Made by a program: the position numbers and the translations under genes. This document shows positions 1-64,000 of a stretch of DNA of 64,000 nucleotides, piece by piece. The notes under the pieces were generated by a model. It saw only the letters and a list, made by a program, of their open reading frames with translations, did no database searches and was not told the DNA's origin. Positions within the stretch are counted from its first letter, which is position 1. Each line of letters begins with the position of its first letter. The stretch is from Buxus sempervirens. Lineage: Eukaryota; Streptophyta; Magnoliopsida; Buxales; Buxaceae. The stretch is taken from assembly GCA_947561395.2 (NCBI GenBank), contig OX387191.1:40179439-40243438 (forward strand), read 5' to 3'.

Positions 1-1090
1 GGGGTGCAGAGATGTTGACATGGAGCGGTTTCTTGGAGGGAGGAGCTTGTACCAGGTTTACTTCCCCTTCTTTCCTGGTTCCGTTCTTCTTGAACCCAGT
101 TCCCTTTTTCTGTGCCAGGGAAGCGGAGGAATCAGATTGCCCGATCAAAGTAGAGTGGTCAATAAGCTTTCCCGACCTGACCCCTTCCTCGATCCGGTCT
201 GCCACCTGCACCAGGACTGCAAAATTGATGGTGATCTGACCCACCAAATGATTGTAAAAGGGCTGGCCCAGCGTGCTTACAAAGGTCGAGATCATTTCGG
301 GCTCCAACATTGGCGGCCTGACCTGGGAGGCAGCCTCTCTCCACCTCTTAGCATACTGCCGTATAGATTCCTCTTTTCCCTTACTTATCTTCATCATGTC
401 GTACCGGTCTGGCACGATCTCAGAGTTGAACTTGTACTAGTCCAGAAAAGCGTCGGCCAGGTCCTTCCACCTCCTGATTCTGCCATTGTCCACAGTGGCA
501 AACCACCTTAGAGCCGACCTGGTCAAACTCCTCTGGAAGAGTTGGATCAGAATGCTGTCATCCCGGCCAAACTGGCACAAAGCCCCACAGTACAATTTCA
601 AGTGGCTCATTGGGCAGCCCGTGCAGTCGTATTTATCAAAGTTCGGGCATTTGAACTTGGCCAGTAGGCATACATCTGGGTACATGCACAGGTCGTCAAA
701 GGTGGTACCTCCATAGCTGTTTCCCCCCTTCACCTCCTTGAGTTCTTCTTGGATCCTCTTTATCTTGTGCAGGAGTTTCTTTTCCATCTCCTCCCTAGCT
801 TTTTCTTTTTCCATTTCCTTCTCATACTCCGCAGTGTTTTCCCTGATCAGAATAGGTTCAGGGACTGGCTCAGAAATGGGTTCAGGCATGGGTTGAGCAG
901 GAGGTGGAATGTAGGCTTGAGGTGGTGGTGCTTGATTGGAGGCTGAGGCTTGGTTTTGGGCCTGGGCCTGTTGGGCCTGAGCCGCCAGTAAGTCTCCTAG
1001 CATCTTGGCTAATCCGGCCACTTGCTCTTGCAGCTGAGCAAAGTCTTGTGTGGGTACAGTGGCTTGAGCTTGATTCTCTTCAGTATTCAT
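1..1090 (-). pseudogene. Ty3/gypsy (Tat-like) gag, partial and interrupted
   Basis: Retrotransposon gag, the structural protein of the virus-like particle. The frame opens at the ATG at 1090 with a Gln/Ala-rich N-terminus, a Pro-rich stretch and a Glu/Lys-rich coiled-coil-like segment. It then enters the retrotransposon gag fold, with motifs LFQRSLTRSALRWF and, past the stop, RQYAKRWREAASQV. An in-frame TAG at 437-439 interrupts it. The same frame continues to the window edge, so this is one nonsense mutation in an otherwise readable gag. The start is supported by the long noncoding leader and LTR directly upstream on the same strand. Pol would lie outside the window. Confidence 0.88.
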
Positions 1091-1271
1091 GGTGCGGGCT
1101 TTTGATTTGGTTACGGGAGCAATGATTGTAAGTAAGTGTACCTAGGGAAGGGAAAGCAAAGAAACATGTCAGCTTCCATTTAACCTGAGTCACACTCCTA
1201 TAAATGCAGATAAGTAGGTTAGGTGAACACCAGTCCAGATTTATTTGTTTTTTTTTAATTTTAATTTTAAT

Positions 1272-1303
<32 letters not shown>

Positions 1304-1324
1304 TTTTTTTTTGATTTTTGATTG

Positions 1325-2237
1325 TTGGAATATTCTAGGGCTTCCAAGGGTCCCACAAGATTTGATTGGTTCTCATGACCAAACAAAAGTTTCTTGGAAT
1401 ATTCTGGGGCTTCCAAATGTCACACAAATTTTTGATTTGATTGGTTCTCGTGACCAAACAAAGATTTTCTTGGAATATTCTGGGCTTCCAAGTGTCCCAC
1501 AAAATTTTGATTTGATTAGTTCTCGTGACCAAACAAAGGTTCTTTTGGAACATTCTGGGGCTTCCAAATGTCCCATAAATTTTTGATTTGATGTTTCTCG
1601 GGACCAAACAAAGGTTTTCTTGGAATATTCTGGGGCTTCCAATTGTCCCACAAATTTTTTGATTTGATTGGTTCTTGTGACCAAACAAAGGTTTTCTTGG
1701 AATATTCTAGGGCTTCCAAGTGTCCCACAAATTTTTTGATTTGATTGGTCCTTATGACCAAACAAAGGTTTTCTTGGAGTATTCTGGGGCTTCCAAGTGT
1801 CCCACAAATTTTTTGATTTGATCGGTTCTTGTGACCAAAAAAAGGTCTTCTTGGAATATTCTGGGGCTTCCAAGTGTCCCACAAATTTTTTGATTTGATT
1901 GGTTCTTGTGACCAAACAAAGGTTTTCTTGGAATATTCTGGGGCTTCCAAGTGTCCCACAAATTTTTTGATTTGATTGGTTTTTGTGACCAAACAAAGGT
2001 TTTTTGGAATATTCTAGGGCTTCCAAATGTCCCACAAATTTTAGGTATGATTGGTTCTTGTGACCAAACAAAGGTTTTTTTTTTTTTTTTGAATATTCTG
2101 GGGCTTCCAAATGTCCCACAAAATTTTGGTTTTGATTGGTTCTTTTGACCAAATAAAGGTTTTCTTGGAATATTCTGGGGCTTCCAAGTGTCCGACAAAA
2201 TTGTGATTAGATTGGAAAAAACAACCAACCAAAGGTT
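1325..2237 (-). repeat. 77-bp tandem repeat array, about 12 copies
   Basis: Units start with ttggaatattctggggcttc and recur at 1325, 1394, 1470, 1545, 1620, 1697, 1774, 1851, 1928, 2004, about 2089 and 2165. The period is 75-77 bp in most copies, 69 in the first. Central copies are nearly identical and edge copies diverge, as expected for unequal exchange. The array sits in the leader of the left element. On the minus strand the consensus lacks stops in all frames, so long spurious reading frames appear. Confidence 0.95.
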
Positions 2238-2515
2238 TTTTTTTTCTTTCTGAATTTTCTCAGTTTTCAAGTTCAAAAGCTTGATAGAAACATGTTTGAA
2301 TTGAATTGGTATCAAAAAATATGACACCTTGATTCCCTCTTTGAGTTTTAAAATTAGGTTAAATCCTAAAAGAATATTTTTTGTTTTTGTTTTTTTTTTA
2401 TTTTTTTTGAAACATTTTTATATTCTCTTTGGGGTGTCTAAGGATTATCCATAGTGTTTTAGGCATTTTATTCTAAAAATTTGGGCTGAAAAACCAATTT
2501 GCACATTTTCTGCAT

Positions 2516-2657
2516 GTATCCGACATGAAATTTCGGCTAAGGCTATGTCTTATTGTATACGATATAAATGATCGGATACATGCATAAGCCTTTGTAACCG
2601 ATAAAGTATGTCGGATACGAATAAAACTCTGTTTAATCGACCTGAGTTGTCGGTTAA
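2516..2657 (-). repeat. Four-hairpin array, 39-bp period
   Basis: Four imperfect inverted repeats of arm 9, loop 7, arm 9 start at 2516, 2555, 2594 and 2633, exactly 39 bp apart. The loops are ATGAAAT, ATAAATG, AAAGTAT and CTGAGTT. Examples of arms are GTATACGAT with ATCGGATAC (second unit) and TTAATCGAC with GTCGGTTAA (fourth unit). Geometry and loop order match the arrays in the family L LTRs at 6229-6370 and 61310-61451, although this copy lies in the leader rather than in an LTR. Confidence 0.85.
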
Positions 2658-4221
2658 TGCCGAAATGGCTTTTTTTGACTCATTTTTTTACCAGATCATG
2701 TTATTTTCATTCCCACTTGATGTTCACTTTGACTTGGCCTTCAAATTTAGCCCCAAATTGGGCTTTGACATCATACTTGCACAAATTTACAAATTCATGA
2801 GGGTACTTGTACCCTCCAAAGTTATACACCAATTCTTGGATTTTGTGTACTTGGTTGACTCTTGCATGGACTTTTGGTAGGATGACTTTTAAATTGAGTT
2901 GGAAACTCATCCTATAGGTTACACCAACCTTAGGCTATATACATTTTTGGAAAAAAATTTCATCTCAAGTATATGGACACCATGGCTTTTAATTTACATG
3001 AAAATGATAAAAAAGAACATTGCTTTACCTTGCCACCTTGTGTTACCTTCAATATGGTATTCATATTATACCTTGGCATGTGAAACATGCAAACGGCCTT
3101 CCCACATTTACACCCAATTCCCCAAATGCAATTGTGTACTTTTAGTTGAAAACGTGTTTCTCCACCTTCAAGCGTATGGTTTTTGGGTTTTGGTTTAATT
3201 GGCAACTTAGAACTCAAATCTAGTGATGTCTGGAATCGAATCATAGATCCCATTGTCATCACATCATTGACTCAAATTCTAAGGTAAATGTTTTCACTTT
3301 CGCTTTCCAAAGTAATGACCTCGGTGTGCCAAGCTATACACATTCGGGTTCAACTTCCTATAGGTAATAGGTAGGCTGTGCAAAGTGTTTATAGTGCTCA
3401 AGTGCATTTTGAATTTTGAGGTACATTCACAACGTCCCAGCCCCTTGCCACTCTTTTTCCTAGCCATGCATACAATTCCAAGCCAAGGCATATGACATTA
3501 TATTGAAAGCAAAACATAAGCAAGCAAGGTAGTAAAAGCAACTCAATATGCACATAATTACTACATACCCAAAAGGCATCATGCAAGCATGTTATCATAT
3601 TGTACAAACAACAATTAAACCATACCAAACATGCTTGAAACCCAAAAGCATTTCCTAAATTTCTAGATTTCATGCTCTTTTTTCTTGCTCAAAGTGTATC
3701 ATTTATGCTCCAAATTAAAGGCCTAAAAATACAACACATATATGTATTGTACAAGAAGGGTTTTGTTGGTGAAAACATGCTTGAAAACCCCCAAAATGGC
3801 TATTGAATTTCCAGAATTTTTTTGCTCATTGCTTTCATGCTCAAATCATGTCATCCTATACCCCCAAATCAAAGGCATGGCATAAAAAAAATCTTAAGCA
3901 CAAGAAAGCATTTTTCATGGAAAACATGCTTGAATACCCAAAATTTACACTAAATTTCCACAAAAAAAAATTCTTTATGTTCAGCTCATGGTATGGAAAC
4001 TCGAAATAACACGTGCTATCACCAAATACCGCAAAGTCATATTACACGATATGCTTTTCCTTAAACATATTTCTAAACACAATCAAGCAACACATTCATG
4101 TGAAATTTTTTTTCATACAAATCAGATTTGAGATGCAACATGCACAAGTAGGAAAAATAGCAAGCATTCAAAAATAAAGAAAAAAGCATGAACAAAACAC
4201 CAAACATGGCTTAAATCCACA

Positions 4222-4241
4222 AGTCCCCAGCGGAGTCGCTA
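4222..4241 (-). other. Primer-binding site of the left Tat-like element
   Basis: On the minus strand the LTR end (TCTCACA) is followed after a few bases by GCGACTCCGCTGGGGACTT, typical of the tRNA primer-binding site of plant Tat/Ogre elements. It marks the LTR to the right as the 5' LTR of a minus-strand element and sets the LTR boundary. Confidence 0.8.
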
Positions 4242-5957
4242 GTTGTGAGACATGGAAAAAGCACCGATGTGATCCCCTCCGTCAACACACGGGCTCAACA
4301 AAAATGTGGGAGTTGCCACCATTCAAATTTAGGGTGTGAACGGACACCAAAAGATTAAAAATAAGCAAAAGACAAATCTGGAGTAAAAATAACTCTACTT
4401 GAAAATCAAATCCAGAGATGGGTAAAGGGATTAGATTATGAATGGGGGAAGGTGTTAAGCACCCCCATTCACCCACACAAGGTGGTTGCCAAGTGTTGTT
4501 CATGCTAAAAAAATGAGAAAGCTTGCTAAAACAATTAAAAACCTTGAAAATAGATTCAACAAATGTGTGATATCTTCACATGAGAAATCCAAATGGATTC
4601 TAGATCCTCTTTTATGTCAATATCACTTTTGGAATATCACCAATACATGGAAATCAAAGAAAAATTGCATAAAACCAAGTTGAGTCAAATCCGAAAAATT
4701 CAGTAAAAGATAGTACCATTTGTCTTAAAATCATTCAAATCCCATTTAAATTGAATCAAACCAAATCATTTGAAAGATTATGATAAATAAGAGACTCATG
4801 CAAAATTTCAATTAAATCTGGTTGAAATCCTAGGAGTTATGCTTCTTTAAATTTTGCTACTGGAGATAATTAAAAGTGACAAGTGGGCAAGTTTGGAAAA
4901 TCATTTAGAAACATTGGCTCCATATAAATCAATGAAATTTGGTGTGAATAAAGTATGTATAGCCATCTTTCAGATGAAACTAGCCTCATACAAAAATTCA
5001 TCCGGATGTGCCATGGGTGACCTCACAAACAGGCCCCGAGGATCACAGATTAACCCAAAAAGGTGCTGTTGAGCAGCTCTAAGTAAATCAGTCGCCCATG
5101 ATACAAATTAAATCAAAAAATTATGAAACCAACTGGATTTAAAAATAGACTCATATAGGAGTGCCCAAAAACAAAAATCACTCGAATCGGATTTAAAACG
5201 AGCAGATGACGCCCATTCAAAGTGATAGGTTCAACAATTTGACCTGAACTGACCTATCAACTTCGACAGAATGGTGTCAAAAGTCCACTTCATAAAAATT
5301 GATGAACTTTTGTAGGTATAAACTAGACAGCCTCACCTTTCCCATAGCTTTGGAATCACTCCAAAATTCATCCGGACGATGAAGTTATGAGTATCCGAAG
5401 TTGGGGTACAGCTGCTGTCCAGTTTTCAAAATCATTTGAAAACCATAAAAATATATCCCAGAATTATTTGGGGCTATTTATTCCAGATATATCACAAGGA
5501 ATGCAATAAATCCGAAATATAAGCCGATTTTGACAAAAATAGGTGCTATGTGTGTATGTAAAAATCAGTTCTTCAATAACACAGCAACATATAACATGCA
5601 TTCATATCAATCAAATGGGATTCTAGAACATCCTAAGGTTCCGTTCCATTCTCGTTTCCCTTAGTTCTCTCTCCCCGTTTAACGGTTCTTCGAGATAATC
5701 TTGGGGTACTTTGAATATGAAACGGTTTCATAGAATCGAAAGGCTTATTCAACAAGGTTCTAACACTAGGATCAATCCTCAGTCTCGTTTCCCCTAGATC
5801 CCGCTTTCACATTTTACCGCTATGGGGAGTCTCGAGGTACTTTGAGTAGAGGAAGGGTTTTCATACACACAGATTAGGCCTTATTCTACAGAAAGGTAGA
5901 AGAAGAGAACTAGACCTAGAATGTAAAGACAGAAAATTTAAAGAAGGATTTAGGCTT

Positions 5958-6061
5958 ACCTGGGTGTCTGGAAGCAATGCGGCAGCGGTTCCCTTTTTCA
6001 CTCGGAGCTCTTCAATCTCCAACTTATGGCCCTTTGCTTACGGAGGAGCCTCCTATTTATA
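5958..6061 (-). promoter_or_regulatory. LTR core promoter with leader exon and splice donor (L copy 1)
   Basis: On the minus strand CTATAAATAGG (TATA box, about 6052-6061) is followed roughly 95 bp later by CAG|GTAAGCC with the GT at 5958-5959. The same TATA-to-donor layout occurs in L copy 2 and L copy 3. Functionality is inferred from this conservation only. Confidence 0.65.
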
Positions 6062-6228
6062 GGCAAAGGCTAGGGTTAGGGTTTGCATGATGATAGACAC
6101 AAAATAATGTCTACAGCCCACCAACCTTAACCCTACAGCTATTTTCGAGATTTCCACCCCTTTAATGAAGGATATGATGGTAAAAAGTGAAAACTCTCGG
6201 AAAACCCTAATTTTGAGCAAAAAAACAT

Positions 6229-6370
6229 GTATCCGACATATCAGGTCGGATACAAAAGCACCTATATGTATCCAACATATGTCGTCGGATATATTAATGG
6301 CTGCTTATATCCGACAACTTATGTCGGATATAAAGAGGTATGTTTATATCTGACTTGAGTTGTCGGATAC
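6229..6370 (-). repeat. Four-hairpin array, 39-bp period (L copy 1)
   Basis: Hairpin units start at 6229, 6268, 6307 and 6346. Each has a 9-nt arm, a 7-nt loop and a 9-nt arm. The loops are ATATCAG, ATATGTC, AACTTAT and TTGAGTT. Arms share the core CCGAC paired with GTCGG. The first unit has 9 perfect pairs and the third extends to 11. The array lies about 170-310 bp upstream of the TATA box in LTR sense. Confidence 0.95.
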
Positions 6371-6639
6371 AAGAAGAAATGCATATTTCTCAAATTCTGT
6401 TCTGGTTTCAAAGGAGATAATGATTTTTGCCAATTATTCATTATTTTTACTGTGCAATTTGGGGTGTCTACAGAGTCACTGACGGCGGCTCCCACTTGCG
6501 GGGGCGTATACGGGAATCTGTCCTAGAGCAAAATCAGGAGCAAAATCAGGACGTGAATGCTGACAATCAGAACCAATTCAAGTCCTCATCACCAGCAAAT
6601 CTTCATGACAATCATGCTAAAAATCAGCCTTGATCAAGG

Positions 6640-8087
6640 CCTGTAATATGTGTAAAATCTTTTCAAAGTTAGTGTACAATCACTGTATATATATTACTGA
6701 ATATACATCAATACAAGTGGGGAAACACATTCTCTTTAGTTTGTTCATCGAATGCCACATTGTGGGAGATATATGTCCTTTGAGACATATGATCAAAGCA
6801 ACGATACCTATGATGCTGTGAAGAATAACTATAACTAATAATTAAATATGCATTGTTTGGTACGAAAAGCCAACTTATGTGTTGTATAAGGTCTTAAAAA
6901 TGGACAGCAAGCAAAACCAAATGATCTTAAGAAAGAACGATCTGGTGTTTAAGCACACAATTTAAAATAAGGAGATGAGTGATCTAATATATAGGTGGGG
7001 GAATGCCATTTATAAGATAAATTGTAGGTAAATGTGACTATGCTAACAATGATCATTGTTAAACCATTTTGCTGACCAGTATAAGGACATAAAAGGTGTT
7101 GATGAATGCCACATTTTTTAAGGCCTTGAAATTGACGAGAGAGATACTCACCATAATTATCACATTGAAGTTGCTTGATCATTGTAGAAAAACGATTCTC
7201 AACAAAGGATTTAGAGTTCATAAAATATGAGACAACTTCAGATTTATTTCTAAGAGGGTATAACCATGTAAATCAAGAATTCATCTATGAAAAGAACATA
7301 ATAACAATGACCTTTATAAGATATAATAGGTGAAATCCAAAAATCCGAATAAGTTCCAAAGGAGAAAAAGTAACACGAGAGGATTCACCAAACTGTAAAT
7401 GTTCGGCTTTTCCCATTAAACAAGCTGACAAACAAACTCAAGAATAAAGTATCTTGAAACTGGCAAATCCAAGGACTTGACTACACCTTTGGTGACTTGT
7501 GATGATGGATGACCCAATCTTTCATGCCATATATAAAGGGTGTAGTGTGTACACCTACAAGAGCAATACTTGAACGAAACTAGTTGATGGACTGTAGATC
7601 AACTTGGATAGGGGAAAGCCCATCTTCACTCCAAACTTATAGCGATATTCGTCCGTGAGGTTGTCCTTAACAAAGAAATTACAACAAGTAAGAATACAAT
7701 AGCAATCATTGTCTATACACAAGCGGTTAATAGATAAAAGATTAGTTGAGGCACGTTTTAAGTGAAGAGTCAACTTAGGTGCATGCAATGTGAGTTTACC
7801 AGTATGCTTAATTTTTAAACCATTACCATTACCCACAGAAACCTTGTCATCACCTTGATATGGCTCAGTTAGGTGAAGGTTTTCAATTTATGGTCACATG
7901 GTGATTTGTATCACTTTCAACATACCAAGTGTTGTCACCATGAAAAGAATTGGAGTTTACAACTATAGCGGCCAATAGTTGAGGTAGCTGCCAACCTTGG
8001 TAGTTGTAGTTATAGCAATGGCAACAATCCAATGCCATATGATTTTTCTTGGTGCATATCTGACACACATGCATAGGGATCCAAATT
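6640..8087 (-). mobile_element. Copia-type retrotransposon pol remnant
   Basis: Minus-strand reading fragments match a Copia polyprotein in order. There is a zinc-knuckle-like CQICTKKNHMALDC near 8070-8010, then a GNGNGLKIKHTGKLTLHAPK protease-downstream segment and an LLSINRLCIDNDCYCIL segment near 7830-7660. An integrase-core segment follows, with QLQCDNYGEYLSRQFQGLKK and CPYTGQQNGL near 7180-7070. A degraded SSQHHRYRCFDHMSQRTYIS segment lies near 6790-6750. Frameshifts and stops break every part and no reverse transcriptase remains here. The right side is cut by the Mutator-like element; 6473-6640 is unassigned. Confidence 0.85.
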
Positions 8088-8709
8088 GAGTTGAAATCCT
8101 CTATGACGCAAGTGTTGCGATCCCTCTGACGCAGCTCTATCTGCTGACACGCGTCCTATTTGAGTCTCAAAGCCGATTTCGACGCTAACAGCGTTAACGT
8201 CATCGTCAGCGCTAGGTTAAAACGTCAATACATGAATTAGAAGCGAATTCAACTTTCCCGCTTGAATGTGTTTTATTTTTGATTTTCTTCCTCACTTCCC
8301 CTGCGCACTTACCTCTCTCTTCCATCTCCCATCTATCTTTGTAAATTTCTTCATCTCTCACATCGAAGCAAGACCTGAATTGGAAAATTTATTTTTCTTG
8401 ACAATCTGTTGCCTACCAAGAGTATCACCGTCGATTTCAGTGATCTGGTGCGAATATCGTCTTACCTCTTTCTTGCCTTAATTAGAGCCTACTCCTGAAC
8501 TCAGATCTATTCTCATGGCTTTCAGGTTTGTTTACTCAACGAGTTCCTTTTTTCTCTATTTTGCTCCTTCTCAATTACACTCGATTTGTTCTTACGTCAT
8601 ATATTCTTCAATTCGATCATGTCTGTTTATCTTTTAATTTGGTCACAATTTAATTTGTTTACTGAAAGATCTGCTTGGACTTAAATGAAAACTGAAAATA
8701 TTATTGCTG
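8088..8709 (+). repeat. Left terminal inverted repeat of the Mutator-like element
   Basis: About 620 bp that reappear inverted at 11303-11941 with few differences. It includes a pyrimidine-rich part (about 8270-8350) resembling a plant 5' leader, and a candidate junction AG|GTTTGT near 8525. Both arms therefore carry the same possible promoter-leader facing inward, which Mutator termini often do. Transcription is inferred only. Confidence 0.88.
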
Positions 8710-11302
8710 TAGAGGAGGTTCCTTTTGAAAAAAAGCCTCAAGTATGGTCTGGGACTGGTGGAGGAAAGGTAGACGGATCTGGTCAAGCTTTGGAGCAGCC
8801 AGCCTCCGGTGGTTAATGCCATGATTTTCTTGCTTGGGCAACAAATAAGTTATCAATAGGCATTTAGACATGCGAACATGATGAGATTCCATAGTCTTAT
8901 ATTCTTTGCATTTGTAAGTATTTTCTCAACCTCATTTGTTACTCATGTTTTGATGCATTTATAGTGTAGAAGGAAATTTTGGTTTGTGGACCCATCTAAC
9001 TCGTGAGATTAGTACAAACTGGTACTGTACTTGAGGACTTGCTTGATTTTGTGGTAACTCTTTATTGTAAAAATTTAGAACTAACAGAAGCGAGCAATGA
9101 TGCTGTTGCAAATTCACTCAGATATTTTTGGGTGATTGTAAAACCAAGTTGTTACTAAAGAAGGAAAAACTTTGGTATTTTAGGTCCATCTAATTGTTGG
9201 GTTTTTAGAATGCAGATTTGAATCTGTATAATTGTTGCCTCCTTGAAGGTAGGAGTACCAGAGCTGGGCACATATGCAAAGCGGGAGAAATTAATTTGAA
9301 ATTATCATCAGTACCAATGGCTTGCCAATATCACTTTGTGCAGAAAGGGGTTTCATACAAGCAAATTTTGCTCTTTTTGTGGCGAAATGGAGGATTGGTC
9401 CCTTCTTTCAAGTGGAAGATGGAAGAAACAGAGAACTCAGTTATTTTAGATAGGAAATGTATAGCTTGTAGAATTATTGACACATTTGAATAGTTGCATC
9501 ACTTGCATGTACAATAATTATCTGGTGAAATGGAAGAGCAACTTCATCAGTGGAAATGGCAGGTGATATGTCTTGTACCACAATTCCATTTGAGTAATCA
9601 AACACCAAATGCCTAACGAAATTAAGATATTTTTATACTTGGCGTAAGAACTACCTCGAGCTTTTTCATAATAATAATACCAGGGATATATAATTCTTTT
9701 AATATTTTGCAGTGTGGCAGGAAATAATTCTCATACGATTGAATTCGCATTTTCAAATCACTAATTTATCCGTCACTTCATTTATTGTACATAGGAACCA
9801 TGTCCCCTAAATTTCTTCTCATGGGTAGCAGTTCTCTAGACTCCACGCATAAACAAAAATCTGGATATTCAAAAAGACCAGAGAATTGAAACTTCATGCA
9901 TAAGAGCTGTCCACACCCAATAAAAATGCTGTTCTAACGTGGGTACGACCTGGTCAATTTCATCCAGCAACTCTACTCGCTTCTTTGAGGGGACTTGATC
10001 CGGAAACCTATTTTACAAAACAACAATACATTGGAAGTAAGAGATTAGTTTTATTGACTAATTGAGAATAACATTTTACATGAAAATATACTTATTGCAT
10101 TCTGTAAAATCAAGCAAATTGAATAGCATCCAATCTGACGCCAAACAGAATAGAGATTATTCTGTAGGCTAGTTCGAACAGATGATAAACAGGGAATAAC
10201 ACAAGCAGCTTGCCCAAAACACAGAGAAAAACGTCTCTGAGGTTCAATTCAATATCAATTAATCAAGTCCCCTAAAATCAGTCCACAAGCCGGACTTTAT
10301 AGCCAAAAATCGTCTATACTGGAAAGTTACTAAAAACGGCAAAATCCCTTAAGGCATGCCTAAATAAAATATAGAATAAAATAAGCAACCTATGAAAAAT
10401 CTAGCCCAAATCGGGTTTAAAATCACTTCCTAATTGACAAACGAAGTATTACCAAAAATAGCAACAAATAACTAAGAATAGCAATTCGGAGGGGAAAACA
10501 GCGGAATTTGAGGTCGAGAAAGGTGCACATCGACTTCAGTCATGTAGCATGGCGTGCGCGCCGAAGATATCTTTCCGAATTGGGGTCATATGTGCGATTC
10601 TGATAACTGTAGCCAAAGTTATGGCCAAAATACTAAAACGCACTCAAAACTGTCCCAATTAGAAAGATACCATGATCACCTCCTGCCTTTGCGATGATCT
10701 GCCAACTCATGGTATTCCAGCGCCATCAATGTGCAATCTGATAGCTCAGCATCCTCTGTATCGGATCCCCCTGCATCACAATCAAATGTATGAACGATTA
10801 GTGTATGAGCCCCAAAATTATTGCCCATACAATTCAAGATGAGATACAGTGATTAAATGGTGATTTAGATTTCTCATACTCTGCACACTAACATATGAGC
10901 CCCAACTGTGGAAGAGGAGCTGCAGTGATTAAATGTGATTCCATGCAAGGAAGGATTGGAATTTGTGAGAACAAAATAATACGAATTATAGTCTGTCACT
11001 CTCTCTATCGCTTACTCCGTCTTTATCTTCTTTTATAATAGAGACTAGAGGAATTGAGATAAAGTTCTCTGTTATCTTCTTTTCTACATTTATTCATTCC
11101 TTTCTCTGTAAACAGAATATTCTCATTTTTTATTCCCGAACAAGAACTGAGCAAGCATGCCAAGATATGTGCATATTAGATGTTTTCGTGGGAACAAAAG
11201 AAAAATGTGTTATATCCTATAGATTAGGATTAAGACATGTAAGCATTACGAGCACATTCTTCCAAGCAAGAAAGAAAATCTAATATTTTAACAAAAATAA
11301 TA

Positions 11303-11941
11303 ACAGCAATAATTTTTTCAGTTTTCATTTAAGTCCAAGCAGATCTTTCAGTAAACAAAGTAAATTGTGACCGAATGAAAAGATAAACAGACATGAATTG
11401 AAGAATATATGATGTAAGAACAAATCGAGTGTTATTGAGAAGGAGCAAAACAGAGAAAAAAGGAGCTCGTCGAGTAAACAAACCTGAAAACCATGAGAAT
11501 AGATCTGAGTTCAGGATCTTGAGAGTAGGCTCTAATTAAGGCAAGAAAGAGGTAAGACGATATTTGCACCAGATCTCTGAAATCGACGGTTGTTCATGTT
11601 GATACTCTTGGTAGACAACAGATTGTCAAGAAAAATAAAATTTCCAATTCAGGTTTTGCTTCGATGTGAGAGATGAAGAAATTTACAAAGATAGATGGGA
11701 GATGGAAGAGAGAGGTAAGTGCGCAGGGGAGGTGAGGAAGAAAATAAAAAATAGAACACATTCAAGCAGGAAAGTTGAATTTGCTTCTAATTCATGTATT
11801 GACGTTTTAACCCAGTGCTGACGATGACGTTAATGCTGTTAGAATCGAAATCGGCTTGGAGACTCAAATAGGACGCGTGTCAGCAGATAGAGCTGCGTCA
11901 GAGGGATCGCAGCACTCTTGCGTCGTAGAGGATTTCAACTC
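11303..11941 (-). repeat. Right terminal inverted repeat of the Mutator-like element
   Basis: Reverse complement of 8088-8709 with small indels; for example, a 'gttcat' stretch near 11590 differs from the left arm. The inner edge is where AGCAATAATTTTTTCAG matches the left arm at about 8690-8709. Confidence 0.88.
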
Positions 11942-11950
11942 ATCGAAATT

Positions 11951-12872
11951 GGATCACTTGCCCAAGCATAGACATGGTTGTTTGAAGTGACGTTGCTATA
12001 AGCTTTTTCATGCCATGGCCATGGTTTCTGAGTCGGGAGGGGGAGCTCGTTGGGAGTCCCTCTTCATTTGGAGGTGGGACCCATGTGGAACCATTTGGAG
12101 TGGGGTCCATATGGGATTGGTTACATGGGAATGTCAATCTCTCATTTCCAAGACTATGGTAAGACTGATTACATGGGAAAGGTTGGACATGTGTGGGGAC
12201 TTGGCGTGCATTGATTCCACCTTTGACGACACTTGAAGCCTCTCTTTGGGGACTCGGCAGTTTTTTTAAATGTCATTATAAATTTTGCCACATACACTCA
12301 CATTTTACGGCATTTCAATATGCAGTTATAACATCACTATTATGGCATTTATTTTATGTGCTGTTACAAAATCACCATCACTTGAAGGCTTTAGCGACGG
12401 TCACCAAATGCCGCTAAAAGTATCTTAATTTAAAATAATAATAATAATAATTATTATTATAATAATACACCCCACACCCACACCCACACCCACACCCCCG
12501 CCTGCGGCAACACTCACATCCACGCCCCCACCTTCCCCCTCCCCCAAACCCACCCGCACCCGCAACAGTTACATCCACGCCCCCACTCCACGTTCCACCC
12601 CCAAAAATATACCTTTTTATATATGAAGACCTAATTGCTACATTAGTAAATCAATGACGCATTAAATAAGAGGCATAGTGATCAAGCATGCAGCAAAAGT
12701 AGGAATGAGAATGCATGCCACAGAATCGAACATTGAAATTCATTTGAAATGGGGCATCCCATGACTGTTACAGATTGAAATGAATGAGAACTCTTTTAGG
12801 AAAATCTGTTTGTTTTCACAAAGTCATGAAGGAGCTGGCACCAAGGCAATACATAACCAACCAATATTTCCT
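11951..12872. other. Unassigned stretch with two microsatellites
   Basis: Sequence flanking the Mutator-like element; its first part may still be Copia. Near 12380-12420 the text agcgacggtcaccaaatgcc followed by gctaaaag recalls subterminal repeats of CACTA elements, but no terminus is visible, so I do not call one. An AAT/ATT repeat lies at about 12432-12465 and a CCCACA repeat at about 12470-12500, followed by C-rich sequence. No gene is seen. Confidence 0.4.
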
Positions 12873-13503
12873 TCAGGATGAGCAACAGCCAGCCTTCTGG
12901 TTGTCCTCGGATTTGCACTGTTGGAGGCCTAGCATGGTTCATGGCTGGTTGGCTTGCAATCCTACAGCAGAAATAAGAATTAGTGGCACATCCAGGAAGA
13001 TGCATGAAACACAAACTGAGATACACTGAGTTGGCATTATAGTTTTTGCAATGGAAGACTTGCAGAAGATCACTTATCATGTTTGTTTATTTGTTTGTCT
13101 GAAATGGAATACAATCAAAGCAAATACCTGTTCTTGATTGCTGCAGCCATGGCCATGAAAGCCTGCTCCACATTGGTGGCATTTTTCGCATTGGTTTCCA
13201 TGAAGGGGATGCCAATTTCATCAGCAAATGCCTGTCAATAAAGAATGAACAATGAAACCCAAATAATCAAATCTCTCCAGGTATACCAGAAGCTTCAAGA
13301 GACCTACTTTATTAAGTTGTATAGGTCAAAGGATTATCATTACCTTGGTAGTCTCATATGAAACAACTTTGTTTGCAGTTAGGTCACACTTGTTTCCTAC
13401 CAGAAGCTTGTTCACATTCTCACTTGCATAGCAATCAATTTCATTCAACCATTGTTTTACATTGTTGAAACTCTCTTGGTCTATAACATCATAAGAGTCA
13501 AGT
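12873..13503 (-). pseudogene. RabD2/Rab1-type small GTPase, truncated pseudogene
   Basis: Three exon remnants retain splice sites. Exon a (13344-13503) reads [20 protein letters not shown] and then the guanine-base motif VGNKCDL. Exon b (13128-13231) reads [19 protein letters not shown] then [14 protein letters not shown]. Exon c (12873-12961) reads ASQPAMNHARPPTVQIRGQP. All match plant RabD2, which acts in ER-to-Golgi traffic. The N-terminal exons with the P-loop and switch regions are absent. ETSAK has become ETNAK. A small deletion at the CAACCAG repeat in exon c shifts the frame, so the prenylated Cys-Cys end is read only in another frame. Introns are kept, so it is a DNA-level copy rather than a retrocopy. 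Confidence 0.9.
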
Positions 13504-14929
13504 CTATTTACCACTTAGCATAATGATGAAAATAGCATGCCAAAAGGGTGGTATTGCTTTTGGAGGAAAATAGACTAATGGGTATAGCAGATCATCCCTT
13601 CGATACCACCAGTAAATAGCGTCAAATTCGTCACCTTCGATCTTGCCAGCAGCTATGGTAGAAGGGAAGCCACCTCTACAACGCGCCCGTCAACTATGGA
13701 GAAACAAACGTAATAGTAATTTCTATTTTTGTGTAAAAGGAAAATGTCTATTAATTTCTATACCAAAAAGGAGAAAATGGATAAAACAATTTACTTTAAT
13801 AATAGTAACTCAACTATTTATTTGATGATTCAGGCGGTGCTTCCATTGGTAAACAGTCAAATGGAAACCAAATAGGAAATTCCCAATCAAGAAAGATCAA
13901 CAACACGAGCAAATCAAGCTTGTGAATCGAAATTTCATGTTTTGTGTACATGGCTGAACCCTGAAAAAAAGTTGTGAAAGTGCACAATGCAATAATCATA
14001 CTAACTTGAGGAAAAATGGCAGCAAAAATGTAAAAGTCTGATACTTTGGCTACATATTAGAAATATATCAAATGCATACTAACAATCAATATCATAAATC
14101 TAGTCATCCTCATAATGAAGTTAACTTTATACAAGAATTTAGGGGAACCAAATGCTCTCTTCATATGGATAGGAAAACCTGCGTAGACCCCCCAACCTGA
14201 GATAATGGTAATATAACTTGTTTCTTATTTTTGATGTAATTTCATGTTCTGCAAACCCAATTAGCTTGAATCTTAAAAAAACAAATATTATTCCTACTAA
14301 GTTAATATAAAAATTACATGATCAATTATATTGGTATTAGGCTAATTACAGTAGTAATACTTTAACCGACTGATATGGCATCTTTGTTTAAAACTTGTCT
14401 ATGCAAAGGGCTAATAAGAGTAGAGCTGGTAACATCTAAGTTCATGTGAATCCAAAATGTAATTGGGTTCAGCTAAGTTGAAAAATGATGAATAAAAATA
14501 ACGTGGGAAATTGTAGTCAACTGCATTTTGGGCTTCATTAAGGTTGCTCTCAGGTATTCCCCACCAACAGAGATGATATATATATATTATTTTGTGACCA
14601 CTAAGTGCCTTGACATCAATATAAGAAGGGTCAAAAATAAAATTCTCTAGCATGTTATCACCATGTTGCTTTTTAAAGAATTTGCAGAGTATTAGCTCCT
14701 TTAGTATTTTAGCAATATCTCAACATCCACAAGGTAGAAAGAATTCAGCTTGTCCTCAATGCAATACACTTTTCACATGATGCTGTTTCTGTCCCCTGTT
14801 CAAGTGCATTTTGAGGTTTTTATTTTTACTTAAGAATTTCCAATTCCATGGTTTTGTCTGATTTGGTTGGAACCAATTAGCAGCCCATCTGAGTTGGTGC
14901 CTTTCAAAACTTGGCTACGTGTGCGCACG
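13504..14929. other. Noncoding stretch, nothing recognised
   Basis: About 1.4 kb of AT-rich sequence between the Rab pseudogene and an LTR fragment. I see no coding segment longer than chance, no structured RNA and no element termini. Confidence 0.5.
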
Positions 14930-15240
14930 TCCCTCGAGGGCGCCGCACTAACATGGGAGGGGAATTGGAGTCATCACTACCTGATGGAGTGCATGCAGAC
15001 ACTAAGGTGCCTATACAAGTCTAATTGAATGGTCTGTGGTGTTTTTAGAGATCCTAGTTAAGGTCTCGGTTATAGTATGGGGAAGTCCAAAAACACCCCG
15101 GCCCGTCCCGTCAGTTGATGGGTCCCTCGGGTCTCTTTGGTTCGAGTCAACTTAATCTCACCCAATTCTTGATCTAGCATGTATCTCATTTGGTCTGGTG
15201 GGGACCAGCAAAGGTGTAAGTCTCCTTTTGATTTAATAAA
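14930..15240 (-). mobile_element. LTR fragment, family X (3' end only)
   Basis: Starts at TGTGCGCACGTCCC, the terminus shared by other family X copies (reverse complement of their 3' end). It follows their order: a gagtc...acc motif, acctgatgg, a cgg-rich part, ccccggcccgtcccgtcag and ggtggggaccagcaaagg. Homology is lost near 15240, so only about 310 bp of an LTR over 3 kb long remains. Confidence 0.75.
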
Positions 15241-15289
15241 GAGTTTATGCATTTTATCGTTAATAAAGAGTTTTGGTTTAGCTTATCCT

Positions 15290-16113
15290 GGATCTATGTC
15301 TAAGCTTAGTAATGTAATGTTATTGCTTCCTTGGTGTAATTGCATGGCCTTGTGTGTTGCCACGACCGGTGTAGAGCAGCCAGAAACCCCGAGTAGGCCT
15401 GGTTGTCAATGTCGAAACCCGGGGAGTAGGCCGGTATTGGATGATGAAACCCTGAGTAGGCCGTAATTTTAGAGTTCCGAAACCCGAGTAGACCGGAACT
15501 GTGTACATGGAGGTGTGGATGTCTCCTTGGCGTGTCAATTAACCAATTAAAGCAATGCGCATGACATTGACCATTCGTTGGTTAATTAGTATTGCTGTTG
15601 GTCTATTGTTGGAAATTGTTATTGGGATTTTTGGATTTTAACTCCGGGATTGTATCTCTATTGGTTAAATTTCGCTCGTTATTTATCGTGGCATACTTAG
15701 AACTGATGATAACTATTTTTGCATGCATGTGCTACTCGCTGAGATATTCGTATCTTATTCATTTTGTTTTGTCTTGTTTTCAGATACTCGTGGTGAGGCG
15801 ACTGCTAGGGTAGATCCTACCGACACTTATAGGGAGGAGGATTATTTCTACGTCCCATAGACTAGTAGGTTATTCTTGATTGAGATATGGACTTGTTTAT
15901 TTTTGGAAAATGTAATAAGTAGATTGATGGTGTTTTGATGGTACTTGAAATCAAATACATTTTCATGCTTCCTAGTAGATAGTGGTTTTTGTGCACTCTG
16001 ATATGGTATAACTTGGGTGACTATCCAGCAGTCACACGAGTCGTGGGCCCATACCTAACACTCTATGAGACATGTTATATCGTCATTGAACAACACGGAT
16101 TTGGGACGTTACA
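15290..16113 (+). mobile_element. LTR 3' part, family W copy 1
   Basis: Ends in TTGGGACGTTACA at 16113. It shares with the copy ending at 18348 a block starting gcatgcatgtgct and gatattcgtatct, and repeats of gaaaccctgagtaggccgga (15386-15500). No coding sequence. The left boundary is uncertain. Confidence 0.6.
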
Positions 16114-18348
16114 AGAAGCTCTGGTCGTGAGTGGGATTTTGCGGCTATTCTGAGATCAGAATTTGTCCATGTCGTTCAGTTCAGGTAAGGATTAATTAGG
16201 TGAAGGTTTTAAACGATTTTTCTTTTAGGTTTTACTTCTGAATTTGTTGAAGTATTAGATCGAGTGATTTAATAGGAATTTCTACAAATAGCGTTCGTCG
16301 GAGGAGTTTTGAAAGTAAGGAATCTGTTCAGCAGTTTCAGATTGCTGTGGAATTAGATCTCAGAGAATTTTCAAGTGAGTAGCATTTATTTCGAGTTTTG
16401 CCGATGCATCTGATAGGATTTTCATGGCTCATTTGGTTAGAAGTGAAGTAATTAAACGTGAGTATGCCGCATGCTAAATTCTGAGATTCTATATCGAATC
16501 TGATCTAACTAGGTTCGAATGCTTCTAGTTGAGTTTGTAGAAGATAAAGGATGATAATCTAACTATTGTGGTATTATGATTTCTGTTCAGAAGTATTGAA
16601 CTCGAGATTTCTGAAAGTCTAACATGAGAATAGCACCTAGCGCTAACCCTACAAACCTAGCGCTAACCTCAAAGTGGTTAAAGCTAGTTGAAAATTTTAT
16701 TGGCGCCAACCTCAAGAGGTTAGTGCCCACTTCGCCAAGTGCGGCTAAGTTGGTTAACTTGCTGAGGTTCACTTGGAGCTTGGTTAATTCATTCTATTAG
16801 CTTACTGAATTCCCGAAGATGATGTGTGGGTGGTTGGAAACTCATAAATTTATACATTAAAAATTAAGAGAAATTAAAGAATGTGAATGGGGGTTAGCGT
16901 CCAGTCTGTTCTTGGTATTCATTGTGACTAAATTAAATAAGTTTCCGATATGAGTAAAATGTTTTAAGTTGGTTTTATTAGCTTCTAATAATTACTAGCA
17001 GTAACTAACATGATAAGTAGAAAAGGAAGTCCTATTGTTGCACTCCAAGAAAAGTCAAATGTCAGGTTGGAAGAGTTGCTGCTGAAATCAGCACACTCAT
17101 TATTCATTAGCCATATGTGGCTAACCTAACAGAAGCCAAATTTCTGTGATTAAGTGTAAGATTATCTCTAGGAAACTGAATAGGTGCTATTGGTGTGATG
17201 GGATGATCACTACTGAAGTTTTAAGAGCTGTCCTTCAGGTCTAAATAGAGTTGCAAGTATATTAACACAGTTCCATTGTTTCTTTTCTACATATACTGGT
17301 TTTGGAGTAATTGAATGGTTTTACTGTTTCCAAAATTTCAAGACCAATATGATTAATCTGGTAAATTTCAGATTTGATATTTCTGATTTGATTTCATTTA
17401 GTTGACTTTATATTTATGAGCAGAATATTAAGTAAGTATTTCCTTTTGACTTTGCACCATATAATGGTATATACCGGCATTGAATGAAAGATTATATTGG
17501 AGCCTTCATGTCAACAATTTTGGCCTGGAGTAGCCCATGATAAACACTCCAGTATTCCGAAACCCTGAGTAGGCCGGAATTTTGGCTCGGAGTGGCCCAT
17601 GATAAACACTCCAGTATTCTGAAACCCTGAGTAGGCCGGAAATTTGGTCCAGAGTGACCCATGATAAATACTCCAGTATGTGGATTATCAAATATAAGAA
17701 CTACATGACATTGACCAATGTTGGTTTTTGACTCTATTTGACATGATATGTTATTCGCTGGTTTATTGATGCGGAGTAGCCCATGGAAAAATACTCTATT
17801 GGTGCGGAGTGGCCCATGATAAACACTCCAGTATTTCGAAACCCTGAGTGATTTGAAATTATGATTTCATCGATGTATGGTTACCTGGTTATACGTGATT
17901 TCATGGCTATATTCGAGATTTGATACCATTGTTATTAATTGGGTTTATATGATGGTTTTCTGCATTTATATCAATTGAATTGTTGGAATTTCATCGGATT
18001 GTTCGGATTATACGTGTTATCATCATTGTATATGTTTTGAAATTGTGGCATGTTTTAGAACTGAGCTAAATGGTTTTTGTGCATGCATGTGCTGCTCACT
18101 GGGATATTCGTATCTCATTCCGTATTGTTTTGTTTTGTTTCCAGCTGCTCTTGGAGAGGATGATCCCTGTAGGTAGTTACTCGGTCATGTGAGTTTATTT
18201 CAGTTTGAGATTATTTTAGCGCACTCTAATTATCTAGTTATGGTCATTCATGTTTTTCCTTCACTTTGATATTGCGATCCTGTGTTATATATTAACCTTC
18301 GGAGATAAGTTACGGTGTTATTATATAACTCGGATCTGGGGCGTTACA
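16114..18348 (+). mobile_element. LTR, family W copy 2 (start uncertain)
   Basis: Ends in CTGGGGCGTTACA at 18348. It contains degenerate direct repeats near 17530-17850 built from gaaaccctgagtaggccgga and cggagtggcccatgataaac. The first 1.3 kb may be its 5' half or internal sequence between the two W copies; I cannot separate these. An AGCGCTAACC motif recurs at 16637-16680. No protein-coding domains are seen. Confidence 0.5.
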
Positions 18349-19844
18349 CCTTCTTCATTTTCTTCTCCTCTCCCACTCTCATCTCTTCTTCTCCTTGATC
18401 TCTTCTCCTCATTCTCTCCCTTTCATCACATTCCCCTTGAGTAGAGACCGCTGCTAGAAAGGAAGAAGGAGAAAACCCAAGTTTGGCATTCTCGTTTGGT
18501 GGAGCTTGTGTTGTGAAGAACCCTCCAAAGATCACACTAAGTGCTATTCGTGGGTTGCAAAAGGAGCTAGGAGGTTTGCTTGTTTGCTTAGAAGAAGTAA
18601 GCAACACCACCCTTACCTATATTTCTCATTTTTCCCATTTTTGTATGTAATATGTGGAAGTTAGGGTTTGAGAATAAATTTGTTTATCCTTGCAAAATGA
18701 AGGGATTTTTGTTGGGGGATTTTGGAGGAAATAGGTAACCGCTCATGCTAGAGACAATTTAGAGCCTAAAAATCATAGACAATAGTGAGAATCAAAAACC
18801 CTAGCAAAATCACAAAAATAAGATTTTTCGCAACCTGCAGAACTCTAGGCGCCCGAACCATCGCTCGAGCGCGACTTCGGGCTGCCTTTTAGGAGTTTGG
18901 TTCAAGGCATGGCCGCTTGCTGACTGCTCGAGTGCTGGTGCGAGCGACCTGCCTGAAATATAGAAACCTGAGAGAAATTTTTGGGCTCTAGAAGCATGAT
19001 CGAGCAGCCTGAGTAAAATTTCCAAATTTTGAATTTTTTTAGCCCAGATCAAACTATGGAATGTTTTTGTTAGAATCCAACCCATGTATAAGTAGGATTT
19101 AGGTGTCTAAGAAGTGTTCCAACTGGAGTTATCACCAAATTCGAATTAACAAGGATTTTGGGTACGTTTGACTAAAATAGGCCTTATAGAGAGAGTTTAA
19201 GTTCCAGATTCTTATATAAGATGGATAATTTGATTCTGCCACTTAGAACACCTTCAAAATAACCCTTGAAAGTAGGAATCAAGGACCAACACCAAGTAGT
19301 ACAAGTTTTTAAGGAAGTTGAGGCCTAGGTTGCCAAAGTGAGACATGAATTGCACATTGAACACCATGAACATATTTTGTTATAATTGATTTCTGTTATA
19401 AGCATGTGATTTATTTAGGGCAATGGCCCATTTTTTTAGCATGCCATATATTGTTAACATGATATTAAGAGGGCAGTGACCCGAATTGAATTGTATGATA
19501 TGAAGGGCATTGGCCCAATTGATAGCTTGTGGTATGATTGGTATCTGTGGGTAGTGTGTGCGGTTCACCCCAATTGGGGGTAGTGAACCATTGTTCACCT
19601 CAATTTGGGGGTAGTGAACTAGCCCCTCCACAACAGTAAGTCTTGGTGGGTAGTGTAAGCGGTTCATCTCAGTTGGGGGTAGTGGACCATGGTTCACGCT
19701 AACTTGGAGATAGATAACTAGCATCCCCACAAAAGCTTGGGAATTTGAGATACCTGGTATGATAAACAGTTGAGTATATGAGTATTGGTGCGTAGTGTGT
19801 GCGGTTCACCTTAGGCTAACTGACATGAAGGGCATTGGCTCGAA
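18349..19844 (+). mobile_element. Degraded LTR fragment related to family Z
   Basis: Begins where W ends and stops where family X copy D begins. It has a pyrimidine-rich leader-like start, a GC-rich stretch with cgctcgagcg near 18862, and repeated gcggttcacc...gggggtagtgaac text at 19559-19700. Layout and motifs recall the solo LTR at 24642-27772, but similarity is patchy. No coding content. Confidence 0.45.
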
Positions 19845-20382
19845 TTGACTTTTTGCTCAAACCTAGATTAACTGCCATTTCTATCCCAAAAGAAAGAAAA
19901 TGTTGACGCGATTCCGACGCAACTGCATTTGCCAAAATCGGGGTCTAGATCAAGGATATATGAGCAGATTAGGGTTCCGGATGCGGCTTCGGCTTTTTGA
20001 TAAAAAAAAAACTTGAATTTGTTGCAAAACCTTGCCCTAGTGGATAGAGGTTCTCTACTGGTCCCAGCGCAACTGAGTTTACCAGAATCGGGGTTCGGAT
20101 GAGAGAGATATGAGCAGTTCAAAATCTCAGGCAGAGTTGCAAAAAGCTACCTACGTGGCAAATCAGCAGAAAGCTGCCACTTGGCAACGAAAGGACAGTA
20201 AAAAAATATCTTAATTAAAATAATAATTCTTCTCAAAATATCTTTATTTTTTGAATTAAAATAAAGGAAAAATAAAAAAATTCAGATTTGCTCTTAATGA
20301 GCAAATCCAGTCAAATCAGGGGCAAATCTGTAATTTAATAAAATGATCCAAAAATATATTTCAGATACACATATTTTTATGT

Positions 20383-20536
20383 GTATCTGAAATATAATTT
20401 CGGATACAAAAAGATTTTCGAATATTTTGTCAGGATATTCTAACAGATTTTCTGCAAAAAATTCAATTTTGACAAGACATGTATAGCCAAAATATATACC
20501 ATTTAATCAATGTATCCGAAATTTAATTTCGGATAC
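20383..20536 (+). repeat. Hairpin row upstream of the TATA region (X copy D)
   Basis: Two clear 9-7-9 units: GTATCTGAA/TTCGGATAC around ATATAAT (20383-20407) and GTATCCGAA/TTCGGATAC around ATTTAAT (20512-20536, perfect). A third inverted repeat, CAGATACACAT/ATGTGTATCTG (20362-20389), overlaps the first and could pair in competition with it. The shared arm core here is CCGAA/TTCGG. Confidence 0.85.
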
Positions 20537-21883
20537 ATTTTGTTGTCTTTAAAAAGGTCAGCAGCCCCCTTGGCCGAGGTTGCTGGTTCTAGGCCTTTGT
20601 CCTCCTTGCCCTTTTGCTTGAAACCACTTCCCTTACCACCCCATTGCCCCCTTGAACCCCTTACTCACCCCCAAACCCTCCTTGACTTCATCTTCTTCTC
20701 TTCTCCTTCACTTTTACTCAAAGAAGGAGCTTGAAGAGGTGCTTGGTGCTTGAAGTGGAGGTGTTCCAGCAACTTTTGAAGACTCAAGGGACCTCAACTC
20801 ACCCCAAGGAGACCTCACACCCCAAGGTAAGCCTCCCCATGTAGTTTTATTCAACATATATGAGTATGAAAGCAATGTGAGCATGTTGGTTTTCGTTTGT
20901 TCATAGCATGCTGTTTTGGGGTTTTCATGTCTTTGGTCTCTATTTCCCTCTCTTCCATCTCTTCTCTTCAAGTATTTAAGCTCCCATGGTAAGGGGAGGA
21001 CGCATGGACAACCGAAAGGAAGGATATGAGTGATCCTTTTCAAGTGTTAAAAGTCTTCTTAGTTGCTGTTGTGTTGCTTTTTTTTGTAAGTGAAGGAGCA
21101 TGTTCCCTCCCCCTCCCTTCTTAGTCTAATGTTCCCTCCCCCTCATTCCCTTCTTTAAATGTTTTCATTTAGATAATCATAAGCTTACTTTGGATACGCT
21201 GGTTGTAAGATATGCATGATATGGTTAGGTTATTCATGTATGATCCATGCTCCCCTCTTCCCCATCTCATTTAATTATTGTTTTGCATCCCTAGCATGCC
21301 TTCCTTCTCCCCTAGTAACCATTGTTTTTCAGCATGCTCCCACACCCCCTTACACATCAAATGCAGCCCATGTATGCCATGTTAGAGAGTATGTCATCTC
21401 TTTTCATTGTTTGATTCTGTAGGAAGTTCATACACTCGAACATGTGCTCATATTTACTTTGTCATCACCCACAGTTTCTTCATGTTTTTTTTTATGTTTT
21501 AATGCGGTTTTCCTAGCAAGGCTAACTTGCTGTTGTTGGATGAATGTATATGGTTTGGCCGAAAATGGAGTAAGGAATGGCCTACCGGGCCCTTCCTTCT
21601 TCTCTCTCTATGAAGAGAGGAAGGTTGCCTTCAAAGAACCAAAATAGGGACACTTAGGTCCCTGTTTCATTTCTGGTTTTGGTTCGAAAAAAAGGGAGGA
21701 GGCAAGTCCCAAGCCTTCTCCCCTCTCCCTTGATGCCAAAATCCGTAAAAGAAGCCAAAGATGGGGTCTACCCTCCTCCCTTGAACCTTTGTGGGCCCAC
21801 ACAGGGGCCCACACAGTCACTGAAATCCCCCAAGAAACCCAGGACCCAAGCCCACTTGGAAGATCTGTGAAAGGCCTTTTTTA

Positions 21884-22014
21884 GGCTGATCCGACAACTC
21901 AGGTTGGATTAGCCCCTTCCTGTGCATAGCCGAAATTTGATTTCGGCTATGCCTATTTTCTGATTTCGGCTACACCCATTTTCTTGTGTGGCTGAAATTT
22001 AATTTCGGCCACAC
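21884..22014 (+). repeat. Second hairpin row (X copy D)
   Basis: Units at 21887-21911 (loop AACTCAG), 21926-21950 (ATAGCCGAA/TTCGGCTAT around ATTTGAT, perfect) and 21986-22014 (GTGTGGCTGAA/TTCGGCCACAC around ATTTAAT). The first two are 39 bp apart. A right arm TTCGGCTAC at 21965 lacks a good partner. This row lies in the part of the LTR downstream of the leader. Confidence 0.82.
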
Positions 22015-23083
22015 ACAGTAAATCCTAATTTTAAGGTTGCTGCCCTGTAGCCCATTTTGCAATTTGTTTCAATTGAACCATGCAAGCCAATAGGGTTTCC
22101 GAGTCAACCGGAAACCCAATGTGGGCCTTGGACTCATCCAATCCAATTTGATTCATCTTTGGCCTTCCAACGGGGCCCACCTAGCCCAATTGACACATTT
22201 GGACCTAAATAAAGCAACCAAGCTAATTAAGTGGGCCACACCATTTGAGGTCCACCAAAAGCCTAAATTGAACCATGCTGGCTTAGTTTAGGATTGGTTT
22301 GGCCGTGACTGCGGGCTCGGTCCTATAGGGCCCACTAAGCCCATTTGAACCAAATAAGGATAGGGTCCCAAAGCCCTAACCCAAGAAGCCTTGGGCTTTC
22401 AAAGTCTAAGCCTAAGACATGGGCCCCAAGCCCATGCTTAGCCCATTTGGACATAACTTAACCAAGATAATTCAAAGCTACTTAGCAACTATTGTATGGC
22501 CCACCCAATAGGCCAACAGACCGTTCTGACCCACCAAAATAAAACTTAAGCTAATCTTTCACTTAAACCCTAAATAAAACTAATCAAACTAACCAAACCC
22601 CCTAAGGGCTTTTTTAGGTTAGACTCAAGCCCAACAAGGGGACATGTGGGTTATGCTTGGCCCACCAGGGGATCCATGGGCTTTCCAACGGGGCCCACCC
22701 AATCAGATCTAGATCACTTAATAAAACAAGATAAAATCAAGTAAATGAACCCACACCACTTTGATGGTTCCCACCAGACTTAACAAATGTGCATGCTTGG
22801 CTTAGGAAATTGGGTGAGATAGGCCAAAGTTGACTCAAACTAGGGAAACCCATGGGACCCATCATTCGATGGGGCAGACCGGGTGTCTACGGACTTCCCC
22901 TAATCGTAAAAGAGACCTTACTTAGAATCTCAAGCCGCAGACCAGCCTAATAGATAAACTTAGGCACCCAAGTGTCTGCCTACACCCCATCAGGCAGTAG
23001 CGACTCCAACCTTCCCGATTTACCCTTCATGAGGCACGCACTCCGCGTGCGCCCCGCCATGCGACCCTGCGCACAGGTACATC

Positions 23084-24641
23084 ATGTTGCCAACTAATTC
23101 CATGGTAAATTGGGCAACGATGGAGGAAAAATTCCACTCCCAATTTTACCTGACAGAACCCGAAGTGACCATGGTTGATCTTGCTTAGCTCAAACAACAA
23201 CCAGGGGAATCGGCGGATAAGTATATTGCATGATTCAAGCGCCTTAAGAACAAATGCCAAGTTCTCTTACCCGAATCGGAATTTGCAAATTTAGCCTTGA
23301 ACGGATTAGACTTTGAACTTCGAAAGAAATTTGAAGGCGAACAATTTGAGGACTTGTTCGAATTATCGACTAGAACCACCAAATATGAATTGCTCTTGCA
23401 AGAGGATGGGGAAAAGAAAGCTTCGTCCTATGGTTCATATTACAAAGACCCTAACTTTGAGTTAAGGACTGTAGAGGTCATCGGAAAACAACCAATGACT
23501 TGCCTGATTTTGCTTTGAAAATATTAGGATGCTGGAGAGTCAAAGGCTATGAACACCTTCAGCCGAAATTATTCATTTGATATAAATTGAACGGCAGAGA
23601 TATTTGATTATCTTTTGAAAAATGGATTTTTCCGATTGACTAAAGACCATCAATTTGTCCCAGCCAACATGGTGGCTAAGGGCAAATATTGTAAATGGCA
23701 TAGATTAAAAACTCACGAAACTAATGAATGCACTTTGTTGCGAAATGTGATACAGGAGAACATTGACAAGGGCCTTTTAAAGTTTTTGGAACCAGAAGAA
23801 GAGCAAATGCAAGTGGACACACAGCCGTTTCCAAAGAACGTGCTGGTCAATATGGTGTCTATAGGATTGCCAAAAAGAACCCCTGCAAATAAAATTGATC
23901 TGACTGAGCTCCCTTCTAAAGAAGTCAAGGACTGGCCATCACCACATTTTCAACCCAATCTGCGACCAAGAGATTATTGGCGATACCCGGTTACTCAAGG
24001 CCGAGCTTGGCCCAATGAAAGGCGTGACGTGATTTGGGGAGAATGGTGGCACAAGCCAAGACCGTTTCGTGGTAATGATGCATAGATTAAAGGAGAACAG
24101 AAGCCGCTAGAGAGTTTAGCTTCCTCTTGTTTGTCATCTACGAAGGTCATAGATGCCAAAAGAGTAAGGGCAACTTTAGAATCATCTGAGGATGCTCTTA
24201 TGGGTTTGAGTTTAACACCCCAAGCTGTCACCAAAAGAAGAGAAGGCGTCAAAGATCCTGTGTAGTGAGTGCAAGCGAAAGATATCATCTAATCCTCGCC
24301 ACCCGTAGGTTGGCAAAGGAAAATCCTTTTCATCATGTTGGCAAGCACAAAATTGGGGGGCAAGAAGGCGACTCGACTTTTCACCAATGATCCAGAGCTC
24401 TAGGTGGTCGTCGACCAGAACGGCGTCTATGTACATTACAGATAAGACAAATTGGAAGGGAGATTTTCTAACTTATGAACAAGAAATGATGATAAAGGAG
24501 AATAACCCCAGGATGGTAAAACCTCCTCCTATTAAAACTGGCCATTGGAGAATATTAACACACCCCAAATTTCCTTCTTATTCACAAGAAGAAGTCGCAG
24601 CCTTGACAAGAACTCAAAAGAGGCGATGGCAGCGACAACAG
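23084..24641 (+). pseudogene. Element R gag, first part (Tat lineage)
   Basis: Degenerate gag. WATMEEKFHSQFYLTEPEV, LPESEFANLALNGLDFELRK and FEDLFELSTRTTKYELLLQE follow the order of Tat-type gag. Then comes a Cys/His motif YCKWHRLKTHETNECTLLRN (about 23690-23750). Several in-frame stops, for example near 23185 and 23230, and frame changes break it. The N-terminus is missing beyond LTR copy D. It is split at 24641 by a solo LTR and resumes at 27778. Confidence 0.85.
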
Positions 24642-27600
24642 TGTAAAACCCTGGATTTTTCTAGAATAAAATAAAATAAAATAAATAATTAAGGAAGAAA
24701 TTAGAGAGAATACTAAAGATAATAATAGATGAAGAATTAGGAAGAAATTTAAAGGTTTAAGTAAGGAAATTAAGGAGAAGGGTAATTTGGTCATTTCCAA
24801 TTAGTTAAATTCATGGAAGGAATAAGAAAATTTAATTATTAAGTTAATAAATTAAACTAGACCAAAATTTAGTTTAGTGGAATGTAAGATAAGAATTTTA
24901 AGGTTGAAGAGAAGGATTAAAGGCCTAATGATAATTATATTATTTGGGTCCTTAATTTTGGTAATATGGGAGGAAAATAAGTGTTTAATCAAAATTTAAA
25001 ATTAAGGATGAGAATTAGCACGAAATTAATTAGAAAACTCTTTAAAAGAGAGTTTAAGGGAAATAATTAGGAAGAGGGGTAAAGGAGGAAATAGTTGTGA
25101 AAATTAAAGTGAAGTTAACCTAAATAGGGTGTGCTAAATTAGTGAGACTATAAAAAGAGAGGTTTAGAGGAGTTTAGGGTTTTGAAAATAGACTAAAATG
25201 AGGGAAAGGAGAAGGGAAAGTCGTGCCTAAGCTTGGAGAAAATAGGGGAAAGAAGAAAGAAAAGAAAATAGGGTTTATGAAGTAAAGGAGGAATGTTGCA
25301 GATGGCTGACCAGCACTATTCGAGTGAAGATCTAGGAAGATCCAACCGTTGGATCGGCCTGAAATTTTGAGGTTTTGATCTACACATGAGGGACTTCAAT
25401 TTGAACGGTGGAGATTGGAGGAGAAGCCCAAAGGGGTGTGATTGAGCTCGGAAAATGGGTGCACAGTTAGGGATTTTCTACATATCTGAGTTCATACAAA
25501 GAGGCAAGTAGCAAACCCCTTTGAAACTGGAGAACCTGCATGCTTTTCGTGTATTTCAGATGTTTATTCGTGGTTTAACCTGATTTCAATTCCGTTTGAA
25601 GAGTTGGGTGATTTACAAACTTGATTTGGTTTTATATCCACTTTATGAACCTAGAAAAATATTGATCATGGGAGATTAAATTTAGAAAGAAAAACTTAGA
25701 TAAATTTATAGTCGATGGGATTAGATTAGGGTTGTCTCAGAAATAGTTTAGAATGAAATTTTCATGCTTAGACACAAATTAAAATCATAGAAAATTTAGA
25801 AAGTTCAGAAAAATCAGCAAAACCCAGAAAACAGTGTTTTTGGCCAAGCGCTCGAAAGACCGCTCGAGCCCAACTACGAGCGTCCTGCCTGTGTATTTTG
25901 AACAAAACCTAGAAACTCATCGCTTGAAGCACCATTCGAGCAACATTGTGAGCGGCCGAAGAATAGCCTTACCAGTAGGAGCTCGCCCGATAGATTGCTC
26001 ACGCGCCCGTTCAAGCGGCCTCTGTCAGAATTTCCAGATTTTAGATATTTGAGCCCAAATTCATTTTTAATAATTTTTCTGGAAATTTTAAAGTAGTAAC
26101 AGCTGTAATTTGGATAACTTGAGATGTAGGAAGTGGTAGAATTAAATTGGGATAAAAGAATAATTATTTAGGACAATGAACGCAATCTAGATCCAAAGTA
26201 GTCTAGTTAGGTGGAGTGTGTGGACTAAACTTAATATTATTTGGAATTAAGGAATGAAGCCATGTATAACATATCATATTAGACCTAAATTAACCTTTGG
26301 GAGGAAGAAATAACATTATTCCTAAGTTTTGGAATTTTAAGGTATTAATGAGGTAAATGGGGACACTTTTGAACGAACTACTAAGATAAGTTGTGACTAA
26401 GGTGTAAAGTTTGAATAAAACTTATAGGAGTGAATTACTAAATTGTCTATTGATTCAAGAAAGATGATTTAAGGATGCCCACATTGAAAAAACACATTTT
26501 GAACCTTTCATTAAAGAATTGAACATGTTTTCGTATCTATCTCGTTTTAAAGACCTGGAACTCTGTTTAAGACCTGATTTTGGTTATTTTAAATATCTGT
26601 TGGTTTGCCACCGAAATTTTGTGATGATTGTGGACACATTATTTGACATGTTTATATCTCCTTGTATGGGGGTTTGTTATTGATTTATGCATTCCAAGTT
26701 ATTAAATGTTTTGGATTGAGAGTTGTGTTTAGCGGGCAATGCTTAGTATGGATCTATAGATTAGCTAGGAAGTGAAACAAAATTGTCTGGTAAGGTATTC
26801 CTGTTCGTTACTCCCCAGTATGCATTCCGTCACAGTTGTGAAGAGGGCAGCAATCCAGACTGTTGTGTTACCTCGACCTGGTCTTAGCCGAGTTTGTTGA
26901 TTGGCAATGGTTTGTATTGGTTATTGGTTTCTTAGCCGAGTTGTTCGGCGGTGGTTCATTTGAGCTACCACTGTGTTCTTAAATGAGACATTGACTTACA
27001 CGAGCTTTATATTGGTCATGTTTTGGTTACTTGTGACTCGCACATGAGAGCTATATTTTGGCTGTGCTTGTAGATCACTTGTGACTTGCACATGCACTGG
27101 TATTAGCCGTGTTTGTCGAGGATCCATATATCTATGATCAGATTGGTATTGCCTGATTACTTATTTGTTGTTGTTGTTGACTTGGATTGTACGCACCAGC
27201 CTATCCGTGTATCTCAGGGGTGATCTGCATTGATGGTTGACGGAGGAATGGATGAGCCGCAGTTGCGGGCTCCATTATCATGTAAGCCATGAGGTGGCAA
27301 CAATGGGGGCAAGAATAGCTTGTTAAGTGATTTCAGTTCATGAGTCATGTCATGTCACACATGTTTGGTTTGTTAATTGATTTGGATATATTATCGTGAT
27401 TTTGTTTTTATTGTATCACCTCATGACTTAGTTTATAAAAATTATGGACTGTTTTACCTCATACACATTGCTACTTGTTGAGATTTATTCTCACTCCAGT
27501 TTCCATATTTTTCAGGTACTCTTGGCCAGGACGACAAACTTTGGGCTAGTGTATAAAAGGGTAGTATTATAGTTGTAGAATAGTTTTATGAGTTTTGAGA

Positions 27601-27772
27601 AAAATTGTAGATGATAAAACTCAATTATTAATGAACTTTATTTCATGTATCCGCACTTTACTCTGATAATAAATTTAGTAAAAGTTTTAAATTACTCTAT
27701 ATTTTAGTTGCTTTGGCCACATTCACCAACTCCTCGGGTCTGGAAATATTGACTTGGAACCGGGGCGTTACA
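24642..27772 (+). mobile_element. Solo LTR, family Z, inserted in element R gag
   Basis: A 3131-bp insert starting TGTAAAACCCTGG and ending CCGGGGCGTTACA, flanked by a perfect 5-bp duplication AACAG (24637-24641 and 27773-27777). There is a TATA-like ACTATAAAAAGAG at about 25148-25160. It has no internal coding region, primer site or second LTR, so a solo LTR is the simplest reading; a non-coding LTR-type element is the alternative. A GC-rich stretch with repeated CGCTCGAG-type words lies at 25845-26030. Confidence 0.92.
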
Positions 27773-27777
27773 AACAG

Positions 27778-29018
27778 GCCAGGTGGCATCAGGAGCAGAG
27801 TTCGGGATCATCTCGGGCCTACAAATATTCTCAGTTTACAGCTAGGAAGTCTACTCCTGAACCACTAAAACTCCGCTACACAAGACACATTCCATTTCAG
27901 AGATAATACCGAATCCTGTTCCTAACAGAGCATCCCCGACAACTGAGAAGTCTTTTTCTGAAGATGATTTGGTTGACAATTTTGCAGGAGGGGATGAGGA
28001 GCAATTGTTGATAGACCAAATGTTGGCAGAATATAGCAAAACATCAACACCGTCAATGGAGGGGAGACCGGAGGAAATGGCATCGGAGCCCCTGGAAACT
28101 AAGGAATACGATTCACCGAAAACTCTAATATCAATGCCCAAAACTCTAACATCAACGAGTGACGGTGCTTCGCTGCTGGAAATTTGTTTCCAATGAATGC
28201 CGCCAATTCCACTGGATTGTCACATGGTTTTTACCTTACCAATGACATTTGGAGCGAACATGGAGCTACCAAGGTTAGAAGAGATAAGCGAGGAAGGGGA
28301 CCCTACAGCACTATACATGGTCGATCCAGACCAGCTCAAATCCACTGGAGAAAACCAAGGACCGGCCGCTAGCGAACAAGTCGGCCCGATTGAAAAGGTA
28401 AGCTTCACTAAACCAACCAAAGCTATGACCCGACATTTGAAACCTTTATTTATAAAGGTTCACATGAATGGAATTCTTGTGAATAGGGTTTTGATCGACA
28501 ATGGGGCAGCGGTTAATTTCATACCGGTTAGCATAATGAAAATATTGGAAAATAATTTCCAAGATTTAATTCATTCAGATGTAACTGTCACTAACTTTGC
28601 AGGTGGAGTTACAAGAACAAGAGGAATCCTCCTGATCGAACTGACGGTCGGGATGCGGCAATCTCTCACGGCTTTCGTTGTCATCTAATCATCCGCTGGA
28701 TACAATGCGTTGTTGGGTAGAGATTGGATCCATTCGAATGGATATGTACCATCATTTCTACATCAATCATTGTTCTTTTGGAAAGATGATGACGTAGAAG
28801 AGATTAAAGTAGATGGCTGGCTTTTCACCATAGATTCCAATGCCGCACATGCTTCTCTTTATGGGGACGGAATAGGACCCATATCTTTTGTGGGTTATGA
28901 CAAAAATGGACGGCTGATCACTTTGATTTTGGCGGAACAAGACATTACCCAACAACGGCCGGTAGAACAAGAACCAGCTGAAGTTGCTGAATTAAGAGAG
29001 TTACCACATGATGGTTGA
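27778..29018 (+). pseudogene. Element R gag C-terminus and protease
   Basis: Gag resumes after the Z insertion. The aspartic protease region spans about 28410-28690: KPLFIKVHMNGILVNRVLID is followed by the site NGAAVNFIP, a common Tat-lineage variant around the catalytic Asp. A glycine-containing strand and, past a TAA at 28686, NALLGRDWIHSNGYVPSFLH complete it. Stops and frame breaks make it non-functional as it stands. Confidence 0.82.
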
Positions 29019-29352
29019 CCATCAAGAGTCATTGGAAATGGCGAGAGCCGTCATGAGGAAGATAGCAGCTTATATACAGGAATTAAAGATATTGGAGCTA
29101 CAACGAGATTTAAAGCCACCGGAGGACGTTGAGGTAACGGCAAGTTATGCCGAATTCGTCAATGAACAAGATGACAAAATAGTGAAGAATCAGGACAAAA
29201 TGACCTTCGCCAATCTACAAGCAGCACCAGCCAAGCTGGAAGACTTGAAAGTTGATACTCAGGACCCATTAGAAGAGATCAACTTAGGGATAAAGAAGGA
29301 GCGGAGGCCTTTATATATAAGTCAATTGCTGCCGACAATGCCGAAAAGAAGA

Positions 29353-31280
29353 TGAAGCAATTACTAACCAAGTACTCGGATTGTTTTGCTTGGAATTATC
29401 ATAAGATGCCGGGATTGAATCAGAAAATTGTAGAACACTGGCTCCTAATGAAACCTGAATACAAGCCATTCAACTAACCTTCCAGGAGGATGTCTGATGA
29501 TGTAATTAGTAAGGTTAAAATAGAAATAGAACGGCTTTAAGCGGCCAGGTTTATCAAGCCTATTTGGTATACCGATTGGCTCTATAATATTGTACCAATT
29601 GTTAAGAAGAATAGCCAAATTCGAATTTGTATAGATTTCCGAAATATAAACTCTGCAAACCCCAAAGATGAATATCCCATGTCGATTGTTGATCTACTAG
29701 TCGATAATGCCTCCCGGCATAAATTCTTGTCTTTCATGGACGGACATTCTGGTTATAATCAGATTTTTATTGCAGAGGAAGATGTATCAAAAACAGCATT
29801 CCGGTGTCCGGGGGCTTTAGGGACTTATTGTTGGGTAGTCATGCCTTTTGGATTAAAGAACACCAGGGCAACATACCAAAAGGCAATGAACTTGATTTTT
29901 CATGACATGATGGGCCAAATACTGGAGGTATATATCGATGATGTGGTCGTAAAATCTCACAACAGGATTGATCATTTGTAGCATTAATTATTTGAGCGAT
30001 TACGTAAGTATAATCTGAGGATGAACCCGCTGAAATGCGCCTTTGGTGTTACAGCTGGGTACTTTTTGGGCTTTCTCGTTCATCAAAGGGGGATAGAAGT
30101 TGACAAAAATAAGGCAAGAACTGTCATAGAGGCAAAACCTCAGGCCGATAAAAAACAGTTACAGCGATTGCTCGGCCAAGTGAACTTTTTAAAGAGGTTC
30201 ATTTCAAACTTGGCGGGAAAAACCAAAGTACTGTCTCCTTTGTTAAGACTAAAGGATACCGAAGAATTTATTTGGAATGATGACCACCAAGCCGCTTTTG
30301 AAGAAATTAAACGATACTTGGCCAAACCGCCCGTACTGGTGCCTCCATCCAAAGACCGGCCATTAAAGTTGTATATAGCGGCAACAGAGAATTCAATCGG
30401 AGTCCTACTAGTACATGACAATGACCAAGGATTTGAGCAGGCTATATACTATCTTAGCAGCTTCTTAAGTCCTGTGGAGGAACGATATACCGGTTTAGAG
30501 AAGCTCTGCCTCACATTGTACTATGCAGCGACCAAACTTCGTCATTACCTTCTTTCAGTAAAAGAACTTTACATCATTGCAACTACAGATGTAGTCAAAT
30601 ACATGCTGACGCGCCCAACAGTAAGTGGCCGGTTCGGTAAGTGGACATTGGCTTTGATTGAATTTGATTTTAAGTATGTACCGCAGAAAGCTGTTAAAGG
30701 ACAAGTGTTGGCCGATCACCCATCCGGTATCCAGGAAAATGAACTAGATATCCCGGTTTTTCACGCCGGCTTCTTTTATTTAGAGTTTCAACCATGGAAT
30801 TTGAAGTTTGATGGATCAAAAACAGAATTGGCTTTTGGGATCGGCGTCATCATAATCTCGTCAACCGGAGAAAGACATGAATATGCATTTCAACCTGAAG
30901 AACAATCAACAAATAATCAAGCAGAGTTTGAGGCTTTGATTATCGGCCTAGAAATCTTATGGGAAATGAGTGTTCATGCTGTTACCATCATGGGAGATTT
31001 GCAACTAGTTCTAAAACAAATGGAGGGCCACTATAGTTGCAATAGCGAGATGTTGATACCTTCGCTAAAGAAGGCAAGATTTCTAGCCGAACAATTTAAT
31101 CGGGTGGGATTTAAATATAGGCCGAGGAACGAAAATTGTGAAGCGAATGAGCTTGCTCAAATTGCATCAGGCCTTAGGTTTTACAGCCCGTCTCGAACAG
31201 TGACAGTGCAATCTCTGCCATTTGCCAGAAAGAGATATTTTTTAACAGATTCCCATCCATGTTTCAATCAAACAATATAG
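29353..31280 (+). pseudogene. Element R reverse transcriptase, RNase H and second RNase H
   Basis: Reverse transcriptase runs about 29353-30060 with RICIDFRNIN, VVMPFGLKNTRATYQKAMN and the catalytic YIDDVVVKS (YIDD codons 29931-29942). It is broken by stops near 29476, 29537 and 29979. RNase H follows (30250-30700: LKLYIAATENSIGVLLV, EKLCLTLYYAATKLRHYL). A second, archaeal-type RNase H domain (about 30790-31170: WNLKFDGSKTELAFGIGVII, EQSTNNQAEFEALIIGLEI) is the hallmark of the Tat lineage. The 419-codon stretch 30021-31280 is free of stops. Confidence 0.9.
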
Positions 31281-32572
31281 TTAGATTGGAGGAAAGAGGT
31301 ATGGGATTATCTCCGAGATCCTACTAGCAAGGTAAGTAGGGCAGTTAAAAGAAGAGCTACTGCTTATTTCATTTTTGGCAATGAGCTATACAAAAAGGAT
31401 TTCGATGATATACCCCTAAGATGTGTAACTCACTCAGAGACGATGTTAGTCATGGCTGAAATACATGAAGGAATCTGCGGCGCACATCAAGTTGGTATCA
31501 AGATGCGATGGATGTTACGCCAGCATGGCTATTATTGGCCGACTATTTTTAAAGACTGCTAGGCATTTGTAGCCGGCTGTCAAGAATGTCAAAAACGTGG
31601 ACCAATCAGAGGGTGCCGTCCATCAATTTACAACCAATAGTCAAGCCATGGCCTTTCCGAGGATGAGCAATGGATTTGATAGGAAAGGTATATCCTCTAT
31701 CATCTAGGTTACACAATTTTATCATAGTTGCTACCGATTATTTCACCAAATGGGTTGAGGCTAAACCTTTAAAAAAGGTGGAACAATCGGATGTGATTGA
31801 ATTCATCAGAGAAAAAATCATTCATAGGGATGGTATCCCGAAAACCATTACAATGGATTCCGGCACTATTTTCATTGGAAAAGCAATGACCGAGTTTGCC
31901 AAACAATATGGCATAAGAATGATCTAGTCATCCCCTTATTATGCTCAGGCGAATGGCCAAAACCGAGGCAACTAATAACGTAATAAAAAATATTTTGAGG
32001 AAGATGATAGACGACAAGCCAAGAAATTGGCACAAGCTTTTGTCAGAAGCCTTATGGGCATATCGAACTTCCTATAAGACCTCTATTGCGACAACTCCGT
32101 TTGCCTTAACTTTCGGTCATGAGGCAAATATTCCAATAGAAATCACAGTGAAATCATTAAGAGTGGCTATCCAGAATAATTTTACACCCAAGGAATATTC
32201 GGAAGCCATGTTGGCAGAACTAGAAAACCTGGAGGAAATCAGAAGGATGACTCTAAATAGGCAACTAGCGCTTAAACAAAGAATTGCCAGATCTTACAAC
32301 CGACGGGTCAAACACAAGTCTTTTGCATAGGGTGATTTAGTATGGAAGACACTCCTTCCGATTGGCAAAAAAGACTTTCCATATGGTAAATGGTCACCCA
32401 CATGGGAAGGACCATTATGAATTAGTAAGGTAATGCCTGGGGGGGCATACCACGTGCAATCACTGGAGGGCCGAAAAGAAAATGTCATTAACGGCCAGTT
32501 TTTAAAGCAGTATTATCCTACTCTATGGGAAAACCGCGAAAATCATAACCAACAAGAGGGGAGTTCCAAATA
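31281..32572 (+). pseudogene. Element R integrase
   Basis: The zinc-binding HHCC region (about 31450-31610; CQECQKRG visible) has one stop. The catalytic core carries the first Asp in ATDYFTKWVEA and the second in TMDSGTIF. The third catalytic Glu follows QANGQ, where an extra base near 31960 shifts the frame. The C-terminal part (LLSEALWAYRTSYKTS, ATTPFALTFGHEANIPIEI) ends with the Tat-type tail GDLVWK...QYYP. A TAA closes it at about 32572. Confidence 0.88.
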
Positions 32573-33364
32573 AAACTAGACTCCCAATGACTCGACATTT
32601 ATATTGCCAGAAAAATAGTGATATAAGAATCCCTAAAATGATACGCCACCAGTTGGATGGTGCAGAAGGAACTAAATAAAAGATTTTTCTTGAGATTCAC
32701 GAGATCTCATTGGTTTTTTTCTAAAAGCATGGTCTATAAATACCCAAGCCAATATTGGCCATCTTCATCTTAAGTAGGATGCAAAAATCATACGAAGAAA
32801 AGAAGAAGATGTTGAAGGTAACTGACGACTGACGGCCGACTACGATAGTCAAAATGACGTTCAAGAACAAAGGAGCCAACATAGTCAAAGGTTCACTGGG
32901 AATGGGCGGAATGGGAAAATCTTCTTTCTCTTCTTTGAGAAAATCTTCCCTTCTCGCTAACCCCATCTCGGTGATTCTTCACGGAGATGGGTGGAGAAGG
33001 GAACATCCCTTTCCTCCATTGGCATTTATGCCAGGCGAACGCCTCCGCCTCTTCCTCTTCTTGTTCCTCTTTCTCCCTCACTCACGCCATTCTGGTGGTG
33101 TGGGGAGAAGAGGAAACCTAGTTTGTTTCCCAAGACCTTCTGGCCCAGGTTGGATTATCCGGCCTTAGTTGTCTGAAAGGGTCAAAAGGCTCAGCTTTGG
33201 TTGTATGAAAGATCAGTGATGAAATAAATTATTATGATTTTCAATTTATCTTAGTTTCTTAAGTTATGTCGAGCTTTTTGTTATCAGAGTATGAATGGCG
33301 ATCATGTTACGTTAGCAAAGCATGCAAAATACCATTCAATCAAAATAAAGCCGACCAACCGGCT
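32573..33364 (+). other. Element R spacer between pol and LTR copy A
   Basis: About 0.8 kb with no protein domain. It contains a TATA-like TCTATAAATACCC near 32730-32743 and a pyrimidine-rich tract near 33045-33085. It could carry a promoter within the element's 3' spacer. Nothing more can be supported. Confidence 0.4.
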
Positions 33365-35204
33365 TGTGCAGGCGTAGGAAACGCTACATTGCGAGGCACA
33401 CGGAAGCGCGCATGCCTCCTAAAAGGGTAAAACGATAAGGTTGGAGTCACCACCGCCTAATGGGGTGCAGGCGGACACCTGGGTGCCTAAGCTTGTCTAA
33501 TTTGGTCTGCGGCTTGAGATTCTAAGAAGGGTCTTGGTTACAGTTCAGGGAAGTCCTAAAAATACCCCGGTCCGCCCCATCGATTGACAGGTCCCTAGGA
33601 TTTTCCTGGTTACGAGTCAACTTGGGACAGGGACCTAGGTGTCCCTGTTTTGGTTCTTCATACTCCACATATCAGCAAACATATGAAACAAATGAAACTC
33701 TACCAATCAAGGATACCTTGCATACCTTAAATCATGACGGAGACATATGCATTCATGAGGCTGTGTGTGCTCACATGTGTGGAGCACAAATAGTAGACCA
33801 ACAAAGGAACAACCTAGCATGATTCTAGTGAGGGAGTGCATGCGCATGAGAGCATGTTGGAGGCATGTATGACTTTGCATCAAAAAAACAAAGAGCATCC
33901 TTATTATCCATGGCAGCAACTAGAAGATGTTAAAATGAGGGCATGGGGGATCATGCACTCTCACAAGGCATATGCATATGATCTGAAGTAAGCAAGTAAC
34001 CCCTATCATTAATCCCTTGCTCAAAGCAAACACAAAGCCATTTAAAAGAAACCTATTCGAAGAAGGGAAAGAGGGGGAAGGGGGGGGGGGGGGGGGGTTT
34101 AAAATGGGGTACAAGAGACAAACAAACAAAGGGGGAACAAGCTCCCCCCATTCGAATGAACAGTAAATGGGAACGCAACAGCAACACATCCCCCATATAA
34201 ATCACTTAAGGAGGGACTCTCTCTCCTTTTCTTGGAAGCCATATGTACTCCCCTTACCACGGGAGGCATTCATGTGAGAAAAATGGACAAAAGACATATG
34301 AAGATCATGGTAAAGGATAACATTCAAACAAGAAACACAAGCCCTCTAAAACATCCTTGAAATCACCTCATTTTCATATATGTGAAACAAATAATGGTAG
34401 GGAACAGTACCTTGGGGTTGGAGAACTTGGGGAGGTGTCTATGACCTCCCTTGAAGCACAAAAAGTGGCTGGAGCACCACTTCCTAGCACCAATAGCAGC
34501 CCTTTTTTTGTTCTTTCTTGGATAAAGATGGAGAAGGGATGGAGTGAGGGAGAGTTTTTGTGGATTTAAAGTCTTGAGAATGGAAGAAAAGGGGAGTTCG
34601 GAGGTTCAAGCAGTAGGGGAGACTGAGAAAGATCAGTGGAAAATGGTCATCTTTGTCTACTATTCGGATTTGCCTTTTATAGAACACAGAGACAAAACCA
34701 CACATGCAGTGCGGTTTGGTCGAAACCACAGGGTATGTGCGGTTCGTCCGCGTCTTTTCAGCAATTATTAGGGGACAAACTACCGCAGGCGCAGACTAAC
34801 GAAAAGTGAACCGCACTTACAGTGCGGTTGCTTTTCGTCCACTTCGCGCTGCGATTGGTTGAGTTGACGGCTGAGGTGACTCAGCCGCCCACTCCGGCGA
34901 ATCAAGCTTCTCCCATTTTTTATTATTTCGCATTTATCTTAATTAGTTTAATTAAGATATTTTAATCTTTGACTGATTCGCCCCTGGGACCGTTTTGCTC
35001 ATATCTTTTCCATCCGGGCTCCGATTCCTGCAAACTTAATTGCGTTGGAACCATGTCGAGAATCTCTACTCATTGGGATAGGGTATGGAAATCAATTTGG
35101 GCTCAGCCATAAAGTTACACTTTTGCTCCTTAGGGTTTTAGCCTGTCTTTTAGGGTCTTTTTTTTTCTGCCTTTTAAGAGAGGTGCAAAAATGAGGTGCT
35201 TACA
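33365..35204 (-). mobile_element. Solo LTR, family X copy A
   Basis: An 1840-bp insert, internally deleted relative to the 3.4-3.6 kb copies. On the minus strand it starts TGTAAGCACCTCATTTTTGC and ends with CCTGCACA. Flanking repeats are CGGCT (33360-33364) and TGGCT (35205-35209), 4 of 5 matching. TATA box CTATAAAAGG is at 34673-34682. The leader donor CCCCAAG|GTACTG has its GT at 34409-34410. A large inverted repeat lies at 34800-34837. A run of 17 G (34081-34097) is a likely site of length variation. Confidence 0.88.
34800..34837 (-). repeat. Long hairpin upstream of the TATA box (X copy A)
   Basis: Arms CGAAAAG..AACCGCAC and GTGCGGTT.CTTTTCG pair around TTACA. The same GTGCGGTT word recurs at 34709-34716 (GTGCGGTTTGG). 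This copy therefore has its own arm word, different from those in copies B, C and D, at the corresponding promoter-proximal place. Confidence 0.75.
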
Positions 35205-38200
35205 TGGCTAATAAAAGAAAACTTTAACATGCCACCCATATGGCATAAATTAGGTTAATACCGAAGGTATGGTATGGTGTTACGTAAAGTTTTTCATGAA
35301 AGGTAAGAACTTACCTTTCAAACAAGGACTTAAACCTGACATAATCATGCTAAGCACGCTCCCATAAGCATCGTGCCTGCGCTCGACATGCCTCCATCTC
35401 GTACTCATTCTCCATCCGATGTCGCAACCAAGAACAGCTCGACTCAATCAGCCTCCATAGAGCTTGAATAGATTCTCTGGTATTATCCTCCATGGTCTTT
35501 AGTCGAGATAATTCGGCCGAGGTGGATGCAAATAGTCCGGATCTTACAAGAGAAGCCCTATCGTTAGAAATGTCGCAAGAGAAGCCCTATTGTTAGAAAT
35601 GTCGCGCCAAGTTTTTCCCAGGATAGCAATTTGGCGTCGATGGCGGAAGCCGGTGTACACCTCTTTTCGAAACTCAGCACATCTTACCGCAACAGAACGG
35701 AGGGTGTTGATCGCCTCTCTCAATCTCGGGATGGCACTATAAAAATCAAACATGGAAAATAGATGTTCCATTTCCGAAGGATCTCTATCAGACCTCGTCG
35801 CAATAGCTTGCCAAGCAACATCCGTATCTCATTCACCTCACTATTACAAAGCTGCTTGGGCCGACTAAAGACAAGCGAACAAAGTTGATCTCGACCGTCA
35901 AAGTCCAAAAGAAAACTTGGACGTAAGCCATCCCAAACTCAGAGAACCTAAGTTGACGGTCTACATCCCTGAACCATTCTCTAACAAACCCAAAACAAGT
36001 ATCGGGAATATTGCGAAAGTCATCTTCTTCGAAGGGAGGATCATGAGGGGGAGACGTCAGATCATCCGAGGAAGAGTTGGAAGGATTGACATCATCAAGG
36101 TTGTGGTGGGAGTCTTGAGGAATGGGAGCAACATGTTCTGACATGCTAGGTGGAGAGTTCATTGGTATCACAGCAGGAGTAGCAGCTTCTGAAGATGGGC
36201 ACGGCGGAGGAGTGGTAAAATCAAATAGATTGGGAGGAATCAACGGGGGAGATGACGAATCGCTGTCTATTGAACGAACATAGGAACCTTGCTGAGGACG
36301 GGATAGATCGATATCTTTTGCATTATTTGATGAATCATCAGCAATATCGATGTGTTCTCCGGGATGTCGAACCTGAAGCCGCATGCTCGAACGGATGGCA
36401 TAAACTCGACTTTTTGACAACTCACCAACCTCCATGGTTCTGCTCTTTTTCTTCAACGGTTCCTGGGAGGACGGTTTGGTCTTGACCGCGATAGCCTTCT
36501 TTTTACCCTTTGACTTCGGATCTTTCCTTGACCGACTGCCACTCACACCAACTGAGATTCATAGTAAAGTCAGAACCATGTGAGCAAGGTAAATTAATCC
36601 AAAGTGGATATACATGGTTACCTGAGTTGGAAAACTGAGTCTCGAACATCGGAGGCATCCTCTCTATACTTTGTCTATCAAAAACTAAAGGGCGGAAAAC
36701 GTCAGCATAAAATTCCAAATCGTGGCGGACCAAACACAAGTAAAACCAAAACCACCACGACCGGAATGAAGGCTCAGCATCAGCGAATCGAGGAACAGCA
36801 ACCACAGGAAATTGGGCAACAAGGTTTTGAAATCGAGAAGTAACGGCAACAGAATACAAATTGTTGATAGTCGGCCTAGACATGCCGGAAGGGTCATTGA
36901 TAAAAAGAAAAGGGACAACAGGGATGCCTTGACCATAACCTAACTGCCTACTGGCAAAATTCGGTAAATATACCTCAACTCCTCACCGAGAAGTTGAAGG
37001 AGTAGCAGGGTTATGCAAGCCGAAAAGGATTTCTCGGGCAATAAGAAGACTTGCAACGGTATGACGGAAATTATTAGGAGAAGCATGGGTGGATTCGTAA
37101 AAAGGAGTGCCAATTTGTTCATCCAAAAAAAAAGCGATAAAATAATGGAGGACGTTGTTCTCGCATTTCATCAATAAAGTAATTGAAAACATCTCTGAAA
37201 GGAAGTCGCCGGGGCATTGCCAAGACCCAGAACCGTCCGGCATACCGAAGGTCAGGATGAGGACAATCCCTGGGCTCACAAAAGACACCGGGGAAATACT
37301 CATAGAACTAAAATTGCAAGAACCAGAGTGTACCACCGGTATATGCAAACCGATTGAGGGAAAGATGGTATAAACCCCGGTAGACATGACCAAGAAAGAA
37401 AAGGGCCAAAGCAAGACAGCGACCTCAAGCAAGAGCTACCGCAATACCGGCAAACTCTTTGACCATCTGGGCGGAAGGACCACAAAACATGAAGCGAAAA
37501 AGGAACATTAATAGAAAGGAACAATGTTCCTGCATGGTAGGAGGAGTGTTAGGATCCCCAATCCGTTCGGCATGGCAGAATGTGCCGGAAGCAGCACTGG
37601 CATGTGTAGTATCAAAAAACTCAGAAATGGAATCAAATAAACGATGGTCTACTTCATCGCAGAGGATGGGAAGACCGGTAATGGAGCAAACGTCAAGGAT
37701 AGTAGGGGTTATAGGGCCATGGTAAAAGGAGAAAGTGTTGGAGCCTCGACACCAAAAGAGAGCAGCTACCCCGAGAAGAATGGGGTTGAAGGGAACATAA
37801 AAAGTGGAGTAAAGAATCAACTCGACTATGCCAAGTCTAATCCAATCGTTCATATAAAAGGGCTGCAACCTGGCAACCCATTGGTTGCATTCTTCAGTGC
37901 GTCTGGGCCATGAGCGAGGAAAAGCAGCTAGAGATCCCTAGTTCAAGGCCGTTTTCTCTGAAATTAGGTGGGAAGAACGGGACAATACATCCAGAATCGG
38001 TGTATCATTCGGAGGAGAATAAGGACGGAGAACGGTGCCTTGGGTACCTGTACACGGTGAAATCGCATGGCGGGGCACACATGGTTCTTGGGTGTGTGCC
38101 TCCTAGAGGGTAAAACGAGAATTGGGAGTCGCTACCACCTGATGGGGTGTAGGTGGACACCTGGGTGCCTAGATTTGCTTAATTTGCTGGTCTGCGGCCT

Positions 38201-39151
38201 TTCGAGATTCCCGTTAAACTCTCAATTACGGTCCAAGGAAGTCTGAAGACACCCCGGTCCACCCCATCGGTTGACGGGTCCCTCGAGTCTTCCTAGTTTA
38301 GAGTCAACTCTAACTCACCCTTATTCCTGAGCCAGCATGTATACTTTTGTGTCGGGTGGGGACCACCAAAGTGGTGTGAGTCCCCTTTTATTTGATTTTA
38401 TCTTGATTTATTAAATGATCTGGGTCGGATTGGGTGGGGCCCATTGGAAGACTCACGGATTCCTTGGTAGGCTAGGCTTAGCCCACATATCCCCTGATGG
38501 GCCTCGGTCTAATCCTAAGGGGCCCTTTGGGCTATGGCGAGTTTAATTATTTTTATTTAGGATTTAAGTGAGGAATTATTATTAAGTCTTATTCAAGGTG
38601 GGTCTGGAAGATTTTGTGGGCCTATTGGGTGGGCCTCACAATGGTAGCCAAAAATTTAATTTATTTTATTTAGTTTCCAAAATGGGCTAGGCATTGGGCT
38701 TGGGGCCCATGGCCTAGGCTTGGGCTTGAAGGCCCAAGATTTGAAGAATTAGGGTTTCATACCCTTTCTTATTCGATTAATGGGCTTGGCGGGCCCGATA
38801 GGCCCTGGCCCACGGTATCGGCCAAACCAACCTTAAGCTAAGCCTACATGTTTCAGTTTGGGCCTTGGTGGGCCTCAAAGGGTCTGGCCCATTTAATTTA
38901 CTTAATTATGTTATTTAACCCCAAAAATGTTCTTTGGGCTTAGTGGGCCCCGTTGGAAGGCCCACAAGTGAATCCAATTGGATTGGAATAACCTAAGGCC
39001 CAACTTGGGTTTCCGGGTGACCTGGAAACCCTACTGTCTCATCCGGTTCAATTAAGATTAGCTAAAAAAGACAAAAGGGTTAAAAAAAATGAAAATCTGG
39101 ATTTTTTATGAGGTACCCAAAATTATTTGTCAGCCATGAAGGGGAATGGGC

Positions 39152-39176
39152 TGATCCGACCTGAGTTGTCGGATTA
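39152..39176 (-). repeat. Downstream hairpin (X copy B)
   Basis: TGATCCGAC and GTCGGATTA around loop CTGAGTT. Outward extension gives GGCTGATCCGAC/GTCGGATTAGCC with one mismatch. It corresponds to the first unit of the second row in copy D and the last unit in copy C. Confidence 0.82.
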
Positions 39177-40586
39177 GCCTATAAATGCCTTTTTTTTTTT
39201 TAAATTTTCCAAATGAGCTTGGGTTCTGAGTCTTTTGAGGGACTTTAGTAACTATGTGGGCCCCTATGTGGGCCCACAGTGGTTCGAATGGAGGCATATG
39301 GCCCTCTTTTTGGGATAATTTAAAATTAACAACAAAGGAGAAGCTAGGGTTTTACCTTCTCTTATTTTCACCTTGACCAACTATGAAACAGGGACTTGAA
39401 TGTCCCTATTTTGACTTTTCTTATACCATATACCAGCAAATGAACAAGACAAATAAAAATCAACCAAACAAACAGAAGATGCATGTTTAAAATCCTAAGG
39501 AAAGTATGTGTTTTTTACATGTCACATATATAAAAAAAATGGAGTGTATGCTCACATAGATGTGTAGGTGTGGTGCTAGAACTAAACCAAGATAACCTAA
39601 TATGCTTGCTACAAATGGATATATATGCAATAATAAGAGGACTAATTACAAATAAGCAAAAAAGTGGCTGATATGCATGGGGATTGTGATAAAATTGTAG
39701 AAAACAGTTAAAAAAGTAGGTAAGGATCATGGCTTTTAAGACTTTTGTGTATAGACATCCTTGAAGTGTGTGCACATGAAGGAGGAGGGAGGAAACATCA
39801 TAACAAGGGGTATAGAGGGAAGCATACAGCATAAATAAATAAATAAATAAAGATAAACCTAAGACTAAAGTTGCATATTTTGTAACAAACAAAACACCAA
39901 AAAAAAGCAGTATATGATAAAGTGTGAAAGAAAATCACCATAAGAAGGGATAGATGGGGATTACATAGGGTAAAAAAGAGTTGAAAAATAGGAGGAACAA
40001 GCTCCCCCTTTGAATAAAAGAACAACAACCCAACAAAAATTTAAAGACCTTTAAACTCATGAAAATGACCCCTCATACTCCCTTAAGGTCCCACGTATAT
40101 CTCCTTTTAACAAGAAAGCCAACTCACCTTTGTAGGAATATAAATAGAGGGGAAGAGAAGGACAAAAGGAAATGGAAACATGCTTCAACAGAAGACGAGC
40201 ATCCATGTATGCAAACTTACTTCAAAGACTTCATTTATGCTGATTTTTACATATATTAAACAATATACAATAAAAAATATTACCTTGGGGTCAAATGACC
40301 TTTATATGATGTTTTTGAGTCCTTTCAAAGCACTTCAAGGAGCTGGAACAGTTTTCTCCAACACCACCAGCAGCACCTTAGACTTGTCCTTGAGTGAAGA
40401 TGGAGATGAAGGGAAGTAGAAGGGGGTTTTTTTTTTTTTTGAAGTATTAGATGAGTTACGGAGGTGATAGAAAATGGGAAAGGATATTTTCGTACGAGGA
40501 TATGTGGGGGAAGCAAAGTGGAATCAACCAATGTCCAGCCAACTCTTGAAATGGACGGCTGTTTGCTATTTATAACCCAAAAAAGT

Positions 40587-40722
40587 GTATCCGACAACTC
40601 AGGTTGGATACACATATTTATATGTGTATCCTACCATACATGTCGGATACACTATATATTACTGGTGTCCGACCATATATGTTGAATACAAGTAGATAAG
40701 ATCAAATTAAATTCGATCTTAT
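40587..40722 (-). repeat. Hairpin row 12 bp upstream of the TATA box (X copy B)
   Basis: Units 40587-40611 (loop AACTCAG), 40626-40650 (loop CATACAT) and 40665-40689 (loop CATATAT) are exactly 39 bp apart and each 9-7-9. A fourth inverted repeat, GATAAGATC/GATCTTATC (40695-40722), has a 10-nt loop. Arm core CCGAC/GTCGG or GTTGG. In LTR sense the row ends about 12 bp before the TATA box. Confidence 0.9.
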
Positions 40723-42247
40723 CCACTTTACAGCTGTTATTCAACGCATTCTCCATGTGCGAGAATTGTTGATATTTTATTTTTTTATTAAATTAAAATA
40801 TTAGATAATTATTATTTTATTTTTAGATTTTTTATTTATTGTCCTTTCTTTATTCTTTGCCACATGGGCAGTTTTTTCGGGATTTTGATCTGCTTATAAC
40901 TCTTTCATCCGGACTCCAATTCTGGCAAACTCAATGGCGTTGGAATCAGGCCGGAATCCTCTATCCACTGAGCCTAAGTTTAGTAGCAAATTCAAGTTTT
41001 TAGCAGAAGGCCGAAGTCGCGTCTGGAATCTTAATCTGCTCATATCTCCTTGATCTGGGCCCCGATTCCGGCAAACTCAGTTGCGTTGGAATCGTGTCAG
41101 CATTTTATTTCCTTTGGAACAGAAATAGCAGTTAATCTGGGTTTGAACAGAAAGTCAATTTTTGCTCACCCGAGACTTGTTTTGCTCATAAATCCTTCAT
41201 CTGGACTCCGATTCCAGCAAACACAGTTGCATTGCAATTGTGTCAGAAATCTCTATCCGCTGGGATAAAATTGAGCAGTTGATTCAGCTTTTAGCAGAAA
41301 AGCAAAACTTCTCCCCATGAGCTGGTTCATAATTCTCTTTCTGGGACTCCGATTCCGGCAAACTCAATTGCGTCGGAATCGTGTCGAGATGCTCTTTCTG
41401 CTAGGACAAGATTGGGTAGCTGATCTGGGGTTTAGCAAAAGGTCGATTTCTGCTCCCCTCAGGCTTGACCGGCTCATAACTTCTTCATCTGGACTCCAAT
41501 TCAGGCAAACTCAGTTGCTTTGGAATCGTGTCGAAATTTCCTATCCAATGGTAAGAAGCATGGTGGTTGATTTGCACCAGATCAAAAAGTCAACTTTTTG
41601 CCCCCTTGGGATTTGACTTTTCAGTTAGGGTTTTCATTTTCGGCACTTTCGATGTGCAAAAATGAGGTGCTTACAATACCTTCAACAAATATGTTCATAT
41701 CTTCAAAGTTTTCGTCTGCCATGGCTGATGAAAGGTAGAAAAAAGCAAATAGTTGTAGGAAGAAGATAGAGGGAAACGGAGGCAAGGAGGAAGAAAGGAT
41801 GGCTCAAGAAGGAGGGAAAAATTTGAAATCATTACTGTATCGGGAAGGGTTTAACCGAATCGATATAGCGGTTACCTGCCCAAGGTAATTGATATGACGG
41901 CTCGAAATGGTACCATTGATATGTTTCAAAGTAAGATCTAACGGACAGAGAGAACGACTGATTCGGAAAGGATAGGTTGAGATAGCAAATCTCGCCATAA
42001 AGAAAGGCTGATTTCACTGGTTAGGGCAGTTATTTTGATGGACGTAAAAAAGTTATAAAATTTACCAAATCCATTAATTTTGTTCAAAATGAAATATTTA
42101 CAAAGTCCGAATATAATTGGTTGAAAGACTCTTGGGCAAACCGTCTCTCATCCAACAACCCGGCTTGACGCAACGCCGAACCACGAGAAGACTGTGCTTC
42201 AACTTCCAAGTCATAACCTGCTTCCTCACATTGGCGCGTTTTTTCCA

Positions 42248-45063
42248 CTACGGTTCCCTCATCGATAAGGTTGTTACGGATAACCTCTTCGTGTTGACGT
42301 AAAGGTCAGACTTCTCATTCTGCAGCCTCTCAATTTGACTGTCAATATCAGCAATATGATCATCAAACGCCTTCAAACGTTGGATCTTCTCAGCATACTG
42401 CTGCTCACAGGTATCTTGATCAGTCTTCAGTTCTTTTATAAACTGATATCGGCCAGATAGAGATTCAACTTTATTGGTTATTTCTTCTATCTTGGCCGAA
42501 CAACGGTCGAAGACCACTTTAAAAGTGTAAAAGCGAGAAGCCTGGGCAAGCACTGATTTTACTGCAGAAGGAACCGAAGGAGTATTTTGAAGCTCCATTG
42601 CTAATTCGGTTACACGATCAAGAGCAGCGTCTGAAACTCCAATTATTCCCGGATCCAGAAGACTAACAATCTTGGACCGAATGGAGTCAAGAGTTGGAGG
42701 AGGTGGAGCAGTTGAAGTAACCAACAAGAATTCGGACCGAATAGTGTTCAATAGGTTATCCAACACCCTAAGTGAGTCACCAGCATAAGGCACTGTACCA
42801 GATGTAGACTCCGAGGGAATAAGTGAGCTGGCATCCTCCACTTCGTCCTCATTGGTCAAAAGCCTCATTTGATCAGTACCTCCTTCAACCTCTGCCATGG
42901 AATATCCAGGGAGAATATCGGTCCCAGTAGGAGCAATAAAGGTGGCCGCTCTGACAGCCGGAGAAGCAAGCCGAGAACTTCCTTGCTCCAAATTAGCATC
43001 CATGGATTCAAATCCAGGGGGTATAACTGGAGAAGAAGTTCCCGCTAGAGAATCACCAGAGGAAGGAATTATTTGAAGATCATCGGAAGACGATGTAGAG
43101 GTATCACCAGTAGAGCTACCAGGTGTACCCGTAGCAGGGTTGAGCGATGCTGAAGAAATAGCAGGACCGGTCAATTATGGAGGAATGATGGGGCCGGTCA
43201 GGCTTAAAGAAGGAAGAGAAACCACTGGAACGGTGCTAAGGGGAACAATGTCCAACAAGGATGGAGCAAATCACACCATAAACGGTTCCATAGCGTCGGC
43301 AAGGGGAGCGGCCAAACTCGAAGAACTTTCTCCTTGAGAGAAAGTAGAAATTTAGAAGATGGAGATGAAAGAAAAGGAATAGAAGGCTTACCTTTTCTAA
43401 TCGAGGACGCTTTGAAGGAGGATCGGGGAGTTGGCGACGAAATGTGGCCAGCAAATCATCATCCTTAGCATCTATTGCTGTGCCCTTAGAAGAGGAAACA
43501 ATAGCCGGAACAACCAATGTTGGTGGAGGAGAAGAAGGGACCTTCGTCTTACCTGCCAGCAGAACAACGACATTAAGCAACATAATTCAGAATGGGAGAA
43601 AACACAAAAAGAGAACATACCTTTCTTGGTTGATGCAGGGAAAGGCCGTAGAAGATCCAACCGCTGGAGATAGTCATTTTCTGGATGGCAGCAAATTTCT
43701 CGCCAAGTGGAACTCCACCATACAGAGAAGTCTGAGCGGTAGTTGGAAATGGAAGGAAGGTAAAGTAAGTGAAATATAGCAGCCGCAGCAAGATACCGAG
43801 CCTTAATACGGGCAGCTTCGTCCTTAGAGGTGGAATCCCGAACGATAGAGGTAGTCTTGACCGAAAATAGTTGGTTGAAATCAAGGTTGGGTATCCCCTA
43901 AGTACAGTGGAACTGCCTACTTACACAATTTGGCAAGTTAACTCCGAATCCTGTCTTTTTATTTGTGGCTGTCATAGAGTAGTTCAAATTCCGGGCCAAT
44001 AAGAAGTTGGCCCAGACTAGATGCAGCTCGTCAGTTATTTTGTCAACCATGGAAAGGAAGCCGGGGGCATTCGCAGAAACTTTGAAAGGGGGAGTAGGGT
44101 AATTACGGAGATTAAAGAAGAAATGAAAACACTCGGGGACAAACAAATCAACAAGGTCACCTTCCAGACAAGCGTGACCGGTGAATTCGAAGCAAGATGG
44201 AGAAGGAGCAGGAGTAAAAAAAATTGGTCGGGAAGTAATGATAAAGCCAGAATTGAAGGAACCACAAAGGACCTCCAGGATTTTGGAAACCATTCTGGAC
44301 AAGCTCCTATAAAGAGCGATACAAGACAGACAGAAAATAAGGAGCAAGGGCAATTTGAGAATCCCCTATGATAAGCTTGACTAATGGGGCATATTCCTTA
44401 GTAACCCCTTCGCTTTGGGACAAAAGACAAAGTTACAGAAGAAATAGAGAAGGAAATAGAAATGATCTGCATCTGGGTCAGATTGGTACTTTTCACAATC
44501 TTCAATATAGGACCGGAAGGAAGTTCGGAGTTTCTTCTTCTTCTTTTAAGATTTCTTCTCTTTCTTTTGGGGTGAGTCTTTCAGCGGCAAGTAACTAAAT
44601 AGGTTGAGATCCCACATGCCGTATCTGACTTCATGGCCGGTTGGAAAAAGACTAGTGATAAAGCTAACATCCATCACGGTGGGGTCATTGGTCCACAAGG
44701 AAAATTAAAGGTATTTGTCTGGGCATTCCAAAACAAACAGACCGCATATAGAAGATTTAGGTGACTGGGAATGTTTTGGCAAGAGAACTGGATCATGTCG
44801 TAAATACCTGTTTTTTGCCAGGTATTCGAAAAACGTCCTTTCAGACGGACGACCCAAGCCACCCATTTAGAATGAACAGTCAACCAACTCCAGCTATGGA
44901 TGCTCCTGTTAAGAGGGTTGCCACTGATAAAAGGCAGAGGACCCTTTACTTTGGCATTCGAAACATCCAAAGAGGCATCACAGGCATCAAGGAAAGGGCC
45001 GACAACTATCTCGCAGTTATAAGTTTTAACCGGGAAGTTGAAAGGAAGAATGTTGCTGGCCAT
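42248..45063 (-). pseudogene. Antisense PMD-like open frame 2 of element R
   Basis: Minus-strand remnant starting MASNILPFNF at 45063. WSWLTVHSKWVAWVVRLKGR and NTFNFPCGPMTP mark a PMD-type N-terminal half. A frameshift near 44690 follows, after which VMDVSFITSLFPTG continues in another frame. Further fragments cover 44353-43236. The last, 43174-42248, is Ser/Thr/Pro-rich and ends in a heptad-like helical stretch (EEITNKVESLSGRYQFIKEL). It lies between antisense frame 1 and the polypurine tract, so element R carries two tandem antisense PMD-like frames. Whether they are two genes or a diverged duplication cannot be settled by eye. Confidence 0.7.
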
Positions 45064-45300
45064 GGATGAAAAAGGACAGAGAAGAACAGTGAAAAGCAAA
45101 CGGAATATGCAGAGTGAAAGATGAAGTTACCAGACTTGATTTTAAATAGACGCGTCAAAGGATGAAGCTGACGAGATCACGATCATCCCAATCATGGGAT
45201 GAAGTTGTAAGAAATTGAAAAACGACCGTTTATCTACGGTTAGAAAAATTTTTTTTGAAAAACTAAATACTTATTCATTACTTTGACGGCGTAATAAGTA

Positions 45301-45313
45301 AGTAGGGGGGCAA
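45301..45313 (+). other. Polypurine tract of element R
   Basis: AGTAGGGGGGCAA directly precedes TGTTTACACTCGCC, the LTR start. A purine tract followed by TG is the expected layout for plus-strand priming. It identifies the next LTR as the 3' LTR of a plus-strand element, agreeing with gag-pol upstream. Confidence 0.75.
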
Positions 45314-45750
45314 TGTTTACACTCGCCATAGACCAGCGAATGAAAGAAAGCCACGTGGCACCTATACGGTCTAACATCACCAGAGAATCCACGTCAATGT
45401 CCACATGGGCCAAACACACGACCAAAGCCACGTAAGCACATATAACGGAAAAACTGTCCCCTTATGTTTAAGGGATGACGTCACCGTCAACACAGGATTG
45501 ACCGTCGAGACCATGTGGATGGATAACAACGGACGAGGAAGTTATTTGTTTATGATCGTGGTAAAGAGGTTACCTCACATGGACGAAATGAAACAGATGG
45601 ATAACTTCTGGAATAGACACAGAGTTCGTGCAAACATAGGTCGGTAGCAACCGTTAGAATCTAGCTATAAAAGGCACAATCTTGAAGAGCTCTGGGACGA
45701 CCTCCACTCAACCGCAACCAGTTATTATGATTATAACTCGATCATATGTG

Positions 45751-48700
45751 TGTGCGTACCCGATTTCGGTCGCACGACGAGGAGCACGCAAAACGATGCG
45801 TGCCTCAGGATTTGTTTGGAGTCGCCACTGCCTGATGGGATGCAGGCAGACACCTAGGTGCCTGAGTTTGTCTATTAAGGCTTGGTCTGCGGCTTGAGAT
45901 TCTAAGTAGGTTCTCGGTTGCGATCTGGGGAAGTCCGTAGACACCCCAGTCCACCCCATCAAATGACGGGTCCCATAAGTTTCCCTGGTTTGAGTCAACT
46001 CAGTTGGTCTCTTACTCACCCGATGCCTAATCCAGCATTCAATTTTGGTTAAGTCTGGCGGGACCGCCAAAGTGGTGTGGGTCCCTTTACTTGATTTTAT
46101 CTTCTTATTATTGAATGAAGTGAGTCTGATTGGGTGGGCCCCGTTGGAAGGCCCACGGATCCCTTGGTGGGCTTGGTTGATCCCACGTGTCCCTTGGTGG
46201 GCCTCAGTCTAACCTGAGAGGCCCTTTGGGCTTTGGTTCAAGTGAATTGATTTTACTTTAAAGTTTAAGTTGAATTTAAAGTGATTTTTATGCAAAGGTG
46301 GGCCGGGTTGACTTGCGGGCCCCTGAGTGGGCCTCGGCCTGGTTGCCAAGTGTTTTGAGTTTATTTGGGTTAATCTTTGCCAAAATGGGCCAGGCTTTGG
46401 GCTTGGGGCCCTTTACCTGGGCTTGGGCTTGAAAGCCCAAGGCTTATTGAGTTAGGGTTTTGAAACCCTAACCTTGGTTGGTTAATGGGCTTGGTGGGCC
46501 CGATAGGCCCTGCCCTTTGACTCGGCCAAACCATATCTAAGTCTAGATCAACATGCTTCAAAATTGGGATTGGGTGAGCCTCCAATGGTGTGGCCCACTC
46601 AAATGGATTGATTTTATCTTTATTTAACAAAAGGAGTTTGTCGGGCTTGGTGGGCCCCGTTGGAAGGCCCACCAGGAATCAATTTGGACCGAGTGTCCAA
46701 GGCCCATCTTGGGTTTCCGGGTGACCCGGAAACCCTTCTGGTTCTTTGATCAAATGAACCAAAAAAACAACACAAGATCACAAAACAGCAAAAATAACAA
46801 TCTAGCTGTGTAGCCGGTTACACATAAGTCTTAGTGTATCTGGCATCTTTTGCCGGCTACAAGTGGGCCTTTGTTGATCTGGCCTGAGTTGCCAGATCAA
46901 CCTACAAAAGCCAATTTTTCGGATTTTTGCCTTGGGGTTGGATTCTTAGGCTCCTTGGGGTGTTTCAGTAGTTGTGTGGGCCCCTGTGGGGGCTCACAAT
47001 GATCCGGATGAAGCCATTTGGCTTCTTCTTTGGGGTTTTCAAAACCAAACTCAAAGGGAATGGGTGGGGGCTCCCCATCCTTCTTTCTCTTGCAATGTGA
47101 CCAGCACCTAAACAGGGATCAAGCTTCCCTGTTTTGGGTATCTCATGCTCAAAAAGGGACAACCATGGTACACAAATTAAATAGCCAAACAATATGAGAC
47201 ATGCTTTAATAGGTAGGTTTCATATCAAGATATGTGAGTGCATGTTATTGTACTTAAAAAGTGTAGAAAACAGATTTTATAATGGCATACCCAGAAAACT
47301 TAAACATGCTATTGACATGAGAACAAGTGAATGAGCAAGTGGGACGGATAGTAAACCAAGTAGAGTGATTCCATGGAGCCAAAATCAGCAACTTAATGGG
47401 GTGAAAACATCGTGATCAAACATGCAAAATAACTAGCAAAAATGATATACTTGCATGGTTTAAAAGTAACAACATATATGCTCCATATAGAGATAGATCC
47501 ACACATCCGCAAAGTAACAATCTAATCATATAAAAATAAAAATAAAATAAAAAAACGTACCTAGCATGCACCATATGTTGTCCTAACTTACCCACTTAGT
47601 TTAAGAATATAATATCCAAGGAAGGGAAAAGAAGGGGGTTTACTTGGGGGATACATTAGACTTGCATTAGAGGAACATACTCCTCCTTTAAGTGGAAAGA
47701 AACCACTAACAACACAGCAGCTTTACACTAAAAAATACAGCAAACCTACAATGACCTTTAGACCATTTAGATCAACTAAGGAGTCCCCTCCTCCTCACTT
47801 TAAACTAATGGAAACTTACCTTCCTTACCTTAGAAGAGTGATGATCCATAAACGACATGAAGAGGTAATAATACAAGAGGAAAACATCCATAACATGCAC
47901 AAACAGAATATTATAGCATCTTTGAGGACTTACATGCTCCAAATAAACTCATATTTACATATGTTAAAGAACATGGCCCAAGAAAGCTCACCTTGGGTTT
48001 TGACCCCTTGTAGAAGATGTGTGGAGCCTCCTTGGAGCTAGGACCAAGGCTGGAGCCTCTCTTGGCACCACCAACAGCAAGCCTTCCCCCTTTGCTTGAG
48101 TGAGAGTGGAGAAGAAGAAGAAAAACAAGAGTGGGAGAGCCTCCAAGTAATGTTTGGAGGGCTTGGAAGGCAAGGAGGGGTGGAGAAGCTTGGGAGAGAG
48201 AATGGAGCTTGTGGGAGAGATGGGAGAGATCCCCAAAAAATATCAGCCGATCCTTTGGTTGGAGTTAGGGTTTCTTTTTATAAGGCATGACCAAAAGAGA
48301 ATTATTCTTGCACTTCATCACCAAAACCCTAATCCTTTTTCATCCATGCCCCTTTTTTAAGAAAACCAATGATGGAGTTAGGGTTTGCTTGGACGAATTC
48401 TCCACATGGAGAATTCGGCCAACCATTTATTTTTTATTTTTATTTTTTTCTTTATGTACTTGATTCATTTGCCCTTTTTTATTATTATTTTATTAAGATC
48501 TTTGTTTTATGCATCTTTTAATTTTCTTTTCTTTTTCTTTTACTTTAAATACTTTAATTGGATTTTTAGCAAAAATATTATTTTTTAATTCAAAACTTTT
48601 CATTTTGCTGTTCTTTCTTCACTGTTTGCCACGTGTGCAGATTTTTCAGAAACTTTAACCGCCCACAACTCGCTCGTCTGATATCCGATTTTAGCAAACT

Positions 48701-49157
48701 TAGTGGCGTTAGAATCAGTGCGAGATTCCTTATTCACTGAATTTCAGTTTAGCAGCAAACTCGAGTTTTTTAGCAGAAGTGCTGGGCCACGTCCGGGAGC
48801 CGATTTTGCTCATATTTCCTTATTCGGGACTCCGATTCCAGCAAACTCAGTTGCGTTGGAATCGTGTTGAGATGCTCTTTCTGTTGGTATCAAATGAGGT
48901 AGCTGATCTGGGGTTTAGCAGAAAGTCAATTTCTGCTTTTCTCAGATTTGACCAGTCCATAAGTTCTTCATCCGGACTCCGATTTGAGCAAACTCTGTTC
49001 CATTAGAATCGTATCGGAATCCTCTTTCCAATGGTAGGAAGCATGGTGACTGATTTGCACCAGATAAAAAGTCAACTTTTTTACTTTCTCAAGTTTGACT
49101 TTTCAATTAAAATTTCATTTTCTGCATTTTGGGAGGTGCAAAAATGAGGTACTTACA
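45751..49157 (-). mobile_element. Solo LTR, family X copy C
   Basis: A 3407-bp insert in the LTR of element R. On the minus strand it starts TGTAAGTACCTCATTTTTGC and ends GGTACGCACA. Flanks are ATGTG (45746-45750) and ACGTG (49158-49162), 4 of 5 identical. TATA-like TTATAAAAAG is at 48274-48283. The leader donor ACCCAAG|GTGAGC has its GT at 47990-47991. A hairpin row lies at 46797-46900 and a palindrome GAATTCTCCA/TGGAGAATTC at 48395-48416. Confidence 0.9.
46797..46900 (-). repeat. Hairpin row (X copy C)
   Basis: Units 46836-46860 (GTATCTGGC/GCCGGCTAC around ATCTTTT) and 46875-46899 (TGATCTGGC/GCCAGATCA around CTGAGTT, perfect) are 39 bp apart. A right arm GCCGGTTAC at 46813-46821 fits a third unit at the same spacing whose left arm has decayed. 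The arm core in this copy is CTGGC/GCCGG or GCCAG. Confidence 0.85.
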
Positions 49158-49889
49158 ACGTGATTTCTATCCAGTCTCCTACATCCAAACTGTAGTAAGA
49201 AAGGATAATTTAGGATCCCTCTCACTGCTTCCTGTCGCAGTGACACTTTAGGCTATTACTTACTCTGATTGAAGTAAAAACCCTGCCACCGGCTAGGAGG
49301 TTGCAACCGCCCCTGGCTCCTAGTCCTGTACTCCGATTACGACTACAAGGTTATGAGCAGCCGGTCCCGAAACCATCTTTCGTCAAACTAGGTGATTGTC
49401 GGAACATTGGCTAAGTAGTATTCTTGGGTGAACCCCCGAATTGACTTTGTTAGCAGAGGCCCCCCTACTTCCTTTCCTTATACTCTGATTATGGCTATAA
49501 GGTTAGGAAAGGCCGGTACTATCAACCTAGTTGATTTTTTTTTTTTTTGTTTATTTCCTTTTGAGTTACTTGAGGATTTGTTGTAATTAACGGTTGCATT
49601 TCTGGCAACCGATTTCTAAATAAAGTATATTCTTATCGCCTACTACCGCTTTCAAACACGAATAAGAACCCAAACAAAGACCGAACCCCTTGTCTTTATT
49701 CAATAGTCTGATCAATTTTATTACAGGTGATTTACAATACGGCTAGACTGACGTCGGTTTAGACCTAGAACAGGTGCCCAGGGTCAGGATCTGACCCGAA
49801 TTATTGTATCGAAAGATACTGGCACGCCCGCATAAAGACACATCATCCCCACGGCCACGTGTCGAGCCCGGACCAATTTGAGACCAACA

Positions 49890-50382
49890 GGTGCGTAGAC
49901 TGATATCCATTCACGGGTTATTTGGTCTTTAGGCCTTTCTTCTTGAACCTTTATCTTAAAAGAAAAAATCTGGGAATTCGATCACTGTGAGCGTCATTCA
50001 TCAAAAACCAAACAAGATGATTGTGAACAACTAAACACAAACATGAAAGCCAAAAAAGAAAATAAAATCGAACAAAACCAACGAAATATACACTTGAGAA
50101 ATGAGGAAGAAGAAACGACGATGAGATAGGAAGAGCCATACCAAGATGGTTCATTGCTGTTGTTTTGTGAATCTCAAAGGAAAACCACAGAAAGAAAAAC
50201 ATGAGGGAGGGTCGAAACTATCTGCCCCTAGTGGAAAACAAAAGCAACACTAACCAAACATGACTATTGCTATAAAAAAAACATGATTTTGATTGAAAAA
50301 GCAAAAAGCAATGTCAAACACAGCCTTAAGCTTTGCATTTAATCATAACAATCATGGTATTTTATCAACAGGGGAAGAAGAT
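49890..50382. other. Intergenic DNA between element R and the dioxygenase 3' end
   Basis: About 490 bp with no coding signal. It presumably contains the 3' untranslated region of the minus-strand dioxygenase, since its stop codon is at 50383-50385. Text near 50310-50335 (tgtcaaacacagcc) resembles a hAT-type MITE terminus, but I find no matching partner. Confidence 0.4.
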
Positions 50383-53300
50383 CTATTGAATTAGGAGGGC
50401 ATCAACATTTCGTTTCCCTTCTGGGCCCTTGCTGTACCATGAAGCAACATAGTCTGCATAGACAACCGAATGATATCGGGTAGGAGAGAGCTCAGTGATG
50501 AGTTCAGCAGCTGGTGATAGTTTCCTGGTCTTGGCAGGGTCATGAAATGTTGCAATCGAAAGTCGTGCTCTATTATCATTTGTGATAGCTCGATGTTGAG
50601 AACTTCTATACTCCCCATTGGTAATGATCTATAGGTGAAAGAAAAATTAAGTTAATTTTCTCTCTTAATAAGGGAGAAAAAAATTTAATACAAGCAAAGA
50701 TAACTTTAGAATGCAACATAAATTTGTGTAAAATGCTCAAAGCAACAAGTAGATGCACGTGTTCAAATCCATGGCTTTGTACGCATCACTCTTCTATCCC
50801 AAATAGCCACTCTAGCTCGTAAGGATTTATATTGAGAATGTATATCATGTTTCTTTTTCCTAACGCAACAACATCAAATGCTTACACTTTCTGGGAAGCA
50901 CTAAGATTCATTAAGTTTACAAGGAAGGACGAAACCGGAACTGCAATGCTACTTTACAATACAAAAGAAAGGCACGTAATCAATTCAACATCAAGTTTAC
51001 ACACCACAGATCTACAGGGTGAAGTCCGTTTCCTGTTTGCCAGGTGATCAGTTTTACAAGCTTCTCTATTGATACTATCAACATAACACATGCAACTTTG
51101 AATGGTACAGAAGATGACGATGCCAGTTTTGTTGGGCCAGAATACACTTCCCAAGAAACTAGAATATCATAAAAATAATTCATAGACCAATATCTTCCAT
51201 ATTCCACTTCATATCAACATGCTGGGGCACGCATCCATTGTCACTTCATACATCATATATAAGAAACATGAAACTGAATAAAATTCACATTCAGATAAAT
51301 GTCTTTGAAATGGTCCAGAGATTATTAAGAAATTGGTAACTAAAATCAGAATCCCCAATGCCAAATATCTTCTAAAAGCTCCCCACTTGCAACCTTAAAT
51401 CAAAATACCCATCAAGAAAAAATTCAAATTAACAAAAACTGCCTATCATAATGCAATTGCATATCCCTGGGATGAGCTGCCATCCAACAACATGGAAGAG
51501 TGCCATATTTGATACAATGGGTTGCCTCCACAATTCTCTCTCTCCTTCCACTGCATATCTCAAATGTAATTTTCCCATAGAGTTTTGTAAACCATGCCTC
51601 CACACACACCAACAAAAACTAATGCCACCACAAAAATGGGTCCAACCCAACTCCACCCATCACCTCATTAAATGTTTACTACAAAAGTTTGCTATATCTA
51701 TTTATCACATGAACCCTGAAAAATTATCTTTAATTTATGCTGCTGAATCCTCTAGAAACAATGCAGTGACCGGTAAGTAAGGGTTAGCTAAAGCCTCCTT
51801 TAAAAACATCTTATAACAATGATTGCTAGCAAAGGTGACATGAAAGAGGAAGAATGCAAGCAAAGAAGCTAATCCAATAAAGTAGGATCTATCAAGCTAC
51901 ATAGAATATCAAGACTTTAACTGAGAAGAGGTTACAGTTGGCAGATGTTGTGAAAAGAAAGAAAATTTATGCAATGTACTCATAAGACTAAATATAAAAG
52001 AGACAAGGTTGGAAAGGTAGATGAGTATAAATTCATGACCTAGATTTGACTTTGTCCATTGATCTGGGTCAGCATATTTATCAAATATCAGTGCTTTGGT
52101 GTTTTCCTAAAGGTGGGGCTTTGGGTCAGAAAACACACAATCAAACAATTATAAACCCTAATCTCTTTTTTCTCTTATGCTCACTCATCCCAATGCATTA
52201 TTCTCTCCTCTCACATCTCTTTTTCCCCTTTTCACTCTCTGCTACACCTATCTCTATCTTGTCTCTTTGTCTTTCACCTGCCTCTCTTCTTCACCCTTCT
52301 CATCTCTTTCTCTTGTCTCATTCTAATCTCTCTCTCACACTTTTCTCTCACATTTTAGTTACCGTTCTCATTAGTTTGAAGAAAAATAAAAAGCCAGAGA
52401 AACCCTAAAAGAAAAAAAAAGAATTGGATCAACTAAAGGTACAGGGATTTATTTTTCTCTTCATTTGCTTGATGTGAATACATTTAGCTAGGTTTAATTC
52501 AACTAGGTGGATTTAATTAGTTCATAATTATAATTTTAGGGAGTAGTATTGTTGTAGAGATTCGTAGTATTTACTTACCAGAATATTCTTCTCTCTACAT
52601 TCTCGACTTGAGCAAAATTAGGTTTAGTAGATCAATTATTTTCTTATGAATATTTGCAAGTGTTAATCTTCTCTTCAGTTTATTGTTTGGAAAAATTATC
52701 TTGAGACAAGTTTAATTGAATCAAAACTGTTATTAATGATATGTGAATTTTTCTATTTTGTAGATTTTTAATTTTTTTTTTAAGAGTTGATTGTCAATAA
52801 ATAATTTGGCTAAGGTATAATTTATATAGATAAGAACAGTTAATTCATGGGTAGGAGTGAGAAGCCAGGTGGTTTCTTCTTATGCAGAAAAGAAAGGCTT
52901 AGAATCAGGTCTGTTTGTTGTTTGAAATCTGGTTATAATTGAGCATGCTGATTGACTATTCGAATCTAATTTCCAGGAAACATTGTTTGTTGTGGGCCTT
53001 ATTATGTAAACACAAATTAAAATCTGTCTACAGTAACTGAAGTCGTTAGATTGCGACCATATTTTACCACACTAAGTTTAATGTACAAATAAAGGGTACA
53101 CTTTTAACTTGCATAACCTAGTTCATCATGGGTACTGTCATCACAATTAGAGTAAGCATGATATTGAAATATGATTTTAGAGTTTCAAGATATCTTTGAA
53201 GCAAATTATCTGAATTACCTCAGTCTGGTCAGCTAAAATGACGATGACAGCATCAGAAAGAGGTTGTGCAGTCACCCAGTTGCCATCCTTCAAAACCTGA

Positions 53301-54102
53301 AGACCTCCAACGTCATCTTGTATCAGCAGCGTGATGGCACCCATGTCAGAGTGAGCTTGCAAACCAAGTGTGAGCTCAGGCTGTGGACAGGGTGGGTAGT
53401 AACTGACAGTAATGTTCTGGTAGAATTCCCCAACCAAGTCCTCAATGCAAGAAACTGGAAGGCCGAGCGTTTCTGATATCAGACCTAAAAGCTTCTCGGC
53501 GAGGGTCTTCATCTGAATACTATACTCCATGACAATTTCTCTGTGTAATTCATTCGAACACATGATAACACTTTCAGAACTAAGAGCAATTAACGCAAAA
53601 GAGAAAACCAACCAACCAACCTGTATTTAGGAGGAAAATCAGGCCAGCAATTGGGATTCCGCCGAGAAATGGGCAATGTATGATGATCAAAGTAATCTCG
53701 CCAATCCAAAACAGCGTCTTCTCTCACCAGCATCCGGCTACCGTACCCCTCAGAAGCCGCAGAACTGGGATTACAAGAGTACTTGCACTTCTCTGACATG
53801 GGACAATCGTTAAAGAATGAAAGACCGGCGTTCCTCATATCGTCGAGCAATTGAATTGGGACACCATGGTTCCTGACTTGGAAAGCGCCCCAATCTCTGC
53901 AAGCTCGCTGGATTTCCAGGAGAACGGTACCGGAGTGTTGGGGATCAAAGTGAAAGAGGTCGATCACAGGGATGCCCGGACCTGATGCCTCTGGACAGGA
54001 TTTGGGTCGATTCTCTGGCGGTTGTATGTACAGAGATGGCACGCAGGCTAAAGAGGCCTGTGCAAGGGTTTGCACTCTTACTGCCTCGCCGGCCACTTCC
54101 AT
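50383..54102 (-). CDS. 2-oxoglutarate/Fe(II)-dependent dioxygenase (DOXC type), three exons
   Basis: Exons 54102-53621, 53540-53219 and 50628-50383 join with GT/AG junctions (phases 2 and 0) into an uninterrupted 349-codon frame ending in TAG. The N-terminal DIOX_N part includes DWGAFQVRNHGV. The jelly-roll core has YYPPCPQPELTLGL, the iron ligands His224 and Asp226 (AHSD) and His280 (SQHR), and the 2-oxoglutarate-binding Arg290-x-Ser292 (RLS). Such enzymes hydroxylate or desaturate hormones and specialised metabolites in the cytosol. The sequence looks closest to the SRG1/LBO/jasmonate-oxidase group, but the substrate cannot be read from it. Intron 1 is 80 bp and intron 2 is 2590 bp. It is the only intact gene here. 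Confidence 0.94.
52150..52440 (+). other. Pyrimidine-rich leader-like stretch inside dioxygenase intron 2
   Basis: On the plus strand, opposite the gene, AAACCCTAATCTC is followed by over 150 bp of CT-rich sequence, then AAACCCTAAAAG and a donor-like AAAG|GTACAG near 52437. This resembles a plant 5' leader exon with its first intron. No matching coding exon is found downstream. It may be a transposed promoter fragment or chance composition. The rest of intron 2 shows nothing recognisable. Confidence 0.25.
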
Positions 54103-54349
54103 GATCGAGAGGATATACCAGAGACTTAAAACACGATTTGGGACCTGACGTTCGGAAATACGAATCGAGAAACGGATCCTGAGAGGAGCAATTACGTTAC
54201 CTCCTTGTAGTTTCTTAGAACCGGAGATACCTCCGCTGTGATTTCTGAAAGGACACTTAAATCGCTTATGACACTATTTTATCTCTATTTAAAAACAATT
54301 AAAGAATATGAGACTATTTTATCCCTTATTAAAAACAATTAAAGAAGAA
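54103..54349 (-). promoter_or_regulatory. Upstream region of the dioxygenase gene
   Basis: Only about 250 bp separate the start codon from the hAT-like bracket. I see no convincing TATA box. A 40-bp direct duplication (54269-54308 and 54309-54346, core actattttatc..aaaaacaattaaagaa) lies at its far end. Any distal promoter must lie within or beyond the inserted elements. Confidence 0.45.
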
Positions 54350-56832
54350 GAGGCCGTTTGCTAACGTTTTTTTTTTTTTTTTAACAGTTTGAAAACTAAA
54401 AATAGTTCTAACTGTATTTGGGTTTTTGAAAACAAGTGACAAGAAACCTATTTGGTAACAATCATTTTTTTTTTAGGTTTTTGAAAATAGGTGACAAAAA
54501 ACCCATTTGATAATAATTAATAAAAAACGATTCAAGTTTTCAAAATCAACAAATATGCATTGCACAAATATATAATTTAATTACTTGAATGCAACTAGAA
54601 GAACAAACAATAGAGTGGACAAAAAATAGAGAGTAGAGAATTATCCATGTGTAAAGGAATCAAAGCTTTTGTCAAATCCATGTATTGTAGGATTGAAGTT
54701 GAATCAACTGTTTACACCCACCGTAGCCTGGCGGCAGAATTGAATCTTATGTGGCTACAAATCTCCCTAAATTAGGGAAGTGGGGTTGGTTAATAAACCC
54801 ACCATTACGTAGGAGGTTGGGAAAAAGTCCACAAGATAAAGACTCTCTTTAAAGACATGGAGAGTGGGGTCCTCCACTTCTTAAAAACGTGGAAGGTTTG
54901 TGCAAGGTGGAGTTCAACTTCCTAAGAGTGGGTAGTTGGGAGACTTTGTGTTCAAGCCAAACAGTTTATAAATAGGGACCTGCATACAAGGGAAAGGGAT
55001 CCCTCGATCAACACACAACTACACCAGCTATTTTGGTCTCTTCAGACCCCTTATTCGATCTTATCAGACCACCCTACTCTCATACTATCCTCATAGCATG
55101 AAGTAGTCTATCCTTCTATTGCTTCCAGTCGCAACAACACATGGAGATCCCCCTTACTCCTAGACAAGGCTAAGAAGGTACGCCCTACTCCGATTATGGC
55201 TAGGTACAATCTTAAGAGACGCCCTACTCCGATCACTAGGTACCATCTCACTTACCCCTCAAGCAAGGCTAAAGGCAGTCACGATGTGCACCCCAAAACC
55301 AGTAATCTTCAAGGCAGCCCCCGATCTCTTCTCTCTATGCTACCAATCACGGCCATAGGGAAATAGGCGGCAGGTACTGAGATTTTATTGGTCTTCTTTT
55401 TACTTTTTTATTGATTCTCATTACCACCTATCCTTGAAATGGTCGTCACCCCACATGGCTCATCCATCCTTGAAACAGCCGTCATCCCACACGGCCTTCA
55501 ATTTCTGTAGATTCTACATCAAATGGCCACCACCAACGTGGCCGTCATCAATATTGCCATAAAATTGGGGGAAGATCCTTGGAGGACAAACCCCAATCCT
55601 CTTAGCAATCGCCGGATCAGAAGTCTTCCAATCTACAGGCGGCCAGTCGTATCTGAACCGCAACCAATCTGGTTTTGCGTACCAACGGCGCCGGGGTCAA
55701 AAGTTTCCGACTCCTTCCTTGCATCGGCACAGATGCTGGCACGCTCGCGCACTCATGTGTCCCCGAACCGAGCCTGAAATGATGGTAACACCAACCCATA
55801 AGGCTTTGTTTACATGGTAAAAATGTTTTCTATCTCAGATCTTTGGACGCCACCTGATTCGTCGTGTAATTTAACTCGTAAGCTGAAATGGGTCCCCTTG
55901 ATCTTGAATTGGACACAGGCACCGAACTACCCGTTGAAACACGACTGGTGATCTTAAGGTGGTCGTTGTTCTTGGGCAAAATTGAGTATTTTCTCAAATG
56001 ATCTTTGTTCGTCCCGCGTCCTTCCTATGCGCTTTGAAACTGGAGAAAATCCCTCAATCTCCATTTTCTATAGCCCTTAGAAGAAGCGGAAGAGGAGGAA
56101 GTAGGTGCCTTTGAATTTAGAGAAGAGAATTTCTCGCCTTGATGCTTCTCTTGCTGTTGTTGCTCTGCCAACACGAACTTTGATATCCTGAAAGGGGAAA
56201 GAGATCTAGTCCCTCTATGCCCTGAATTCGAGGTCACCCTCTCTCTCCCTCGCTCTCGATCCGCTCCCTCATGGACCTATTCGATTTGGTACCATTTGTT
56301 TTGTCGTGGTGAAAAAGTATCATGGTACATCCTTTTACATTGCGACATGGATGATCTTGGCGATCTTGGAGGCGAAACGAGGCTCCGACGAGTGGCGAAC
56401 TCATCAAACCCGCCATCGATTTGTGACCTGGGTTCCCTGCCTCAAAGGTCAGATTTTGCCACCCTCAAAGAGATCTTCTGCGGAAAGAGGTCTTACATTG
56501 AGAGAGATGAGAGCTTTGACAGAGAGATGAGAGCTTTGAAAGGGGGTTACATTGAGATAAATGCCTTTGATTTTTGCTTCTTCTCTCACTTGGATGCCCT
56601 GGTCATACTTGCAAGGAAGAGGAATTTTGTCGGAGACAAGAGTTTTGTTTCGAAGAGAAAAGAAATAAGTTATTACAAAAATGTCATCCAACAAAAAACG
56701 ATTCATCGTTTTCAAAAACGGAATTTTTTGGTTTTTTAAAAACATTTTGAAATTTTTTTCAACCAAACACGTTTCGGGTTTTCTATTTCAAAAAACCAAA
56801 AACTGTGTTCAGACACGTTATCAAACACCCTC
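54350..56832. mobile_element. hAT-like inverted-repeat bracket
   Basis: Left end GAGGCCGTTTGCTAACG (54350-54366) and right end CGTTATCAAACACCCTC (56816-56832) are inverted repeats with three mismatches, and both lead into poly-T or poly-A rich 'gttttcaaaaac' text. This resembles non-autonomous hAT termini. Without the solo LTR inside it is about 1.4 kb. No 8-bp target duplication is evident, so the pairing could instead be two ends of different elements. A 21-bp repeat (agagagatgagagctttg) sits at 56501-56540. No transposase is seen. Confidence 0.45.
54709..55790 (+). mobile_element. Solo LTR related to element R (R')
   Basis: A 1082-bp insert from TGTTTACACCCACCG to GATGGTAACA, flanked by TCAAC (54704-54708) and CCAAC (55791-55795), 4 of 5 matching. 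TATA box TTTATAAATAGGG is near 54965-54976. Repeats of ccctactccgat at 55190-55240 are shared with the LTR of element R near 49330-49490. It lies inside the hAT-like bracket, about 0.6-1.7 kb upstream of the dioxygenase and pointing away from it. Confidence 0.75.
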
Positions 56833-57267
56833 GAATTCACTCATGATTTTTAAATTGATTATCAAGACTTTTAAACCTTTAAAAAATTATTTCTATTATA
56901 AAAAATCACACAAGTTAGGGTGAAATTACGGAAAAAAAAAGCCAAGCAAAGAAATAAGGCTAAATTAACTTTGAGTGGTACTTTATGAAACTAATTAAAA
57001 TTCAGTTAGCATATTTCTGACTTTTGACTTTCAATGGTATTTTATGGGTTTTATAAAGCATGAGTGAAATCATACGCCCGCAACATCATTTCTCCTGAGG
57101 ATGCCCCTCTCCTTCAATGCATTTAATGACCCTCTCTCTTGATCAATGCATTTAATGACCCTCTTTATTCACTGATGGAACACTAACTTTTAGTTACACT
57201 TTATGAAAATATTTAAAATTCAGTCGGTTAGGCTTAATTAATACCGATTTCTTTCATGCATGCCCTT
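56833..57267. other. Noncoding stretch, nothing recognised
   Basis: AT-rich. Two diverged direct copies of an actttatga...aaaattcagt phrase (near 56980 and 57200) and two of tgcatttaatgaccctct (57118, 57146) are the only visible structure. Confidence 0.4.
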
Positions 57268-57668
57268 ATACCTTATTTACAAAGCCCACCAAGTACACTG
57301 TGGGTCTTCCAACGGGGCCCACCTAACCAGACTCAGATTACCTAATTAATCAAGATAAAAGCAATTAAAGGGACCCACACCACTCAGGTGGTCCCGCCAG
57401 ACTTAACCAAACTGCATATCGGATTAGGGATCGGGTGAGGCCAAAGTGAGCTGACTCAAACCAGGATAAACCTAAGGGACCTGTCACCCGATGGGGTGGA
57501 CCGGGGTGTCTACGGACTTCCCCGGACCACAACCAAGACCCTACTTAGAATCTCAAAGCCGCAAACCAAAAGCCCTAATAGAAAGGTTAGGCACCCAGGT
57601 GTCCGCCTGCATCCCATCAGGCGGTGGCGACTCCAAATTTCCCGTGCCGCATTTCCGACGCGCGCACA
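57268..57668 (+). mobile_element. LTR fragment, family X copy E (3' end)
   Basis: About 400 bp matching the 3' end of family X in LTR sense: cttccaacggggcccacct, then ccagacttaacc, a gggtgtctacgg block, ggcggtggcgactcc at 57621-57635, and terminus GCGCGCACA at 57668. The 5' remainder is missing. Confidence 0.78.
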
Positions 57669-58527
57669 ACGTGTGAGTTGTGTCTAGCGGGCATAGCTGT
57701 ATATGGATCCATTGGCTAAGCTAGATAGTGGAGGGGTATTTGTTTGGGTTGATTACTCCAAATTTGCGCTCGTGCTTTCTTTGCAAGTTAGTTTGCATTG
57801 GGAGATCTTCATGTCTGTAGGATCTCATTTCATGTTTGTGTTGCTGGTAAGTACCTTGTATGTGTAGATAAGTGGCCATCTCCATGTATTGATCAAGGTG
57901 CTGCATGCTGGTAGTACGTGCTGAACTTCATAAGTTTCGTGCACAATAAGTCGATGTCTATGCCTCTTACTGTTAGACTAAGATTCGGGTTTAAGGATAT
58001 TTACTAGCTTCGCTCATAAGTCTCATGGTGGCGTAGTGAATGAAGAGTATTTGTTCAAAGACTTATCTTCATGAGTGTTGTGATGTCACATGTGGTTTTA
58101 TGTATATTTTATCGTTTATATTGAAATTGTATACATGGACTTGAATTATTGCTTTTGCTTTGATTTATCATTATACCTCATGACTATTTCATAAAGAGAC
58201 TGTTCAATTGCATGTACCTTGCTACTTGTTGAGATTTATATCTCACTCCAGTTTTCCCCTATTTTTCAGGTATGCTTGGAGTGATCGTCAAGTTTGGGGT
58301 AGTGTACTCATAGGTAGAATTGTGGTCATTACCATAGAACACATTCAGAATAAATAGATTCTCATTGTAAATTAATTTGATTAAATTGAATTAAATATGC
58401 TATGCTTCCAATTGTACTCTAATATAATTAAAAGTTTTAAATTCCGCATAAATTTAAGTTTGTTTTGACCCCCAGATTTTTAGAAACACTTCGTGTTTGG
58501 TTGTTGAACTGAATCCAGGACATTACA
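57669..58527 (+). mobile_element. LTR fragment, family Z copy 2 (3' part)
   Basis: Homologous to 26720-27772 of the family Z solo LTR: tgtctagcgggcatagc, ttgctacttgttgagattta, ctcactccagttttcccct and the terminus CCAGGACATTACA at 58527. It is cut on the left by LTR copy E and is inserted in a gag fragment, whose reading starts immediately to its right. Confidence 0.72.
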
Positions 58528-61049
58528 ACTGCCAAGGAGAACCCTAGAAGAAATGGAGGCAAGGCTGAGAAAAGTGTTCACACTGCTCCCCTACACACCA
58601 GCTAAGTTGCTACCCACACTGTTGAAAGGAGGGTATTTGCAGCTAAAGCTGCCAAATCCTAGAATAGTCATTGGTACAAATTACAATCCGAGTGAATAGT
58701 ATGAGTACCACTCGGGGCACCAGGGCATAGTACCAACTGAAGCTGGGACTTAAGGCACGACATCCAAGATCTAATCGATCAGAAGCGCCTTACAGTCAAT
58801 CCCCCAACACCACCTACACCAGCTCTAGCCACTGGCATTACAATTAATCCTCTTCCTGACCACTCCAAGGCCTCCACTAGCAAGGCCATAAACCATGTAA
58901 GCAATAGCAGCAAGAGCATTGCACAGTTTGATCCATCAGTCTTAATCGGACAACCAGGGCTGATAGTGAGGATACACCTCGAGACAGGGGTAGAATGGTA
59001 GGAGGTAAATGCCATTGAAGAGGAAGAAAGCGTAACGAACCCTCCACATCTCCCTCGGGTGTGTTTCCACCCTGAGACCATCACATAATCCCTCCTTCCC
59101 TCACCCACTGCGGATCCTAATCCGTACACTATCCCTTTTCGACCACCATATATCCCAGTAAGGGCAGACACCATTAACCCTTTCGCCATGAAGGACCTCC
59201 TTGTACCCAACCCCACTATCATTCCACTTGAACCACCCACTCTAAACCTTTCACGGCTAAACCTCGAACCACCAACATGTGAGACATGAGAAAATCACCG
59301 GAATGATCATCCCTCCATCAACACACGGGCTCAACGCAAAAATTGGGAGAGTCGCCACCATTCATGATTTTGGGGTGAGAATGGACACCAAATGATTCAA
59401 AAATAAGCAAAAAGAGACAAAAGAAACATTCTAGGGTAAAAATAACCCTACTTGAAAATCAAATCCAGAGATGGGTAAGGGGATTAGATTATGAACGGGG
59501 GAAGGTGTTAGGCACCCCCATTCATCCATACGAAGTGGTTGCCAAGTGTATGTTCATGGAAAAATAAGAAAGCTTGCTAAAATCATAGAAAACCTTGAAA
59601 AAGGACCAATGTATGATATTTCCACATGAAGATCTAAATGGATTCTAGATCCTCTCTTATATCAATATCATTTCTGGAATATCTCAAAAAATGGAAATCA
59701 AAGCACAAGTTGCTCAAAAACCAAGTTGAATCAAATCCGGAAAATTTGGTAAAAAGTATGCCATTTGTCTTGAAATCATTCAAATACAATTTTAAATCAA
59801 ATCAAACCAAATCCATTTGAAAGATTATGCAAAATTTCACTTCATTCCGATAAAAATCCTAGGAGTTATGTTCCTTTGAAGTTGCTGCTGGGGATTTTTA
59901 AAAGTGATAAGTGGGCAACTTTGGGAAATTGCATAGAAAAATCCACTTCATAAAAATCCACGAAACTTGGTGTGATTGAAGTCTGTAGGGCCATCTTTCA
60001 AAAGAAACTAGCCTCATACAAAAATCCCTTCGGATGTGCCTTGGGTGGTCTCCCGAACAGGCCCCGAAGATCACAAATTTACCCAGAAAAGTACAGATGA
60101 ACAGTTCTGAGTAAATCGGCTACCAATAATTCGAATGTAATCCAAAAATTATGAAACCAAATGGATTTAAAAATAGACTCATAAAGGAATACTCAGAAAC
60201 AAAAATCACTCAAATCGGACTTAAAACGAACACATGGCGCTCCGTCGAAGTGACAAGTTCTGTATTTGAACCTGAACTGTCCACTTAACTTCGACAGAGA
60301 GGTGTCAAAAATCCGTTTGATGGAACTTTATGAAATTTGGTGGACATAAACTAGACAGCCTCACCTTTCCCATGGTTCTGGAATCGCTCCAAAATTCATC
60401 CAGACGATGAAGTTATGAGCGTCCTAAGGAAGGGTACAGGTGCTGTCCAGTTAGGCCCTTTTTGAAGAAAACCAAATCCGAAAAAGTGATAAAGTGTGTG
60501 AGATTCGTGTGAGATGAATCCAAAACTTTTGAAAATCACTTGAAAACACTCCAGAATTGATTGAGGCCATTTATTTGAGATTTATCACAATAAATGTAAT
60601 AAACCCCAAATATGAGCCTATCCCGCCAAAAGAGTGTAATATGTGTGCAAGAGTGAAAAAGCAAGCAAGATTAATACAACAACATATCATGCATATAGAT
60701 TCAACAAGATAGGTTCTAGCATAGCCTAGGGTTCCGTTCCATTATCGTTTCCCTCTGTTCTCTCTTCCCGTTAAACACGGTTCTTCGAGATAATCAAGGG
60801 TACTTTGATTATAGAACGGTCTTCAATCATTCAAAAGTCTTATGCTACATGGGTTCTAGCACTAGGGTCAATCCCCAGTCTCGTTTCTCCTAGATCCGCC
60901 TTCACGTTTTACGGCTAGGGGAGTCTTGAGATACTTTGAGCCGAGGAAGGATTTCCACACACAAAAAGAGGCTTTATTCTACAGAAAGGTAGAAGAAGAG
61001 ATCTAGATCTAATAAATTAAATACAGAAAATAAATGAGGGTTGAGGCTT

Positions 61050-61154
61050 ACCTGGGGTTCTGGAAGCAATCCGGCAGCGGTTCCCTTCTTCACTCGGAGT
61101 TCTTCGATCTCCAAAAACTTGGTCCTTTGCTTGAAGAGGAGCCTCCTATTTATA
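61050..61154 (-). promoter_or_regulatory. LTR core promoter with leader exon and splice donor (L copy 2)
   Basis: TATAAATAGG (61145-61154, minus strand) is followed about 95 bp later by ACCCCAG|GTAAGCC with the GT at 61050-61051. Spacing and donor match L copy 1 at 5958-6061. Confidence 0.65.
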
Positions 61155-61309
61155 GGCAAAGGCTAAGGTTATTGGTAGACACAACTTAATGTCTAGAACC
61201 CCCCAACCTTAACCCTAGGGTTGTTTCCGAGATTTCCCCTCATTAAATGAGGGACATGATGGTAACAAGTGATTTCTCTCGGAAAACCCTAATTTTGAGC
61301 AAACTTAAT

Positions 61310-61451
61310 GTATCCGGTATATCAGACCGGATACACAAGGGCCTTAAGGTATCCGGTATATGATACCGGATACACTAAGCACTGCTTGTATCTGGTACTT
61401 GTTACTGGATACGAAAAGGCCTGCTTGTATCCAGCCTGAGTTACCGGATAC
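61310..61451 (-). repeat. Four-hairpin array, 39-bp period (L copy 2)
   Basis: Units start at 61310, 61349, 61388 and 61427. Loops ATATCAG, ATATGAT, ACTTGTT and CTGAGTT correspond in order to those of L copy 1. The arm core is CCGGT/ACCGG instead of CCGAC/GTCGG. Units 1 and 2 pair perfectly over 9 bp, unit 3 has two G-T pairs, and unit 4 has two mismatches. Confidence 0.95.
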
Positions 61452-61819
61452 AGGTAAAAATTCACTTTCTTCAATTTCTGTGTTGGCTTTCAAGGAGATA
61501 ATGATTTTTGATGATTGTTTGTGCAATTTGGGGTGTCTACACAACATACCATGCCACTGCGTCTCCCTATCCTATTCACTCAACTTACTATAACCTCACT
61601 TCCATTTACACCGAAGTAGAGGTCGATCGGATTACGCAATCTGGTCGATAAGTCAATTCCGACCCACCACTAGCACCCGAGGTAGAGTTGGAAGAAGAAA
61701 GAAAGAAAAGAGAAAAGGGGAAGGAAGTGGTTACTAAGAAGCTACAGACACAAGAAGGAAAGGGGAGGGCATCGGAAGAGGAGATCACAGAACTCCACGA
61801 CAAAATCTATGTGCTTGAA

Positions 61820-63214
61820 AACATGTTTAAACCATTCGGAGCTCAAAACATGTTCAAATAGTTCAAATACAGGTGTAGGAACTCATAAAATTAAGTTTTA
61901 TTAGGGAATTGTTTGGAACAATGATACTCAGTTAAAATCCACCTTAGTAAAATGTACCCAAAATCTCTATAAAAATCTATTTTAATTATCTGCTCATGCA
62001 AAATATCTCTAAACACTCTAATCTTAATGGTACATAGGTTTAAATTGAATAAAAACATTTTTGTAGTGGAAAACTAGGCTGGTTGGAAATTTGGGAAAAT
62101 TTTGTCTAGGGTGCTTGAGCAACGGTTCGGGCTTTCACTTTCTGGGTTTTGATCACTTTCGGGTGTTGAAATTTTAAAAATAAAAAAACAGGCGGGGTGC
62201 CCTTGATAGCGCTATCGAGCGCCCGATGAATCCACCTCTCGGAGCCTATGGGCACTCGAGCGGTGGTTCAAGTGGCCACTGAAAAATCTGTTTTTCTGAA
62301 ATTTCCGAAAAGTTGTGTAATTCCAAATAAATTTGAAAACTATTCATTCAATGCATCAAATCCATTCGAAATCAATTGAAATCATTGTATAAACATGCTA
62401 GGATAGTTTCGAACAATTAAAACTACATGTACTGTTCAAATGAGTCAAAATTATTCGGAGAAATCATGCTTGGACAGAAATTTATAGAAGCTGTAACTTA
62501 CACTAGACACTTCAAAAATCATCTATAATCCTGGGAATTGATCTCCATATCATCCTAAAATATTTCTAATCATCTCAGACATTTAAATTACTCATTTACA
62601 CTTCGAATCATTCACAAACAAATATGTAAATTCACGTATAATCACATTCAACAACTAATCAACGAAATTTCAGTTTATGCACGTTTGAAGGGACTACTTA
62701 ATTGTTGATAGCAGACTTAATCCACACCAAAAATCATCCAAGAGACCCCTCTCGCATTCCTACGAAGCAACAAAATTAGATCACACGAATTCCTTCCCTC
62801 TTCTCTTCCTTCTTCCAACGACCAACTTCCTTTTCTCTTCAAGCAAGGTTTTTTAGAAGATCAGTACCTTCCTCCTTCATATCCAATCGATTCTTTATCC
62901 AGCAAAGAGAAAAGAATCACAAGGAGAACAAAGTAAGGGAAAAAACGGCCACCTCCTTCCCTTTCTTTTTCTTTTTCCTCCTCCTTACGTGAAACACCCT
63001 TTTGTTTTTTATTTTAGGGTTTCCAGCAACTAAAATTCTAAAACTATCCCATAATTACCCTTCTCTCTTAATCCAATGGTTAACCCCTTTCCTTAAACCA
63101 ACACAACACACACACTGAACCATCCAACCGTTATGAGAAAGAGGTTTCTAAAAAAAACATTTCATTCTATTTTTTTTAACAAGTTTGTTTACTTATTAAA
63201 TATTTATCCATATC
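61820..63214 (-). mobile_element. LTR fragment related to family Z (copy 3)
   Basis: Minus-strand relative of the Z solo LTR. TTGAACATGTTTTGAG (about 61840, complement) matches 26520. A GC-rich stretch with cactcgagcgg lies at 62190-62280, and a pyrimidine-rich leader-like region at 62790-62990 (sense on the minus strand is purine-rich). It is cut at 63215 by L copy 3. The left boundary is approximate. No coding content. Confidence 0.5.
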
Positions 63215-64000
63215 TGTAGACACCCCAAATTGCACTACAAAATGAGAAAATAATGAAAACATTAATTGGAATTTAAAACAGGCCAAAAATGCATGAAAAT
63301 GAATAATTTAAGCCTTGCCCGTATTGTATCTCCGGGCTAAGCGCGCCCGAATTTTATATACGGGCACACAGCGCTTGTAATACATATACGAACACCTTTG
63401 GACCGTAAATCATTTACGGGCGCATCAGACTCGTGCGAGTTTTATTCTTCTCTCGATTTTTGAGCCTTATCTTTAGTCCAATATCCCTTTAAATGAGCGA
63501 ATTATATATGTTATTCGTACGAAATATCTTTGTGGATAAAGGATGGGTATTATCTTGTGTTTAACTCAAACTGAAACTCTATCTTGCCAAACCTTGGACC
63601 AACCATGCTCCTGTGTTTGCCTATAAATAGAGGGCCTCTCCTCAAGCAAAAGGACACGAAAATTTGAAGTCTAAGAAGCTCCAAGAGAAGAGAGGAATCC
63701 CTGCTGCTCTGTTTGCTCAATCCAGGTAAGTCCCTTTTCCTTTTTATTTTCTGTCTTCAATTCTAGATGTAATAGGATCTTCTCTATTGCTGTAGAATAA
63801 GGCCATCTTTTGTCTTGTATTCCTAAACTTGTCTCTAAGTACCTCAAGAGTCTCTCTAGCCGTAAAACGTGAAGAGAGAGCTAGGGAAAAGAGAACAGGT
63901 GGGTCCCTAGAATAGAACCCCATATCTGTTTTTCCTCTTTTTTTTAGAATAAAGCCTTTGATTGTGTTTGTGTACCCAAACCTATCTCCAAGTACCTCAA
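63215..64000 (+). mobile_element. LTR, family L copy 3 (runs off the window)
   Basis: Starts TGTAGACACCCCAAATTG in plus orientation, the opposite of copies 1 and 2. TATA box CTATAAATAG is at 63621-63630. The leader ends CCAG|GTAAGTCC with the GT at 63726-63727. A diverged hairpin row lies at 63317-63419. Whether it is solo or part of a longer element cannot be seen. Confidence 0.88.
63317..63419 (+). repeat. Hairpin row (L copy 3), about 28-bp period
   Basis: GCCCG..CGGGC (63317-63337), GCCCG..CGGGC (63345-63365) and the near-perfect palindrome CCGTAAAT/ATTTACGG (63403-63419) have centres at about 63327, 63355 and 63411. These are multiples of 28 bp apart, with a decayed unit expected near 63383. 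The arm core GCCCG/CGGGC is a third variant, and the period differs from the 39 bp of copies 1 and 2. Confidence 0.65.

Follow-up and report, generated by a model that had tools for sequence, protein, structure and literature searches.

Rows of a CCG-N11-CGG dyad sharing a half-site word: probable operator arrays in Tat-lineage LTR retrotransposons of Buxus sempervirens

The window, as we call the whole stretch of 64,000 nucleotides of Buxus sempervirens DNA that was analysed, is a nest of Ty3/gypsy LTR retrotransposons. Copies of one LTR family (family L) start with TGTAGACACCCC, and both arrays reported in the first-pass annotation lie within the U3 of such LTRs (Table 1). The leader array of the L1 element, the arrays of F2a, F2d and F2b and both arrays of F2c had been missed there, and so had the third LTR copy at 63215. 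F2a is related to F2d, and the F2 family also contains 146-bp imperfect repeats (40887-41555 and 48803-49038). The gag-like ORF had no Pfam match by itself.

Table 1. LTRs, dyad arrays and related features located in the window
Feature	Position	Strand	Description
Leader array of L1 element	2516..2657	-	four dyads, 39-bp step; weak fifth repeat at 2477
gag-like ORF downstream of leader array	437..1141	-	judged by eye, same protein as in the first part of the L213 gag ORF
LTR L1	4244..6472	-	read as 5' LTR of a leftward element; start TGTAGACACCCC; followed by PBS-like stretch
U3 array of LTR L1	6229..6370	-	four 25-bp dyad units at 6229, 6268, 6307, 6346; 39-bp step; half-site word TATCCGAC
F2c upstream dyads	20383..20536	+	20383, 20512; word TATCCGAA; last one 15 bp from TTTAAA
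F2c second array	21887..22012	+	dyads 21887, 21926, 21988
F2d array	34694..34831	-	dyads 34811, 34726, 34698; word AACCGCAC; last dyad 16 bp from TATA
F2a single dyad	39152..39176	-	AACTCAG centre
F2a array (second LTR-like family)	40587..40689	-	three dyads, 39-bp step; last dyad 16 bp from TATA
F2b dyads	46836..46899	-	46875, 46836; words CTGGC/CCGGC
LTR L2	59278..61541	-	solo LTR; 5-bp target duplication CAACA
U3 array of LTR L2	61310..61451	-	four dyad units at 61310, 61349, 61388, 61427; half-site word TATCCGGT
LTR L3	63215..64000	+	cut by window end; LTR start as L1/L2, other word and step
U3 array of L3	63319..63419	+	dyads 63319, 63347, 63403, decayed 63375; 28-bp step; word GCCCGTA

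The LTRs of family L have TG...CA ends and a 5-bp target site duplication (in L2), and L1 is followed by GCGACTCCGCTGGGGAC, which we take to be a tRNA-primed primer binding site. RVT_3 and rve were found in L215 and Retrotrans_gag in L213; these are two different copies, and the first RNase H lies outside the stretches read. By these predicted domains the host element is a member of the large Tat-lineage (Ty3/gypsy) retrotransposon superfamily. Another element of the window, at 29988-31277, has RT_RNaseH_2/RT_RNaseH and RVT_3.

The first-pass annotation had described the U3 arrays of L1 and L2 (copies 1 and 2) as hairpins with a 9-nt arm, a 7-nt loop and a 9-nt arm, and its coordinates, 39-bp steps, geometry and eight loops were all correct. 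It had also stated that the arms switch as a set between copies, which is matched with the identity of the inner arm letters, those of positions 8 and 9 and their partners: 0.06 between copies at the same position and 0.94 within a copy. The loops, which were said to stay fixed, did so at 21 of 28 letters and differed at the remainder. Loop identity was 0.75 between copies at the same position and 0.38 between units within a copy, and spacer identity was 0.64 and 0.48, respectively. It means that arms resemble each other inside a copy but differ from one copy to the other, and that centres and spacers are inherited by position. The nine-pair units had 9, 7, 9 and 7 Watson-Crick pairs in copy 1 and 9, 9, 7 and 7 in copy 2, so all nine pairs were kept in only four of the eight units, and the other four kept seven. 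Eight base pairs changed on both sides between the copies, all of them Watson-Crick in both, and a further eight changed on one side only. The string GTATCC...GGATAC occurred 7 times in the window against 0.03 expected from shuffles. In the whole genome (676.5 Mb), GTATCC-N6..16-GGATAC had 34,722 sites, whereas the reversed pattern used as control had 545; all the matches listed were of the 25-bp form.

The conserved object is a DNA dyad, CCG-N11-CGG, usually present four times per row, and not the 9-7-9 hairpin; the reported hairpins of L1 and L2 have this form as well. There were 19 such dyads in the window against 2.25 expected from shuffles, 13 of them in the units described here and 6 elsewhere. 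Among spacings of N=0-40, N=11 had the highest count, followed by N=22 with 11 and N=10 with 10.

We then used 93 U3s, namely the window's three and 90 genomic ones, which were picked by the exact 18-nt LTR start (9,336 exact copies in the genome against 0 for the control) with hairpins disregarded. All 90 lie within 2.2-9.4 Mb of contig C1, and they are 90 of the 100 LTR starts listed (30 loci and 60 fetched); of the ten others, six come from a single 15.3-kb tandem series. At 8464680-8571951 of this contig (C1 of G000), eight LTR starts of the family stand on one strand at equal steps of about 15.32 kb, which is an element or segment amplified in tandem.

Bases 60-400 of the 93 U3s contained 302 CCG-N11-CGG dyads, while 100 shuffles gave a mean of 3.8 and a largest value of 10. 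The neighbouring spacings were nearly empty (N9, 1; N10, 0; N12, 6; N13, 0), with at most 6 at any spacing of N8-N15 except 11. Other peaks, at N4 (24), N17 (34) and N24 (110), are taken to reflect the repeat step or the half-site word. At least one dyad was present in the first 400 bp of 90 of the 93 U3s, the commonest number was four (47 of 93), and six U3s had no chain of two units. Successive dyads were mostly 39 bp (114 cases) or 28 bp (44 cases) apart. Divided by 10.5 bp, these two periods leave about the same remainder, and such a shared helical phase is suggestive only.

The half-site logo was about 7 bp wide. The dyad was kept in three subfamilies whose flanks differ, with TATCCG words at a step of 39 bp, GNCCGTA at 28 bp and AACCGCA at 38 bp. 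The sister subfamily, found at 63215 of the window and in the genome, kept CCG-N11-CGG without a 9-bp stem, and the L3 array kept it although it had no detectable similarity to the arrays of L1 and L2. Outside the plant, the dyad was found 0 times in a collection of viral contigs. Matches in at least 118 prokaryotic genome stretches were taken as chance, with one palindromic place each (read on both strands) among the matches listed.

Whether the arms covary because they pair or because they share a word was examined by swapping right arms, after near-identical arrays were dropped (from 53 to 27, from 26 to 18 and from 8 to 6). In the 27 distinct 39-bp arrays (96 units), positions 8 and 9 were paired in 0.89 and 0.78 of the units. 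Swaps among arrays at the same unit position lowered these values to 0.65 and 0.46 (p=0.0002 each; the copies are related and not independent, and permutation p-values here and below are guides), so the covariation of the arms is real. Swaps within an array barely mattered at positions 1-4 (0.94 to 0.93, p=0.37) and position 8 (0.89 to 0.85, p=0.09), and lowered pairing at position 9 (0.78 to 0.63, p=0.0002). It means that the covariation supposed by the first-pass annotation exists, but mostly because units share a word; a real unit-level residue is left at position 9. The 28-bp subfamily, with 18 arrays and 63 units, had pairs at 121 of 252 sites in the outer four positions, and no position group paired significantly better within units than when swapped. 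No significant within-unit excess was seen in the 38-bp set, whose 12 units give little power. The window set (29 units) showed sharing of the inner word within arrays at 0.85 against 0.364 permuted, and of the outer letters at 0.72 against 0.53, and its outer flanks had a weak unit-level pairing excess (p about 0.04 each).

On the LTR tree, by parsimony over 43 arrays, one-sided and two-sided changes numbered 11 and 3 at position 8 and 22 and 4 at position 9. One-sided changes dominate, and independent compensatory evolution of each hairpin was rejected. The claim that base pairing as such is maintained was not supported by the within-array swaps, the one-sided changes and the sister subfamily without the 9-bp stem, whereas the idea of a word common to all units, which something might read, was the best part of the first reading. 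Words follow the clades of the tree, in which L129, with a 28-bp row, sits among 39-bp copies because of another LTR start 268 bp downstream. The difference between copies 1 and 2 is mostly a clade-level switch with a few independent later changes; two ancestral haplotypes, the alternative named at the outset, thus account for a part of it. Neutral CpG decay was rejected as source of the words, since a clade of separate insertions carries the CCGAC word.

Close subclades of one element family differ in their words (GAC, GGT, GGA and GGC), and intermediates can be seen. Unit A has GGT/GCC in L139 and L140, GGA/GCC in L171, L180, L181 and L187, and GGA/TCC in most of the clade. Unit B has an A.A mismatch in most of that clade, and GGA/TCC only in L178 and L179 in this sample. 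By eye, short conversions between units A and B are apparent in L132, L171 and L134, and in many copies unit B resembles the left arm and centre of unit A. Arrays that are otherwise unlike have the centre of one unit in common, AACTCAG or its complement (2633, 39152, 46875, 21887, 40587 and 61427).

A second row of dyads lies in the leader before gag. LTR starts L134 and L135 have matching arrays 20.5 kb apart and are read as one element of about 22 kb, the leader of which has four dyads (L213, positions 1582, 1621, 1660 and 1699). The row at 2516 of the window is its counterpart in the L1 element. An element of the 28-bp type (L214) has a 28-bp leader row, with dyads 745 and 801 intact, 773 decayed, and 829 and 857 recognised by eye. 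Twelve further leader stretches contained rows in four cases (L216, L218, L224 and L220) and a single dyad of another word in L227; the other seven of those fetched had no row. U3 and leader rows, which are 3-4 kb apart, agreed in word class and step (39 or 28) in six of seven elements with a leader row (the window's, L213, L214, L216, L218 and L224). The discordant one was L220, where GCCCGTA dyads with a 28-bp step at 1252-1445 stand 3.9 kb downstream of an AACCG-type LTR start, the two taken as one element. Between the dyad row and gag, the leader also has tandem repeats of about 71-77 bp (window 1325-2215; L213 2060-3150).

The letter after the core was shared by the two rows of an element. 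In the window element it was A at every half-site (8/8 in the U3, 8/8 in the leader). Two other elements had G, again at 8/8 and 8/8, and three more had T at 16/18, 16/18 and 17/18 half-sites (7/8 in the U3 and 9-10/10 in the leader). The outer letters of leader unit A were TTAA or ATAA against GTAT or ATAT in the U3, in both A-type and G-type elements. Because leader unit A keeps its own outer letters, the inner letter must have changed without replacement of the row, which argues against wholesale copying.

Between the integrase and the 3' LTR there are antisense ORFs, five of them in L215. The ORF at L215:6225-6998 matched the plant mobile domain (PMD) in Pfam (E 4e-14), and the ORF at 3751-4389 matched DUF7745 and PMD, both below the cut-offs (E 8e-5 and 1e-4). 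A third ORF (2540-3436) has, by eye, a long charged tail like a coiled coil, which could form a dimer. No domain described as DNA-binding was found in the five ORFs with Pfam or with NCBIfam, which is oriented to prokaryotes and gave no match for any of them, and two antisense ORFs had no match among solved structures. TRP28 (PF04195), typical for Retand, was not among the hits of the five ORFs at E up to 0.1; they gave PMD/DUF7745 or nothing. In the window, the plant mobile domain was matched by the ORF at 37428-37937 and, below the Pfam cut-off, by that at 44677-45126.

A third row of four dyads stands before the ORF at L215:3751-4389, and its last dyad is 16 bp from the TATAAA of GCTATAAATGC. 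This exact spacing was found in four of six stretches (L215, L228, L229 and L230), which are all those with a four-dyad row; L231 had two dyads and no TATA, and L232 had a stray dyad without a row. Downstream of the TATA, at 117-118 bp, there is an ATG, with frames of 166 codons in L215, at least 147 in L228, at least 146 in L229 and 54 in L230. In these rows the letter after the core was G in 8/8, 7/8, 8/8 and 8/8 half-sites. The 28-mer linking dyad and TATA occurred at 145 places against 0 for the control. The U3-like promoters of F2a and F2d have the same distance of 16 bp and F2c has 15 bp; as F2a and F2d are related, they are not two independent cases. In the U3s of family L, row and TATA were farther apart: 36 of 59 copies of the 38/39-bp set had a distance of 160 bp, and most copies of the 28-bp set one of 202-212 bp.

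The fixed spacing, the logo of about 7 bp, the placement near promoters and the one word per element point to reading by a dimeric protein. We consider that the rows are probably operator arrays for a dimeric DNA-binding protein, which would couple the sense and antisense promoters of these Tat-lineage elements. The supposed hairpins would be double-stranded binding sites, in which two half-sites of about 7 bp, each centred on CCG, form an inverted repeat and the CCG cores are separated by exactly 11 bp. Such sites would stand in rows, usually of four, in the control regions: one row in the U3 upstream of the TATA, one in the leader ahead of gag, and one at 16 bp upstream of a TATA that faces antisense ORFs between pol and the 3' LTR. 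One protein recognising the half-site word of the element would bind all rows and may couple both promoters by activation or by protection from silencing. When the word drifts, the half-sites in all rows would follow, with centres and spacers inherited by descent; with a shared word, arms can change together without any need for hairpins.

As the reader we would name, with some hesitation since we lean slightly against it, the element's own antisense-encoded protein; this would fit words that are private and change fast, and also the row at the protein's putative promoter. A self-specific regulator of this sort, an antisense-encoded dimeric protein of plant mobile domain type with a coiled-coil tail, would act on the dyads of the U3, the leader and its own promoter; the ORFs would presumably be expressed genes, protein and word would evolve together, and each subfamily would regulate itself. 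We regard this full version as plausible, if somewhat on the doubtful side.

It is also possible, but in our view rather unlikely, that the dyads are read by a family of host transcription factors and that the words follow the factors which each element subfamily exploits. Stress-responsive LTR enhancers are a model for host factors exploited by elements, and the position of the rows in U3s and at core promoters is consistent with this, as is the result that Pfam and NCBIfam recognised no domain described as DNA-binding in the five antisense ORFs of L215. However, the words diverge between close subclades and the rows switch together, which fits a private reader better. We know of no plant factor with a CCG-N11-CGG site, and a full-text literature search found no paper containing this string.

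A reading without any reader, in which tandem palindromic repeats are homogenised by template switching, quasi-palindrome correction or gene conversion in reverse transcription, appears improbable. It would agree with the apparent conversions between units A and B in L132, L171 and L134 and with word switches mostly at the clade level. But centres and spacers were not homogenised (loops 0.38 between units, 0.75 at the same position between copies), the inner letter is common to rows that lie 3-4 kb from each other and have outer letters of their own, and N11 is kept by a subfamily whose array does not align. The 16-bp spacing to TATA, moreover, recurs at the antisense promoter and in the F2 family.

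We give still less weight to RNA hairpins, in which the arrays would act in the RNA of the element (3' U3 and leader), for example in packaging or stability, with pairing under selection. The genomic RNA would include both the leader and the 3' U3, and the rows fold far better than shuffles (z -11.7 for L1, -11.1 for L2 and -3.4 to -8.5 for four others); the whole L1 row is an inverted repeat (74% over 144 bp), and position 9 shows unit-level compensation. This compensation was significant only in the 39-bp subfamily. N11 is found in all three subfamilies, the 28-bp one being without stems, and the third row lies upstream of the antisense TATA box. G.U was not favoured over A.C among sense-strand mismatches, with 23 and 29 in the 39-bp set, 23 and 57 in the 28-bp set and 12 and 12 in the window set. 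An Rfam scan of the window had 0 hits at the gathering threshold, and enod40, as far as the excerpt of PMC10578108 goes, is unrelated. Escape from small-RNA-directed DNA methylation of tandem rows, proposed for VANDAL target repeats in the cited part of PMC10398659, could give diverging words without co-evolution with a reader and is matched with the symmetrical C-to-T/G-to-A decay of cores (CTG 7 and CCA 7 of 58 half-sites), but it leaves the constant CCG-N11-CGG and the promoter-proximal positions unexplained, and we think it very unlikely.

The operator reading also has results that do not follow from it. The leader row of L220 disagrees with the U3, one such case among seven elements, seven of twelve leader stretches are rowless, and the dyad of L227 has another word. 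The unit-level pairing at position 9 and the weak pairing of outer flanks are unneeded by a pure half-site model, and the conserved AACTCAG centre is not explained by a simple one. The U3 rows of family L are mostly 160 or 202-212 bp, and not 16 bp, from the TATA. Short-tract copying between units occurs, and therefore some of the homogenisation is mechanical.

Tandem enhancer boxes in the U3 of plant LTR retrotransposons, such as BII of Tnt1, are short, repeated, partly palindromic and located upstream of the TATA, and family L likewise has repeated, partly palindromic boxes upstream of the TATA. To our knowledge, boxes of the Tnt1 BII type have no private, co-switching word and no copies in the leader or at an antisense promoter. 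Among the open-licence PMC papers listed in literature searches, none described such dyad rows in an LTR retrotransposon in its title or the beginning of its abstract.

The nearest working analogue is the VANDAL/VANC system of Arabidopsis MULEs, in which, by the parts of PMC5735166 and PMC10398659 used here, element proteins bind family-specific rows of motifs in non-coding regions and both diverge together. Family L is similar in having short family-specific motif rows in non-coding regions that diverge together, but it is an LTR retrotransposon, whereas VANDALs are MULE DNA transposons that encode VANC. The VANC motifs (YAGTATTAY, AGTTGTCC) are reported there as tandem repeats, in contrast to the strict dyads with fixed spacing of family L, and the word stem "palindrom" is absent from the text of PMC5735166.

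Antisense accessory ORFs between pol and the 3' LTR are reported for Retand, Grande and RIRE2; gene23 of Grande has a nuclear location and its own promoter, TRP28 has predicted DNA binding, and a regulatory role was proposed (excerpts of PMC11963269 and PMC7264820). These excerpts name no target site for Retand-type ORFs, whereas family L has a candidate target array at three places; its antisense ORFs match the plant mobile domain (one above and one below the curated cut-off) and not the TRP28 of the Retand type. The same Pfam domain is present in MAIN/MAIL1, and genes down-regulated in their mutants share a "DOWN" promoter motif (PMC7156037, in part). MAIN/MAIL1 are host genes, and the excerpt of PMC7156037 claims no binding to a CCG-N11-CGG dyad.

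Antisense accessory genes are a reported hallmark of the Retand type and suspected regulators, for which the cited parts of the literature give no target. Probable operator rows on a genome scale, with strict geometry and a switchable word, offer a defined DNA bait for this target question, and the natural words with their intermediates are material for studying changes of specificity in a mobile element's own control system. A self-specific regulator, if true, would be the LTR-retrotransposon counterpart of the VANC system.

Two other features of the window may be mentioned. Long inverted repeats at 8075-8710 and 11303-11958, 91-96% complementary and separated by about 2.6-3.2 kb, have the appearance of termini of a DNA transposon or foldback element. 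On the minus strand at 53590-54273, an ORF resembles by eye a 2-oxoglutarate-dependent dioxygenase and is probably a host gene.
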